Origin: Petrimonas mucosa
GTDB lineage: Bacteria; Bacteroidota; Bacteroidia; Bacteroidales; Dysgonomonadaceae
Assembly: GCF_900095795.1 (NCBI RefSeq)
Contig: NZ_LT608328.1
Coordinates: forward strand, 372,001 to 436,000
Direction: 5' to 3'
DNA: 64,000 nt
Every line of letters starts with the position of its first letter. Position 1 is the stretch's first letter. The position numbers were made by a program, and so were the translations under genes. The notes under the pieces are model-generated. The model did no database searches, was not told the origin of the DNA, and saw only the letters and a program-made list of their open reading frames with translations. Below, one piece after another: positions 1 through 64,000 of the stretch.

Positions 1-1
1 A

Positions 2-403
2 ATGAAAAAATGGGGTGTTGTATTGGCTCTTCTGTTGGCTCTTACCTGCATCGCTTCGGCCCAGGAAACTGGAATCATTGCCGATCTGTTGAAAAGAAGT
101 GCAAAGGAGAAAGTGGCCAGGATGCAGCAACTGATCGGTTTCGATAATGATAAAGCCAATCAGCTCTGTAAACTGGAGACTACATTTCTGTTGGAGGTAT
201 GGAAAGTTGAAACCTGCTCTCTCTGCAACCGGAAAAAAAGGGTCGGGAAACTGAAAACAAAGCGCGAGGCAGACCTGCAGAAGATCTTGTCTCGCGATGA
301 GTATATCAAATATCAGTCTCTCGAGTACGAGTTGTTGAATGAGAATGTGCCGGTCTGGCTCTCTATCAATTCCCGGACGGGAGAAGTGCCGGATTGTCGA
401 TGA
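2..403 (+). CDS. Small exported protein of unknown function
   Basis: The 133-residue product begins with a clear Sec signal peptide (MKK, then a Leu/Ala-rich stretch ending SAQ near residue 21). The mature part is about 110 residues, rich in Lys, Glu and Leu and likely helical, with a CSLC pair of cysteines near residues 72-75. I recognise no family. The ATG lies at base 2, so the promoter is outside the window, but the signal peptide right after the ATG indicates that the start is real. Its last 38 bases overlap the 3' end of the convergent S41 protease gene. Periplasmic location is inferred from the signal peptide. Confidence 0.6.
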   Translation: MKKWGVVLALLLALTCIASAQETGIIADLLKRSAKEKVARMQQLIGFDNDKANQLCKLETTFLLEVWKVETCSLCNRKKRVGKLKTKREADLQKILSRDEYIKYQSLEYELLNENVPVWLSINSRTGEVPDCR

Positions 404-2045
404 TCACCGCCTGTCTGCGGATCGATTCACTGGTCGGGTAGAGCTCGGCAGGTTTGAACTGTGGCTGATTGACGCTTCGCGTTGATCTGGTTTCATAGGG
501 TAATCCGGTAATCAGCGAAATGGCCTTGGCAAACAGGTAGTCATGAATATCGCCGATGGGCTTCCAGGTGGTGGTATTGTACTCCTGGGATTGAATGAGA
601 TGATCGGGAACCAGCCCGTTTGTTGCTATAAAATCGTTGTTGTTTTTATCGGTGTAACGGCCCACTATCGGCTGCATTCCCCAGTTTTTCAGTTTCTCTT
701 TTTCCGAGGAGGAGAGTCTTGACGCCACGTAGATGGGTTGCGCCCTTTTATTGAAATCATCGAATGGGTGTATGGTCCACGATGCGGTATATTTCCCCGA
801 GGTCTTCTCGCCGATATGCTCCACCTGCATAAACGGTTTCAGGCAGAATGTGACCAGTTCGGATGCCGATGCGGAGCTGGAGGTGGCAATGATGTACACC
901 TTGTCCAGGTTCAGGTTGGCACCCAACGGATCGGGATATTTTGAGCTGTTGTAATTCCCCAGAAACTCTTTCCGCTCCCATTTATACTGGTCATAGATGC
1001 TGTTTACATACGAGTTGTAACTCATGATGGTTAAAACATCCCGGTTTCTTACATTCTCTTCCGGAGCAATCAACGATGCCAGATAGCTTGCAGCAGAGAT
1101 TCCTCCGCCCGGATTATAGCGTAAATCCAACACGAGATCGGTTACGTCGGCGGCTTTGAATTCGGAGAATACCCGGTAGAGGCTGCTGTTGTAATTCTCT
1201 GTAAAGTTGGTATAGAACAGGTACCCGATCTTTTTCCCTTCTATCTCGTAAATGTTGCTATATAGTACCGGATCCGCGCTGAGTTTGGCGGGAATTACCG
1301 TAACCTCCCTTTGATTGCTGAAAGTTTGATCAAGAACGGTAAAAGTTGTTGCAGAGTTGGCTCCATACATCATTGTATAGTTGTTGACAGTTATCGTCTG
1401 TCCGTTGATTTTAATGATTACGTCACCTCTTTTAAGTCCCGCTTTTTCCGCGGGGGAACCGGGAAAAACGTAGCGAATGAATCCTATGACAGTGGTATAG
1501 GATTCGTCCAAATAGAGAGGAAAGGGTTGGAAACCGAATGCATCTCTCGATTCCCCCTCAAATTCGGCCAGCAAGGATTCGATATCATCGGTGATCCAGG
1601 ACCAGTGATGCTGTTTGTCTATATTGTTGAGTATCTTATAGAAATAGCTCTCCGGATTGACATCAGCCACGGTCGGTCTCTTGTTTTTCACCTCATCTGC
1701 CCAGAGATAATAAAGCGACATGCCGTCATAGACAAACTGGCTTACTATATTGATATCTTTTACAATGGTTGCTGCTCCACCTATTGTGGCATCCCCCGTA
1801 TAAATTACGGTTCCGTCTTGCAAGGTTGCACTGGCAGTTGGCGGATTGGTCGTATTGTCGACCATCGCACTAACCGATTCTGTCTCCCCATTGTTATAGG
1901 TAAGTATAAATGATTTAGAGTCGGGATTGTATGAAACGGATTTCAATTCACCTTTCAACTCTACAACTGGATCTTTTTCCTGGCACGACACTACCATTAG
2001 CAGCAGTATGGTCAGGATTGAAAATAGAGTAACTCTTTTTTTCAT
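366..2045 (-). CDS. S41 family (C-terminal processing type) protease, lipoprotein
   Basis: A 559-residue serine protease probably anchored as a lipoprotein: the signal peptide ends in VVSC near residue 21. After a region unique to the Bacteroidota type there is a PDZ domain (about residues 185-245, with GSPAEKAGLKRGDVIIKING) and then the S41 catalytic domain (about 275-470). The latter shows LRYNPGGG, the serine-bearing stretch SSSASASE and, about 25 residues on, a lysine in GEKTSGK; together these give the Ser/Lys dyad of CtpA/tail-specific proteases. The C-terminal 80 residues have no recognised domain. It likely degrades or processes envelope proteins; the substrate is unknown. It is convergent with the small exported protein, overlapping by 38 bases. 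Confidence 0.88.
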   Translation of the reverse strand: MKKRVTLFSILTILLLMVVSCQEKDPVVELKGELKSVSYNPDSKSFILTYNNGETESVSAMVDNTTNPPTASATLQDGTVIYTGDATIGGAATIVKDINIVSQFVYDGMSLYYLWADEVKNKRPTVADVNPESYFYKILNNIDKQHHWSWITDDIESLLAEFEGESRDAFGFQPFPLYLDESYTTVIGFIRYVFPGSPAEKAGLKRGDVIIKINGQTITVNNYTMMYGANSATTFTVLDQTFSNQREVTVIPAKLSADPVLYSNIYEIEGKKIGYLFYTNFTENYNSSLYRVFSEFKAADVTDLVLDLRYNPGGGISAASYLASLIAPEENVRNRDVLTIMSYNSYVNSIYDQYKWERKEFLGNYNSSKYPDPLGANLNLDKVYIIATSSSASASELVTFCLKPFMQVEHIGEKTSGKYTASWTIHPFDDFNKRAQPIYVASRLSSSEKEKLKNWGMQPIVGRYTDKNNNDFIATNGLVPDHLIQSQEYNTTTWKPIGDIHDYLFAKAISLITGLPYETRSTRSVNQPQFKPAELYPTSESIRRQAVIIDNPALLPSGN

Positions 2046-2117
2046 TGGGCAGGTATATTACAATAACAGCTCTTTGACTGTGAAAGTAGTAAAGATTTTA
2101 ACCAGAGCTACAAGATT

Positions 2118-2726
2118 TTAAAGATTTAACACTCCTTTCCCCTGGCGGACAATTACCGGTTCATCTGAAGTGCAGTCAATGACGGTAGAGGGTTCAATAC
2201 CTCCTAATCCGCCATCGATGACAATCTCCGCAATGTCGCTCCATTTTTCATGGATCAGTTCGGGATCGGTAATATATTCAATCTCCTCCTCTTCATCTTT
2301 CACTGAGGTGTTGAGGATAGGGTTACCGAGCGCCCGCGCGATTTCGCGGATGATCGGGTTGTCGGGTACGCGGATACCTACCGTCTTCTTGTTCTTGTAG
2401 ATCTTGGGAAGTGATGATGTGGTAGGGAGGATAAAAGTAAAGGGCCCCGGCAAGTTGCGCTTCATCAGTTTGAAAGTGGGGGTATCCACCTTGGCGTATT
2501 CGCTAATGGCACTCAGGTCGTTGCAGATGATTGAGAGGTTGCTCTTCTGGGGATTGATCCCTTTCAGGTCACAGATCTTTTCCACTGCGCGTACATTCAA
2601 GGCATCACACCCCATACCGTAAATTGTATCGGTTGGGTAGATCAGGATGCCGCCGTCACGGAGAATGGAAACCACTCTCTCAATTTCCCGTGGATTGGGA
2701 TTCTCATTATAAATCTTTACTATCAT
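2118..2726 (-). CDS. L-threonylcarbamoyladenylate synthase (Sua5/YciO/YrdC family)
   Basis: About 202 residues. The N-terminal half carries the YrdC signature GGILIYPTDTIYGMGCDA, and the KxR-type residues expected for ATP and threonine binding follow (LKGINPQKSN). This family makes threonylcarbamoyl-AMP for t6A37 modification of ANN-decoding tRNAs in the cytoplasm. The length fits the short YrdC/YciO type without a Sua5 C-terminal domain. I chose the ATG at 2726, giving MIVKIYN, over a GTG three codons upstream at 2735. YciO paralogues look alike, so the assignment to the t6A pathway is probable rather than certain. Confidence 0.85.
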   Translation of the reverse strand: MIVKIYNENPNPREIERVVSILRDGGILIYPTDTIYGMGCDALNVRAVEKICDLKGINPQKSNLSIICNDLSAISEYAKVDTPTFKLMKRNLPGPFTFILPTTSSLPKIYKNKKTVGIRVPDNPIIREIARALGNPILNTSVKDEEEEIEYITDPELIHEKWSDIAEIVIDGGLGGIEPSTVIDCTSDEPVIVRQGKGVLNL

Positions 2727-2743
2727 AATAGTCACAAAAATAG

Positions 2744-2778
2744 AAAAAAAGTAGCTTCGGATGTGATTCCGAAGCTAC
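2744..2778 (-). terminator. Rho-independent terminator of fabI
   Basis: A perfect 11-base-pair stem (GTAGCTTCGGA at 2751-2761 with TCCGAAGCTAC at 2768-2778) has a 6-base loop. Read on the minus strand it is followed by seven T (2744-2750 complemented). It lies 43 bases behind the fabI stop codon and ahead of the Sua5-type gene, so it should separate those two transcripts. Confidence 0.88.
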
Positions 2779-2821
2779 TAAATTGTTTTTATGTAGATTT
2801 TATGTTCGGGCTTAACTCACG

Positions 2822-3658
2822 CTATTCAGTCGTGCTTTCGTCCAGACCGTTACTATATTGCTTCATTGCCCTGAGACTCATGCCCATTCCAGAGAATCCT
2901 CCGTCGTTGTAGAGGTTTTGCATGGTAACTTTACGGGTAAGGTCAGAAAACATCACCACGCAATAATCGGCACAGTCGTCGGCATCCGCGTTCCCGAGAG
3001 GTGCCATCCTTTCGGAGAAGTCCATCAGGTCTGACATTCCTTTCACACCGCTTCCGGCCGTTGTCATGGTAGGCGACTGCGAAATGGTATTTACGCGTAC
3101 CCCCTTGTCTCGACCGTAAATATAACCAAAACTTCGTGTTATCGACTCCAGCAAAGCTTTCGCATCGGCCATATCGTTATAGCCGTAAAATACACGTTGC
3201 GCAGCAATGTACGACAGGGCCAAGATTGAGCCACCGCGCTGAATAGCATCGAGCTTGCGGGCTACCTGTAGCATCTTGTGGAAGGAGATGGCCGAAATAT
3301 CCAGCGTTTTATTAAACAGGTCGTAATCAAGATCATCATATGTGCGTTTTTTACGCACGTTGGGAGACATTCCTATGGAGTGCAGAACAAAATCAATTTT
3401 TCCACCCAATATCTCGATTGATTTGGAAAAAACCATCTCCAGGTCTTCCACGTTGGTGGCATCTGCGGGAAGGATCTCAGCATTGAGTTTTTCTCCTAGC
3501 TTGTTTGTATCTCCCATCCGTACGGCAACCGGAGTATTCGACAACGTTATGGTTGCTCCCTCCTCCACAGCCCGTTCAGCCACTTTCCAGGCAATCGACT
3601 GCTCGTTTAACGCACCGAAGATAATGCCTCTCTTGCCTTTTAATAAGTTGTGATTCAT
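2822..3658 (-). CDS. fabI: Enoyl-[acyl-carrier-protein] reductase, FabI type
   Basis: A 278-residue cytoplasmic short-chain dehydrogenase that carries out the last reduction of each fatty acid elongation cycle. The N-terminal FabI-type nucleotide-binding signature is GALNEQSIAWKVA (residues 15-27). The catalytic pair is Tyr160 and Lys167 in YNDMADAK, with the FabI spacing of six residues, and the motif SIGMSP (94-99) is also conserved. The length is slightly above the usual 260, as in other Bacteroidota FabI. The gene stands alone between its own promoter region and a strong terminator, fitting a monocistronic housekeeping gene. Confidence 0.94.
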   Translation of the reverse strand: MNHNLLKGKRGIIFGALNEQSIAWKVAERAVEEGATITLSNTPVAVRMGDTNKLGEKLNAEILPADATNVEDLEMVFSKSIEILGGKIDFVLHSIGMSPNVRKKRTYDDLDYDLFNKTLDISAISFHKMLQVARKLDAIQRGGSILALSYIAAQRVFYGYNDMADAKALLESITRSFGYIYGRDKGVRVNTISQSPTMTTAGSGVKGMSDLMDFSERMAPLGNADADDCADYCVVMFSDLTRKVTMQNLYNDGGFSGMGMSLRAMKQYSNGLDESTTE

Positions 3659-3690
3659 TTTGATTTTTGTTTATGAAATAAAAAACTGCA

Positions 3691-3698
3691 CAAAAATA
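3691..3698 (-). promoter_or_regulatory. fabI: Candidate -7 element for fabI
   Basis: Read on the minus strand these bases are TATTTTTG, an exact match to the Bacteroidota -7 consensus TAnnTTTG, placed 33 bases before the fabI ATG. TTTG sequences lie upstream (complement of 3722-3725, spacing 23), but the spacing to the -33 box is longer than the usual 19-21, so only the -7 part is supported. Confidence 0.45.
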
Positions 3699-3916
3699 TA
3701 AAGAATGTGCAAACTTTTAAACAAACAAAAGCAAAATATGTTCTTTCACTCACCCTTTTTTGTATGGTTGACCCCAATTTGCTCCATCTTTCATCTCAAC
3801 GTTCATTAGATACTTGTATGCAAAGGCCAGCTTTTACAGTTTTTATCAATTTTTATACCCTTCGATGGTGAACAAAATCGTATAGAATTGTTATAATGAG
3901 AAGTTAAATGTAGATT

Positions 3917-4642
3917 ATGACAGTTACTTATATTTTTCACAGTTGTTATCTGCTCGAGTTTGACGGGTTCTCGATTCTGTTCGATTTCTACAAGGATGGG
4001 AAAAGGGATGACGGCACTTTCTGGGTAAGTGATTATCTGCTTGGAAAACCCGACGACCTCTATGTGTTCTGCTCCCATTCACACCCCGACCACTACAATC
4101 CGGAAATTTTAAGATGGGGTATAACGAAGTCGAACGTGAAGTATATATTTTCGAAAGAGGTGATGAATAACAGTGAAATCACTGTTTATCAGAATATTGC
4201 CTTTCTCGACAAATTTGAAACCTATGAAGATAACCGGATTAGGGTTCAGGCTTTCGGATCGACCGATACCGGAGGCTCCTTTGTGGTGGATGTTTCGGGT
4301 AAGCGTTATTTTCACGCTGGTGACCTCAACAACTGGCACTGGAACGAAGAAGTCCCCTTTCTTGAGTCCACGGGTTATGAAAATAGTTATCTTTGTCAGC
4401 TGGAACTCCTCGCTGAAAAGGTGGATCAGGTGTATCTGGCGATGTTTCCAGTGGATCCACGGTTGGGAAAGGATTACATGCGGGGGGCCGAACAGTTTGT
4501 CAACAGGATAGCGACCGATTATTTTCTGCCGATGCACTTTGGAGAGAATTATGAAAAAGCCAATGCTTTCAGTCGTTATGCCCGCTTGCAGAACTGCACC
4601 TTCCTTCCCGTGTACAAAAAGGGACAGTCGTATAAGCTGTAG
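3917..4642 (+). CDS. Metallo-beta-lactamase-fold hydrolase
   Basis: A 241-residue soluble protein without signal peptide. The metal-binding signature of the superfamily is intact: SHSHPDHYNP (about residues 54-63) gives HxHxDH, a further ligand Asp lies in HAGDLNNWHW (about 134-143), and a late His is in PMHFGENYEK. The pattern is closest to the UlaG/YycJ-like or Zn-dependent hydrolase branch of the fold; the substrate cannot be read from sequence. It is followed 80 bases on by the VOC gene and then ispG on the same strand. Confidence 0.82.
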   Translation: MTVTYIFHSCYLLEFDGFSILFDFYKDGKRDDGTFWVSDYLLGKPDDLYVFCSHSHPDHYNPEILRWGITKSNVKYIFSKEVMNNSEITVYQNIAFLDKFETYEDNRIRVQAFGSTDTGGSFVVDVSGKRYFHAGDLNNWHWNEEVPFLESTGYENSYLCQLELLAEKVDQVYLAMFPVDPRLGKDYMRGAEQFVNRIATDYFLPMHFGENYEKANAFSRYARLQNCTFLPVYKKGQSYKL

Positions 4643-4722
4643 CACCCGAACGGAGAGTTAAGTAAAATAGAAGGCAGACCTCTGATGTATGGGGACTCCT
4701 GCAATACAACAGAAAAAAGAAT

Positions 4723-5097
4723 ATGGAAATTAAGAGCAAATTTGATCATTACAACATCAACGTATTTGATCTTCAGAAAAGTATTGAGTTTTACAACAAG
4801 GCGCTGGGATTAAAAGAGGTACGAAGAAAAGAGGCTTCTGACGGGTCTTTTATATTGGTTTACCTCGGTGACGGAGAAACCGGTTTTACCCTGGAGTTGA
4901 CCTGGCTTCGCGACTGGGATCGCCCGTACAATATGGGAGATAACGAGCAACACCTGTGTGTAAGGGTTGCGGGAGATTACGACCAGATAAGGGCCTATCA
5001 CAAAGAGATGGGTTGTGTTTGTTACGAAAACGAATCGATGGGGTTGTATTTTATTGTGGATCCTGACGGCTACTGGGTCGAAATCCTCCCGATATAA
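4723..5097 (+). CDS. VOC family protein (glyoxalase-like)
   Basis: A 124-residue protein with one vicinal-oxygen-chelate module pair: FDHYNINVFDLQKSIEFY at the start (metal-ligand His9) and the closing FIVDPDGYWVEILPI, where the Glu of VEI is the usual last metal ligand. The size and the paired beta-alpha-beta-beta-beta layout match lactoylglutathione-lyase-like proteins, which dimerise and bind a divalent metal. The reaction is not determinable: glyoxalase I, a detoxifying dioxygenase or an isomerase are all possible. It ends 40 bases before the likely ispG start, suggesting co-transcription. Confidence 0.8.
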   Translation: MEIKSKFDHYNINVFDLQKSIEFYNKALGLKEVRRKEASDGSFILVYLGDGETGFTLELTWLRDWDRPYNMGDNEQHLCVRVAGDYDQIRAYHKEMGCVCYENESMGLYFIVDPDGYWVEILPI

Positions 5098-5137
5098 CTG
5101 GTGCCGGCTCTATACCTTTTATGTAAAGAAAATAAGA

Positions 5138-6991
5138 ATGGATTATTTCAATTATCATCGCCGTCCAACAATCGATGTGCGTATCGGAAACATTACCTTG
5201 GGAGGTAACCACCCGGTTGTTGTACAAACAATGACAAACACAAACACGCTCGATACCGAAGGTAGCGTGGCTCAATGCGAGCGGATTATTGCAGCGGGCG
5301 CCGATCTGATCCGGCTCACTACACAGGGTGTAAGGGAGGCTGAGAATCTGCGGAACATCCACCGACAACTGAGAGAGAAGGGATATACCACGCCGTTGTC
5401 GGCAGATATCCATTTCAATCCGCGTGCGGCACATGTGGCGGCCACAGTAGCGGAGAAAGTGCGGATCAACCCGGGTAACTTTGTCGACAAGCAGAAAACC
5501 TTTGCCGTGCTGGAATATAGCGACGAGGAGTATAGACAGGAGCTGGAAAAGATCAGGTCCAAAGTGGTCCCTTTTCTGCAGATCTGCAAGGAGCACGGTA
5601 CGGCAGTTCGGATAGGTGTAAATCATGGTTCACTCTCCGACCGTATCATGACCCGTTTTGGTGATACCCCCGAAGGTATGGTGGAATCCTGTATGGAGTA
5701 CTTGCGTATAGCTTTGGATGAGGGTTTTACCGATATTGTCATATCGATGAAGGCCTCCAATACGTTACTGATGACCAAGGCGGTCCGCTTGCTGGTAGAC
5801 AGGATGGATAAGGAGGATATCCATTTTCCGTTGCATCTTGGTGTGACCGAGGCGGGCGACGGTGAAGATGGCAGGATGAAGTCGGCCGTAGGGATAGGGG
5901 CGTTGCTCTCGGATGGTTTGGGAGATACCGTCAGGGTATCGCTGAGCGAAGATCCTGAAGCGGAGGTTCCGGTTGCCCGAAAAATTGTGAATTACGTTGC
6001 ACAAAGGGAGGGGCATGAACCCATTAAGGGAGAGCTCTATCCAGGCTTTTCGCCATTCTCCACAGACAAGCGGGAGACGCGTGCAGTTAGAAACATTGGC
6101 GGAGGATTTGTGCCGGTAGTAATTTCAGACCGGAGCGCAATAACCGACATGTCGATCAATCCTCATTTTATTCCCGATTATATCTACGTGGGGAGTAATC
6201 TCCCCGCCAACTTTCCCAAAGGGATGAAGTCGATCGTCGATTTTCCAAATTGGGAAGATCGGATTGATAACTTCCCGATGTTCACAACCGAAAACATTTC
6301 TGCTATCGGAGAGTGTAATGCGGCTGTCAAGTTCTTACAACTCTCCTATCCGCAACTGACCGATGATATTGTACAGGTGCTAAAAAAGAGCGAGAAGGTG
6401 GTTGTTATCCTTCAGACCACTCATCTGAATGGCGTAGGTGAACAGCGGGCATTTTTCCATAAACTGCTTATTGAGCAGTGTGACGTACCGGTAGTTATCC
6501 AGCGCAGTTACTCGGAAGATATGGCAGAGGATCTCCAGGTTAAAGCGGGTGTCGACTTTGGAACCATACTGCTTGACGGTTTCGGAAATGGAATCATGAT
6601 CTCGAATTCAGGAAATATCGGGATCGCTCAACTCGACTCCTATGCTTTCGGTATTCTTCAGGCAGCCCGTGTCCGTACCAGCAAAACGGAGTTTATCTCA
6701 TGTCCCAGTTGTGGTCGCACGCTGTTTGACCTGCAGACGACAGTTGCGTTGGTAAAAAAACATTTCTCACATCTGAAGCACCTGAAAATTGGTGTGATGG
6801 GGTGTATTGTTAATGGTCCGGGCGAAATGGCCGATGCCGATTACGGTTATGTGGGTGCGGAGCATGGGAAGATTTCACTCTACAGAAAGAGAGAGCTGGT
6901 TGAGAAAAATATTCCCCAAGAAGAGGCTGTGGAGCACCTTATCCAGTTGATCAAGGATAACGGGGACTGGATAGAGCCTGAGGCAAATTAA
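5138..6991 (+). CDS. ispG: 4-hydroxy-3-methylbut-2-enyl diphosphate synthase
   Basis: IspG (GcpE) reductively converts methylerythritol cyclodiphosphate to HMBPP in the MEP isoprenoid pathway using a [4Fe-4S] cluster. The 617-residue product has the N-terminal TIM barrel (VVVQTMTNTNTLD near residue 30, ADIHFNPRAA near 90) and a C-terminal cluster domain with SCPSCGRTLFDLQ (about 521) and GVMGCIVNGPGEMADADYGY (about 552). It is far longer than the 370-residue enterobacterial form because of a central insertion (about 270-500), which is normal for Bacteroidota and plants. The frame is open further upstream to 5015, but the ATG at 5138 starts the conserved MDYFNYHRRPT and avoids the overlap with the VOC gene. 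Confidence 0.95.
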   Translation: MDYFNYHRRPTIDVRIGNITLGGNHPVVVQTMTNTNTLDTEGSVAQCERIIAAGADLIRLTTQGVREAENLRNIHRQLREKGYTTPLSADIHFNPRAAHVAATVAEKVRINPGNFVDKQKTFAVLEYSDEEYRQELEKIRSKVVPFLQICKEHGTAVRIGVNHGSLSDRIMTRFGDTPEGMVESCMEYLRIALDEGFTDIVISMKASNTLLMTKAVRLLVDRMDKEDIHFPLHLGVTEAGDGEDGRMKSAVGIGALLSDGLGDTVRVSLSEDPEAEVPVARKIVNYVAQREGHEPIKGELYPGFSPFSTDKRETRAVRNIGGGFVPVVISDRSAITDMSINPHFIPDYIYVGSNLPANFPKGMKSIVDFPNWEDRIDNFPMFTTENISAIGECNAAVKFLQLSYPQLTDDIVQVLKKSEKVVVILQTTHLNGVGEQRAFFHKLLIEQCDVPVVIQRSYSEDMAEDLQVKAGVDFGTILLDGFGNGIMISNSGNIGIAQLDSYAFGILQAARVRTSKTEFISCPSCGRTLFDLQTTVALVKKHFSHLKHLKIGVMGCIVNGPGEMADADYGYVGAEHGKISLYRKRELVEKNIPQEEAVEHLIQLIKDNGDWIEPEAN

Positions 6992-7014
6992 TCATGCAGT
7001 TTGGTTCAATGCTG

Positions 7015-7046
7015 TTTGGTAATTTGCAAAAAAAGTAGTAATATTG
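7015..7046 (+). promoter_or_regulatory. Candidate promoter of the tRNA gene
   Basis: TTTG at 7015-7018 and TAATATTG at 7039-7046 are separated by 20 bases, matching the Bacteroidota TTTG / TAnnTTTG layout with one mismatch in the -7 box. The tRNA begins 32 bases after the -7 box. Confidence 0.5.
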
Positions 7047-7077
7047 CACCCGCTTTCGACAAAAAGATGGTCGAAAA

Positions 7078-7151
7078 GGTCCCATAGCTCAGTTGGTTAG
7101 AGCACCTGACTCATAATCAGGGAGTCCTTGGTTCAAGCCCAAGTGGGACCA
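7078..7151 (+). tRNA. tRNA with CAU anticodon (Ile2 or elongator Met)
   Basis: A complete cloverleaf: a 7-bp acceptor stem GGTCCCA/TGGGACC with discriminator A at 7151, D-arm AGCTCAGTTGGTTAGAGC, anticodon arm CCTGA-CTCATAA-TCAGG with anticodon CAT, and T-loop TTCAAGC. No CCA is encoded. The C4-G69 and C5-G68 pairs are the ones TilS uses to recognise tRNA-Ile2, which favours a lysidine-modified isoleucine tRNA reading AUA, but elongator Met is not excluded by sequence alone. It is not an initiator: the acceptor end is fully paired and there is no GGG/CCC anticodon stem. Confidence 0.93.
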
Positions 7152-7157
7152 CTTGAA

Positions 7158-7193
7158 AAAGAGAGAGTTGCGAGAAACAGCTCTCTCTTTTTT
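7158..7193 (+). terminator. Rho-independent terminator behind the tRNA
   Basis: A 13-bp stem with one G-T pair (AAAGAGAGAGTTG at 7158-7170 with CAGCTCTCTCTTT at 7178-7190), a 7-base loop, and a run of T that continues to 7193. It starts seven bases after the tRNA end, and the group II intron begins right behind the T run. Confidence 0.85.
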
Positions 7194-7194
7194 G

Positions 7195-9107
7195 GTATGT
7201 CGGGCATGGTATTAAGCTAACAGGATGAAAGTTCCTGTATGTGCCGAGTTGATAGGAAACATTAGTGATTGGCAAAGGTGTTGCGGGCGACCGCAAATCT
7301 GAAAGAAGCCATTAGCAAATCTGCAGTTCTGACGAACAGAAACCAGATATAAGGCTCATTTGAGCGGGCAACCGAGCCATAGATTGGGAACGCCCAAAAT
7401 TCAACCGTAACTCAACGTGAGTAAATCAGGCAGAACTCAGAGAAAGTTTAGTATCTTATCCCGAGAGATCTTGCAGAGGCGCACCAACAGTGCACGAACA
7501 ACAGCGATGTTGTTTTCACCTTTCAAGAAGTCAGCAGAAGACATAGTATTCGGTGTGTGTACACCATCGAAGAAGGTCTGAATCTTTTAATTTAAGGAGC
7601 AGTTAGTTCAAAATTTCTTTTATGGCGCAACCGCAAGAGATAACGTACCAATATGACCTGTTTAGTGAGCAGCGTCAGGATGTTATCCGCCCTTTTCCCA
7701 CGAGTGAAACCGTATGTGGAGCTTCGGGAACAAAGGCGTTTCAAGTAAAAGAAGCAGGCGAACAGGAACGAGCCTTAACCCCCGATTTAATGAGCTTGGT
7801 GTTGTCTCACGACAATATCAAGGCAGCCTACAAACAGGTAAAACGCAACAAAGGCGTTGCGGGTATTGACCAAATGCCGACAGGAGATTTTGCTGAATGG
7901 TATTCTCAACATGCAGAAACGTTGCAAAGCGAACTTTACAACGGCGCTTACCAACCGCAAGGGGTAAAACAGGTCGAAATCCCGAAACCCAACGGCGGCA
8001 AACGCAAATTGGGTATCCCGACGGTAACGGACAGGATAATCCAACAAGCGATTTCCCAGGTGCTCAATCCTATTTACGAACGAAAATTTTCCGACCACAG
8101 TTATGGTTTTCGCCCCAACCGCAATGCACACCAAGCATTAAAGAAAGGCAGCGAATACGTATCAGAGGGTAGAGTAATCGTTGTAGATATGGATTTGAAA
8201 ACGTTTTTCGATGTGGTCAACCACGACCGTTTAATGTATCTGCTATCAACCACCATCAGCGATAAAACGCTTTTGTGGCTGATACGCAAATACCTTCAAA
8301 GCGGTATACTGATAGACGGGGTTGTAAGCCAACGTACCGAAGGGATGCCGCAGGGCAGTCCTCTTTCACCCTTGCTGTCCAACATCGTTTTAGACGAACT
8401 GGACAAAGAGTTGGAAAGGCGGGGACACAAATTTGTTCGCTACGCGGACGATTGCAACATCTACGTACGCAGCCAACGGGCAGGCGAGAGATTGTTGGCA
8501 TCGATAAGCGTATTTATCGAAACCAAGTTGAAATTACTAGTAAACAAAGAGAAAAGCCGGGTATGTCCGGTCAATCACACCAAATTCTTGGGCTATACCA
8601 TTCAAAGGGATGGCAGTCTGAGCATAGCCAACGAAAGTGTAAAACGCTTTAAGGAAAAGGTACGGAAGTTAACCAAACGCAATAGGGGCGTGAATTTTGA
8701 ACAAATTATTGTGGAACTCGAACCTGTGATGCGCGGTTGGCTTAACTACTTTCGGCATGCACGCTGTAAACGCCTGTTGGAGAATATAGATTCTTGGATA
8801 CGGCGAAAACTTCGGTGCTATCGCTTAAAGCAATGCAAGCGTGTAATTACGCTTCAGCAATTTTTGAAAAGCCACGGTGTGGAGACTTGGCAAAGTTGGA
8901 TATTGGCTCTTTCGGGGAAAGGGCTTTGGTGTAAATCGGGATGCCCGCAAGCGCATCAAGCCTTGTCCAACCGGTGGTTCAACGATGTAGGTCTTTACAA
9001 TCTCTCATTAAATTATGCAAGGTTAAACCATTAAAAGAAACCGCCGTGTGCGAGAGCATGCACGGTGGTGTGAGAGGGCGGGGGAGTAATCCCCCTACCT
9101 ACTCGAT
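7195..9107 (+). mobile_element. Group II intron with internal maturase gene
   Basis: A ribozyme element of about 1.9 kb. The 5' end is placed at GTATG (7195) because the following GGGCATGGTATTAAG aligns with the start of known group II domain I, and CAGATATAAGGC near 7346 is a further domain I match. The maturase gene lies in domain IV. Domain V is 9040-9069: ACCGCCGTG pairs with CACGGTGGT and encloses TGC-GAGA-GCA with a two-base TG bulge. Domain VI follows (stem GGGGGA/TCCCCC, then ACCTACTCGAT), giving a 3' end at 9107. The element appears complete. It sits directly behind the tRNA terminator, an insertion preference known for some group II classes; the exact class is not resolved here. Confidence 0.85.
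7622..9034 (+). CDS. ltrA: Group II intron reverse transcriptase/maturase
   Basis: A 470-residue intron-encoded protein that helps splice the host intron and reverse-transcribes it during retrohoming. Visible parts in order: N-terminal RT0/RT1 region (NIKAAYKQVKRNKGVAGID, about 56-74), fingers with IPKPNGGKRKLGIP and YGFRPNRNAHQAL, palm with MPQGSPLSPLLSNI (about 242-255) and the catalytic YADD (about 275), thumb, then the maturase domain X with MRGWLNYFRHA (about 375) and WIRRKLRCYRLKQCKR. It ends shortly after the X domain with no HNH endonuclease, so insertion would rely on an existing DNA nick or fork. All catalytic residues are present, so it may be active. Confidence 0.95.
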   Translation: MAQPQEITYQYDLFSEQRQDVIRPFPTSETVCGASGTKAFQVKEAGEQERALTPDLMSLVLSHDNIKAAYKQVKRNKGVAGIDQMPTGDFAEWYSQHAETLQSELYNGAYQPQGVKQVEIPKPNGGKRKLGIPTVTDRIIQQAISQVLNPIYERKFSDHSYGFRPNRNAHQALKKGSEYVSEGRVIVVDMDLKTFFDVVNHDRLMYLLSTTISDKTLLWLIRKYLQSGILIDGVVSQRTEGMPQGSPLSPLLSNIVLDELDKELERRGHKFVRYADDCNIYVRSQRAGERLLASISVFIETKLKLLVNKEKSRVCPVNHTKFLGYTIQRDGSLSIANESVKRFKEKVRKLTKRNRGVNFEQIIVELEPVMRGWLNYFRHARCKRLLENIDSWIRRKLRCYRLKQCKRVITLQQFLKSHGVETWQSWILALSGKGLWCKSGCPQAHQALSNRWFNDVGLYNLSLNYARLNH

Positions 9108-9366
9108 TTGAGAATTTGTTAATCGGAAAATCATCTGGACGACTGTTAAATAACCGCTACCTGGAAAAGAGGGAGTTCTGTTTTTTATATCAAAAAGTAT
9201 ATATTCCCAGCTGGTTATAGTGTTTGATTATAAAAAACACTATTTTTAACTTCTCTTTCTTGATCGAAGGTGAAATTAATTTGAGAAACATGGCAACATT
9301 CAACAATTACAGGTTGACTCAACAGTTTAGACAGGGGGTGATTGCGCATCGTAGGTTAATGGCCGG

Positions 9367-9618
9367 TCTGTCAGGATAACCGCCATGCGCGGAAACAACG
9401 GGAGCAGGGCAATCATTTACACCGCAGCCGGAAAGAGATATTCGTCTTGACCTTGGCAGGCTGTCGGGGAGGTTAAACACAAATTGGTTCAATCCGGCAA
9501 CCGGGAAATGGTGACAAGCTGGAAAGGAATCAAGGCCGGGAAAGGAGGGCACCTTGTTGATCCACCTGGTGATTCGGGAGCTGAGAGTGATTGGGTATTG
9601 ATTTCAAGAAGCATGTGA
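9367..9618 (+). pseudogene. Frameshifted C-terminal relic of a GH140/DUF4038-like glycosidase
   Basis: No intact frame exists, but joining three frames gives a recognisable tail. The first frame reads VRITAMRGNNGSRAIIYTAA, then after a shift LDLGRLSGRLNTNWFNPATG, then after another shift a Gly-rich stretch ending DWVLISRSM and a stop at 9616-9618. The order 'Ile-Tyr...Gly, LDLxxLSG, WFNPxTG, DWVL' is what I know from the C-terminal beta domain of DUF4038/GH140-type (apiosidase-like) proteins. At least two frameshifts are needed, so it is dead. It lies between the group II intron and the GH97 gene. The family name is an inference from these short matches. Confidence 0.5.
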
Positions 9619-9647
9619 ATAGTGACAAAGCAGATACTGGTTACATT

Positions 9648-11606
9648 ATGAAAAGGATTTACTTTATACTTGTTTTTTTTATCTTATGGGGAGTATGTTT
9701 GAGAGCTTCTGTATCAAAAATTGTTTCTCCGGACGGACGGTTGGCATTGCATATATTTGTGGAGAAAGAGGTCTCCGTTGAACTCTTTGCTGACAACTTA
9801 ACGATTTTTAGGATAGAGAATATCCGATTGGAAACAGAAGAGAGAGTGATTCCATCAGAAAAAGCGAGGGTAAAAAGGATCAGGAAGCGAGCGGTCGACA
9901 ATCTTGTCCAGCCGGTTATTAAAGAGAAACAGGCAGAAATCCCGGATAAGTATAATGAGGTAACAATTGAATTTACCGATAATAGCAAATTAGAGTTCAG
10001 GTTGTACAGTGACGGATTTGCCTACCGTTACATCCTCGACCTGCCTGGAGAATTGAGAATTAAAAATGATATTGCCAATTTTCTCTTTGACGAGAACGCA
10101 ATCCTTACATATCAAAAGGATAACAATCCCAATAGCGACTACGAAAAGCCTTATCTGACAACCTCCATCCATGACATGGAGATCAATGATATGGGCAATC
10201 TGCCTGCTCTCGTGAAGAGTGGAGCGGGCAAATTTATCCTCTTCATGGAGGCTGACAGCAAGGATTATCCTGTCATGTGGATAAAAAAGAGGCAGGAGGG
10301 GTTGACGACCCATTATTGGGGCGTCCCAACAGGTTATAACGAAAAGGGAAATCGATTCAATAGAAAGAGCACTACAGGAAACGGTGATTTTATTGCTGAT
10401 ATAAAGGCTCCCCGCAGCCTACCCTGGAAAGTTTTTGCTTTTGCCGATAAGGAGATCGGGTTGTTGACAAATCAGATGGTCTATTTATTGGGCGATGAAT
10501 GCAAAATAGCCGATACATCATGGATAAGACCGGGATGGGTTACATTCGACTGGTGGTCGCGTCGCGGTATCTACAATGTCGACTTTAAAGCAGGAATAAA
10601 TACCGAGACAGCGAAATATATGGTCGATTTTGCACATGACTTTAATATGAACTATTTCATGCTTGATGATGGTTGGACCTTGGGAGAGGATCTCACCCAA
10701 ACCATCCCAGGGTTAAACATGGAGGAGGTGGTCAGCCATGCAAGATCAAAAAATGTAGATCTCATTCTCTGGGTACCCTATGCTCTTTTTGATGAACAGA
10801 TGGATAAAGCATTAGAACAATTTCAAAGATGGGGTATTAAAGGTGTAAAGATAGATTTTATCAATCGTTCTGATCAGGAAGCGGTCAATTTCTATTGGAA
10901 AGCTGCTGAAAAATGTGCACAGTACAAAATGATTATCAATTTCCATGGTGCATATCGTCCTGATGGTTTACGCCGTGCCTATCCCAATGTATTGACAAGG
11001 GAGGCGCTCATTGAATTTGAATATAATGGTATAAATGGTTGGGATAATCCGGATCACCACTGTACATTGCCGTTTATTCGGAATGTGGCTGGCCCGATGG
11101 ATTATATTCCAGGGACGATGAATAATGCAACAAAACAGGATTTCAGAGTAAACGGGGATAAACCGATGGGGCAGGGAACCAGAGCCCATTCAATCGCAAT
11201 GGCTGTTGTGATGCAGAGTCCCCTGCAGATGGTTCCTGATGCGCAACCGTTGTACTACAATAACATGGAGTGTACAAGGTTTCTAGCTGGGATACCTGTT
11301 GAATGGGATGAAACAGTCCCCCTGGATGCAAGGATTGGAGATTATGTGGCCCTTGCAAGGAGGAGAGGTCGTGTATGGTATGTCGCAGCCATAACAGATT
11401 GGGATCCAAGAAATATATCGATTAATTTTGATTTTCTTGAACCGGGAAAAGTGTATGTCATGGAGGTAATTAAAGATGGTGTCAATGCTGACAAGACAGC
11501 TGTTGATTATAAAAGGGAGAGAAAGAGAGGTATCAGGCGAGGGGATAGTGTAGCCATCGAGATGGTTTCCGGGGGAGGTTGGATCGCAAAGCTCGAAGAG
11601 GAATAG
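9648..11606 (+). CDS. Glycoside hydrolase family 97 enzyme
   Basis: A 652-residue exported glycosidase (signal peptide MKRIYFILVFFILWGVCLRA). GH97 layout: an N-terminal beta-sandwich opening with SPDGRLALHIFV, a central TIM barrel (about residues 270-540) containing WSRRGIYNVDF, FMLDDGW, GIKGVKIDFI (Asp near 402) and TREALIEFEYNG (Glu near 455), and a C-terminal beta domain ending SGGGWIAKL. The Asp in KIDF is the position of the nucleophile in retaining GH97 alpha-galactosidases, where inverting SusB-like enzymes have another residue, so a retaining enzyme is more likely; this is inferred from family knowledge. The ATG at 9648 is used because the signal peptide starts there. Alone on the + strand, it is not in the large minus-strand cluster. 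Confidence 0.87.
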   Translation: MKRIYFILVFFILWGVCLRASVSKIVSPDGRLALHIFVEKEVSVELFADNLTIFRIENIRLETEERVIPSEKARVKRIRKRAVDNLVQPVIKEKQAEIPDKYNEVTIEFTDNSKLEFRLYSDGFAYRYILDLPGELRIKNDIANFLFDENAILTYQKDNNPNSDYEKPYLTTSIHDMEINDMGNLPALVKSGAGKFILFMEADSKDYPVMWIKKRQEGLTTHYWGVPTGYNEKGNRFNRKSTTGNGDFIADIKAPRSLPWKVFAFADKEIGLLTNQMVYLLGDECKIADTSWIRPGWVTFDWWSRRGIYNVDFKAGINTETAKYMVDFAHDFNMNYFMLDDGWTLGEDLTQTIPGLNMEEVVSHARSKNVDLILWVPYALFDEQMDKALEQFQRWGIKGVKIDFINRSDQEAVNFYWKAAEKCAQYKMIINFHGAYRPDGLRRAYPNVLTREALIEFEYNGINGWDNPDHHCTLPFIRNVAGPMDYIPGTMNNATKQDFRVNGDKPMGQGTRAHSIAMAVVMQSPLQMVPDAQPLYYNNMECTRFLAGIPVEWDETVPLDARIGDYVALARRRGRVWYVAAITDWDPRNISINFDFLEPGKVYVMEVIKDGVNADKTAVDYKRERKRGIRRGDSVAIEMVSGGGWIAKLEEE

Positions 11607-11836
11607 CATCAGGCTTTACATAACTTTAAAGATACAGATTGGGGATACTGCTCAAAATTTACCCGGTTCTGTTTGTTGAATTTTCACTATTTCGGGTGCT
11701 TATTTTAGCAGACCTGAGTTGTTTTGATTATTTTTGTCTCTTTATTTCTGATCTTTATAGGAGGATAACAATTTCAGGCTAGAACGATCAGAATCCGATA
11801 TGCCAAATTTACTGTTTCAGATTAGAATTTGAATAT

Positions 11837-12253
11837 ATGATCATAGCTATTGATTTTGACGGCACAATTGTCGAACATGCCTATCCGAAAATCGGCAAGC
11901 CCATTCCCTTTGCGATTGAAACTCTCAAGATGCTGCAGAATGACGGTCACCAGCTTATCCTCTGGACCGTGCGCGAAGGAAAACTGCTGCAGGAGGCGCT
12001 CGATTATTGCTATCAGAATGGCATAACCTTCTTCGCGGTGAATGCGAACTACCCTGAAGAGAAGCGGGAAAACTCCCCTCGCAAATTGATGGCGGATCTG
12101 TTTATTGACGATCGTAATCTGGGAGGACTTCCCGATTGGGGGATCATCTACCAGATAGTGCAGGCTACTGCAAGGGGAGAGAACAACTTTGGCCTCTTCA
12201 GCGGGAACCAGTCAGAACCTGAAAAGCGAGGTTTCTGGAGCTGGTTCAAATAG
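11837..12253 (+). CDS. HAD-superfamily hydrolase (BT0820-like)
   Basis: A 138-residue single-domain phosphatase. Motif I is IDFDGTIVE (residues 5-13), with the nucleophile and acid/base Asp pair; motif II is TVREGK (about 48-53); the acidic motif is LFIDDRNLGG (about 93-102). The compact form without a cap domain matches the small HAD proteins of Bacteroides whose structures show general phosphatase activity. It is cytoplasmic, with no signal peptide. The last 8 bases overlap the 3' end of the convergent nuclease/phosphatase fusion gene. Substrate unknown. Confidence 0.8.
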   Translation: MIIAIDFDGTIVEHAYPKIGKPIPFAIETLKMLQNDGHQLILWTVREGKLLQEALDYCYQNGITFFAVNANYPEEKRENSPRKLMADLFIDDRNLGGLPDWGIIYQIVQATARGENNFGLFSGNQSEPEKRGFWSWFK

Positions 12254-14123
12254 TCCTGAACAGCAATATTTTCCCGGCCGCATTGATTACTTCAACGGTC
12301 AACCTCTCCCCCTTCTTCTCAAGTATCATCACTGTACCGTCGGGCTCCCGGTTTCCTCCACCGATAATGACGGGGAAGCCGTTGCCGGCCTGGCCGGTAT
12401 CGATTACCCGAAAACGGTGGGTGTGTCCGTTGAGTGAGATATCGAACGGAGCCTTCCGGAGTACTGGTACCCAGAGGTCGGAACAGGGGGAGAAGCTGTC
12501 GGCTCTCACTCCGAAGATGGGGATATGGTGAATCAGAATCCGCCTCTTTGCTTTGCGAAATGCGACACTCTTCAGCTCTTCCTTCAGGAAGTCGGCTTGG
12601 TCGATCCGGTGTTGGGTGAAGTCGTTCATGCCATAATAGACCGGATGGTCGTCGGGTTTGTCCTCACCGCAATCGAGCAGGACAAATCGGGTGTCTCCCA
12701 GTGAGAAGGCACCGTAGGAGCGTCCATTTATCCGTTCCAGATAGTTCCACAGCTGGAGTGAATATTCGCCGCGCGTCTCGTGGTTTCCGCGGATAAAGAT
12801 GGAGGGGACCTCGTCACTTTTGATGCGTGGGGTATAGCTGTTGAGCCGGTTTACGATATCGGCCTCTACCTCGACGTCGTCAAAGCAATCTCCGTTGAAG
12901 ATCACCAGGTCGTATGGTTTCTGCTCCACCAGAGAGTGGAGCTTGTTGAACATCGCCATGTTGCTGTGCAGATCGTTGTAGACGATGACACGGAAATCCC
13001 GCTGCTTGTCGCTCCAGGTTGTAAACGATTTCAGCTCTGTTCTTACCGTATCTCCGAACTCCTTGTAGTAACTGGAGTAGCGGGTGATCTCCTGCGACAC
13101 CACACGGTAGTAGTACTTTGTTCCCGGGTGGAGTCCGGTCAGATGTACCCTGTGGATCTTGTTGTTGGCCACCATCACCCCTTCGAGGAAGTTCTTGACA
13201 GGTTGCAGGTTCGTACTGTCGGTGCCGAACTCCACCCAGCCTTGTGCAGGCACATTGGTGAGCCACATGATCGTCATCTCGTCGCACCCCGGATTCTGCA
13301 GATAGGGGATGGTACGCATCACCTGATCGGCCGGTGTCTTGAGCCGGATATCCACATACACCGGCCGGTGATCGGAGGCGATCGGATCGTTCACCACTTC
13401 CGCTTTGTATTTGGCATAGGTCTCGCCATTGGCGGTATATCCTAAGATATAATCGATCGTGACGTTCGGATTGTTTGATGGATAGGAGTGCTGTTTAGGA
13501 TCGGAAAGTATTTGCCAGTCGGTTTTGAGCAGTTGGATGGGTGCAGAATCTGGAGTAGCGTTCAGATCTCCGACCAGGAAGACCGGCTTGTCAAAATCCT
13601 TCACCGCTTCCGTAATGATCTTAACCGACTCCACACGCTCCTCTTCGGTGAGAGAAAGATGCGTGTTTACAACTATATACTTCTTCAGCTCTACGATAAG
13701 TGCTGAACGTGCCTCTTCTGCCCCAGGCAAATTAATCTTTCTTACAGCTACCGGTTTCTCCCGGGTCAATACACCGTTCCCATATTTTCCTCCATTGAAG
13801 AGGATTGAATACCCGAAAGAGGCATACATTCCGGTCTGTTCTGATAACATCCGGATAATGTCGGTATTGCCGCTCCGGTTTATCATACTGTCCACCTCCT
13901 GTAATCCAACCACTTCAGGGTTGACTTCGAGGATCACCTTCCCAATTCGTTCAATATTCACTTTTCCATCCATACCCCTACCGTGCTGGATATTGAAGCT
14001 CATGATACGGGTGGTGTTTTCCCGTTGGGGAAAACGACCGCCATCGTATGGGGCGGAGGCTTGTGCACCACAGCAAAATAGGGCGATTAGAATAATTGAT
14101 AGTGGAAGAACTCCTCTTTTCAT
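12246..14123 (-). CDS. Exported fusion: EEP nuclease/phosphatase domain, Fn3-like domain, metallophosphoesterase
   Basis: A 625-residue protein with signal peptide (ends near AQA, residue 22). Domain 1 (about 38-262) is an endonuclease/exonuclease/phosphatase fold with all key residues: MSFNIQHG, LQEVD, NTHLS, GDLNATPDS and SDHRPV. Domain 2 (about 265-370) resembles the N-terminal Fn3-like domain of purple acid phosphatases (WLTNVPAQGWVEFG, LTGLHPGTKYYYRV). Domain 3 (about 380-600) is a calcineurin-like phosphoesterase with NDLH, NGDCFDD, GNHE, HHIP and GHTHR. So two different phosphoester-cleaving catalytic units are fused in one exported chain. It is the last gene of the minus-strand array, 11 bases behind the GH123-like gene, and probably co-transcribed with it. 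Substrate unknown. Confidence 0.85.
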   Translation of the reverse strand: MKRGVLPLSIILIALFCCGAQASAPYDGGRFPQRENTTRIMSFNIQHGRGMDGKVNIERIGKVILEVNPEVVGLQEVDSMINRSGNTDIIRMLSEQTGMYASFGYSILFNGGKYGNGVLTREKPVAVRKINLPGAEEARSALIVELKKYIVVNTHLSLTEEERVESVKIITEAVKDFDKPVFLVGDLNATPDSAPIQLLKTDWQILSDPKQHSYPSNNPNVTIDYILGYTANGETYAKYKAEVVNDPIASDHRPVYVDIRLKTPADQVMRTIPYLQNPGCDEMTIMWLTNVPAQGWVEFGTDSTNLQPVKNFLEGVMVANNKIHRVHLTGLHPGTKYYYRVVSQEITRYSSYYKEFGDTVRTELKSFTTWSDKQRDFRVIVYNDLHSNMAMFNKLHSLVEQKPYDLVIFNGDCFDDVEVEADIVNRLNSYTPRIKSDEVPSIFIRGNHETRGEYSLQLWNYLERINGRSYGAFSLGDTRFVLLDCGEDKPDDHPVYYGMNDFTQHRIDQADFLKEELKSVAFRKAKRRILIHHIPIFGVRADSFSPCSDLWVPVLRKAPFDISLNGHTHRFRVIDTGQAGNGFPVIIGGGNREPDGTVMILEKKGERLTVEVINAAGKILLFRTI

Positions 14124-14134
14124 CTACGGGAATC

Positions 14135-15916
14135 TTATTTGGAATTCAACAATCTCTTGGCGTTGTTCAATCTATCGTTCCAGTCGGGAGCAGGTTCCAA
14201 TGTTGCAAATCCGGCAATTGCCTCTTCCAGTTGCTCCAGTTTCTCCTTAGATTCGGGGCTGTTTTCGGCGGCGTAGACTTTCCGCAGTATCCGGATCTTC
14301 TCCGCGTCCTGGATTCCTTCAACCAGCCGTTCAAAGCGGATGGAGCTCCGGGCGTCGGGATAGACAATATAGGTATCGCCGGCCGGCCATGTCCTGAAAC
14401 GGGAGTCGGTCAGCGGATCCTCTACCCATGAATTGTATGACCAGCGCAGGAATCCGTCGAAGTCGAGGGCAACCGAATACCAGGCGGCATAGACCGCTTC
14501 GGCCGGCTGGGAGAAGGTAAAGGTATTGGGAAACCTGTCGGAGCAGCAGACATAGTATGTGGTGATCAAGCCTTTTGCTCTCCGCGCTTCGATCTCTTCA
14601 CGGCTGACCTCATTGCCGGCACCTACGCAGATATCCTTGATCCAGGGATACTCCTGGTAGCTCTTGTGGTTATCGGCCAGCGACACCCCCAGTTCCGGAG
14701 CATAACGCTCCAATACCCGGAGGGCAGCCTTCATGTCGGCGGGTCCCCGTTCGTCCATGGCAATATTGGTCTTTTCGAGCCACCCCTTTTCCCGGAGGTG
14801 CCGGGTGAAATCTTTGAGGAATACACTCCAGAGCTCCTCATATTCGGCAGACTGCGCTTTCAGCTCCACGGTAACCAGTTCTCCTTTCGCCATGTCGTTG
14901 TAGTGGAGCCGGTTATTCCAGGTGAGGAGCGAATAGCAGTTGATCATCTTGTCAATGCCCAGTCCCATCATGAATTCCACCCAACGGTCGAAAACGGTAT
15001 AGTCGAAACTCCAGCTCTGATCCTTGTTTTTTGTCCAGATGATCATGTCTGCGTAAGGGTCATGGCACTGGTTGTTCCACGGATCCATGTTCAGGGTGGC
15101 GGTAATCACTTTCTGGCCTGCATTGGCCAGCATCTGCATCAGCGGTCTCATCTTTTCGAAGTGGGCGTCGCTCCAGAGTTCAAGCTGGTGCATCCGGGCC
15201 ACGGCCGAGGGGTGCTGCCACAGGTCGAGGTGATAGCTCCATTCCGACGGTTGGGGTAACAACCGGTCTACCACTTCCAGACTGATGTCGAAATCCCTAT
15301 TTCTCTTCCCCTTGGCGTAGATGGTCACTTTGCCTCTATAATTTCCGGCAAGAGCATCGGATGGAACAGATATTGTGAGCCACACCGGCCTTGCGGTTTT
15401 TGCCTCCAGGTTAAAGCACTCCAGATTGTCCAGCATGTCGGGTGCAAGCGAAGCCGGGAAATCTCCAGGTTTGCGCCGTCCACAGCCGGGACCAAACTCG
15501 TCGGTCATGACGTACCTGACGAACCGTGCCTGTGCCACTGTTGCGGGGAGCGTATTCCCTTCCGATACAAGGTTGCTGAACCGGCACTCTACCTGGCTGA
15601 CATCCTCGGCAGTCCAAAGCAGCAGTTGTGCGGAGACTTTCTCCCCCTTCCATGCGGAGAGCTCTATGTTGTTAACGGGAGTAACCTGCGGAGCCACAGA
15701 TTTGGGAAACTTCTCATCAATGGAGATAACCGAAGCGTGTAGGCCCGGGGTTACGTTTGACCAGTCCGACAGGGTATCTGCTGTTGGATCTTTCATCTCT
15801 TCGAATGTGGCACACACCTTTTGTGCACCTCCTCCATTGCACGCCATGGTGGCGAAGATCGACAGGCCAAGCAGTGCGGCAAGGCCATGCCGGGGAACTG
15901 TTTTTGTGATTTTCAT
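14135..15916 (-). CDS. GH123-like glycosidase (DUF4091), lipoprotein
   Basis: A 593-residue protein with a lipoprotein signal (ATMAC near residue 26). The N-terminal half is a beta-rich domain of the type preceding GH123 catalytic domains (KGEKVSAQLLLWTAED, about 90-105). The C-terminal half (about 235-560) is a TIM barrel with NMDPWNNQCHDPY and the pair Asp-Glu in NIAMDERGPADM (about 386-390), which corresponds to the catalytic Asp-Glu of GH123 beta-N-acetylgalactosaminidases acting by substrate-assisted catalysis; GFLRWSYNSW follows late in the barrel. DUF4091 proteins are diverse, so beta-hexosaminidase activity is plausible but not proven. It lies between GH2 (34 bases upstream) and the phosphatase fusion (11 bases downstream). 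Confidence 0.72.
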   Translation of the reverse strand: MKITKTVPRHGLAALLGLSIFATMACNGGGAQKVCATFEEMKDPTADTLSDWSNVTPGLHASVISIDEKFPKSVAPQVTPVNNIELSAWKGEKVSAQLLLWTAEDVSQVECRFSNLVSEGNTLPATVAQARFVRYVMTDEFGPGCGRRKPGDFPASLAPDMLDNLECFNLEAKTARPVWLTISVPSDALAGNYRGKVTIYAKGKRNRDFDISLEVVDRLLPQPSEWSYHLDLWQHPSAVARMHQLELWSDAHFEKMRPLMQMLANAGQKVITATLNMDPWNNQCHDPYADMIIWTKNKDQSWSFDYTVFDRWVEFMMGLGIDKMINCYSLLTWNNRLHYNDMAKGELVTVELKAQSAEYEELWSVFLKDFTRHLREKGWLEKTNIAMDERGPADMKAALRVLERYAPELGVSLADNHKSYQEYPWIKDICVGAGNEVSREEIEARRAKGLITTYYVCCSDRFPNTFTFSQPAEAVYAAWYSVALDFDGFLRWSYNSWVEDPLTDSRFRTWPAGDTYIVYPDARSSIRFERLVEGIQDAEKIRILRKVYAAENSPESKEKLEQLEEAIAGFATLEPAPDWNDRLNNAKRLLNSK

Positions 15917-15950
15917 CTCTTCTCAATTCAATTTGGACTGCCAAAGTTAG

Positions 15951-19513
<3,563 letters not shown>

Positions 19514-19542
19514 AATGGTATAAAGGGTTCAATCAATCAACA

Positions 19543-20562
19543 TTATTTATCAATGAAATCAAAAGGGTAAATAAAAGGTTTGATTTTTTCGCCGGTTCGC
19601 AGGCGTATCCAACTCTCGAAACCTCTTTCACCTTCAGTGAGTTCAATGACACGAGCTCCATTACTCCCATCGGGATGATTGTAGTGTGATGTTTTTCTGC
19701 TGCCGGTAACGCGACCATAGCAGAGCATAATCTCTTTCCAGCAAACTACATAATCGTTCAAATGATCGTGGCCGACAATAACAGCCATAACGTCGCCATT
19801 TTTCTTAAAAGCATTGAAGAGGCCTGTATTTCGGCTGGCACATGCAACCTTCTCTTTTCGGGTGCCATAGAAGCGTGCATCCAGATCGACAATTGCCTCC
19901 CTGAACTCTGGCAGGGGAATGTGGAAAAAGGCAAGAGAAGGAATCGGATTCTCTTTGTTGATTTTTGTGAACTCTTTGCTGGTTTTGTTGTACCAGTTTA
20001 CCTGATCTGATTCAATGGAGTCCCTATTGCTGTCAAAACCATAGAGCACTGTCATTATCCGTTCACTGCTCGACTGGTAAATGGGGATAGCAAAATTGGT
20101 TGTACCTGTAATCCCTTCAACTCTACTGGTAAGGTTTCCAGGTAAATTTCTGATCTGGTTGTAGATTGCTTTACGATCCATGCTTAGTTCATCATCGTGA
20201 TTTCCCAGGACAACTGCAAATGGAATATTATGGGTTACCGCCGGCTCCAGGATGGCGTCAATCCCTTCGGCAACTGGCTCGCCGGTTACATGATCGCCAG
20301 TGTAAAAAATCAAATCGGGCTTTTCGATATCTAGAACATTATTCATGCAATCAACCGCTTCCTGAGATTGGGGAACAGCTGATTTCCAATGGATATCTGT
20401 AAATTGGACAATTTTAAATTTCCGATCATTATTGTACGATAATTTCAGTTGCGGCTTATCATCAACAAGATTTTGCAATCTATTTGCTGACTCGATCTTT
20501 CTGCTTAATAGAAACGCTCCTGCAGCCAGCGCAGTTTTTTCAATGAAAAATCTTCTATCCAT
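19543..20562 (-). CDS. Tat-exported calcineurin-like metallophosphoesterase
   Basis: A 339-residue phosphoesterase. The N-terminus RRFFIEKTALAAGAFLL is a twin-arginine signal, implying export of a folded, metal-loaded enzyme. The metallophosphoesterase motifs are complete: QFTDIHW (Asp and His), TGDHVTG, LGNHDDE, FFHIPLPE and GHDHLND (about residues 50-270). It is closest to the PhoD-unlike Dcr2/phosphodiesterase-type proteins common in Bacteroidota and to the second copy at 39296-41862. It could act on phosphomonoesters or diesters; its place among glycosidases suggests phosphorylated sugars, which is inference. It lies 29 bases upstream of the collapsed GH97. Confidence 0.85.
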   Translation of the reverse strand: MDRRFFIEKTALAAGAFLLSRKIESANRLQNLVDDKPQLKLSYNNDRKFKIVQFTDIHWKSAVPQSQEAVDCMNNVLDIEKPDLIFYTGDHVTGEPVAEGIDAILEPAVTHNIPFAVVLGNHDDELSMDRKAIYNQIRNLPGNLTSRVEGITGTTNFAIPIYQSSSERIMTVLYGFDSNRDSIESDQVNWYNKTSKEFTKINKENPIPSLAFFHIPLPEFREAIVDLDARFYGTRKEKVACASRNTGLFNAFKKNGDVMAVIVGHDHLNDYVVCWKEIMLCYGRVTGSRKTSHYNHPDGSNGARVIELTEGERGFESWIRLRTGEKIKPFIYPFDFIDK

Positions 20563-20636
20563 ATCTATTTCATTTTCAAATCAAATTAACAACACTCCAA
20601 TTTTTCAAACCATGTTACAGACAGGAAAGCAAAAAC

Positions 20637-22703
20637 CTATGGTTCCATCAGCCATCTGTTTTTCTTGGGCCCGATAAGTTGAACAGGTATCGGCTTCATA
20701 CCATATTTGTCAAGTATCTCTGAAGAACAGAACACTTCAATTTGCTTTCCGTCGGAAGGGACGGCCGGGTTGTCCCTTACCAGTTCACGGTCATTGGTGC
20801 CGATAAACAGCCTGTCGCAATCAACCAGCAGATTATTCTTAACTTGATTGATATTGATCCCGGTACGGATGTTTTTCAGTTCTGGATACCTCTGTTGATA
20901 GAGGGCTGAGCCAATATCAACATCTTCATATAACTTTTTTTGCATCACCGGCTTTTCCAATTCGCTGAGCCACCGCTCCTCGCTCCATCTTGAGAAACTG
21001 ACAGCGGCCGTACACTTGAAAAAGAGATTGTTTTCCACCAGATTATCCTTTCCCCCGTGAATCTGAACACCTCCAAAGCTGTGCGCACCACAACGTTCAA
21101 AGATATTGCCTGAAATGGTGACACCGGAGATCATGTCGTCAAGACGGACACCTGCGGCTCCGTGCCGGGTTCCTCCTTTGATGTCGGACCAGCGGTTATA
21201 ACGGATCATGATGCCGCGATAGGAAGGATTATAATAGATGTCAATCCCTCCCTGGTCATCCGATTCATTGACCACGTGACTGATCTCATTGTACTCGATT
21301 AAAAAGTCATTCCCCTCCAGCCTCATTGCTGATGAAGAGGAGTACCTGAACCGGTTGTTGTTTACCTTGATGCCGCAACCGTCAAGGTGAATGGCAGGCT
21401 CATAGGTTCGTTTAAAGAGAGAGAAATGTTCAACAATGGAGTGTTCCACGAAATGGTTGGCCGGAGTCAGGCTTTTACGATCACCCCCTTTGATGTCGAT
21501 TCCCCGATGACCGAAGTATTGGAGCAGACAGCCAGAAATGCCATGGTTCTGACCTCCATCAATATGGATGCCATCTTTACCGAAGCGCATTATTCTACAC
21601 GATTTCAGTAAACAGTTCTCTCCTCCTTTGATGGAAATTGCGCTGCCGCGGCCCTCCTGAAAGGTGATTCCTTCGATTATCACGTTTGAACAGCCATCCA
21701 TTTCGATCATAAAGGGGTCAGAGAATCTGGTGAGGGTTACCGCGGCCCTGTTGGGATCTATGTTTTCAGGAGGAAACCAATAGATCGCTCCATTTATACG
21801 GTCCAGATACCACTCGCCGGGCCGATCTATTTCACAAAACAGGTTCAGTCCGAAATACCTTAAACTATCTCCGTACCCGTAATGATGATAAGGCTCGGAG
21901 AGATAGAGTGTTTTTGTCAATGTATCGATTTTCTCTACTCTCTGGTACTCGTCACTCCAGTCCCAATACCAGTAACCACCAAGCCTCACGTCACTTTCTG
22001 CGGTCCATCGGGATTGTCGCTCCTCGAGATATTCAAAGACCCCCTCTTTCGTGCCATGCTTCTTGATATAGGTTGGGGCTGTTTCCGTTTCTCCTCTGGC
22101 AACACCTGCTCTGAGGAACCCATCGTTGGGCCATCTGGCCAGTCTCTGCAACGCTCCGTTGCATATAAGTTCGGGGCGTTTTCCCGCTTTGGTGGGATCG
22201 CCCGTATCGTCTATTCCCAGGATTTTGATATCAGCAACATACACTTTTCCACGTGACTCCGGTGGAAGAGCGGCAAGTTTATCCGCATCCGTAACCAATT
22301 GCCACGCCGTTACCTCCGTGCTGCCAGTAAAAACAGGTGTTTCTCCCTTCATCGCCCGATAGATAACCGGGGAGTTTTTTTCACCGGAATCTTCCGCGGT
22401 AAATCGTATCGGCTTTTCCAACCGGTATACTCCTCCCTTAATGTTGACCACGACCGCTCTTCCCGGTGTTTCCGACAAGGAGGTGCGGACAGCCGCCCTT
22501 GCCTTTTCAAGGGATTTGAAGGGTGCCGTTGCCGATCCGGGGTTTGTATCATTTCCGTTTGAGGAAACATAAAATTCGACCCTATTGCGTGGTGAAAAAG
22601 AGAATAGCAATGCAGGAATGCATATCGCCATGAATAGCGTGGCTATTGCTTGTGATAAGTGCCGCACTTCTCTGATTCGTTGATTTACCTCTTTTGTTTG
22701 CAT
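20637..22703 (-). CDS. Right-handed parallel beta-helix protein, possible glycosidase or lyase
   Basis: A 688-residue protein with an N-terminal hydrophobic segment (about residues 18-35) serving as signal or anchor. The opening FYVSSNGNDTNPGSATAPFK and SLEKARAAVR is the entry strand of exported beta-helix proteins of the DUF1565/GH141-like kind. The middle (about 340-580) is made of repeated NVIIEGITF, CLLKSCRIMR and FLIEYNEISHV units typical of PbH1 coils. The N-terminal 300 residues hold a non-helical insertion. Such proteins degrade polysaccharides as GH28, GH110, GH141 or pectate lyases; the exact family cannot be settled by eye. It lies between an MFS transporter and a phosphoesterase in the same operon. 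Confidence 0.75.
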   Translation of the reverse strand: MQTKEVNQRIREVRHLSQAIATLFMAICIPALLFSFSPRNRVEFYVSSNGNDTNPGSATAPFKSLEKARAAVRTSLSETPGRAVVVNIKGGVYRLEKPIRFTAEDSGEKNSPVIYRAMKGETPVFTGSTEVTAWQLVTDADKLAALPPESRGKVYVADIKILGIDDTGDPTKAGKRPELICNGALQRLARWPNDGFLRAGVARGETETAPTYIKKHGTKEGVFEYLEERQSRWTAESDVRLGGYWYWDWSDEYQRVEKIDTLTKTLYLSEPYHHYGYGDSLRYFGLNLFCEIDRPGEWYLDRINGAIYWFPPENIDPNRAAVTLTRFSDPFMIEMDGCSNVIIEGITFQEGRGSAISIKGGENCLLKSCRIMRFGKDGIHIDGGQNHGISGCLLQYFGHRGIDIKGGDRKSLTPANHFVEHSIVEHFSLFKRTYEPAIHLDGCGIKVNNNRFRYSSSSAMRLEGNDFLIEYNEISHVVNESDDQGGIDIYYNPSYRGIMIRYNRWSDIKGGTRHGAAGVRLDDMISGVTISGNIFERCGAHSFGGVQIHGGKDNLVENNLFFKCTAAVSFSRWSEERWLSELEKPVMQKKLYEDVDIGSALYQQRYPELKNIRTGININQVKNNLLVDCDRLFIGTNDRELVRDNPAVPSDGKQIEVFCSSEILDKYGMKPIPVQLIGPKKNRWLMEP

Positions 22704-22776
22704 GAGTGCTTGGGATAATTGATATATTCTGTACCTGCCTGCCGTTGAGAGATGATATTTGTATTGGGTGTAATCT

Positions 22777-23955
22777 TTAGAGCGGTGCCTCGTTTGAGCT
22801 GCTGTTGACGGGTTTAATCAGCCAGATCATATAGAGCCATATCAAGGCCAATATTGCCATTGCCGCCCATTGTGTCCCGAATGTATCCGATACTACACCC
22901 AACAGCGTGGCAATTATTCCACCGGAGACACCCACGATCAGCAGTGATGAGATTTCATTGGCTCGCTGCGGAAGATGTTTCAATGCCAAGGAGAATATGA
23001 TCGCAAACAGATTGGAATAACCAAGTGCAATTATCACCGTTGCGGCCAGAATGGATGATTGAGTGGAACTGAAAAGCAAGATCGACATTCCTGCCAGTGT
23101 AATGATTGCGCTTACAGTATAAAATTTTCGTTCAGATACTCTCATCAGGATGATTCCTCCCAGGAAAGCACCAACCGCCCGGACGATAAAGTAATAGTAA
23201 CTCTTTAACTGATCAGCATGTGAAACGTCGGTGATGGATGGAACCTTTTCCATCAGGTATTTGGGCAAGGTTGTATTTAGTCCCACATCTACCCCTACCA
23301 AAACCAGGATGCCGATAAAGAAAGCCAGAATTTTTTTATCTTTTAATAGTGCAAATGTCGATCTGAAGGAGGTAACCTCTATCTTCTTCTCGCTTTCCGG
23401 TATTTGTGTAGCCCAGAGCCATATTCCGGCCAGCAGGGTGATGACTCCGAATACGGGAAGAACATATTTCCATCCCAGGGTTGATCCGGCTAACCATGCT
23501 GCTATGTTGGGGCCTGACCACGATGAAAGAGCTTTGACAAACTGACCCAATGTCAAGGTTCCAGTTTGCTTCTCTTTGGCGACTACGTTTGTAACTAGCG
23601 GATTCAGTGCTACCTGAATGATTGTGTTACCGATCCCGATAAACATGAAAGCGACAATAATTATCCCGTAGTTGTAAGTGATAAACGGGAGAACTAAGCC
23701 TGCGAGCGTAAAGATGTAACTGATCAACACTGTGTTCTTCCGGCCGTAGCGGTTCATCAGGAATCCAGTCGGGATCGACAGGACCAGAAACCAGAAAAAA
23801 CAGGAGAGTGATAACAGGTTAGCCGTTGAATCGTTCAGCCCGAAATCGACCTTCACATAATTGATTGCTGTTCCGATAAGGTCAACAATTCCCATAACCA
23901 AAAACCCAAAGATCACGGGTAATACTTTTGAAAATGAATGGTGTTTTGTCTTCAT
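22777..23955 (-). CDS. MFS transporter, probably sugar/proton symporter
   Basis: A 392-residue membrane protein with about 12 hydrophobic segments and no signal peptide. The MFS motif between helices 2 and 3 reads GFLMNRYGRKNTV (about residues 62-74), and a central loop (about 190-205) divides two six-helix halves. The layout resembles the FucP/NagP-like importers used in Bacteroidota loci to bring released monosaccharides across the inner membrane. Its position between GH92 mannosidases and a beta-helix enzyme suggests import of a product of these enzymes; mannose or a disaccharide is a reasonable guess only. Confidence 0.82.
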   Translation of the reverse strand: MKTKHHSFSKVLPVIFGFLVMGIVDLIGTAINYVKVDFGLNDSTANLLSLSCFFWFLVLSIPTGFLMNRYGRKNTVLISYIFTLAGLVLPFITYNYGIIIVAFMFIGIGNTIIQVALNPLVTNVVAKEKQTGTLTLGQFVKALSSWSGPNIAAWLAGSTLGWKYVLPVFGVITLLAGIWLWATQIPESEKKIEVTSFRSTFALLKDKKILAFFIGILVLVGVDVGLNTTLPKYLMEKVPSITDVSHADQLKSYYYFIVRAVGAFLGGIILMRVSERKFYTVSAIITLAGMSILLFSSTQSSILAATVIIALGYSNLFAIIFSLALKHLPQRANEISSLLIVGVSGGIIATLLGVVSDTFGTQWAAMAILALIWLYMIWLIKPVNSSSNEAPL

Positions 23956-24049
23956 AAAGGGTACAATTCAGTTTAAAAAAATGTTGTGATCCGCCTAGCC
24001 AACAAATGGCACAGGAATACTTCAGAGAGTTCTTTCCGTTTGCTCAATC

Positions 24050-26284
24050 TCAATCATAAAAAACAGAAGATATTGAAGAGGTCATTTCAAATTCCAATTG
24101 CCCCCCTTCCATTATTTCATCATATGTAATTGAAAATCGTTTTATTTTTTCACCATTTAGCTTCACCGACTTGATATATTTATTCTCGGAAGAGATACCT
24201 TTTGCTTTCATTTCGAAACTCTTTCCATTGGGTAAGTGAAGTTTCATCTCTTTGAATTGGGGAGCTCCGATGATGTATTCCCCCGACACAGGATCAACAG
24301 GGTAGAATCCTAACGCCGAGAAGATGTACCATGTTGACATTTGCCCGCAATCATCATTTCCGCTCAATCCATCCCTGGTGGGCAGGTAGAACTGGTCGAA
24401 CACCCGACGGATGAGCTCCTGACCCTTATAAGGGTTGTCCGTGTAGTTGTAGAGGTAGGCTACATGGTGACTCGGTTCATTTCCATGCGCATACTGACCT
24501 ATCATTCCGGTTACATCGCCATGAAACCCCCCTCCAAGGGAGATGACATCCAGGAAAAAGAGGGAGTCGAGTTTCTTTTCAAAACTCGCCCTGCCACCCA
24601 TTAACTCCACCAGGCCTGGAATATCGTGCTGGACATGCCATGTGTATTGCCATGCATTACCCTCTGTATAATCACCTCCACTTGTGCCGGCATGTGAAAG
24701 GAGGAAAGGGTCGAATGGCGACCTCCAATTCCCTTTTGAGTCTTTTCCTCTTGCCAACGTTGTGGTCGGGTCAAACAGGTTCTTATAGTTTCCAGCCCGT
24801 TGTGCGAAGAAACGTTGATTCTCTACATCTCCGTTCTGTTTGGCAACCAGTGCTGCGCAATAATCATCATAACAGTGTTCCAATGTCCGAGAGACAGATT
24901 CAACACCAATCAAGTCGAATGGATAGTATCCGAACCGGTTATATGTTTCCCAGTCTGATTTGGGATGTGATTTGGTCAGCGATGCATAAATCGAGGCAAC
25001 AGCGGTTTGGATATCTCCCGGAAGTTTTCCTTTCAGATATGCGTCGGCAATGACGGGAACAGCGTGATTGCCAATCATCAACCAGGTCTCGTTCTGTCCA
25101 TATTCATTGGTGCACAGAATGCCGCGCTGCTTGTATAAATCGATCAATGAGGCTACGAACTCGCTGTTTTTTTCTGGAAACATGAGAATGTAAAATGGAT
25201 GGGTCGCCCGGTAGGTATCCCACAACGAAAAATTGGTGTAACGATCGGCGTCGCTCTTGATTCGGGTCCCGTCAGGTAAACAATAGGTGCTGTCCACATC
25301 AGTTATTAGATTTGGCATGAGCAGAGCGTGATACAATGAGGTGTAGAACGAAATCGCCTGCTGGTCGTCTATGGGGGAGATCTCAATCTTGTTTAAATAA
25401 CCGTTCCAGATGGCAGCAGCCTCACTCCTGATCTGTTCGAAATCTTTTCCGGCTGTCTCTTTTTCCATATTCTTTCCAGCACCCTCAAAGCCGGTTGTGG
25501 ATAAGGCGACTTTCACGGTGAGTGACTCATCTCTCCCTGTGTCAAATTTGAGTAGAAGTTTCGTATCCTTTCCATTGATGTTTTGATCTTCCGACACAAT
25601 GCTGTCCGAAAAGGAGGAGAAGCCCGTAAATGGTTTAGAGAGTGTGGCAAGAAAATAAAGGGTACGGTCTTGTGAAAATCCACTGGAGCGCCTTTTCCCT
25701 GCAATGGTGGTGTCGTTTAAAATGGCGAGACTCGATTCAATCGTGTTATTTCCAATGCCATGATTGAGGTCGATTATAATACCGGCCTGATCCGATTGAG
25801 GAAAAGTATATTTGTGGATCGCGACTCTCTCTGTTGCAGTCAGTTCGGCGGTTATTCCATAATCATCCAGCAATACTCTGTAATACCCGGGAGCCGCCTC
25901 TTCCTTATCATGGGAAAAACGTGAACGGTAACCGGTTGAAGTGTCGGTTTCATCACCTCTGTAAAAAGGAATATTCCCTACAATCGGCATGAACATGATA
26001 TCCCCCATCTCCGGGATTCCGGTACCGCTTAAGTGGGTGTGGGAGAAGCCGATGATGGAGGAGTCTGCATCGTGGTATCCCGAACAGTGTTCCCATTTGT
26101 CGGTACCGGTATCCGGGCCAACCTGGACCATGCCGAAAGGTAATTGGGCCGCAGGGTGGGTATGTCCAACATATGCTGTTCCAATAAACGGATCGACATA
26201 CTGTGTCAAATCCTCTTGTCGGGGAGAAGAACAAGAGATAAAAAAAATTGTTACTGCAAATATTGGAATTAATGAATGTTTCAT
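24050..26284 (-). CDS. GH92 alpha-mannosidase, lipoprotein (copy 1)
   Basis: A 744-residue calcium-dependent exo-alpha-mannosidase with lipoprotein signal (FFISC near residue 18). GH92 signatures: YVDPFIGT near 30, SHTHLSGTG near 97, NYTEGNAWQ-type motif GDYTEGNAWQYTW (Glu near 541, the expected general acid), HGNEPSHH near 600 and GNDDCGQMSTWY near 641 with the conserved acidic pair. The N-terminal beta-sandwich and the C-terminal (alpha/alpha)6 barrel are of full family length. The start codon overlaps the stop of the next upstream gene (also GH92) by 4 bases (ATGA), so the two are translationally coupled. It likely trims alpha-mannosides at the cell surface or in the periplasm. Confidence 0.93.
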   Translation of the reverse strand: MKHSLIPIFAVTIFFISCSSPRQEDLTQYVDPFIGTAYVGHTHPAAQLPFGMVQVGPDTGTDKWEHCSGYHDADSSIIGFSHTHLSGTGIPEMGDIMFMPIVGNIPFYRGDETDTSTGYRSRFSHDKEEAAPGYYRVLLDDYGITAELTATERVAIHKYTFPQSDQAGIIIDLNHGIGNNTIESSLAILNDTTIAGKRRSSGFSQDRTLYFLATLSKPFTGFSSFSDSIVSEDQNINGKDTKLLLKFDTGRDESLTVKVALSTTGFEGAGKNMEKETAGKDFEQIRSEAAAIWNGYLNKIEISPIDDQQAISFYTSLYHALLMPNLITDVDSTYCLPDGTRIKSDADRYTNFSLWDTYRATHPFYILMFPEKNSEFVASLIDLYKQRGILCTNEYGQNETWLMIGNHAVPVIADAYLKGKLPGDIQTAVASIYASLTKSHPKSDWETYNRFGYYPFDLIGVESVSRTLEHCYDDYCAALVAKQNGDVENQRFFAQRAGNYKNLFDPTTTLARGKDSKGNWRSPFDPFLLSHAGTSGGDYTEGNAWQYTWHVQHDIPGLVELMGGRASFEKKLDSLFFLDVISLGGGFHGDVTGMIGQYAHGNEPSHHVAYLYNYTDNPYKGQELIRRVFDQFYLPTRDGLSGNDDCGQMSTWYIFSALGFYPVDPVSGEYIIGAPQFKEMKLHLPNGKSFEMKAKGISSENKYIKSVKLNGEKIKRFSITYDEIMEGGQLEFEMTSSISSVFYD

Positions 26285-28497
26285 CTTGGTTTATTTGTCA
26301 TTTGAAATTCGAGCAACCCGCCTTTCATGATCTCTTCATACTTGATGCTGTATGATTCAATTGGTTTTCCATTCAAATGTATTGCCTTCACATATTTGTT
26401 CTTTTCGGATAATCTGTTGGCTTTTATCGTAAATCGGTTTCCATTAGGTAAAGATAGGATAATTTCAGGTACTTGAGGTGCACCAATTACATATTTTCCA
26501 GATATGGGGTCAACCGGGTAGAAGCCCATTGCCGAGAAAATGTACCATGCAGACATCTGTCCACAGTCATCATTACCAACCAGACCGTCACGGTCGGGCA
26601 GGTAAAACCGGTCAAATATCTCCCTGATAATTTCTGCCGTGCGATCGGGACGGCCGGCAATGGAATATAAATATGCAATATGGTGACTGGGCTCATTCCC
26701 ATGTGCATATAGTCCTATCAAACCTGTTACATCGGGGACTGCTTCATGACCGGGCAGATCGTCGATATTTGTTTCAAATAGGGTATTCAGTTTTGTGACG
26801 AATTGCTCCTTCGAGCCGAACATATCGATCAAACCCTCTACGTCGTGTTGGACGTGCCATGTCCACTGCCATGCATTCCCCTCTGTAAAATCGCCCCCCT
26901 CCGACTCGCTGGTCAAGGAAAAGGGATTGAACGGCGAACGCCAGTTCCCCTGGGAGTCTCGTCCCCTTACCAACATGAGGCTCTTGTCATAAACGTTCTT
27001 GTAATAGGTTGAGCGTTTTGAAAAGAATCTGTACTCTTCCTCCCTGTTCAATGCTTTGGCCATCTGGGCAACACAGTAGTCATCGTAACTCGATTCCAAT
27101 GTCCGGGATACCGATTCAACCGAACTTACATCGAAGGGGAAATAGCCATATCTGTCGTAATTCGACCAGTCAGCCTTATTATGATCGAATGTCTGTGCAT
27201 GCCTGATAGCTTCGTAGGCAAATCCAGGATCAAAAGAGGTGTCGCCTTTAAGAAAAGCATCAACAATTACAGGTACGGCATGATTTCCTATCATGCACCA
27301 TGTTTCACGCATTCCATATTCATTGGTAGGCAGAAGTCCGACCTGTCTATGTCGTTCCAGCATTGATTTCACCAGTTTACTGTTTATTTCAGGATAGATG
27401 AGTGCCAAAAAGGGATGCAATGCACGATAGGTATCCCAAAGCGAGAAATTTGTATACATCTCACCTGTTTCACTTTTGTGCAATTTTTGATCCCAACCAG
27501 TGTAGAAGCCATCTACATCCGTGACCAGATTGGGCATTAGCAAGGCATGGTATAGTGATGTGTAATAAGATCTCTTCTGACCTTCATCCATCGCCTTGAT
27601 CTCTATTCTACTGAGGTAATTGTTCCAAACCTCTTCAGTCTGTGCATGAACCTGATCAAAATCCCATCCCGGCACTTCGGCATCAAGGTTCTTGATAGCC
27701 CCTTTCTCACTGGCCGTTGAAAGAGCGACTTTTACCAGTACGCTTTCCTGATCGCCTGTTGCAAACTGAAACAATAACTTGGTCAGTTTGCCGGAAACGT
27801 ATTGGCTATTTGATATTTCACCATCCTCATAAGAGCGGACCCGTGTGAATGGTTTGGAAAACCTGGCACAGAAATAGTAATGATGATCATCGATAAATCC
27901 GCTTGAGCGACGTTTGCCAACAACTGTTTGAGCATCGACAACCCTGATATAGCTTTCGGTTGTCTTGTCTCCAATACCGTGCTCCAGGTCAATCAATATG
28001 CCGGCTTTGGTGCTTGCCGGATAGGTATATCGATGGCATCCGACCCGTGGTGTGGCTGTGACTTCAGCCAGAATATTGTAGTCGTCGAGCTTTACTCGAT
28101 AATATCCTGGGCTTGCCTTTTCCGACTCGTTTGAAAAGGAGGAGCGATAACCGGTGGAGGTGTCGGTTTCTTCTCCTGCCTGAAAAGGGAGATCACCAAT
28201 AACTGGCATTATTAGAATATCTCCCATCTCGGCGGCTCCCGTACCGCTGAGGTGGGTATGGGAAAATCCAATAATTGATTTTGAATCTGTATGATATCCC
28301 GAACAGAACTTCCAACCATCGGTTCCATTATCAGGACTTACCTGTACCATTCCAAATGGAGTTGTTGCCCCCGGATATGTGTGTCCGGTGAATGCTGTTC
28401 CGATAAAAGGGTCAACGTAATCGGAGAGTTTCTGAGCCATCAGTATACTGTTCACCCAAGTGAGAAGCAGAAATAACAACCAAGTCTTGATTTTCAT
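26281..28497 (-). CDS. GH92 alpha-mannosidase (copy 2)
   Basis: About 738 residues from the ATG at 28497, which begins the signal peptide MKIKTWLLFLLLTWVNSILM; an in-frame ATG at 28509 adds four residues. No lipobox cysteine is present, so the protein is probably periplasmic rather than surface-anchored. Motifs: YVDPFIGTAFTGHTYPG, SHTHLSGTGAAEMGD, GDFTEGNAWQWTW (Glu near 539), HGNEPSHH and GNDDCGQMSAWY near 640, all intact. It overlaps copy 1 by 4 bases and resembles it along its length, which suggests a tandem duplication followed by divergence in localisation. The specificity (1,2; 1,3; 1,4; 1,6) cannot be stated. Confidence 0.93.
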   Translation of the reverse strand: MKIKTWLLFLLLTWVNSILMAQKLSDYVDPFIGTAFTGHTYPGATTPFGMVQVSPDNGTDGWKFCSGYHTDSKSIIGFSHTHLSGTGAAEMGDILIMPVIGDLPFQAGEETDTSTGYRSSFSNESEKASPGYYRVKLDDYNILAEVTATPRVGCHRYTYPASTKAGILIDLEHGIGDKTTESYIRVVDAQTVVGKRRSSGFIDDHHYYFCARFSKPFTRVRSYEDGEISNSQYVSGKLTKLLFQFATGDQESVLVKVALSTASEKGAIKNLDAEVPGWDFDQVHAQTEEVWNNYLSRIEIKAMDEGQKRSYYTSLYHALLMPNLVTDVDGFYTGWDQKLHKSETGEMYTNFSLWDTYRALHPFLALIYPEINSKLVKSMLERHRQVGLLPTNEYGMRETWCMIGNHAVPVIVDAFLKGDTSFDPGFAYEAIRHAQTFDHNKADWSNYDRYGYFPFDVSSVESVSRTLESSYDDYCVAQMAKALNREEEYRFFSKRSTYYKNVYDKSLMLVRGRDSQGNWRSPFNPFSLTSESEGGDFTEGNAWQWTWHVQHDVEGLIDMFGSKEQFVTKLNTLFETNIDDLPGHEAVPDVTGLIGLYAHGNEPSHHIAYLYSIAGRPDRTAEIIREIFDRFYLPDRDGLVGNDDCGQMSAWYIFSAMGFYPVDPISGKYVIGAPQVPEIILSLPNGNRFTIKANRLSEKNKYVKAIHLNGKPIESYSIKYEEIMKGGLLEFQMTNKPR

Positions 28498-28569
28498 ATT
28501 TTCTTGCATGATATTTATAAAAGCAATAATTATACAACTGTTTATCCCTATTTCCAGATTGAAATGAGC

Positions 28570-29421
28570 TTATTTTCTGAATGAGTCTGATATAAACGGT
28601 AGAGCAATGGATAATGACGATCTCCAGTACTTCCAGTCGTGATTGCCGTCCCGAACCCTTAATTCACACGGAATGCCGGCTTTTCTCATCTCTTTGTAAA
28701 ATTCGGTATTCACATCCAGCAGAAAGTCTTCATCCCCGCAGTCGACAAACCATTTGATCTCACGTAATTTATCCAGACTAGTGCTATCGGCATACGAAAC
28801 CAGGGCGATACAATCATTCGCTAGAACAGATCTTCCAAATTCTATCGATTCATCATCCTTTGTGGACGGCCTACCTTGTTTTGGCAACGACATCAGGGCA
28901 CTCATTGCGTAGACTGAAGCAAACATATCCGGATATTTCAAGGCATATGCAACTGCACCTCCACCACCCATGGAGAACCCCGCTATGGCTCTTGAGAATT
29001 TATCCCGGGAAACTCGATATCTTGTTTCAACATAAGGGATAAATTCCTCAAAAAAGAATGTTTCATAACTCCATCCCGTGGTGTTGAAATAGCCATTCCG
29101 GATGCTGCCTGCATCCGGAGTGATGATGATCATTTCGGCAGAGTTTCCGCTTGTCATGTGCTGATCTGCTGTTTTTTGCAGATGTCCATCTTTAGCCCAA
29201 TCGTTATTCCGGTGACTATGACCATGAAGAAGATATAATACCGGATACTTCCTATTTCCCGACTGACTGTAACTCTCGGGCAGATAAACTGTATATCTAC
29301 GGGTTGTGTTCAACACACAACTCTTTATACTGTCTTCAATAATCTGGCTGCTTGATTGTGCCGCAGCATTGAAGAGTAGAAACTGGGAAGATAAAAGAGA
29401 GGCGACAAGATACCTTTTCAT
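28570..29421 (-). CDS. Exported carbohydrate esterase, CE1/esterase-D-like
   Basis: A 283-residue alpha/beta-hydrolase with signal peptide (about residues 1-21, ending AAAQ). The oxyanion region YLLHGHSH (near 69), the nucleophile Ser in GFSMGGGGAV (about 147-156), the Asp in DCGDEDFLLD (about 232) and the His in DGNHDWKYW (about 264) form a full triad of the PF00756 family. Members remove acetyl or feruloyl groups from polysaccharides or hydrolyse S-formylglutathione; export and neighbours favour a glycan esterase. It lies 72 bases upstream of the second GH92 and 10 bases behind the (alpha/alpha)6-type protein. Confidence 0.83.
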   Translation of the reverse strand: MKRYLVASLLSSQFLLFNAAAQSSSQIIEDSIKSCVLNTTRRYTVYLPESYSQSGNRKYPVLYLLHGHSHRNNDWAKDGHLQKTADQHMTSGNSAEMIIITPDAGSIRNGYFNTTGWSYETFFFEEFIPYVETRYRVSRDKFSRAIAGFSMGGGGAVAYALKYPDMFASVYAMSALMSLPKQGRPSTKDDESIEFGRSVLANDCIALVSYADSTSLDKLREIKWFVDCGDEDFLLDVNTEFYKEMRKAGIPCELRVRDGNHDWKYWRSSLSIALPFISDSFRK

Positions 29422-29431
29422 ACTTTTTCGC

Positions 29432-31066
29432 TTACCAGCTAATTTTCACGGTTCTTCCTTCCTGATGTTTAATGCGTAGTACTCCACCATTGGGGAGTTT
29501 TTCCCACGACCACCCCTCACTACTCTTTAAAAGGTCGTCCCGTTTAAGAATTTTACCCTCAACGGTGACTTTTTCAGGTATGGCTGTCAGTTTCAACACC
29601 TCTGTTGAGGCAGGCATGAATGTTCGATACACAATTTCACCCTTATTGTAATCAATCCTCTGTACGATGCTGGTAGAGCTTAAAAGATGATTTTCACCGG
29701 CGGGAACCCATTCCGGTACAGCAGCCAGACCGTCCATGAAATGTTTGATATAATCGGCGTATCCATCAGAGAACCACGACGATGGCCATTCAGGGCCTAC
29801 AGAGACATAACCAGTTTTGGCGGTACAATAGGTGGCCCAGTTAAAGTTTTCGAAAGCCTCATTTTTATACCATTCTTCCTTGTTATGTGCATACCACATA
29901 GCGCATACCGATGCGTACCGGGCGGTGTGACTGCCCATGGGTGTCATGCAAAAGTACTGTTCGCATTGAGCGTTATAGCCCCAGGCGTTTTGTGTTCCGA
30001 AGGAGGCATTGCAATAGTGAATGAGTGAGGTAACGTTTTCCTTGTAAAACGGGTCATACTCTGGATATTGGATCAAATACCGGGCCATTTCCATAGGAGT
30101 GATCTGCACCCTGTTCCTATTTTCATGATCATATTCGACATCTTCGAAATAACCTTTCCAAACATAGGACCTCATTGGCCCATCCCAGTGGTATAACCAT
30201 TTCCACACTTTATCCCTTACCTCTTTATATCTTTGCTGGGTTTCACTGCCTAGCTGTATGCGGCTCTCTATTCTTGCAAGCTCATCGAACAGTTTAATGG
30301 GCGGTAACACATTGCTGCAATACTCCTCAGAAACCACTCCACTCCTTGCATGTGTTCTGAATGGCCAGGGAGATTGCTTGTTGTTTCCCTCCCTCACGTT
30401 GTTCGCCAGCGCATTAGCACAGTTTAGTGCCGCATCAAGGTAGATCTTCTCTTCGGTTATCTGGTAAAACTGGAGATAGGCTACCCCCATCTCTCCTACC
30501 TTGTCAGGTTCCAGAAAAAGATGGCCGTCACCACCTCCTCCGCCATAATGGCTGGTGCCTTCGAACTTGGGTACCCCGGGATTGCCGCTTGCATATGGAC
30601 AGCCCCCCCATTTCCAGTTTTCCAAAGGAGTAGTACCGTTTTCCAGCATAAAGTCGAGACAACCTCTGATCATTTCAAGATATGATCTGTCACCGGTATA
30701 CTGACTGTATTTCATCAAACTTTCCGTCAATCCTGCAAAAACACAGGCGGGATTGTTGGCTGATCCTCTTCCACTATAGGTTTTTTCGCCCATTTCCGGT
30801 CCATTGAAGGCGGAATAGAGGTAGTATAGCTTTAAACCACTCTTTTCATCTGCCGGCAACACGTCTCGCAGAAATTCAGTAGCCAATTTGACCACATGTG
30901 CATAAGCAGCTCCATCAACAGTAGGCTTATACCAGGGAACGATCTGGTTTTTTTCATTTAAGATCAGCTTATGAGTGCACAAGCTGTCCTTATTTTCAAA
31001 GGCATTTATTTGTAAAGTGCTAATAGCCATTAAAATAATCAGCAATGCTATTTTTAGTTTCTTCAT
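29432..31066 (-). CDS. Exported protein with probable (alpha/alpha)6 glycosidase fold, family not recognised
   Basis: A 544-residue protein with signal peptide (MKKLKIALLIILMAISTLQINA). The ATG at 31066 is preferred to a TTG two codons upstream. The middle (about 90-430) shows regularly spaced helices with Trp/Tyr and Gly in loops (GLTESLMKYSQYTGDRSYL, GEMGVAYLQFYQITEEKIYL), the pattern of six-hairpin glycosidases and lyases such as GH88/105/127. A glycine run GGGGGDGH lies near residue 172. The C-terminal 90 residues are a beta-rich domain. I cannot assign a CAZy family. Its place 10 bases ahead of an esterase gene indicates a role in the same degradation pathway. Confidence 0.6.
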   Translation of the reverse strand: MKKLKIALLIILMAISTLQINAFENKDSLCTHKLILNEKNQIVPWYKPTVDGAAYAHVVKLATEFLRDVLPADEKSGLKLYYLYSAFNGPEMGEKTYSGRGSANNPACVFAGLTESLMKYSQYTGDRSYLEMIRGCLDFMLENGTTPLENWKWGGCPYASGNPGVPKFEGTSHYGGGGGDGHLFLEPDKVGEMGVAYLQFYQITEEKIYLDAALNCANALANNVREGNNKQSPWPFRTHARSGVVSEEYCSNVLPPIKLFDELARIESRIQLGSETQQRYKEVRDKVWKWLYHWDGPMRSYVWKGYFEDVEYDHENRNRVQITPMEMARYLIQYPEYDPFYKENVTSLIHYCNASFGTQNAWGYNAQCEQYFCMTPMGSHTARYASVCAMWYAHNKEEWYKNEAFENFNWATYCTAKTGYVSVGPEWPSSWFSDGYADYIKHFMDGLAAVPEWVPAGENHLLSSTSIVQRIDYNKGEIVYRTFMPASTEVLKLTAIPEKVTVEGKILKRDDLLKSSEGWSWEKLPNGGVLRIKHQEGRTVKISW

Positions 31067-31147
31067 TTTCAACTGTTTTTGTTTTATTCTTGATTGTTGT
31101 ACCTGAATTTCTCCAATTAAAGTGTGAGATCGATGTTTGAATCAATG

Positions 31148-31885
31148 TTATATTGTGATCCCGAAAACAAAAAAGGCATCCTCTTTCGCAGGGTTGATGA
31201 TAATACGCCCGAAGAGATCGAGAGAGTAGCCTTTTGTTATTAACACCGATCTTGTTGCCATCAAAGAGAGATCGACCACTGCAAACCCATCCGTTGCGTA
31301 TGGGTAGCCACCCGTGTGTTGAGCCATGCTTCTCCATGGGCTGCAACCGATAACTGCATCCAGGTTGACACCTGCAGCTTTGAAAGAATAGGTTGCCTCA
31401 ATGTAAGTAGAGTATGCGTTTCTCATCTTTCCTTCACTGTCGTACTTGTCGGCTCCAGCAAACATTGTATTCCATGACAGTTTCAGGGGAATCTGATGAA
31501 GTTCATAATCGAAGTTGACCTCAAGGTAGTGCGTTTTTTCGAAATCAAAGAGATTGAATCTTTTTTCATTGGAGATCCAATAATCACTCACACCCACTGT
31601 TACGTTATTGATTGTGTATCGAAGCATCAAGTCAATCTCTTTATCATCACCTCGTGCAATGTCGGAGTTGCCCCAAGTATTGATCTGAAGATTACCGAAG
31701 TTGAAATTCACAGATGGCTGGATACTTGCACCTGTCACATATTGTCCTCTCCATATGTAAGCATTTACAATGTCAGCACTGACCTTCACCCTCTCTCTTC
31801 CTTCCACATTCGACAGATTGCAGAGCAAGAAATAAGAGAACAGGAGGCAAAAAAGTGCAGAATTCTGAAACTTGGGACTTCTCAT
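31148..31885 (-). CDS. Putative outer-membrane beta-barrel protein
   Basis: A 245-residue protein with signal peptide (about 1-29). The mature part is made of alternating hydrophobic/polar strands (VKVSADIVNAYIWRGQYV, LQINTWGNSDIA, VTVGVSDYWI, FGRIIINPAKEDAFFVFGIT) and ends in a hydrophobic residue, as outer-membrane barrels do. The DIVNAYIWRGQ start resembles the TorF/Gcw_chp family of small putative porins. It could be a channel for oligosaccharides or small products of the locus. It lies between the phosphodiesterase-PA14 gene (9 bases upstream) and the (alpha/alpha)6 protein. Confidence 0.65.
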   Translation of the reverse strand: MRSPKFQNSALFCLLFSYFLLCNLSNVEGRERVKVSADIVNAYIWRGQYVTGASIQPSVNFNFGNLQINTWGNSDIARGDDKEIDLMLRYTINNVTVGVSDYWISNEKRFNLFDFEKTHYLEVNFDYELHQIPLKLSWNTMFAGADKYDSEGKMRNAYSTYIEATYSFKAAGVNLDAVIGCSPWRSMAQHTGGYPYATDGFAVVDLSLMATRSVLITKGYSLDLFGRIIINPAKEDAFFVFGITI

Positions 31886-31894
31886 CTATTTAGA

Positions 31895-33589
31895 TTAGTT
31901 GACTGGAACTTTTTGTCTGTAGAGCATATTACCAGGAATAAATCCCCTTGACTCCCCGTTTACTTCATAATAGAGATCAAGATATCCACGATCGTCCGAT
32001 GAAAAATAATCGATTTGGAAAGGGTATATTCCCTTTTTCAAATCAATTGATCCAGACATATTCATTCCTTCATTCAGGGTGGTGTGTTCAATAATTTTCT
32101 GGGAGTTCACAAACAGTCTATATCCCCCGCGACCCCAGATTCTGAATGTATATTTTGCCTCCTCGTCAATTTCAATCCATCCGTCAAAGCGAATCCCGTA
32201 ATCGGTATTATACTTTTCCCGGAGAGTGTTCAGGTCGGGGAAAGCATTCTGCTTGAATGACACTTCATAACATACGCCTTTGGCTATAGCTGTTCTGGAC
32301 TGCAACAGAGGCAAACTCTTTTCACCAGGCAGGTGATAAAATGAATAATTCAATCCGTTCCCCTTGTTGCTATATACAACCCGATATTGTGCTGTTATGG
32401 TGGGACTTTCGCCTTCCTCTCCATAGATTTTGGCTTTTACCAGTGCAGAGTGATCAAGAGTAAATGGCGCTGTATATACCGTTGAATTTCTGGTAGGTAT
32501 TGCTCCATCCGTTGTATAGTGAATCTCTCCATTTACACCCAATGGTTTTTTTATTATCACCTCAGCACCCTTGTCAATTGTAAGATAGCCATATCTCGTG
32601 CTCATTTCATCGTTGACGAATACGGGAGGTGGCAATACTTCCGTTCCCCGGTAAAGGTTTTCTGGTTCGTTGAACCCTTCAAAAGCTGCCTTTACGGGAC
32701 GTCCGACCCAGACTTGCGGTATTTTTAATCCTAAAGCAAATATTACATCTGCAGCTACATCATATCTGTAAATCTGCTGTTGAATATGGTAATTTTTCTT
32801 GATCCCTTTACCGGAATAAATTATTGGTGTGGTAAATTCTTCATAACTGTAACCTCCGTGCGCATAGAAAATGCCTCCATGGTCTGAAACCACCATGATC
32901 ATTGTCTTGTCATTGATCCCGGCTTGTTTGACAGCGTCGACAATTAACTGCACATCCTTGTCCGTCTCACTTATAAATTCTATATATTCAGGAGACATAT
33001 GCCCCTTTGAGTGCCCAAAACCATCAATTTTATCCAGTTGGATGAACAGGAGGTTCGGTCTCTTTTCAAGGATGTATTCTGCAGACTTCTCTGCAGTCTC
33101 CCTTTGGTTGGAATATGATTCAAATTTATTGATGACTTCGGTTTCCAACATTCTTTTGAATCCTCCCCATTCGTAGATTGCCCCTGTCTCCGCATCAGGC
33201 ATTTGTTCACGAATAACGCTGAATATGTTGGGAAAAACATGGTTTTGTGACATGGATACTGGTGGACAGTTGTCAAAGTCTCTCTCCCAGTCATTTGTTG
33301 TTACCCCGGTTATTTCAGGTCCCGCACCGTTCACCATTGCAGCCCAGTTTGGCAGACTCACCGTGGGAATGACCGAGCGAACCTTAAAACTGTAAGCACC
33401 ATTTTGCATCAGACTATCCATGCAAGGTGTGTGGGCTTCTAACATCCCTTGCACGCTCAAGCCATCCAGTCCGATGACGATCACGTGTTCTATCCCTATG
33501 GGGTGCTTTTGCTGGCAACTTATTGCCGACAGCACTATTGCTCCGGAGATGAGGAAATAAAAGAAATTTCTTAAACTGTTTTTTTTCAT
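31895..33589 (-). CDS. Type I phosphodiesterase/alkaline-phosphatase-fold lipoprotein with chitobiase-like and PA14 domains
   Basis: A 564-residue lipoprotein (AISC near residue 25). The catalytic domain (about 35-320) is of the nucleotide pyrophosphatase/phosphodiesterase type: VIGLDGLS (metal Asp), VIPTVSLPNW with the nucleophile Thr/Ser, QLDKIDGFGHSKG and VVSDHGG. Next comes a small chitobiase/hexosaminidase C-terminal-like domain (about 340-405, IHYTTDGAIPTRNSTVYT). The C-terminus (about 420-560) is PA14-like with FDGWIEIDEEAKYTFRI and FVNSQKII, a domain that binds sugars. A phosphodiesterase carrying two carbohydrate-associated domains suggests action on a phosphate attached to a glycan. 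It heads a run of close genes down to the esterase. Confidence 0.82.
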   Translation of the reverse strand: MKKNSLRNFFYFLISGAIVLSAISCQQKHPIGIEHVIVIGLDGLSVQGMLEAHTPCMDSLMQNGAYSFKVRSVIPTVSLPNWAAMVNGAGPEITGVTTNDWERDFDNCPPVSMSQNHVFPNIFSVIREQMPDAETGAIYEWGGFKRMLETEVINKFESYSNQRETAEKSAEYILEKRPNLLFIQLDKIDGFGHSKGHMSPEYIEFISETDKDVQLIVDAVKQAGINDKTMIMVVSDHGGIFYAHGGYSYEEFTTPIIYSGKGIKKNYHIQQQIYRYDVAADVIFALGLKIPQVWVGRPVKAAFEGFNEPENLYRGTEVLPPPVFVNDEMSTRYGYLTIDKGAEVIIKKPLGVNGEIHYTTDGAIPTRNSTVYTAPFTLDHSALVKAKIYGEEGESPTITAQYRVVYSNKGNGLNYSFYHLPGEKSLPLLQSRTAIAKGVCYEVSFKQNAFPDLNTLREKYNTDYGIRFDGWIEIDEEAKYTFRIWGRGGYRLFVNSQKIIEHTTLNEGMNMSGSIDLKKGIYPFQIDYFSSDDRGYLDLYYEVNGESRGFIPGNMLYRQKVPVN

Positions 33590-33641
33590 GACAATAAAAA
33601 TGTTACGGACTTTCTAATGATAATATAAAAGTAAAAAATTT

Positions 33642-33852
33642 AAGTTTCGCAAGTTTCTTTGGTTGGCACTAACACTCGATTCCCGCTGCTTTTGCGACCC
33701 ATCTGCCGCTTGCTTACTGAAAGAAAAGAACTCGCTTACGCTCAAACAGCTTTTCTTTTTTAACGTAAGGCTGCGCGGGATGTGTCCCCGCAAAACAGCT
33801 AAATATCTCGTTGTTGGTGCACAAGGCCTGATAACTGATGCTTGCGAAAGTT
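33642..33852. repeat. Possible MITE-like element with 12-base terminal inverted repeats
   Basis: AAGTTTCGCAAG at 33642-33653 and CTTGCGAAAGTT at 33841-33852 are inverted repeats with one mismatch, enclosing 211 bases without a credible gene. Inside is a perfect 9-bp hairpin (AAAGAAAAG at 33721-33729 and CTTTTCTTT at 33751-33759) that could act as a terminator behind the GmhA-like gene. No target duplication could be seen. Its base composition is more GC-rich than the flanks. Confidence 0.4.
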
Positions 33853-33862
33853 GAATAAAAAA

Positions 33863-34441
33863 TTATTCCAAGGAACGTTTATATTCAATCAGTTGAATCA
33901 TGATATGGATTACTTTTATGTGTATTTCCTGTATTCTGTCTGAATATCTCTTCCTGGGGGCACAGATAGCAACATCCGATTGGGTCCGCAATGAGTTTGC
34001 CGAATCAGAGGTCAATCCAATAATGTACATCTCTCTTTTCCTTGCCGACTCACACGCTTTTAATACATTCTCGGAGTTTCCGCTGGTACTAATTGCCAGG
34101 AGTATGTCGCCTTTTTGACCGATTGCATCAATATGTCGACTAAATATTTCAGAAAATGAGTAATCGTTTCCAACACAAGTTATATGAGCTGCATCATTGA
34201 TGGAAATTGCGGGCAACGGAACCCTTTCATCTCTGAACTTACCTGTCAATTCTTCGGCAAAGTGGGTGGCATCACAAAGTGAACCTCCGTTTCCGCAACA
34301 GATTACCTTGTTGCCTTTCTGCAAGGCATTAGATATCATGGCGGCTCCATTTATAATTGCCTGCAGATTCTCTTCGTTTGTCATAAACTCCTGAAGAGCC
34401 TCATGGGCCTCTTGCAGACTTTCCAACAAGATCTTTTTCAT
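33863..34441 (-). CDS. gmhA: SIS-domain phosphoheptose isomerase-like protein
   Basis: A 192-residue cytoplasmic sugar isomerase. The SIS fold shows VICCGNGGSLCDATHFAEEL (about 46-65), which carries the GNGGS phosphate loop and the Ser/His/Glu of GmhA, then LLAISTSGNSENV (about 116-128) and a C-terminal EIHIKVIHIMIQLIE with the late Glu and His residues of the active site. GmhA converts sedoheptulose-7-phosphate to D-glycero-D-manno-heptose-7-phosphate; similar SIS proteins may isomerise other phosphosugars. The start overlaps the stop of the ROK kinase gene by 4 bases. In a catabolic locus, a role in sugar breakdown rather than LPS core synthesis should be considered. Confidence 0.82.
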   Translation of the reverse strand: MKKILLESLQEAHEALQEFMTNEENLQAIINGAAMISNALQKGNKVICCGNGGSLCDATHFAEELTGKFRDERVPLPAISINDAAHITCVGNDYSFSEIFSRHIDAIGQKGDILLAISTSGNSENVLKACESARKREMYIIGLTSDSANSLRTQSDVAICAPRKRYSDRIQEIHIKVIHIMIQLIEYKRSLE

Positions 34442-35418
34442 CGTATTATTTTATTTGCCAGATTACTTGCAATTGAAACCGCAGCATAATCCCCTATGTT
34501 TTCTCCCAGTTTAGCCGGTTTGATTTGACAAACCTCAAGCGAATTATTCAGGGTCTCTTCTATTAGAACTTTCTCAACAACGGGATAGAATAGTTCCATG
34601 TTCCGGGCGTAGATGCTACCGATTACAATACATTCAGGATTAAGAATGTCAATCAAGATAGAAAGTCCCTTTCCTAGATAGGTCGCCGAGGTTATGATGA
34701 TTTTTCTGGCCAAGTCGTCATTTTTACATGCCTGTTCGGCAACTGTTTGTGCTGTAATGAGGTCTATTTGATCAAATGGACACCACGGCACATTCTTGCC
34801 CTGCTGATACTGTTCTGTCAATACGGCTCTTGCCATCTGGGCAATTCCCCCTCCACTGACAAAACCTTCGAATGAGCCCTGCTTGCCATAACCTACAGGA
34901 CCGAACTTTGACAATCTTATATGGCCCACCTCTCCTGCATTGTCGTTTGTTCCAGAGTAGAGTTCCCCGTTTAGAATAAGTCCGGCACCAAGTCCGGTCC
35001 CGAAAGTTAAGAATATCATGTTTCTTGTTCCCACTCCTGCTCCAAATTTCCATTCCGCCACAGCACAAGCATTGGCATCGTTTTGTATGGCACAGGGTAG
35101 AGAGTATCTACCTCCAACCATATCTACAATCGGAATATTGTTCCAGTCCGGGAGGTTGGGAGGCGACATTACTACTCCCCGTTTGCTGTCAAGGGGGCCT
35201 CCACAACTAATGCCTATGGCTGTAATCTCGTCTGTTTTGAGCCCGTTCCGCTCTATGACCGCGTCTAGGTTGGTGAAGATATTTTTGATTGTCTCCTCCA
35301 CTTTTGTGGTCTTAAACTGCAATTTATCTACAATATCAATAGCATTTTCATCCTTTTCACAAGCATATATCACCGCTGTTTTTGTTCCACCGATATCAAT
35401 TCCTAAAAACTTCTTCAT
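34438..35418 (-). CDS. ROK family sugar kinase
   Basis: A 326-residue cytoplasmic kinase. The N-terminal phosphate loop is IDIGGTKTA (6-14), the sugar-binding region is NDANACAVAEWKFG (about 114-127), the second ATP motif FLTFGTGLGAG (about 134-146) and GEVGHIRL (about 163-170) supplies the conserved His. The zinc-binding CxCGxxGCxE motif of classic ROK proteins is missing; the place is taken by FGPVGYGKQGSFEGFVSG, as in a known zinc-less branch. Substrates of ROK kinases include glucose, mannose, fructose, allose and N-acetylmannosamine. Coupled by a 4-base overlap to the SIS isomerase and preceded by a LacI-type palindrome 43 bases before the ATG. Confidence 0.85.
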   Translation of the reverse strand: MKKFLGIDIGGTKTAVIYACEKDENAIDIVDKLQFKTTKVEETIKNIFTNLDAVIERNGLKTDEITAIGISCGGPLDSKRGVVMSPPNLPDWNNIPIVDMVGGRYSLPCAIQNDANACAVAEWKFGAGVGTRNMIFLTFGTGLGAGLILNGELYSGTNDNAGEVGHIRLSKFGPVGYGKQGSFEGFVSGGGIAQMARAVLTEQYQQGKNVPWCPFDQIDLITAQTVAEQACKNDDLARKIIITSATYLGKGLSILIDILNPECIVIGSIYARNMELFYPVVEKVLIEETLNNSLEVCQIKPAKLGENIGDYAAVSIASNLANKIIR

Positions 35419-35460
35419 TATCGTATTGTTATTTTGATTATAGCTACATTATCATAAGTG

Positions 35461-35474
35461 CTTAAACGTTTAAG
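35461..35474. promoter_or_regulatory. Candidate LacI-family operator ahead of the ROK/GmhA pair
   Basis: CTTAAACGTTTAAG is a perfect 14-base palindrome with a central CG, the usual form of LacI/GalR operators. It lies 43 bases upstream of the ROK start and 99 bases downstream of the lacI-type stop codon. A second palindrome at 48957-48978 has the core CTTTAACGTTAAAG, identical at 12 of 14 positions. Confidence 0.6.
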
Positions 35475-35572
35475 TTGCAGTAGCACTAAAAAGCTTAAGA
35501 AGGATACTCATTTTTCTTATCTTTCCTGCCTGAGTTCTATCAAGTATATGAATTTTCTGCCCCCGATGTTAC

Positions 35573-36583
35573 TTATAAAGGAGGGTACAAGGCAAAACCA
35601 AGTTGTAAGGTCTTGCCGCATCTGTTTTTTTTCTTCGATTCGATACTTTCCAACAAAATATTTACCGATTTCTCTCCGATCTCCTTTACCGGCATTTCAG
35701 CCACGTTGATATATGGTGCTAAGATTTCAAAGGTTGATACACTGTGTATACATGCCAGGCCGAATTTCTCGTTGAAATTTATCCCCTTCTTGTTAAAGTA
35801 AAGAAAAGCCTCCAGTGCCAGGATGTGTGTTGTAAAGAAAAAACCGTCCACATCGGCTTCCTTTTCAAATATGGCATCAAGAACATTAATTATGTTCAGC
35901 TCATACTTATCGTAAGTAACGCACCCGATAAGATCGGGATTAATATCAATCCCGGCTTCCTCTAAATCCTGCTTATATCCATCCACCCTGGAACACATGG
36001 TTATAAGGTGAGGATTGGTGGTAATAACTGCAATTTTTTTGCACCCTTTCCTGATCAAATGCCTAACAAGCTTGTAGCTACTTTCCTTATTGTCGATGAC
36101 TATCGAGCTCATTTCCAAATCAGGGAAGAAACGGTCGAAAGATACAATCGGAAACTTTTCCTTAATTAATCTCTTTATTTCATTTTTGGACTTCTTGGTA
36201 GGTGCTATGATAATTCCGTCTACCCCTTTTGATCTGAATGTGCGGAGTAAATTCTCTTCTTTTTCAGGATTGGATTCGGAGCTTGCAATCATCAATGAAT
36301 AACCATTTTTGCTGGCAGTTTGCTCAATCTCCATTGCGATTGATGAATAGAAAAAGTCTGAGATCGAGGGGATGATCAGTCCCAATGTTTTTGTCTTCCC
36401 GAGATTAAGGCTTCGAGCAATAAGATTGGGCTGATAGTTCATTTCGGCTGCACAGTTTCGGACCAGATCCTGAGTAGCCTTACTGATTCCTCTTCTATCA
36501 CCGTTACCTGTAAGGACCCATGAAACAGTAGTTTGAGACAACTGCAATTTTTCAGCTATATCTTTCAATGAGGTTCTTTTCAT
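35573..36583 (-). CDS. LacI/GalR family transcriptional regulator
   Basis: A 336-residue DNA-binding repressor or activator. The N-terminal helix-turn-helix is SLKDIAEKLQLSQTTVSWVL (about 4-23), followed by the hinge helix YQPNLIARSL (about 50-59). The rest (about 63-336) is a periplasmic-binding-protein-like sensor (LGLIIPSISDFFYSSIAMEI, DGIIIAPTKKSKNE, VDGFFFTTHILALEAFLYF). It probably controls the genes around it in response to a sugar or sugar phosphate: matching palindromes lie ahead of the ROK/GmhA pair and the PL11-GH105 gene. It sits alone between two intergenic regions, 366 and 154 bases long. Confidence 0.9.
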   Translation of the reverse strand: MKRTSLKDIAEKLQLSQTTVSWVLTGNGDRRGISKATQDLVRNCAAEMNYQPNLIARSLNLGKTKTLGLIIPSISDFFYSSIAMEIEQTASKNGYSLMIASSESNPEKEENLLRTFRSKGVDGIIIAPTKKSKNEIKRLIKEKFPIVSFDRFFPDLEMSSIVIDNKESSYKLVRHLIRKGCKKIAVITTNPHLITMCSRVDGYKQDLEEAGIDINPDLIGCVTYDKYELNIINVLDAIFEKEADVDGFFFTTHILALEAFLYFNKKGINFNEKFGLACIHSVSTFEILAPYINVAEMPVKEIGEKSVNILLESIESKKKNRCGKTLQLGFALYPPL

Positions 36584-36949
36584 GCTCGCAGCAAGTTTTG
36601 TTGTTCGCCTTTACCGATAAAGTTTGATAAAACAAATATATAAAAACATTTTCCGATAGAAGAACATTTGGTCTGTTTTAACGAGTAAAAGCGATTTAAT
36701 ATTAATCTCATATATTGACTAATTAACCATCCCCTTGTTGGCCGGATGCGAATCGGGAAACGCTTCCCGAAGGCTACCTCTCTGAATGAACAACGCTCCG
36801 GTTATCTTGCTCCGGCTTTGTCTCAAAGGGTATCCTGATCCAGGAAAATTGCCGGCCTGGGGCTCTTGCCGCGTAACATAATGTAAAAGGATTATAAATA
36901 AAGATCTTCATATATATTTTAGGTTAAATGATATAATTTCAGACGCTAC
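36584..36949. other. 366-base intergenic region ahead of the LacI-type gene
   Basis: No gene found. The part next to the regulator is AT-rich and should hold its promoter. Bases about 36731-36870 are clearly more GC-rich than both flanks and contain a 58-codon minus-strand open stretch with no recognisable similarity; it may be a decayed coding fragment. An 18-base inverted repeat lies at 36753-36770. Confidence 0.5.
36753..36770. promoter_or_regulatory. 18-base near-perfect inverted repeat upstream of the LacI-type gene
   Basis: TCGGGAAACGCTTCCCGA pairs with itself at 16 of 18 positions; the central AAACGCTT resembles LacI-family or catabolite operators. It is 170 bases before the regulator start, far for direct control, and lies in the GC-rich patch, so its role is uncertain. 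Confidence 0.3.
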
Positions 36950-39238
36950 CTAATCCTCCTTATACTTGATTTTGATCAGCCCATCAGTAATAGTTGGGGT
37001 GAAGTCACGGTTATTGACTTTCACTGGAGTTGTATTGGATGACCGTATGCCAAAGTTGATTCGTGGTTGTCCAGATACCTGAAGGTCAAGTACATTGTCG
37101 AGTTGCCGACTGATTACGTTCAACTTTGACAGTGAAGACAAATAGAAGGTGTTGTCACGGTGGAGCATACTGCCATGGCAAATAAAGATCTCCTTGCTCT
37201 GGGTCGGATCACTTCCCGGGGTATAGCTTATGGCCAGCAGATAGGCATCTGTAGTCCATCCATCGGGATGAATTATCGAAGGTTGGTCCATGCGTCTACC
37301 GTCGGCCAATTGATTGAGATATATGTCGGTTATCTTATTTTGGGAGGTAACGCGTACCCCCATCCAATTCTCTCCTTGCCGGCGTTCAATTACAGGTAGT
37401 TCTCCCTGACCTGCACTCTCTTTAAGTATGATTGCAGACATGCTCATCACTTTGTTAACCTTGGAAGGGAGATGGAACGAGTAATACTCCTCGGTACCTT
37501 CCAGATGATCCTTAGGTGCAACAATTTTTTCCCAATAGAGGGATTCCCTTTCTGAATCGACAGGCGATAACGTCCGCGGATATAGCGGGCGGACAACAAC
37601 AGACGAATTGCCATTGGTTATGGTCATCTCCATCTCTTTCATCTTAACGTTTCCACCTGGGTGCCAGAGCCATTCGAAATGGCCAGCCTGATGACTTTTT
37701 ATGTCGTCAATAATATATATTATGTTGTCAATCCAAAGGAAATGTCTGTAATTGCGACTAAAAAGATCTGAAGTGGGACCAGTACCGTTGGCCAGAATAT
37801 ATTTGATGTTGTCTCCGTCCAGCATCGTACACAGATAGCCTGGCAACGTCGATGCAAAGTCCTGTTGTTCGTGCGGTTGTCCCTGTCCGTTGAACTTAAC
37901 CACGTTGTGAGCATCACTTTGAAAGAAATAATCGCGGTATTCTGGTTTGCCGTAGTTACAGGTGCCGGCATCTTTCAGTATATCAACACCATTATGAAAA
38001 ATTATAAAAGAGTTGGCGTCGGCATGGGCATGGTTCCATGAAAAACCAGATTTCACAGCAAGGAGGGTTGCATCCTTCTCCCATGAATTTCTCATGGTGG
38101 CCCACCCAAAATCAGCCCATAGTTGAGATTTAGGAAGATTCGGGATGGGGGAGGTATACTCGCTGGCATCAATGGCGTAGAGAAAGCCGATTGGGGTGTT
38201 GAGACCGTACGCTGCAGCATGTTGTCTGGGAGACATCTGGTTGAGATACCACAAAATTTCAGCTGATTCATATCCCATGGCGTAGGCCAGTAGCAATGTC
38301 CTTTTCCCGGTATCATATATGCCATGGTCACCGAAGTTAACGCTTCTCAAATCATTGTTGCCAGGGTAGGCAACATGACAGAAAAAGTTGGCAAGTTTAT
38401 TGATCTGCGGTATTTCTTCCAACTCCGAATCAGGATGAACGTTCATCCAGGCCAAACGAAAGAGCAATGCATTGGATATTCCAAACTCTGCATATGTTAC
38501 ACTTTCGTAGAGGCCACCTGCTTTTCGGTCGAAGTTACTGGGTCTGATTTGCAGCTCACTCCCTGCAAATTCAAACCATTCAGGTAACGCTTCCAAAACG
38601 GCTTCTGCTCCCTTGCGGGCCTCTTCAGATTCGTTGCTCATCGCCAATGCCAACAATCCTCCATTGCAAGCACAGACTGCCCACCAGTTATGTCCCATCG
38701 AGTTCAAGGAATGGATTCGGGTTGTTCCTGTTACCCAGTCACCCAACAAGGGTTCAATTATTAACCTGTAGATGCCGTCTGTTATTTCTTGACGCTCTTT
38801 TGGGGTGAGATAATTGTAGATTGCATCATAACCCATGGCAATCTGGTATGCAGCATGAGCCATATTCAATTCGCTTCGCCAGGAAGGGATCCTTGTAAAT
38901 TGTTCATGATCGGTCCATGGCTCTCCGTTGGCAATTGAAAAGAGAAGTTTCTTGATCTTCCTGGCGTAACGGGAGTCGTTCGTCATAGTATAGACAAAAG
39001 CAAGCCTCTCCATGCTGTGTAAATTGTCGCTACCGAGCTCGGTTTCGGCACCCTTTTTGATTTGCTCCCATGCCTGGGCAAAGGGAGGCTCAGACTCAAT
39101 CCGTTGCTTTGCCGACATGATCCGGTCGGCCGTGAAAAGCAGTGACGGATGGTTGATCTGTTGCGCGGTTGCAGTGATGTTTAGACCCATCAGAATGGCT
39201 ATTGCCAGATGTTTTACGTGATAGATAGGGTTCCTCAT
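36950..39238 (-). CDS. Heparinase II/III-like polysaccharide lyase
   Basis: A 762-residue exported protein (signal peptide to about residue 25, ITATAQ). The N-terminal part (about 40-380) is an (alpha/alpha) toroid with RIHSLNSMGHNWWAV, whose Asn/His/Trp cluster is typical of chondroitin AC/heparinase-like lyases. The C-terminal beta-sandwich (about 390-650) has GFSWNHAHADANSFIIFHNG with the metal and catalytic His/Asp residues of heparinase II/III, and QSDAHNVVKFNGQGQ. It would cleave a uronic-acid-containing polysaccharide by beta-elimination; which one is not evident. It lies 57 bases behind the split metallophosphoesterase. Confidence 0.78.
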   Translation of the reverse strand: MRNPIYHVKHLAIAILMGLNITATAQQINHPSLLFTADRIMSAKQRIESEPPFAQAWEQIKKGAETELGSDNLHSMERLAFVYTMTNDSRYARKIKKLLFSIANGEPWTDHEQFTRIPSWRSELNMAHAAYQIAMGYDAIYNYLTPKERQEITDGIYRLIIEPLLGDWVTGTTRIHSLNSMGHNWWAVCACNGGLLALAMSNESEEARKGAEAVLEALPEWFEFAGSELQIRPSNFDRKAGGLYESVTYAEFGISNALLFRLAWMNVHPDSELEEIPQINKLANFFCHVAYPGNNDLRSVNFGDHGIYDTGKRTLLLAYAMGYESAEILWYLNQMSPRQHAAAYGLNTPIGFLYAIDASEYTSPIPNLPKSQLWADFGWATMRNSWEKDATLLAVKSGFSWNHAHADANSFIIFHNGVDILKDAGTCNYGKPEYRDYFFQSDAHNVVKFNGQGQPHEQQDFASTLPGYLCTMLDGDNIKYILANGTGPTSDLFSRNYRHFLWIDNIIYIIDDIKSHQAGHFEWLWHPGGNVKMKEMEMTITNGNSSVVVRPLYPRTLSPVDSERESLYWEKIVAPKDHLEGTEEYYSFHLPSKVNKVMSMSAIILKESAGQGELPVIERRQGENWMGVRVTSQNKITDIYLNQLADGRRMDQPSIIHPDGWTTDAYLLAISYTPGSDPTQSKEIFICHGSMLHRDNTFYLSSLSKLNVISRQLDNVLDLQVSGQPRINFGIRSSNTTPVKVNNRDFTPTITDGLIKIKYKED

Positions 39239-40373
39239 ATCGATATATTGTTAATTTTTCAGTAATGATATTTTGATCGGTTTACGCCTGAATGCTTAAG
39301 GATATGGGCGGTACTTTGGATCGTTTGATGTAAATGTGTGCGGGACAGTTATCCTGTAGAGATATCTTCCAGTTTCCAGTCGCACCCAGGTGTCGAATAC
39401 CTCCTCGGATTCTGTTAATTCGATCACACGTGCTCCTCGACATAGGGCGTGATAGGTGTTCAGCCCTCCTGAAAAGTGACCATAGGCAAGAGCAATTCCC
39501 TGATGATGGACCACATAGGAGTTGTCGTGGTCATGCCCGACAAAGACCCCCTTTACGTCTCCACATTCGAGGAAGGCGGAGAAAAGTCCTGAGTTGTAGG
39601 CACCTACACCCTCACCGTTATCTAATCGCCAACCCATAATCTTTGCGCCCGGAGCAGTTGCCGCAAACCTGTATTCATGCAGTGGAATATGAAAAAAAGC
39701 GAGAGCCGGGTATGGTTTCCCCATGTTTTCCTTTGTTAGCGCTTTACTTTGGTTGAGATACCATTCTATCTGGTTGCTCCTGATCCAATCATCCTTGACA
39801 GCAATATCAGGCAAATTGTGATAGTCGTTCGAATCGAAAAGATAGATAATATTTGCCTTTTCATCTGGATTGACTGATTTGTAGATCGGGATTACCTGGT
39901 TTGAATATCCGTATACCTCTTCTATTGATTCTTTTTTGGGTGTATTGAGACAACCCTTTAATCCGGTTACAATTTCATAAATCTTATCTCGGGGCACTCT
40001 ACCATCCGAATCGTGATTTCCCAATGCGACAGCAAAGGGAATGCCTCGGGAAGTGGGAATATTGGCAACCTTCTCCCATATTGCCTTTGGATTTTGATCG
40101 GTTGTGACAACATCACCGGTATAGATTACCAAGTCGGGCATTTCGATGTCCAGTATCCGGTTCATGATATCGTAAGCATGATCGGTTTCCCCTTTTTTCT
40201 CGATAGCGTGTATATCTGTAAACTGGACAATTTTAAACTTTCCCTCTCTGTTGAAGGATAATTTTCTACCAGTTGCATTGAACTCATTTTGTTCTCCAAC
40301 CATAATACATGGGGATAAGATTTTGGAAGGTGCAGCAGAGGGTGCAAGCCCAAGAGTGCCTGCCATAATTGCT

Positions 40374-40382
40374 GTTTTTTTT
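40374..40382. repeat. 9-base target duplication, left copy
   Basis: GTTTTTTTT at 40374-40382 is repeated directly at 41822-41830, flanking the IS4-type element exactly. It comes from the poly-Lys codons of the split signal peptide. Confidence 0.8.
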
Positions 40383-41821
40383 CAGTACTGACCGACTAAA
40401 AAATAAGGCGCAAAAAAGATAGGGACTTAACCGAAGTCTCGTCCCTAAGTTGTAAATTTGGATTGTCTAAAAACTAAATTTCCAACCATGGGCAAAGATA
40501 AGTCAAAAAATTTAGTCGGTCAGCCACTGTTCAAACAAATTGTGAAAATGTTGCCAAAAGATGAATTTGATCTCTTGGTGTCGAAGTGCGGGAGCGACCG
40601 TTACTATAAAACATTTTTTTCTTGGGAACAGCTTATAGTGATGCTCTTCGGCATCTTTTCACGTTGCGATTCCATGGGGGAAGTCTGTGACGGGATGCGG
40701 GCATTGGGTGGGAAGCTGAATTACCTTGGTATGGACGTGGCTCCTGCAAAGAGCACGGCGGGCGACGCTTTGCGTGATCGTGATGAAGAACTTTTCAGGC
40801 TATATTATTTTGCCCTGATATCCTATTTTCGTCCGCTTTTATCGGTCAGCCGAAAAAAAGACGTCAGTTTCGATGAGTTTTACGCTTTCGATTCCACCAC
40901 GATGACCCTTTTTTCACAAGTGATGCAAGGGGTGGGACGCAACCCCAAGGGTGAAGGCAAGAAAAAAGGAGGCATGAAAGTACACATGCTGACCGACGTG
41001 CACACGGAGACGGCCGTTTTTGCCAAGATCAGCGAGGCAAAAATGCATGACAAGAAGTTCCTGGCACATTTAAATCCCGGAAGGGGTAGCATGTTGGTCT
41101 TTGACAAGGCATATAATTACTACCTGCAATTTGCTGAATGGACACTACAGGGCGTGAATTTTGTTTGTCGCTTGAAGGATAATGCCAAAGTGCAGGTGCA
41201 GGAGGTTTTGTTTGAAAGGACGCTCTCCAAAGAAGAGTTCGGCGTTTACAAGGTCGAACACATCCATTTGGATTACAAACAAGATAAGCAGGTAAAAACG
41301 GTTTGTTTGCGATTGGTTCATTATAAAGATGAGCAGAAACGAAAATATAAGTTCATAACCAACAATTGGTCGATAACGCCCCAAGAGGTTGCTTTGATTT
41401 ACAAGTATCGCTGGACTATCGAGCTATCGTTCAAAAAATTGAAACAGAACTTTCAACTGCATTTTTTCTATTCGGATACGGAGAATGGTATAAAAACGCA
41501 GGTTTGGTGCACGTTGATCGCACATTTGTTGCTTCAAGTCATCCAGGTGGTGAATGAAAGCAAGAAAGCGTTCTCAACTATTGCAGCTTTGATAAGGATA
41601 CACCTGATAAGTCATTTGGAGTTGGCTTGGGTGGTGACCGAAGGCAGAAAGGCATACACTAAACGGGGAAAAAGACGGAACAAAAGTCCCACGGCCATAC
41701 AAATGTCGTTGTTTTAAAGGGGGTAGGTTTTATGAAAACAAAAAATGAAATTATAACAATATAGATATCTGATAATTATAAAAAGGGATCGGCAAAACGC
41801 AGGTTTTGTCGGTTAATAGTG
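40383..41821 (+). mobile_element. IS4-family insertion sequence, 1439 bases
   Basis: Imperfect terminal inverted repeats match at 14 of 18 positions: CAGTACTGACCGACTAAA at the left end (40383) against CACTATTAACCGACAAAA read inward from the right end (41821). Direct repeats of 9 bases flank it. One transposase gene fills most of the element. The intact gene, the clean duplication and the sharply split host gene indicate a recent insertion. Confidence 0.87.
40488..41717 (+). CDS. IS4-family transposase (DDE)
   Basis: A 409-residue transposase. The N-terminal region (about 10-75, QPLFKQIVKMLPKDEFD, KTFFSWEQLIVMLFGIF) is the DUF4372-type domain usual for these IS4 elements. The catalytic core shows YAFDSTTM (first Asp), LVFDKAYNYY (second Asp) and the Y-(2)-R-(3)-E signature in YKYRWTIELSFKKLKQ. 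The ATG at 40488 (MGKDKSK) is preferred to an in-frame TTG at 40458. Length and motifs are complete, so the enzyme may be active. Confidence 0.92.
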   Translation: MGKDKSKNLVGQPLFKQIVKMLPKDEFDLLVSKCGSDRYYKTFFSWEQLIVMLFGIFSRCDSMGEVCDGMRALGGKLNYLGMDVAPAKSTAGDALRDRDEELFRLYYFALISYFRPLLSVSRKKDVSFDEFYAFDSTTMTLFSQVMQGVGRNPKGEGKKKGGMKVHMLTDVHTETAVFAKISEAKMHDKKFLAHLNPGRGSMLVFDKAYNYYLQFAEWTLQGVNFVCRLKDNAKVQVQEVLFERTLSKEEFGVYKVEHIHLDYKQDKQVKTVCLRLVHYKDEQKRKYKFITNNWSITPQEVALIYKYRWTIELSFKKLKQNFQLHFFYSDTENGIKTQVWCTLIAHLLLQVIQVVNESKKAFSTIAALIRIHLISHLELAWVVTEGRKAYTKRGKRRNKSPTAIQMSLF

Positions 41822-41830
41822 GTTTTTTTT
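41822..41830. repeat. 9-base target duplication, right copy
   Basis: GTTTTTTTT, identical to 40374-40382; marks the right boundary of the IS4-type element. Confidence 0.8.
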
Positions 41831-41949
41831 ATAAAGTTCCGTCTGCTAAGTTTTCTACTCATATGATTAAAACTTTTTTCGTTGTATAGGTGATTGAAGA
41901 GACGCATTGTTTCAAACCTATGGCCGGATGATCGATATCGTTTCAGTTT

Positions 41950-42723
41950 CTACAGTTTTTTCAACGCCTCTTTCAGACAAGGGACACAGTTTGTTTCAAT
42001 ACCGTCCACTTTAAGATCGAGCAATTTTTTTGCATCATCAGGGTTATCAACTGTCCAGGCATAGATTCCCATTGCCAGGCTGTGAACAAAGTCAACAATC
42101 TCCCGATTGATCAGGGAGTATTTCATGTCAATGGCGTCAATATTGCTCTCTGCGGCTCTTTTAATATTCTCCTTCAAGTTATCCTCTTTGCCGATTAGGT
42201 AATGACAGCTGTGGTTCGGGAACATTTTCTTTGCTGCAACTATCACATCAAAATCAAAACAGATGATTGCCAGTTGACCTTCCGTGGAACTCTTTTCAAT
42301 CACCCGTTTCAAAAAGGGTAACCCCTCCACGCCACATTTCAGTTCAATATATAATGTTTTTGATGGGGGCACCATTTCAACAATCTCTTCAAAGAACGGA
42401 ATATGTTCATTCCTGTACTGTTCGCCTTTGAAACTGCCAACATCCAATAGTCTCAATGTATCGGAGATAGTCTCTTCAACAATGTACTCTTTTCCGGAGG
42501 TCCTTTTTGTATTGGAGTCATGGATAACCATGAGACGATTGTCTTTCGACAGGCGCACATCAATTTCAACTGCATCAGCTCCCTGGTCCCAGGCAAGTTT
42601 TACTGATGCCTTCGTGTTTTCCGGGGCATGGAGTGATGATCCCCTGTGAGAACTATACTCCACCTGGGCCTTTACGCTATGGCTTAAGCTGATAACAAGC
42701 AATGCGACAAGAAAATTTTTCAT
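41950..42723 (-). CDS. Exported glycerophosphodiester phosphodiesterase
   Basis: A 257-residue GDPD-family enzyme with signal peptide (ends VKAQ, residue 20). Active-site motifs: SHRGSSLHAPENT (first His), VEIDVRLSKDNRLMVIHD (Glu-Asp metal ligands and second His) and LYIELKCG. The TIM barrel is full length and ends KVDGIETNCVPCL. GDPD enzymes split glycerophosphodiesters to glycerol-3-phosphate plus alcohol; some act on teichoic acids or other glycerol-phosphate polymers. It lies 87 bases upstream of the split metallophosphoesterase and 59 bases behind the polyhydroxybutyrate-depolymerase-like gene, among glycan enzymes, so a glycerophosphate-modified glycan is one possible substrate. Confidence 0.88.
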   Translation of the reverse strand: MKNFLVALLVISLSHSVKAQVEYSSHRGSSLHAPENTKASVKLAWDQGADAVEIDVRLSKDNRLMVIHDSNTKRTSGKEYIVEETISDTLRLLDVGSFKGEQYRNEHIPFFEEIVEMVPPSKTLYIELKCGVEGLPFLKRVIEKSSTEGQLAIICFDFDVIVAAKKMFPNHSCHYLIGKEDNLKENIKRAAESNIDAIDMKYSLINREIVDFVHSLAMGIYAWTVDNPDDAKKLLDLKVDGIETNCVPCLKEALKKL

Positions 42724-42782
42724 ACATTCCTCTTTTAATATGTATAAATGTCATCTTTTCAATAAATCAGGCCATAAAAGTC

Positions 42783-43664
42783 TTATGGCTTGATAAACCG
42801 GCTGAAGAATTTCCATATCTCTTCGTTGGTGTCCATGTCATCCCTGCCCCATGTATGTCCGCCTCCGACAATCTCATACAGCCACACTTCACTGCCGTTA
42901 GTGCCGCCGGAAAACCGGTGTTTGATAATCTTCCGGTTGTTTGGTGCTTTTCCGGTTATGGTGTCGGTTTGCATGACTGTGCAGCGATTCTTTGCCGCAC
43001 AAAAGTGTACGGCAAGCGGCACGGGAAGATATTCGCCCCATCCCCCTTTATTTTCTGGATCGCCCAGCCATTCTGAAGTCCTGTCTTCAGTACCATGGAT
43101 CTCAATAAGTGAAACAGGGTGAGTGGAGGTGTCGGATTTGTAGAGCCAGTTTAGCATGAGACCTGCGACAGGTGCTACGGCTGCAAACAGTTCAGGGCGT
43201 TGTGCTGCCAACTGATAACACATCTCTCCACCGTTTGACATGCCTACACAAAATGCATTGTGGCGACTGAAACCATGTTTGTGTTGTAAATGACGTACCA
43301 GTTGGGTCAAGAATTCCACGTCATCAATCGTCATGTCGTGCTGGAAAGGGTAACCAACGTTCCAGCACATTTTGCCTCTACCGTCTTTCTCTCCCTGAGG
43401 ATAACAGACGGCAAACTGGTGACGGTCTGCCGTCTTGTTAAAAATTCCCGGGTCCGGTCCCCCGTAACCGTGCAACACAATAACCAGCGGAGCATTCTCC
43501 GGTAGATTATCGGGAATATGCAACCGATAAGTGCGTTCCAGCCCACCACACTTCATGGTGTATTCGGGGGTGTTGTCGGCTCTTGTAGTGCCGACTGTTA
43601 CGACAAATAAAAGAAGGCTGCACAGTGCGCTTCTTGCTGCGATGGATTTAGCAAATACTTTCAT
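42783..43664 (-). CDS. LpqC/PHB-depolymerase-like exported esterase
   Basis: A 293-residue alpha/beta-hydrolase with signal peptide (ends TRAD, about residue 30). It shows VIVLHGYGG (near 64, oxyanion hole), the nucleophile in GMSNGGEMCYQLA (about 141-153), the acid in IHGTEDRT (about 194) and the His in GGGHTWGR (about 270). Family members are polyhydroxyalkanoate depolymerases and feruloyl or acetyl xylan esterases (CE1-like). In a locus with PL11-GH105 and GH92, removal of acyl groups from a plant glycan is the better guess. Neighbours: GH92 copy 3 (69 bases upstream) and GDPD. Confidence 0.83.
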   Translation of the reverse strand: MKVFAKSIAARSALCSLLLFVVTVGTTRADNTPEYTMKCGGLERTYRLHIPDNLPENAPLVIVLHGYGGPDPGIFNKTADRHQFAVCYPQGEKDGRGKMCWNVGYPFQHDMTIDDVEFLTQLVRHLQHKHGFSRHNAFCVGMSNGGEMCYQLAAQRPELFAAVAPVAGLMLNWLYKSDTSTHPVSLIEIHGTEDRTSEWLGDPENKGGWGEYLPVPLAVHFCAAKNRCTVMQTDTITGKAPNNRKIIKHRFSGGTNGSEVWLYEIVGGGHTWGRDDMDTNEEIWKFFSRFIKP

Positions 43665-43733
43665 CTATTTATACAATCTAATATCTTATTATTAACAGTA
43701 GTTTCAGTGGATTTCGATGATCTGTCACCTTGT

Positions 43734-45926
43734 TTATGGCCGATCTTCTTTTGCTGTTCCAAATGTACGCGACGGAATGTTGCCCATCTCCAATTCCAAT
43801 GTTCCCCCTTGATTGATATCCTTGAAATGGATATAAGATTTTGTATAGGGCTTGCCGTTTAATCGGGCCGATTGGATATAGATGTTCTCACTGCTGTTAT
43901 TATGAGCAATCAGCCTGAACTCCTTTCCCCCTCCCACATTCATGGTTACTTTGTCAAAAAGTGGTGTGCCGATGATGAATTTTCCTCCCGACGGCTCGAC
44001 CTGGTAAAGGCCGATGGATGATAACACATACCAGGCCGATAACTGTCCTGCATCCTCGTTGCCACAGATCCCCCGGGGAGTGGCTGCATACAGCTTAGCC
44101 ATGACTTCACGCAGGTGATGCGCTGCCTTCCAGGGCTCCCCAGCGTAATTATAGAGGTAGATGATATGATGACTCGGTTCGTTACCGTGATAATATTGTC
44201 CGATGACACCCCCTTCATTGATGGTATTCGGTACTCCGAACCCCCCTTCGATGATAAAGATTGAATCCAGTTTTTTCACAAACTGCTGTTCACCGCCAAA
44301 TAGTTCGATCAATCCATGCGCATCGTGCTGTACATGCCATGTCCACTGCCAGGCGTTGCCTTCGGTATAGTCGCTGCCTGCCCCCTGCGGAGCCAGGCAA
44401 GGATCGAAGGGTTCCCTGAATTTCCCCTCGGTTGTTATGGCTCTCATAAAGCCGGTGGCCGGGTCGAAATGCTTTTGATAAGAGAGGCTCCTCTTAAGAA
44501 AAAAGGTGTAATCTTCTTCTTTCCCAAGTAGGTTGGCCAGTTGTGCACCACTGGCATCGGTCACGGCGAAATCCAGACATTGGGCAACAGAATGAATACT
44601 CTCTTTATCGTAAGGAATAAAACCATATTCATCCAGGAGAGGTTGTCCTCGTTCCTGGAGTAATGCCGAAGCCTTGATTGCATTATAGATTGCCTCCTTG
44701 TCCACATCAAAGCCTTTCAATGCAATATCGGTAATTACTGGAAAAGAGGGATTCCCGGACATGCAGAATGTCTCATTACCCATAAGGTGCCATAAGGGTA
44801 ACCTGCCGGTTTGTTCGAAGATTTTCAACATCGTGACAGCAAAATCTTTTTGTCGCTCAGGATGTATCAATGTTGCCAGGGGATGAACAGCCCGGTACGT
44901 GTCCCAAAGAGAGAGTACCGAATAGTTCACGAAATCTGCATTCCGGTAGATTTGACCGTCAGCCCCCCGGTAATCTCCATTCACGTCGCAGAATACCGCA
45001 GGGGCGACCATGGTATGGAAGAGGGATGAATAGAATATCGTACTTGCCTTTTCATCATTGGTGGTGATTCTTATTTTGCTTAGCTCTTTTTCCCACAGCT
45101 GATCTGCCTCAGCAACAACTCCATTGAAATCCCAACCACGATTTTCCCGCTCCATGTTCAATTTGGCGTTTTCCACGCTTACTGCAGATAGCCCAACTTT
45201 AATTTGCAGGCTCTGATGATCTTGGAGGTCAAAAGAGAGAATGCAAATGGTGTCGTTTACCATCTTTTTATTAAGGATGGGCAGTGAAAACAGGGCAGAA
45301 TAGAATACCTTTTGATCTTGAGCCCATCCTGTCGAGAACCGGTAGCCGGAAACTACCGTATCGTTCTCCTGCAACAGGCAACAATCTGTCATTCTATCAA
45401 AACCGATCCCTTGTCGTAAATTCAAGACTACTTTGCCGGTATCCACACCTGTCGGGAAGGTATAACGATGAAAACCGGTACGCATTGTTGCCGTCATCTC
45501 TGCCCGGATACCGCTCTTCCCTAAAACGACAGAATAGTAGCCTGGCTTGACCAACTCATCGTCGTGAGAGAAAAGCACTTCACGCTCTCTTTCATCCAAT
45601 ACCGGCATGAGCGATATATCTCCCAAATCTCCAATTCCCGTTCCGCTCAAATGTAAATGTCCGAAACCTATCACTATCGAATCGGAGTAATTGTATCCGG
45701 AACACCACTCTCCGCCACGTGGAGGACGTGAGTGTTGTGTAGGTCCAACCTGCACATGGCCGAAAGGCACATTTGCTGCCAGGAAGACATTCCCAAATCC
45801 GGCAGTTCCGATATAAGGGTCTACATGGCTGGTCAGGGGGCCCAATTCAGTGTGTGAGGTGTTCTTATGTATGCAGGATGATATCAGTAAGCAACAGATC
45901 ACAATGCCAAGAGATGGATGCTTCAT
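43734..45926 (-). CDS. GH92 alpha-mannosidase-like lipoprotein (copy 3)
   Basis: A 730-residue lipoprotein (LLISSC near residue 18). GH92 signatures: HVDPYIGTAGFGNVF near 34, FGHLHLSGTGIGDLGD, SDYTEGNAWQWTW (Glu near 520), HGNEPSHH near 585. The acidic motif reads GNEDAGQLSAWY (about 622) instead of GNDDCGQMSAWY in the other two copies, and SHTHLSG becomes GHLHLSG, so this copy belongs to another subgroup and probably has another linkage or substrate. Its ATG overlaps the stop of the PL11-GH105 gene by 4 bases, so the two are coupled. Confidence 0.9.
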   Translation of the reverse strand: MKHPSLGIVICCLLISSCIHKNTSHTELGPLTSHVDPYIGTAGFGNVFLAANVPFGHVQVGPTQHSRPPRGGEWCSGYNYSDSIVIGFGHLHLSGTGIGDLGDISLMPVLDEREREVLFSHDDELVKPGYYSVVLGKSGIRAEMTATMRTGFHRYTFPTGVDTGKVVLNLRQGIGFDRMTDCCLLQENDTVVSGYRFSTGWAQDQKVFYSALFSLPILNKKMVNDTICILSFDLQDHQSLQIKVGLSAVSVENAKLNMERENRGWDFNGVVAEADQLWEKELSKIRITTNDEKASTIFYSSLFHTMVAPAVFCDVNGDYRGADGQIYRNADFVNYSVLSLWDTYRAVHPLATLIHPERQKDFAVTMLKIFEQTGRLPLWHLMGNETFCMSGNPSFPVITDIALKGFDVDKEAIYNAIKASALLQERGQPLLDEYGFIPYDKESIHSVAQCLDFAVTDASGAQLANLLGKEEDYTFFLKRSLSYQKHFDPATGFMRAITTEGKFREPFDPCLAPQGAGSDYTEGNAWQWTWHVQHDAHGLIELFGGEQQFVKKLDSIFIIEGGFGVPNTINEGGVIGQYYHGNEPSHHIIYLYNYAGEPWKAAHHLREVMAKLYAATPRGICGNEDAGQLSAWYVLSSIGLYQVEPSGGKFIIGTPLFDKVTMNVGGGKEFRLIAHNNSSENIYIQSARLNGKPYTKSYIHFKDINQGGTLELEMGNIPSRTFGTAKEDRP

Positions 45927-48841
45927 TTTCTTTTTGTTAGAAATTCATTCTTCAATTTGGTATATTGATCGTAGAACATGACTGCGGAACCCAGTGCATA
46001 TTCCGTCCCATCTATCACTTTCCGCGCATAGTAATAACTCTTGTCACCTATACATGTACCATAACAAACGTTCGTAACGGTCAGGAATGCTCCTGTATCT
46101 TTTAAACTGTATTTCTCTATCCCCCTGAATGTGTTTTCAATTAGGGGGAAGTATCTATCGGCGTCCAGAATTCCTTCTGTAACTCCTAAAGCCATTGCAT
46201 AGGCAAACATTACTGTGGAAGAGCTTTCGATAAAATTGCCTTTTTCACCTGGATAGATGGGTAATTGGTACCAATGGCCAGTTTTTTCATCCTGAAGTTT
46301 GGAGAGCGTCTGCATCATCTTGTCAAATTTAGCTTTAAGCTCTCTCTTCTCCGGCATGCTCTCCGGCATTACCCGCAAGGTATTGGCCAAGGTCATGGCT
46401 ACCCATCCGTTGCCCCGACCCCAGAATTCATTGTTCCGCCTTTTGGGATTATCTGCCCATCCTGGCATGCAGCATTTGTCGTCGAAAGCAATATCGTCAT
46501 TGTCCCATCCATGGTACCATAATCCGGTAGAGGGATCCTCAAGTTTTTCGGCGTGTGTTCTCAATTGCAAGGCTACCTCTCTTAAAAAGTTCTCATCTCC
46601 CGTCAAACGGTACATCTCTATAAGAAAAAGGCCGATCATGTAGACCGTGTCGTCCCACAGCTCAATCACGTTATCTCTGTGCGAAACGCCACCGTTAGAC
46701 GATCTTGGGATTTTGAGGTATTGATTGTACAGGTCGAATGCTTTCTCCCTATATTGATCTTCCCCTGTAACACGTGCCAAAAAGGCTATCCCGAATCCCG
46801 AGGCAAGCGCATTGGGGTGGATGCCGGAGGCTCTCTCCATATTGACATCCATTGCCTTACGGATATAAGCCAGCATGGTCTCTTTTTGGATGTTGTTTTC
46901 CCAACGGTCGACAATCGACCGCAAAAGGGTTGCTTGAGACCAGTCCCAGTGATATGTCTCTGCCGGGTGATACTGCTTGATTGCATAATCCATGAGCTTA
47001 TCGCCCCACTCGGGAATCTCCTGTCGGTTTAAAGCGAAGGTTCTGCTTTTGGAATTCCCATCCAGTCCCAGTTGAGGATAGACTGGATACCCCACGGAGA
47101 AGGATGCTACATCCATTCGATATTGGTGGTTTTGCATCAGGCAGACCTTTTTAGTGCTGGCGGGGATCGTAGTTGAGTATATGCGTATTTCACCTGGTAG
47201 TCCAACGATAATCTCTTCCCTCCAGTCACCATATATGTCGGCTATCAGTCCGCCTTGAATATCCCTTTCAAGTGTATCTCCATTAAACTTGAAGAGTCTC
47301 CCGTTATGCCATAATTCCTTTGTTTCATCGGCATCCCACCATAGAGGCAATGCATTATCCATTCTTGCAGGATCGGGCAACCGTTCACCTTTACTTGAGT
47401 AAAAGAAGGGTCGGGTATCCCCGCGGTCGGGTTGGGTATAGCATTCCATTCCAACCTTCGTGGGGTCATAATCTCCCACGGTTGCACGGTCATGAATGTG
47501 ATTGGTAGGTTGATCATAGCCCCAGATAATTTCGCCAGTGGCAGCATCCACTAGGCAGACACCATTTTTCTCGGCACCTGTCTCGATATTGAAGAAGATC
47601 TCCAGACCGAGACGTTCGGGGTCGATATCGGCAATCACTGCACAGTCGTTATGGTTCAATCCAATTCCCCATAGGGCTGTACCGTCATGATCGAGTGCAA
47701 AAGTACCGGGCACTACTTCGTCTTTTCCGTCTTCATCAATATCTGCTATGGCCATTCGATGACCACCCTGTCCCCAGTATCGCCTGTTCATCTCCGAGCT
47801 TTCCCAGTACCATTCCGTTTTCAGCTCCATATCCATCGCTTCTACCCTGATGTGACCGTAAGTTCCCCGTTGCATCAGCAGGCTGGGTTTTTTCCCATCC
47901 AGGTAAGCCAAACCCAGAAAATTTCGACTTGTCCAGTCGTAACTTCTTCCGATTTCAATATTTCGTGGTAACCACTCTCTTTTTTTCACTATTTTCCCCG
48001 TCTCGCCATCAAGCTTGACCAGGTATTCCGGGCCAGAAATGACCCGACCATCAGGTTCACGAGGGTCTTCTTCTCCCGCCTTCGTATACACTTCCGCTTT
48101 TCCATCACCGTCGAGGTCGAATACCATGAATGGAGCAAACCATACGCCTGTCTCTATGGCCCAACCCATATCATATCGCCACATAAACTCTCCCTTTGAA
48201 CTGTATGCTTCCAGTTTGTAGGTATCCCGGCTTCTTTGCCAACACCCGATACATGTTCCCGGATCAACATGTACCATGGCATCACGAAGCACCACAAAAT
48301 CGTACGCCCCGTCACCGTCCAGATCACCGATGCCAATTTTTATAACCCCAACGTTCGGATTCTCCAGAAGGATTGAACGCGAGTTGTTGTTGCCCTGATT
48401 GAAGAAAACATATACTTCCCCTCCTGGAATCTCTTCTTCTTTTCCATTTATAATCCTGGTAAGTTTGTACAGGTGTGCTTCAAATAATTTAGGCATCTCC
48501 GCAGCTGGTCCGTGATATTCGCATCCCCTGTCTATATAGTTTGTTGAGTGGGTAATAGGTTGATCGTTGACTTTTACGTAATCGTTGGGTTCAACTGATC
48601 CAACCATTTTACGGTACAGATTGAAGGCAACATCTGATGGATCATCCTCCAGCAAGCGCCATCCGATATAGATCGAAGTATCACTGCGCGTAAGGGCTAT
48701 CAAACCCCGGTCGAGATACTCCTTCTGCAGATCACCGCTTTCGTGGCGAAGCGATGACGTTTTGTCTGCACAACTCATGTTTCCGTGCAGTAAAACGATT
48801 AATAATACTATTTTCCCAAAATTAAACAATGTTTTATTCAT
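45923..48841 (-). CDS. Two-enzyme fusion: PL11 rhamnogalacturonan lyase and GH105 unsaturated glucuronyl/galacturonyl hydrolase
   Basis: About 972 residues from the ATG at 48841 (48850 is an alternative), with a lipoprotein-like signal (GNMSC near 25). Residues about 40-625 are a PL11 lyase: DRGLIALTRSDTSIYIGWR, then calcium-binding loops DLDGDGAYDF, DLDGDGKAEV and DIDEDGKDEV of the eight-bladed propeller, ending SKSRTFALN. Residues about 630-972 are a complete GH105 (alpha/alpha)6 domain: WDDTVYMIGLF with the catalytic Asp, GLWYHGWD, WGRGNGWVAM and ESSSTVMFAYAMA. PL11 cuts rhamnogalacturonan I by beta-elimination, leaving the unsaturated uronic acid that GH105 removes, so the chain joins two consecutive steps. 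Coupled to GH92 copy 3 by a 4-base overlap. Confidence 0.9.
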   Translation of the reverse strand: MNKTLFNFGKIVLLIVLLHGNMSCADKTSSLRHESGDLQKEYLDRGLIALTRSDTSIYIGWRLLEDDPSDVAFNLYRKMVGSVEPNDYVKVNDQPITHSTNYIDRGCEYHGPAAEMPKLFEAHLYKLTRIINGKEEEIPGGEVYVFFNQGNNNSRSILLENPNVGVIKIGIGDLDGDGAYDFVVLRDAMVHVDPGTCIGCWQRSRDTYKLEAYSSKGEFMWRYDMGWAIETGVWFAPFMVFDLDGDGKAEVYTKAGEEDPREPDGRVISGPEYLVKLDGETGKIVKKREWLPRNIEIGRSYDWTSRNFLGLAYLDGKKPSLLMQRGTYGHIRVEAMDMELKTEWYWESSEMNRRYWGQGGHRMAIADIDEDGKDEVVPGTFALDHDGTALWGIGLNHNDCAVIADIDPERLGLEIFFNIETGAEKNGVCLVDAATGEIIWGYDQPTNHIHDRATVGDYDPTKVGMECYTQPDRGDTRPFFYSSKGERLPDPARMDNALPLWWDADETKELWHNGRLFKFNGDTLERDIQGGLIADIYGDWREEIIVGLPGEIRIYSTTIPASTKKVCLMQNHQYRMDVASFSVGYPVYPQLGLDGNSKSRTFALNRQEIPEWGDKLMDYAIKQYHPAETYHWDWSQATLLRSIVDRWENNIQKETMLAYIRKAMDVNMERASGIHPNALASGFGIAFLARVTGEDQYREKAFDLYNQYLKIPRSSNGGVSHRDNVIELWDDTVYMIGLFLIEMYRLTGDENFLREVALQLRTHAEKLEDPSTGLWYHGWDNDDIAFDDKCCMPGWADNPKRRNNEFWGRGNGWVAMTLANTLRVMPESMPEKRELKAKFDKMMQTLSKLQDEKTGHWYQLPIYPGEKGNFIESSSTVMFAYAMALGVTEGILDADRYFPLIENTFRGIEKYSLKDTGAFLTVTNVCYGTCIGDKSYYYARKVIDGTEYALGSAVMFYDQYTKLKNEFLTKRK

Positions 48842-48956
48842 GACATCCATTAAGTGCGTTCTGAAACTTTAGGGTTGCTATCGGGTCGATTCTTTTTCGT
48901 CTATTCGAAAAGCAGCGACAGTGGATCAAGATCATTAAACTTAAGACCAGCTCACC

Positions 48957-48978
48957 TAAACTTTAACGTTAAAGTTTA
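48957..48978. promoter_or_regulatory. Candidate LacI-family operator ahead of PL11-GH105
   Basis: A perfect 22-base palindrome with the 14-base core CTTTAACGTTAAAG, 116 bases before the PL11-GH105 ATG. The core differs from the palindrome at 35461-35474 at only two, symmetric positions. No T run follows on either strand, so it is not a terminator. Confidence 0.6.
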
Positions 48979-49042
48979 TTTGGTAAAAGTATTCAAACAT
49001 TCTTAAAAAACAAAATAATTAGTCGTTCCTTATAAATTCGAA

Positions 49043-50586
<1,544 letters not shown>

Positions 50587-50603
50587 TTAATTGAGACAAA
50601 AAG

Positions 50604-51497
50604 TTAAGCGACATTTTTAATTAATTCTTTTTTAAGATTATACTGATCCCAAAATTCATCAATGGTTAAGTTACCCAATGCTGAGAATCTCCTTTTATGA
50701 TTATACCAGGATTCAATATATTCAAATACATGCAAGCGCATTTGCTCTCTTGTTTTGAGTTTGGTACCATAGACCAATTCAGATTTGAAAGTTTTGAAAA
50801 AGCTTTCAGCCACTGCATTATCCCAACAATTTCCCTTTCCACTCATACTTTGCTCCAGCTTCAAGGATTTCAACAGGTTTACAGTTTGTTTGCAGGCATA
50901 TTGGATGCCCCGGTCAGAATGAAATATCATTCCTTCTCCAAAAGGTCTGTTCCTGTTGGCCATCCTTATGGCAGGGACTACGGTATGGGATGCATTCATA
51001 TGATCGCTTATGGACCATCCGATCAGTTTGCGGTCAAAAAGATCCAGCACACAGGTCAGATAAAGAAATCCATCCTTACACGGAATATAGGTCAGGTCAG
51101 AGACACACGCTTTTACAGGCTCATTCTGATTAAACCTGCGATTCAGCAGATTTGGAGCAACCTTATAGTTGTGAGAGGCATCCGTCGTCACTTTGAATCG
51201 TCTCGAGAGTTTGCTGCGCAAGCCCATTTTCCTCATGTGGCATGCTACAGTGGTTCTCGAGACAGGAGTTCCGGATACCTGCAAATCCTTTGCCAGCCGG
51301 GGGCTTCCATTGCGTCCCCTGGCAGCAAAATAGGCATCTCTGATCTTTTCGTCCAACTCCATATATTTGCGCTTACGTTTGCCCTCCGGATCTTTAAGCC
51401 AGCGGTAATAACTGCTCCTGGGGACTTTCAATACTTTACACATCACCTCGATCGTCCATTGTTTCGAGTTATATTCCTTTATAAAGAGATAGATCAA
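50604..51497 (-). CDS. IS3-family transposase OrfB (DDE integrase domain)
   Basis: A 297-residue catalytic subunit. HTH_21-like region near the start (MELDEKIRDAYFAARGRNGS), then the rve integrase core with CVSDLTYIPCKDGFLYL (first Asp), IFHSDRGIQYA (second Asp) and GNCWDNAVAESFFKTFKSEL (Glu). The frame begins with TTG inside orfA's stop region (TTGA overlap). A slippery A7G string (complement of 51526-51533) in orfA would allow a -1 frameshift into this frame, which is open from there on, so the usual OrfAB fusion can be formed. Intact. Confidence 0.9.
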   Translation of the reverse strand: MIYLFIKEYNSKQWTIEVMCKVLKVPRSSYYRWLKDPEGKRKRKYMELDEKIRDAYFAARGRNGSPRLAKDLQVSGTPVSRTTVACHMRKMGLRSKLSRRFKVTTDASHNYKVAPNLLNRRFNQNEPVKACVSDLTYIPCKDGFLYLTCVLDLFDRKLIGWSISDHMNASHTVVPAIRMANRNRPFGEGMIFHSDRGIQYACKQTVNLLKSLKLEQSMSGKGNCWDNAVAESFFKTFKSELVYGTKLKTREQMRLHVFEYIESWYNHKRRFSALGNLTIDEFWDQYNLKKELIKNVA

Positions 51498-51793
51498 CGA
51501 TCTCTCTTGGAGATGATGCTCAAAGCTTTTTTTAATATGTCCCGCTCCGTTTCAGCCTCGCCAAGGCGTTTTTCCAGTTCAGCAATCCTTTTGGTATCTT
51601 CACTTAATGACTGGACACCGTGTCCGGGGAAACTGGCTTCTCCTTTCTGCTGGTATTCTTTCCGCCAACGATATAAAAGAAAGGGGGCAATACCCAATTC
51701 CTGTGCAAGCTCGGAAATATTCTTGCGTTCTAAACTGAGTTTGACCGCATTCTCTTTGAATGCCTTGTCAAAATGGGTTCTTTGTTTTCTCAT
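51494..51793 (-). CDS. IS3-family transposase OrfA (helix-turn-helix subunit)
   Basis: A 99-residue protein from the ATG at 51793. The N-terminal HTH_Tnp_1 region reads HFDKAFKENAVKLSLERK and ISELAQELGIAPFLLYRWRK, followed by a leucine-zipper-like coiled coil (IAELEKRLGEAETERDILKK). It ends in ISKRDR. The A7G slippery sequence lies in DILKKAL. It binds the ends of the IS and supplies the N-terminus of OrfAB. Confidence 0.88.
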   Translation of the reverse strand: MRKQRTHFDKAFKENAVKLSLERKNISELAQELGIAPFLLYRWRKEYQQKGEASFPGHGVQSLSEDTKRIAELEKRLGEAETERDILKKALSIISKRDR

Positions 51794-52005
51794 ATTACAC
51801 AAAAATAAGCGTTTATGCTTAACTCTGTGTCCCGGCTAAGTTAGTAATTCCAATTGCAAAAAAACACAACTGTTTATGAGATTATTTTACTGAATATCTG
51901 ATAAATATACGCTTTTAAGGAGCGACTAATTAAACAATTTTAACTACTTTAACAGCCAATCCTACTGTTTCTCTTTCCGTTCGACTCAATTGTTGAATGC
52001 TGAAC

Positions 52006-53811
52006 CTATTCTTCGTATAGGTAATTGAATCGTCCTCCCGGCATTGTATCTCCGTTGAGATAAAAATCCATAATATTCCCTTCATCTTGCATATTATCAG
52101 ACCATTTAAACTGGAATTTGACCGGCTTCCCTTCCATTTCCATCAAGATTTTGGCTACCTTGATCTCTAATTTGTTCCCTTTTACGGCATATGGTACATC
52201 TCCCACTTTTTCCCATGACCACCAGCCGTTTCGGTTTTTTTCTATGATGGCTTTTTCACCGGGCGTGATCCGGTTGATCACATAGTCATATCCGTTCCAG
52301 CCGGTGAAAGGGTTGTTATCGGCATCAATGAAAAGCATCATCCAGTTTCGGTCGGATTTTGGAGTGAGTTTTTCAGCCGTTTCGACGTAAAAATAAAGAT
52401 GACGGTTGTCTCTGGCTACCTTGGCTGCCACGAGGTCGTTTCGTCCAGTGTTGTTTATATAGATCCGGTTAAAGTATCCGCGGTGGTTCCGGTGAACGGT
52501 GTTTCCCCGATAGTGTTTGTAATGGGGTGCTACACCCTCCCAATCATTACACGAACCAATTTTAATGCTTTTGGAGGAAGATGCCTTGGGAGTAGGGAGG
52601 GTGCCTTTAAACTTGCGTACATAGTCGATTAGCTGATAGTAGTAAACATCGCCTTTGTCGCCCCACTCGTTGTTGGGTTCGATGTCCCGGCTGCGATCCC
52701 AGTCAAACTGATCAACAAAAGAGAATGGCCATCCTGTCCAGATACTTTGAGGCAGAAGCATCTCGACGGTATATTCGTTCCACCCGGTTACAAATACCAT
52801 TTCCGGATCTATTTCCAGTGCGGCTTCCCACTGCTCGGAGAAGTTATATCCGCGTAGGTAACCATCGACACGGGGGTCAACACCTTTTTTGTGTGAGTAA
52901 CTGCGGCCAAAGGTTCCGGGAATGTTGAAAGCGCAACACATGCCACGTGACTCGAATGAGGCGTTTTGTGCAATTCCAACGGCAGCCTGCTCGTACCTGC
53001 CGTCCTCTTTTTTTACATAACCATGCAGCGGATAATTTTCTAGCCATGCCCATTGGTCGTTTCGCTGAGGACCTTTAACATAGTCCGGTTGCCCGGGACG
53101 GAAGGTAAAGAACTCACGTATCTCACGGTCTTCCGGCGAATCGGTGAGATTATCCGGGTAGGCCATAACAAGCGGTTTACCTTTCCAGTAGAACCAAAGA
53201 TCTTTGTAGCGTCCAGGTTTGTAAATCTGGCGGTAAATCTTCCGAATGGTATGCAAGCTTCTCTTACTGGCTGTAAATTCGAGCATAAACGCAATTTTAG
53301 GAGGATTCACTCCCTGTTTCAACGCTTTTTCCCACTCTTCAAACAGCTCTTTGGTAGCATACTGATGTCCTTCACCGGTGTCATCCAAAAATATGACGTC
53401 TATGCCAGCATCGCTTAGCATCTCGGCATGTTTACGCAATACCCACGGATCGGCACTTTGATAGTACCCAAACAGCGGTTCCCCCCAGAAGAAACGTCCG
53501 GGTTTTAGGGTACCCCAGGCTGGATGATCATAAATTTTCAAAGCTTCCGGATGCTTGATCAATATCTGGGAAATATTCTTGACTGTTTGAGTCGTGTCGT
53601 CCCACCCCTTGTGCCAGTTCCAGTAAAAGATCGCAACAAACTTATCCGATTTGATATCACCGGTCTCTGCATGCATAGAGAGAGTACGTTGCAGAGCATC
53701 GGTAGCCGGCAGTCCGTTTCCGGGATGGCGGGATACCAGTTGTGCAATTCCAGGAGTATTGTGGAGAGAAATGCAAAGATTAACCACAAGCAGGAGTAAA
53801 AACTTTTTCAT
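52006..53811 (-). CDS. Exported GH71/GH99-like TIM-barrel protein with C-terminal sugar-binding-like domain
   Basis: A 601-residue protein with signal peptide (ends GIAQ, residue 24). Residues about 55-400 look like the barrel of GH71/GH99-type proteins: FVAIFYWNWHKGW, WGEPLFGYYQSADPWVLRKH, AGIDVIFLDDTGE, GKPLVMAYPDN, VFVTGWNEYTVEML with a Trp-Asn-Glu pair. The last 170 residues (about 430-600) resemble a CBM9-like domain (NRHLYFYVETAEKLTP, WMMLFIDADNNPFTGWNGYD). GH99 enzymes are endo-alpha-mannosidases, which would fit GH92 neighbours, but I cannot place this protein in a numbered family with certainty. It lies upstream of the IS cluster. Confidence 0.65.
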   Translation of the reverse strand: MKKFLLLLVVNLCISLHNTPGIAQLVSRHPGNGLPATDALQRTLSMHAETGDIKSDKFVAIFYWNWHKGWDDTTQTVKNISQILIKHPEALKIYDHPAWGTLKPGRFFWGEPLFGYYQSADPWVLRKHAEMLSDAGIDVIFLDDTGEGHQYATKELFEEWEKALKQGVNPPKIAFMLEFTASKRSLHTIRKIYRQIYKPGRYKDLWFYWKGKPLVMAYPDNLTDSPEDREIREFFTFRPGQPDYVKGPQRNDQWAWLENYPLHGYVKKEDGRYEQAAVGIAQNASFESRGMCCAFNIPGTFGRSYSHKKGVDPRVDGYLRGYNFSEQWEAALEIDPEMVFVTGWNEYTVEMLLPQSIWTGWPFSFVDQFDWDRSRDIEPNNEWGDKGDVYYYQLIDYVRKFKGTLPTPKASSSKSIKIGSCNDWEGVAPHYKHYRGNTVHRNHRGYFNRIYINNTGRNDLVAAKVARDNRHLYFYVETAEKLTPKSDRNWMMLFIDADNNPFTGWNGYDYVINRITPGEKAIIEKNRNGWWSWEKVGDVPYAVKGNKLEIKVAKILMEMEGKPVKFQFKWSDNMQDEGNIMDFYLNGDTMPGGRFNYLYEE

Positions 53812-53870
53812 TGTTATTGTTTATTTTATCAGCAGATACAAATCAATATCAACCGCTGCTGTTAGCTAAA

Positions 53871-54570
53871 TCACGGCTCTGGTTCCAATATCTGTCTGTC
53901 CAGTTTTTTTGGTTCAAACAAAAATCTATGGGCTCCCCCTTTAACTTCCACAACGGTTTCCGTATAAATAATAGCTGTCGTGAAGCCCTGCTTTATCCAG
54001 TATCCCCAGGATGGAGCCATCTCTTTTGTGGCCATTTGGCAAGCTGTTTCCACATAACCATAGTTTGACAACATCCGTGGTAGATATTTGCTCCCCGGTA
54101 GTCTAAAATCAAGGGAGTAATGATTTTCGACTACAGCACGGTTCAAGTTTGCTGCCACCTTCTCGACGAATTCATCAGGGACCAGTGCGACGGCTTGTGC
54201 CGTTTGTGATCCATTGGCATAAAGAACAATCTGCCGATTCAGGTATTTCTCATTGATCAGCTCCTTCAATTTTTCTGTTTTGTTTTTATATGTGGTCTCC
54301 TCATTGCCTCTAATCTTCGAGAAACGATGCATGAGCAGGATAATCAGGTAATAATAACAAGTGGAGGTGAAATTGCTGGGTGTTTGGGTATTATAATAGA
54401 CCCAATCGCCAAGACCAACAGTTATGGTTACTTTCGTACCTCGCTCTCCGGTCAATTTTATTTTCGCATACTCCCCAAAGGTTTATCCCCATATCAAAAA
54501 CAATGACTGAATCACCAAATGATAGCATCGAGACAGGTGTAAATAGCAAGTTTTGACCATCTTGGATAAA
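53871..54570 (-). pseudogene. Collapsed GH78 alpha-L-rhamnosidase relic
   Basis: Pieces of a GH78 enzyme survive in order. From about 54570 one frame reads LLFTPVSMLSFGDSVIVFDM and GINLWG (rhamnosidase N-terminal beta domain); after a frameshift it reads FGEYAKIKLTGERGTKVTI, then jumps directly to the catalytic-domain motif GLGDWVYYNTQTPSNFTST and on through ANGSQTAQAVALVP, GSKYLPRMLSNYGYVE and PSWGYWIKQGFTT. It then jumps again to a C-terminal TVVEVKGGAHRFLFEP. So there are two in-frame internal deletions and one frameshift. The open part (53871-54455) could encode 194 residues from a TTG, but without signal peptide and without the acid residues of the barrel. Confidence 0.7.
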
Positions 54571-54603
54571 TAGTCACTATTCTTTTTAAAATTGAATCAA
54601 GGT

Positions 54604-55836
54604 TTAAAGCTTGAATTGCGGAATTTTCACCCATTCTCCATCTTTCAAGGCTGATTGGTGGGCAGCTATGCCGCCGACTGTCATGTTAAGCGACATGGCG
54701 ATATCGATCAACGGTTTACGGTCCTCAAGGATAGCCCTGACAAATTCTTCGGTCAGATGTCCGTGCGAACCACCATGACCTCCTTCCGGCATGCCCGGGG
54801 GAAGAGCGGGGCGGGTCAGATCAGGAAGATTCTTTTCTTCTCCTTCGTACCCGTCGTAATAGGAGCCTCTTGTTCCTCTGGTCCTGCCGGTTTCAGAGCC
54901 ATATCCATTGCCAATGGTATCACTGCTTCTGCCCATACGGGCTGTTCCTCCTTCACTTGTACGATAGAACGCGATCTCTGTGGCGAAAGGATTCCTATAA
55001 ATGTTGTTCCCGGGTTGATACCTTTCCAGGGTACTCTTTATGCCGATACATGAGACTTCCAGAAAGGAGCCGCCGGTAACGGCAACATAGTAAGCGTCAG
55101 AATGAGTTGGATACCATTGAGGCGGCATGCCATGGCGCCAATTGTTAAAAGAGTCGATTCCCTTTTCTGAATAGTGCCAGTACTCACCTTCGGTATATAT
55201 TATCCGGCCAAAACCTCCCGAGTGGTAAATCTGACGCATCGCATATAAGTTTTCCCTGAACATCGATGTCTCAAACATCATGTATTTCAGTCCCGTTCTC
55301 TTAACTGTCTCAAACAACCTCTCAGCCTCTTCAAAAGAGCCAAAAACGGCTGGCACAGCGCAAGCCACGTGCTTTCCGTGGTTTAAGGCATCGATGCAAT
55401 GTTTCGCATGGCTAGGTGCATCTGTGGCCACAAATACGGCTTCTATCGTGTCATCCTTTATCAGTTCCTCAAGCGACGGATAGCTCTTTTTGCATCCGGT
55501 TACCTTTGCCAGTTCGCTGCACCGTTCCGGGATCAGGTCGCTGACAGCTGCGACTTCCACATTGGGATGGTTCTGAAACCCAAATGACGCTGCAAATTTA
55601 CAAACGCCATAACCAACCAGCCCTACTCGTATTTTACGGTCAGATACGGGGATCCATTCTTTCTTCGTTCCCGTGCCATTTCCATGATCATCAAAGCCCT
55701 GAATGGGTGGAGGATTGTCAAGAATAGATATGCTGCCTTGAGCTCGTTGCAGACTGAACATGCCAGCGCCGACTCCAATTCCTGCCCTCTTGATAAAATC
55801 ACGGCGACCAAGATCATGATGATTTTGTATTTTCAT
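54604..55836 (-). CDS. Tat-exported Gfo/Idh/MocA-family protein
   Basis: A 410-residue protein. The ATG at 55836 is chosen because it begins MKIQNHHDLGRRDFIKRAGI, a twin-arginine signal; the frame is open upstream to 55998 without a signal. The Rossmann domain opens KIRVGLVGYGVCKFAA (about 69-84), and the region where the family has the catalytic EKP reads GKHVACAVPAVFGS (about 152), so the lysine is replaced by valine. The C-terminal alpha/beta domain has EVSCIGI and GGHGGSHGHLTEEFV. Relatives include GH109-type glycosidases that use NAD for elimination chemistry; a non-dehydrogenase role is possible. Export with bound cofactor explains the Tat signal. Confidence 0.82.
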   Translation of the reverse strand: MKIQNHHDLGRRDFIKRAGIGVGAGMFSLQRAQGSISILDNPPPIQGFDDHGNGTGTKKEWIPVSDRKIRVGLVGYGVCKFAASFGFQNHPNVEVAAVSDLIPERCSELAKVTGCKKSYPSLEELIKDDTIEAVFVATDAPSHAKHCIDALNHGKHVACAVPAVFGSFEEAERLFETVKRTGLKYMMFETSMFRENLYAMRQIYHSGGFGRIIYTEGEYWHYSEKGIDSFNNWRHGMPPQWYPTHSDAYYVAVTGGSFLEVSCIGIKSTLERYQPGNNIYRNPFATEIAFYRTSEGGTARMGRSSDTIGNGYGSETGRTRGTRGSYYDGYEGEEKNLPDLTRPALPPGMPEGGHGGSHGHLTEEFVRAILEDRKPLIDIAMSLNMTVGGIAAHQSALKDGEWVKIPQFKL

Positions 55837-55903
55837 TTCAATTGATTTATATATGTTTAAAACGTTGGTTGCAAGTTGTATGACTTTGCCGGTAGAGCCT
55901 GGA

Positions 55904-57529
55904 CTATCTGTCAGGTATAAATACCGGTAGAGTGATTTTGGACGGGTGTCCCGGACCAAGATAGATTGTCTGTACCGCTTTCTTGCTATCCCTTGCAAGA
56001 TATGTGGGCTCGTCAGTGTTCAAGTTTCTGTTGTAACGGGGAAACCAGCTTGAAGTAATGACAATGCGGAGCTTGTGTCCCCGGTTGAGTTGGTAACCTG
56101 TAGGCCAGGATTCAATTTCAATTTTCGAGATCTTGCCGGGTTCCAGACTGACCTCTCTACCACCTTCCTGGATATTGACGATGGTGTCGTTCGGGAAGAG
56201 ATCCTGAACCATGATGATAAAGTCGGTATTCACAACGGTACTGCTCACATACAGGGAGGCCGAGATACTGCCCAGAAGGGTCAGTGTGGAGTCAAGCACT
56301 TCAGATTCAAATACCCACTGGTCTGCCCTCTCTATATTCTTGTTCTGTACGGCCGGACCTACGTCCATTCCAATGAAAGTGCCGCCCAGAGAAGGGTAGG
56401 GATCTTCGGGGTTATAGACAAAACTAAGTTTTGCCGAATTATCCGGAACTGTTTTGGTGATTGATCTTTCCCCCAGGAAATAATCTGTTTTCTTTACCCC
56501 CTTGGGAGGCCATGTTTCACTGCCAACGTATTCATTCCTTTCCATGATGAAAAAGTTGTATTTGTGATTGGTGAAGGGAGCTTCCAGTTTAATTTCTCCT
56601 TTTCCTGACAGCACCTTGTCCAGAAACTGTTCCAACAGCAATCCTCTATTCCCTGTTTTATCTGTTCCCCCATACTCATTCTTGAGAGCCTGTGGCCCAT
56701 GACCCCATGGAGTGATTATCATCTTGTTATCCGGATGAGGATTCTTTTTATCATGGATTATGAAATCTTCGAGTTGTGTCAATAGAAAAATGTCGTACCA
56801 TCCTGCTATTGAGAATACCGGACCTTTGGCAATACCGCGGTGATTGACCGATTGCCAGTATTTGTCGCGTTTTTCGTGTAGCAGCCAGTCATTGATAAAG
56901 CGGTTCTCCTTATACGTTGAATCATCAGCGACCGATAATGGGAGGTACCAATAGGATTCCTGGATCTGTTCGGGAGAGATGGGGTTGGTTGTTTTTGCAT
57001 CAACTGTCAGTCCCCAGTTAAAAGCCGTTGCCAGTGAAAAGAGTCCTTGTGGGTAGATCAGGTCATATACATCAGCACCTGTCATTTCTGCACATACTGC
57101 ATCGAGCTGATCAGAAATTGCCCACTGGGTAAATCCCACATAACTGCCGCCATAACCTGCAACTTTTCCATTGCTCCACGATTGCTTCTTTATCCATTCA
57201 ACTGTTTTCAACCCGTCTTCCCGTTCATTGTTGAATGCATAAAACTCTCCTTCCGAGCCAAATTTCCCGCGACAGTCCTGAACAACAACCGCATATCCCT
57301 TTTTTACAAATCCTATCGCTCCACTCTTTACATTCTCTTTCTTATATGGAGTCCGAACTAAAAGTGTTGGATAGATGCTCTCGTGATCAGGCAAGTAGAT
57401 GTCAGTGGCCAGTTTTATCCCACTGGATGTTTCCACTGAATCGGTCAACAATAAATAGTGTATATTATCCTGAGCGCAAACAGACCCAAAAAGAGATAAT
57501 AATAGAGGAAATAGAAATTTACGTGTCAT
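55904..57529 (-). CDS. CocE/NonD family hydrolase (X-Pro dipeptidyl-peptidase S15 type)
   Basis: A 541-residue exported hydrolase (signal ends VCAQ, residue 20). The alpha/beta-hydrolase core has VVVQDCRGKFGSEGEF (about 82-97), the nucleophile Ser in GYGGSYVGFTQW (about 125-136), and the Asp/His region around PWGHGPQALKNEYGG (about 277). The C-terminal jelly-roll (about 350-541) is the PepX C domain (LTLLGSISASLYVSST, GYQLNRGHKLRIVITSSWFP). Members cleave esters or X-Pro dipeptides and some beta-lactam side chains. In this setting deacylation of a glycan or peptide processing are both possible. Confidence 0.85.
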   Translation of the reverse strand: MTRKFLFPLLLSLFGSVCAQDNIHYLLLTDSVETSSGIKLATDIYLPDHESIYPTLLVRTPYKKENVKSGAIGFVKKGYAVVVQDCRGKFGSEGEFYAFNNEREDGLKTVEWIKKQSWSNGKVAGYGGSYVGFTQWAISDQLDAVCAEMTGADVYDLIYPQGLFSLATAFNWGLTVDAKTTNPISPEQIQESYWYLPLSVADDSTYKENRFINDWLLHEKRDKYWQSVNHRGIAKGPVFSIAGWYDIFLLTQLEDFIIHDKKNPHPDNKMIITPWGHGPQALKNEYGGTDKTGNRGLLLEQFLDKVLSGKGEIKLEAPFTNHKYNFFIMERNEYVGSETWPPKGVKKTDYFLGERSITKTVPDNSAKLSFVYNPEDPYPSLGGTFIGMDVGPAVQNKNIERADQWVFESEVLDSTLTLLGSISASLYVSSTVVNTDFIIMVQDLFPNDTIVNIQEGGREVSLEPGKISKIEIESWPTGYQLNRGHKLRIVITSSWFPRYNRNLNTDEPTYLARDSKKAVQTIYLGPGHPSKITLPVFIPDR

Positions 57530-57679
57530 GCAAGTTATATGTTAGATTAACAGTTTGACAATGGTCTACTCTTGTTGACTATCCCAGGTACACCTATTAC
57601 AAAATATCTGGTGTTGCAATTGCCGCTATCAAAGATAATAAATATTGTTGCCTTCTGAACTGTACGGTATATCTTCAAA

Positions 57680-59287
57680 TTATCTTTTAGCATCTTCGAA
57701 AACTCCAATTTCAGTGGGACTCTTTCCTGTCTTATTTCCGTAAAAGTCATTGATCTCCCCTTCCATTTCAATAGCTATCGCTTGGTTGAAACAGGGTGAA
57801 TCATCCCTAAGCTTATATCCTTCCAATGAATTAAGTCCATATCGTCCACTTCCTGGTGACACAAGTTTCGGATCTGCTTGTATAGCTTTCGGATCATCAG
57901 GCAGCCCGTTCATCCAAGGCCCAAAATAAAGATTGTTGTAAAATCGGGTGCCGGCCTTAGAAGGAGGGAGCTGATGAAAATCTTCAAGCTTCCTGAACTC
58001 GGCACTGTTCAGTGAATCTCCCAGCGCATAGACGGTCCTGAACCTGCCCTGACCTGTTGCGTAGAATATGTTGTTTCTAAAGTGTGCCCCAAGTTTTCCT
58101 TTATCTTTCTTTCCTTTTCCTTTCATGGGGCCGTATTCATCGCCATAGTAGTACGTTATGTCAGAGGTTCCGTGATCCACATAAAACACGTTGTTGTGAA
58201 GCAGATTTTGCTCCGCCGTATCACAAAACATCGTCACCAGTTGGGTTGGCCTGAATTTAATGTCGTTTTGACTGATATTATACCGTGCGATATTTTCGTG
58301 GGTATTGTCCATAATTAACAAAAAACCGGCATTATCCCTGCTGTAGTTGTATTGAAGGATGCAATTTTTACACCCAAAGTCGAAATCAAATGCCTGTCCA
58401 TCGCCGTTACCTGCTTGTCTGCCGGTATGGTATACCTCGTTGAATTGCATGATTGTCTCATTGCAGTGGGCTATCCATATCGCCGCGGTATGTGGCCACC
58501 AGTCATAACGGTTGTCGTCGCCAGTGTCTAAATGAGGATCACCAGTACGCAAGCAGCTATTTTCTACTATGTTATGCTCTATCAATCCGCGATCAGCCTG
58601 AAATACGATGATCCCATCACCACCAAGGTTTTCTAAACGGTTACCTCTAACTACAACATTTTTTTTACCTATCACATGGATACCTATCTTATCACAACGT
58701 CTGATGATATTGTTTTCTACCAAAACCTCCTCGTCAGCGCCACTTATCAAGATCATCGTGCTGGTGGCAGCCCCTCCTACCTGTCCCCACACATCGTGGA
58801 TGTAACATTCTCTGACCGTTATGCCTGCGATCGATCCTCCTTCTTTTGCACGGGCAGTTATCCCGTTGCGCCTGCTCCTCAACCGTGGCGGAGCTCCGCT
58901 TGTTAACTCGAGCCCATCTATTTCCCACCATGATTGGCCTATCAGCGTAATTGCTGCACCTGTGCTCTCCCCGATATTTATTACAGGCCTCTTCCCATTC
59001 CCATAACTTCCGATAAAAATCTTCTTCTCTCTTGTTCCGGATCCCGCGGGTGAGAGTTGTCCATACCAGGTGCCGTCCGACTCGAAAAGAATCCTGTCAC
59101 CGGGCCGGAAAGTCTCCCGGTTTACCCTCTCAATTGATCTCCAGGCGGTTGCCGGCGATAATCCGTTGTTGGCATCATTGCCGCTTGGAGATATATAATA
59201 GATATGTTGAACCTGCAGTGAATGGTGGCAAACTCCGGCAAGAGGTGAGAATAGGATGATTAATAAACTTAAAAACAATTTTTTCAT
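57680..59287 (-). CDS. Exported right-handed parallel beta-helix protein
   Basis: A 535-residue protein starting at the ATG 59287 (MKKLFLSLLIILFSPLAG signal); the frame is open 18 codons further upstream but without a signal. The entry strand is YYISPSGNDANNGLSPATAW (about 31-50), followed by beta-helix coils: ITVRECYIHDVWG, VLVENNIIRRCDKIGIHVIG, VVVRGNRLENLGGDGIIVF, GLIEHNIVENS, CILQYNYSRDNAGFLL. The pattern is that of DUF1565/pectate-lyase-superfamily proteins. A Lys/Gly-rich insertion (KGKGKKDKGKLG) lies near 400. The enzyme class is not evident. It is the first gene after SusD, separated by a hairpin. Confidence 0.78.
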   Translation of the reverse strand: MKKLFLSLLIILFSPLAGVCHHSLQVQHIYYISPSGNDANNGLSPATAWRSIERVNRETFRPGDRILFESDGTWYGQLSPAGSGTREKKIFIGSYGNGKRPVINIGESTGAAITLIGQSWWEIDGLELTSGAPPRLRSRRNGITARAKEGGSIAGITVRECYIHDVWGQVGGAATSTMILISGADEEVLVENNIIRRCDKIGIHVIGKKNVVVRGNRLENLGGDGIIVFQADRGLIEHNIVENSCLRTGDPHLDTGDDNRYDWWPHTAAIWIAHCNETIMQFNEVYHTGRQAGNGDGQAFDFDFGCKNCILQYNYSRDNAGFLLIMDNTHENIARYNISQNDIKFRPTQLVTMFCDTAEQNLLHNNVFYVDHGTSDITYYYGDEYGPMKGKGKKDKGKLGAHFRNNIFYATGQGRFRTVYALGDSLNSAEFRKLEDFHQLPPSKAGTRFYNNLYFGPWMNGLPDDPKAIQADPKLVSPGSGRYGLNSLEGYKLRDDSPCFNQAIAIEMEGEINDFYGNKTGKSPTEIGVFEDAKR

Positions 59288-59323
59288 CGATATAGGATCT
59301 TGGATCTCTTTGAGTTTGAAATA

Positions 59324-59354
59324 AGGGGCGTGATCTTTCACACACCACGCCCCT
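59324..59354 (-). terminator. Stem-loop between SusD and the downstream enzyme genes
   Basis: A perfect 9-bp stem, AGGGGCGTG (59324-59332) with CACGCCCCT (59346-59354), and a 13-base loop; on the minus strand only a weak T-rich stretch follows. It is 30 bases behind the SusD stop. It may act as a partial terminator or RNA stabiliser that keeps SusC/SusD transcripts more abundant than those of the enzymes. Confidence 0.55.
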
Positions 59355-59383
59355 CTCGACAGAATAGATAATAGTGTTATTTG

Positions 59384-60991
59384 TTATTGAAGATCTGCAT
59401 TGTTGTTTGCCAGGTTTGGATTCAACATTACCTCCTTGCTTGGGATGGAAAGGAAGTAATCTTTTTTGGTATAGGGCCTGAGCAGTTGATATTTCTCTTC
59501 CGGTTCTTCCCTCCATTCGGTAGTAGCCTTTTCTACAAGCTGTAGACGTTGCAGATCGAACCACCGGGCGGAGTATTCAAAGCCGGCGAACTCCCATGCT
59601 CTTTCCCATACAACACTGTCAATGAATTGCTCGGTAGTTAAATTGCTCACAGAGGCTTCTGTGGTTCCCAATCCCTTATAAGCCCTATTCCGCACATCGT
59701 TCAGACATTTGTATGCCAGTGCATCCGGTCCGTCAGTGCGTGCCTTGGCTTCTGCATATATCAGTAAAACGTCAGCATAGCGCGTGAAAATTATCGGGCG
59801 TCCACTATACCAGGAAGCACTTAGATCCATCCTGGTCCGCCAGTTGCTATTGGGATCATCTCGATTTTCCCACTCCCATCCAGGCGTAAAGTTGTCGGCC
59901 CATAACTTTCTGTACGCAGGATGTTTGGCCTTCAAATCGGTGTAGTAGTAATAGGTGCCATTGGAGTGATAGAAGTCGGTAACAAAGGTAAACTCCTTGC
60001 GTTCTCCTTCAGGGAAACGGTTGAAAAAGCCTAGTTCAGCGATCATTGATTCCCAACCGCCGAACTCGATCGGCCTGCTTGGGTTGGGTGATCTAACCGT
60101 ATAGTCATCTGGCGTATGGTCAATCCAGAAGATTGGTTCGTCCAACTCCCTCGAGCCAGCCTCCCAATAGGGATCGAATACTTCCCAGAAGTGTTCGCGC
60201 AAGGCATAACCAAACTCATTGGCCCGATCGATTACCTCTTTCGCCTTATCTCTGGCCAGGGCGTAATATTCTGTTCCGCCGTTCACCGGATAGCCGGCCA
60301 TTTGCAGATATACCAATGCCAGGGTCGATTTTGCAGCCCCTTTGGTAGGTGCCCCGTTAGCCATAAATCCGTCCCATTTAACGGGTAACCACTCTTCGGC
60401 GAATTTGAGATCCGAAACAATCAACTCATACACATCCTTACTCGAAGAGAGTGTAACTTCTCTTTTCGAGTCAGGATCGTATGCCGTTGTAACCAAGGGG
60501 ATGTTGTTAAAGAACCTGACAAGCCAGAAATACATAAAGGCCCGGATGTAATGTGCCTGTGCGGCCAATGCATTAAGTCGAGCCTCTGGTACAACACCCG
60601 TTGCGTTTTTATAGTTGTTTATGATCGTGTTTGCCTGATTAACGGTGTTGTAAGCGCGTTCATATCCCCGCTGTACATCGGTATCCCCACCGGTTGTAAT
60701 CGGCATATTGATTTCCATTTCATGATAGTAAACACGCTGATTTCCAGTTCCTATGATATCATCAGAGGCTGCAAACTTAATCTCCATGCTTTCATACGGG
60801 CGATTGATTGCCACGTCAAAAATACCATACATTCCGTTGATCAACAGCTGTATTTCAGCTTCATTGTTACACAAGTTATCAGCGAACAACTGGCCTTTAG
60901 GCTCTTCTGCCAGGAATTTATCATTCGATTGGCAAGATGTAAAGGAAACAATGACAGAGAGTATAAAAATTATATGGATGTATTTTTTCAT
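59384..60991 (-). CDS. SusD/RagB-family glycan-binding lipoprotein
   Basis: A 535-residue surface lipoprotein with lipobox FTSC near residue 20. The N-terminal FLAEEPKGQLF and INGMYGIFDVAINRPYE are typical of SusD N-termini. The helical TPR-like core follows with LNALAAQAHYIRAFMYFWLVRFFNNIPLV (given here as its conserved region, about residues 133-161), and the C-terminus has PIIFTRYADVLLIYAEAKAR and VVWERAWEFAGFEYSARWFD. SusD caps its SusC partner and captures oligosaccharides at the cell surface. It lies 26 bases behind susC. Confidence 0.
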   Translation of the reverse strand: MKKYIHIIFILSVIVSFTSCQSNDKFLAEEPKGQLFADNLCNNEAEIQLLINGMYGIFDVAINRPYESMEIKFAASDDIIGTGNQRVYYHEMEINMPITTGGDTDVQRGYERAYNTVNQANTIINNYKNATGVVPEARLNALAAQAHYIRAFMYFWLVRFFNNIPLVTTAYDPDSKREVTLSSSKDVYELIVSDLKFAEEWLPVKWDGFMANGAPTKGAAKSTLALVYLQMAGYPVNGGTEYYALARDKAKEVIDRANEFGYALREHFWEVFDPYWEAGSRELDEPIFWIDHTPDDYTVRSPNPSRPIEFGGWESMIAELGFFNRFPEGERKEFTFVTDFYHSNGTYYYYTDLKAKHPAYRKLWADNFTPGWEWENRDDPNSNWRTRMDLSASWYSGRPIIFTRYADVLLIYAEAKARTDGPDALAYKCLNDVRNRAYKGLGTTEASVSNLTTEQFIDSVVWERAWEFAGFEYSARWFDLQRLQLVEKATTEWREEPEEKYQLLRPYTKKDYFLSIPSKEVMLNPNLANNNADLQ

Positions 60992-61017
60992 AATGAAATT
61001 TTTTTTAAAATGAATAG

Positions 61018-64000
61018 TTAATATTCAATGGCTACCCCAAATGATATACTTCTGGAGTTCGGATAGGCAAACCAGTCCATTCCCGAATTCATGTCATCGT
61101 TGGTGGAACTGATTTCCGGATCATATCCTTTGTACTTGGTAAATACCAGCAAGTTTTGTGCACTAAGTGAGAGTCGCAAAGTGGCAAAAGAGACGACACT
61201 TTTCGGGATTCGGTAGCCCACACTGAGATTGCGCAGTTTCACATAACTCCCATCCTCCACATACTGTGAAGACAAGGGAATCAGGTGACTGTTCCCTATC
61301 CTGGCAAATTTTGCGTTGGGATTACTGGGTGTCCACCTGTCTTTTGAATCCTTATGTGTGTATAATTGTGTGAAGTCAATTCGTTCGGTTGCCACAAGAT
61401 AAGCCCAGTTCATGATATCACGGCCATGCACCCCTTCAAACAGAATATTGAAGTCGACATTCTTGATGGAGATGTGGTTGTTGAAACCCCAGGAGAACGG
61501 CGCATTTGTGTTTCCAATAACCTGCTGGTCGTCAGAGTCATAAGCATTATTTCCATTCAGGTCTTCATATCGGTAATCACCCGGCTGCGCACCATATTTG
61601 GCTGCCTCTTCTGCCTGATTTTCTTGCCAGATTCCGAGATATTTCATCCCGAAAATTGTACCGATGGGTTGACCCGGCATTAAGACGAACGGGCTGGTTG
61701 AGGCCAGACCGGGAGCATAACCTGCTCCGTAGATTCTTGCTTCTTCTCCCAGATCCAGCACCTTATTCCTGTTAAAGGCTCCATTCAGGTTGATGTCGTA
61801 CGACCAATCCTTTGTTTTAAGGATGAAGTAATTCAGGTTAAACTCAAATCCCTCATTTCTAACGGAACCAACATTTGAGATTACGCTTGTCCTGCCATAT
61901 TCAGAATCACCTCCGGCATAAGCGGGGACAGCCAATGGAGCCAGCAGGTCGACAGTCTTCTTGTTGTAATAATCGAGCGATAAAGATAGACGGCTGTCGA
62001 TCAGGGTAAAGTCGGCGCCCACGTTCAACTGTTTGGTCGACTCCCATTTCAGGTTGGGATTGCCGCCAATCTGGGAAATGTAGCCAGACTGGATAGCTGA
62101 TCCACCCCAAAAGAATCCCATACCTCTCAGCGGAGAGTATGTGGCATATGATCCTACAGCCTGGCTTCCAGTAACACCATATCCTCCACGAATCCTGATA
62201 TTTTGGAACAGATCCTGTTCTTTCATGAATGCCTCTTCCGAAAGCCTCCATGCTAAAGAGAACGACGGGAAATAGCCCCAACGATTATCTCCCCTGAATT
62301 TGGATGAACCATCTGCACGATAGTTAACCGTCAGATAATAGCGGGAGGCATAATTGTAATTAATGCGGCCGAAATATGAGCGTAAAGCATTGTCTGCCCA
62401 TCCCGATCCTACTCCAATATAGGGGGCAGCCAGCCCAAGATTGTTCCAACCCACCGATTCAATGGGTAGCCTGTCAGCACTTGCCGAGAAACTTTGACCT
62501 TCATACTTGGTCTGCTCGAAGCCGACCATTGCAGAAAAATCATGATTATTTGCAAATGTCTTACTATATGTCAAGAATGCATTTGTCAACCAGTTCTTGT
62601 TGTCGTATGAATACTGATCTGCCCGTGGATAGAGTCTGTTATATTCGAGTGACTCAAATTCACGGGTGCCACCATTCGATAATGAGATCAATGCTTTTGC
62701 ATTCAATGTGAGGTCATCGGTGATTTTAAACTGAAGGTTGCCAACTCCTGTAGCGCCATTTCCGTAGTTTCGCTGGTGTGCTTCTGTCATCAACACCGGA
62801 TTCATTAACGTGCCTGATCCCACTCCCAGTGGCGTATACCTGCCATTTTCATCGTAAATCGGTACAGTTGGAGAAAAGGCTACCGCTGCCATTAAAGGTA
62901 TGGCTGTCTTACTTCCCCCTTGCGACAGTTCGGGATTGAGGTTATCGTTGTGGCCTGCACTCGCCTCTACCTGTACTGTGAGTCGATTGCTGAGATCCAT
63001 ATCAACTTTGGCTTTCAACCCGTAATCGGAGGCTTCCGTATTTCTAATGGTTCCGGTGTTGTCGTTGTAGTGAGTGGTTATATGGTAGCGAATATCTTTG
63101 CTCCCTCCGGAGAAAATTACGCGATAACTCTGTGACAGACCGCTCTGCAGTATGGCATCCTGCCAATCTGTACCACCGCCGTTTTTGAATTTCTCAACCT
63201 CGGCATCAGTGAATGGATAAGCTCCAACGCTTTGGTTGAATTTTGCAAACTCATAAGCATCCATCAAATCATACCGTTTGCCAATGGTATTGATTGAGAA
63301 ATCGGAATAAAACTCCAAGGTTGGTTTCTTCTGGGATCCCCTTTTTGTTGTTACCAGGATAACTCCATTGGCTCCACGGGAGCCGTAAATTGCCGTAGCA
63401 GAAGCATCTTTTAGGATTTCAATGGATTCTATCTCATACATGTCGGGTAGTGACCCATAATTGCCATCTACCACTATCAGGGGATCGTTTGATCCCATTA
63501 ATGAATTTGCACCCCTTACACGAATGATTGGAGCTACTCCTGGAGCCGCGTTACTTTTTCTGATGGTGACTCCCGGAGCCTTTGCTGCAAGGATGGAGTT
63601 GGATGAGCTTGAAGCCATATTGATAAAGTCACGCGAAGATACCGAAGATACAGCTCCGGTCAAATCACTTTTCTTCATTGTACCGTATCCAATTGCAACT
63701 ACTTCCTGCAATGCAATGGAACTTTCAGACATCACCACATTGATGATCGTTTTGCCAGCTACCGGAATCTCCTCTGTTTCCATCCCTACAAACGAGAAGA
63801 CAAGAACCGCATTTTCCTGGACATTGATCAGCTGATACTCGCCATCGATGTTGGTTGTTGTCCCCTGATTGGTGCCTTTGACAGAAATTGTCACACCCGG
63901 GATTGTTTCTCCTGATGCATCGGTGACCCTGCCTTTGACCGATTTTGTCTGTTGCACATCGGAAATTTCATTCTTTTCCTCAGATCTGTTGCTGGTGTAA
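61018..64000 (-). CDS. SusC/RagA-family TonB-dependent outer-membrane transporter, cut by the window edge
   Basis: The frame is open from the stop at 61018 to base 63999, so about 993 residues are seen and the signal peptide and true start lie outside the window. Visible order: a carboxypeptidase-regulatory-like beta domain (VKGRVTDASGETIPGVTISV), the plug with the SusC signature (VVAIGYGTMKKSDLTGAVSS, PIIRVRGANSL, DPLIVVDG, GANGVILVTTKRG) and the long barrel ending SISFGVAIEY with a terminal aromatic. It imports oligosaccharides captured by SusD, powered by TonB. The remaining N-terminal part outside may include a TonB box or STN domain; this cannot be judged. Confidence 0.93.
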   Translation of the reverse strand, partial: YTSNRSEEKNEISDVQQTKSVKGRVTDASGETIPGVTISVKGTNQGTTTNIDGEYQLINVQENAVLVFSFVGMETEEIPVAGKTIINVVMSESSIALQEVVAIGYGTMKKSDLTGAVSSVSSRDFINMASSSSNSILAAKAPGVTIRKSNAAPGVAPIIRVRGANSLMGSNDPLIVVDGNYGSLPDMYEIESIEILKDASATAIYGSRGANGVILVTTKRGSQKKPTLEFYSDFSINTIGKRYDLMDAYEFAKFNQSVGAYPFTDAEVEKFKNGGGTDWQDAILQSGLSQSYRVIFSGGSKDIRYHITTHYNDNTGTIRNTEASDYGLKAKVDMDLSNRLTVQVEASAGHNDNLNPELSQGGSKTAIPLMAAVAFSPTVPIYDENGRYTPLGVGSGTLMNPVLMTEAHQRNYGNGATGVGNLQFKITDDLTLNAKALISLSNGGTREFESLEYNRLYPRADQYSYDNKNWLTNAFLTYSKTFANNHDFSAMVGFEQTKYEGQSFSASADRLPIESVGWNNLGLAAPYIGVGSGWADNALRSYFGRINYNYASRYYLTVNYRADGSSKFRGDNRWGYFPSFSLAWRLSEEAFMKEQDLFQNIRIRGGYGVTGSQAVGSYATYSPLRGMGFFWGGSAIQSGYISQIGGNPNLKWESTKQLNVGADFTLIDSRLSLSLDYYNKKTVDLLAPLAVPAYAGGDSEYGRTSVISNVGSVRNEGFEFNLNYFILKTKDWSYDINLNGAFNRNKVLDLGEEARIYGAGYAPGLASTSPFVLMPGQPIGTIFGMKYLGIWQENQAEEAAKYGAQPGDYRYEDLNGNNAYDSDDQQVIGNTNAPFSWGFNNHISIKNVDFNILFEGVHGRDIMNWAYLVATERIDFTQLYTHKDSKDRWTPSNPNAKFARIGNSHLIPLSSQYVEDGSYVKLRNLSVGYRIPKSVVSFATLRLSLSAQNLLVFTKYKGYDPEISSTNDDMNSGMDWFAYPNSRSISFGVAIEY

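Follow-up and report, generated by a model that had tools for sequence, protein, structure and literature searches.

The closest described systems to the gene analyzed here are the PL11 rhamnogalacturonan lyases YesW and YesX of Bacillus subtilis and the GH105 unsaturated rhamnogalacturonyl hydrolases YteR and YesR. For the PL11 active site, PMC8787155 assigns an Arg and a Lys to the carboxylate and a set of His, Asp and Glu residues to Ca2+; in Bo3128 and Bo4416 it gives two His, an Asp and a Glu as the residues that bind Ca2+. For GH105, PMC4528949 describes YesR and RhiN as also carrying Trp and Asn at the positions of YteR 41 and 88, a change thought to shift the pH optimum (the tyrosine at the first position is numbered Tyr40 in one sentence and Tyr41 elsewhere in that text). 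Two domains in one chain for consecutive steps on a uronate-rhamnose polysaccharide are described in PMC8511951 for P36 of Formosa agariphila, in which a sulfatase (S1_25) and a GH78 domain serve the ulvan pathway.

In the window, that is, the whole stretch of 64,000 nucleotides of Petrimonas mucosa DNA that was analyzed, one genuine gene unites a PL11-type domain and a GH105 domain. It resembles P36 in its two-domain design but uses different catalytic families. The domain combination is new, but its type, a lyase joined to a GH88/105 domain within a single polypeptide, is already known. Two genomes of the same family encode chains (L048 440-3415, 992 aa; L049 2118-5000, at least 961 aa) with a PF14099 lyase, a rhamnogalacturonase/pectate-lyase-like domain and Glyco_hydro_88; these are like the fusion in that a polysaccharide lyase is followed by a GH88/105 domain in the last position, but they use another lyase family and include the extra pectate-lyase-like domain. 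The fusion would be a clear example of successive catabolic steps brought together in a single protein. Because named relatives encode the same enzyme types separately, any gain from tethering is measurable by comparing the fusion with the separate pair from Bacteroidia MS495-7.

The fused gene and its joint

The fusion gene (45923..48850, minus strand) is a single open frame of 975 aa with no internal stop anywhere; translation can start at the ATG at 48850 (975 aa) or at a second ATG at 48841 (972 aa), and the stop is at 45923. The N-terminal hydrophobic segment ending in HGNMSC (48770..48841, minus strand) is, judged by eye, a probable lipoprotein signal. The PL11-like half (residues 39-589; 47075..48727, minus strand) contains RGI_lyase at residues 39-107 (55 bits; cut-off 27.8) and RGL11_C at residues 170-589 (277.9 bits; cut-off 27), and the GH105 half (residues 618-963; 45953..46990, minus strand) is matched by Glyco_hydro_88 (224.5 bits; cut-off 26.6). 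Among solved chains, residues 39 to 589 or 593 align with YesX (E 5e-70), 4cag (another PL11, E 3e-67) and YesW (E 2e-66), and residues 618-953 align with YteR (E 2e-36). The fusion of the two enzyme types in one polypeptide, which the sequence-only reading had proposed, is thus borne out by an uninterrupted frame with all three Pfam domains above their cut-offs, and both domains are, as had also been proposed, of full length.

The joint can be compared with the locus of Bacteroidia MS495-7 (L004), which encodes, on one strand, a PL11 protein (6604-8490), a GH106 rhamnosidase (8487-11255) and a GH105 lipoprotein (11268-12455). The L004 PL11 and GH105 homologues are 66-67% and (by blastp) 68% identical to the halves of the fusion and lie in the same order and on the same strand; however, they are separate genes, each product starts with its own Cys-ended signal, and the rhamnosidase gene lies between them. 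The fusion tracks the L004 PL11 sequence almost to its C-terminus, continues with approximately 12 unaligned residues and then enters the mature part of the GH105 protein; the junction (residues 599-610, SRTFALNRQEIP; 47012..47047, minus strand) contains neither a stop nor a second signal peptide. Compared with L004, the fusion lacks the PL11 stop and the spacer, and also the GH105 start codon together with the Cys-ended signal, which is 22 residues long in L004. Because the entire GH105 signal peptide is gone as well, a missed stop or a single wrong base cannot explain the fusion. A sequencing or assembly error that merged two genes, which the sequence-only reading had itself named among the findings that would refute its claim, would be in keeping with the recovery of just one copy of the fusion, which is therefore without independent confirmation; however, the P. 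mucosa genome is assembled into one contig with a completeness of 99.88%, the GC level is even across the joint, and more than a stop has disappeared there. We therefore reject an artefact as very improbable.

Split counterparts, origin and rarity

In the PL11 tree (26 rows, 25 of them different), the window half is sister to proteins from MS495-7, MS502-39 and three Tannerella-MAG genomes (support 100/100); in the GH105 tree (20 rows), in which the program flagged long branches, the other half falls beside the same genomes together with one Odoribacteraceae MAG (support only 86/92). The agreement between the trees of the halves favors the view that genes from a single lineage were fused, rather than acquired independently, and the joining of neighboring genes is the likely origin. 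The pN and pS values relative to L004 are 0.222 and 0.818 for the PL11 half (599 codons) and 0.208 and 0.799 for the GH105 half (363 codons), with both pS values near saturation; they show strong amino-acid constraint on both halves, part or all of which may predate the fusion.

MS502-39 (L005) encodes a 106-aa PL11 stub (RGI_lyase only) that ends 22 bp ahead of its GH105 gene, and its full-length PL11 sits on a different contig from that GH105 gene; PL11 and GH105 genes have thus probably been rearranged with each other repeatedly. The stub and the GH105 gene together occupy 7989-9516 of that locus, as another rearrangement of the same two gene types. Near the L005 GH105 gene are LacI, ROK-kinase and SIS-type genes with 57%, 66% and 63% identity to genes at 33.9-36.6 kb of the window, consistent with descent of a gene cluster within a single lineage. 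The top PL11 and top GH105 matches are on different contigs in each of the three Tannerella-MAG genomes, so tight PL11-GH105 linkage is not general among the relatives. Adjacent but separate PL11 and GH105 frames occur in 10 loci, two of which are repeats (L065 repeats L021 and L066 repeats L017).

The two genes had been described as usually separate; this holds, since they are split in the closest relatives and a search for the combined architecture found both domains in one frame, that of the window, across 145 loci (partly duplicates of one another) with 126 PL11-bearing and 52 GH105-bearing open frames. Within the frames read, the fusion is rare and so far single. The genomes searched were 101 from the family, samples of 393 from the order and 395 from the phylum, 294 from the phylum of a Phycisphaerae relative, and smaller sets of 2, 7 and 9, with overlap between the sets; L004 is known from its locus and lies outside these whole-genome searches. 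The order, phylum and Phycisphaerae-phylum searches retained strong matches only (E 1e-60, 1e-60 and 1e-50) and scored at most two candidates per genome (at most three in the order search with RGL11_C and at most eight in the family search); because of the strict E-values and the few candidates per genome, fusions built on distant PL11s could escape this survey. PL11 frames of at least 780 aa among the matches listed were fetched and scanned for GH105, which was found in none besides the window's; among long frames with GH105 only, the reading covered L048 and L049, and others (e.g., G879:C158, G879:C206 and G057:C69) fell outside it.

Additional searches gave the same picture. None of the 317 plasmid records with a match had one place spanning 80% of the query, and none of the 12 loci from a contig scan with one genome per species had both halves in a single frame. 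Searching the P. mucosa genome with the fusion returned three places, the fusion gene itself and two that match the GH105 part only, and RGL11_C matches that genome once at E 1e-40 or better. For the nine other genus members listed, six have no match and three have a best E of 7e-20 or weaker; none has a PL11 this strong. A search of the open-access literature for the fusion under its exact names found no paper.

One candidate for a second fusion, G499, was listed as an open frame of 1042 aa, but two stop codons divide its PL11 from its GH105 domain, and it was rejected. Other Pfam partners of PL11 in nine long frames are GH28 (L145), a sulfatase-modifying domain (L143), CBM6, laminin-G, BACON and sorting tails. 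The GH28-PL11 frame (L145 2787-6062, 1092 aa), from the same Bacteroides stercorirosoris genome as L010, has a separate Glyco_hydro_88 gene just downstream, and the L143 frame (2055-4790), from the Phycisphaerae-phylum sample, joins a sulfatase-modifying-factor-type domain to a distant PL11-like domain.

The two catalytic halves

The GH105 half retains most active-site residues of YteR: Asp143 (the acid/base, D731 in the fusion), His132, His189 (H777), Trp141, Met147, Trp211, Arg213 (R809) and Trp217; the solved YteR chain 2gh4 is the D143N form. It differs in three positions, with W634 for Tyr41, N677 for Asp88 and Arg for Lys133, and these Trp, Asn and Arg residues are common to the 13 close relatives aligned with it. 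The Trp/Asn pair at 41/88 is the one that PMC4528949 reports for YesR and RhiN; unlike YteR and YesR, however, this domain is the C-terminal half of a fusion, lacks its own signal, and has Arg in place of Lys133. Its structure model is mostly helical, the helices with good confidence, and among solved structures it is matched best by YteR with its unsaturated disaccharide.

We aligned the PL11 half with YesW and 24 locus proteins that we picked from the frames so as to span the identity range. We take YesW positions 363, 399, 401, 422 and 595 to be those of the Ca2+ ligands and the stacking Tyr, and the residue types on the YesW chain agree. At these positions the window half has, like YesW, the Ca2+ ligands H361, H397, D399 and E420 and the stacking Y585, and all five are invariant in the 25 distinct rows. 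Elsewhere in the site it departs from YesW in part. The window half lies outside the YesW group (YesW and six further rows), across a branch of length 1.07 (100/100), in a divergent set of 19 rows (18 distinct, the window's among them) from Bacteroidota genomes and a Phycisphaerae MAG, whose deep branching order is weakly supported (48/4). In the column of YesW Lys535 (in an Asn-Gly-Thr-Lys loop), Lys is present in all seven YesW-group rows and in none of the 18 divergent rows, the window having Q529. Arg452 of YesW is kept as R452 in the window and in just two other divergent rows (3/18), and Asn152 is kept in two of the 18 but not in the window. The divergent rows have near-invariant residues of their own (in 17 or 18 of 18), including P194, Y208, E230, W234, P237, H448 and G550; the YesW group differs at these columns, with R, H, Q and D (one row with A) in place of E230, W234, P237 and H448. 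The RGL11_C score is 277.9 bits for the window half vs 771 (L034) and 813 (L058) for YesW-group rows.

By sequence, then, the PL11 half belongs to a group that is related to PL11 and altered at the substrate site, and it is not a standard rhamnogalacturonan I (RG-I) lyase. We know of no activity for any member of the divergent group. Pfam labels this branch rhamnogalacturonan lyase although it lacks the Lys to which substrate binding is assigned, and we regard the branch as a more interesting point than the fusion itself. The structure model of this half has very low confidence: the mean pLDDT of the fusion is 49.5 and the PL half is mostly below 50, because the alignment used for the model had two usable PL11 relatives, and Foldseek comparison of the PL half with YesW/YesX gives TM-scores of 0.14-0.15 by query length; the fold of this half is therefore assigned from sequence.

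The absence of Lys535 from 18 of 18 divergent rows, the retention of Arg452 in just three of them (the window's included), and the group-specific E230, W234, P237 and H448 could also mean that the PL11 half has ceased to act as a lyase and is instead a binding module, or another kind of enzyme, from which the GH105 half receives its substrate. We consider this improbable: none of the 25 distinct rows varies in the four Ca2+ ligands or the stacking Tyr, the group conserves near-invariant residues of its own, as expected of an active enzyme, and pN is far below pS. The sequence-only reading had named loss of a catalytic residue in one half as evidence against itself; an active-site Lys is indeed missing, but the Ca2+ ligands are intact.

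Another alternative is that the PL11 half is an ordinary YesW/YesX-type exo- or endo-lyase for RG-I, fused to a YteR-type hydrolase. In its favor, GH106 lies between the two genes in L004, a truncated GH78 alpha-L-rhamnosidase fragment (53871..54455, minus strand; profile positions 145-307 of 339) lies upstream in the same gene run of the window, and the genome contains a rhamnose isomerase match. In addition, the window half has an insertion (approximately TQPDRGDTRPF) at a place that is a loop in exo-type YesX and a gap in YesW. The loop of exo-type YesX makes the lyase release disaccharides; if the insertion acts in the same manner, the PL11 half would release disaccharides, a natural substrate of the GH105 half. 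The long, fully supported branch that separates the half from the YesW group and the absence of Lys535 and Asn152 argue against an ordinary enzyme, so we hold this alternative to be plausible at somewhat less than even chances. The same rhamnose-related genes are the reason that RG-I may nevertheless be a substrate. Thus, of the earlier proposal of consecutive steps on RG-I, the lyase-then-hydrolase domain pair stands, but the assignment to RG-I lacks support as worded, with a PL11 half that is outside the YesW group and lacks the Lys.

The explanation that we judge probable is a bifunctional cell-envelope enzyme, a lyase and an unsaturated-uronyl hydrolase, born of the joining of a PL11 gene and the GH105 gene that followed it. 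The source would have been a gene run of the PL11-(GH106)-GH105 type, from which a deletion or rearrangement would have removed the PL11 stop, the intervening DNA and the signal peptide of GH105, leaving a single lipid anchor for both activities. The PL11-like half is predicted to cleave a uronic-acid-containing polysaccharide by Ca2+-assisted beta-elimination, so that the new non-reducing end would carry an unsaturated uronyl sugar; the GH105 half, tethered to the lyase, is predicted to remove this sugar and free the next residue, probably rhamnose. The activity of each half, their order of action, the location and any benefit of tethering are all predictions, and from the gene context we infer a rhamnose-uronate backbone, RG-I or similar, as substrate. 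The rhamnose isomerase match and a KduI-family match in the genome speak for this explanation, and the missing carboxylate Lys of YesW-type enzymes weakens it.

A bolder version, which we regard as unlikely, is that the PL11 half represents an uncharacterized subfamily with a rebuilt site for another uronate polysaccharide (e.g., with rhamnose- or mannose-glucuronate), operating with GH105 and GH92 as an assembly on the envelope; the GH105 domain in cis and a co-translated GH92 would then dismantle the product to unsaturated uronate and rhamnose or mannose.

GH92 and the gene neighborhood

The GH92 gene (43734..45926, minus strand; 730 aa) starts within the stop of the fusion gene (ATGA), with a 4-bp overlap. 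Its product resembles solved alpha-mannosidases (E 2e-172) and contains the motifs TEGNAWQW and GNEDAGQ; five solved GH92s shown have GNDD (three) or GDED (two) where it has GNED. The Glu of TEGNxW and the last Asp of (N/D)(D/E)D, which we take to be functional residues, are both present. The sequence-only reading had called this GH92 atypical and coupled to the fusion; the overlap supports coupling, but the protein looks ordinary, with motifs within or near the range of the solved enzymes. The link between pectin and mannoside degradation that had been drawn from this pair does not follow from the overlap, which suggests co-translation of the two genes and not a metabolic connection.

Downstream on the same strand are genes for a PHB-depolymerase-like esterase (42783..43664) and a GDPD-family phosphodiesterase (41950..42723). 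Upstream are two transposase pieces (DDE_Tnp_1 and DUF772; 49043..50535, minus strand), an IS3-like integrase frame (50604-51497) and, on the strand of the fusion, SusD and SusC-type genes (59384..63957, minus strand); additional upstream genes encode a protein with only a sub-threshold GH99 match, a MocA-type oxidoreductase, an S15 peptidase-like protein and a beta-helix protein. A further transposase lies at 40458-41717 of the window on the plus strand.

In a Rikenellaceae genome (L095 7712-12170), a GH105 of the same group is fused behind an AP_endonuc_2 (xylose-isomerase-like) barrel and is directly followed by a GH92 gene; this single case of GH105-GH92 adjacency is too little for claiming a link. 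The L095 GH92 reads TEGTPKHYTW where that of the window reads TEGNAWQWTW. Elsewhere in the window (24050-28509), two adjacent GH92 genes also have a 4-bp overlap.
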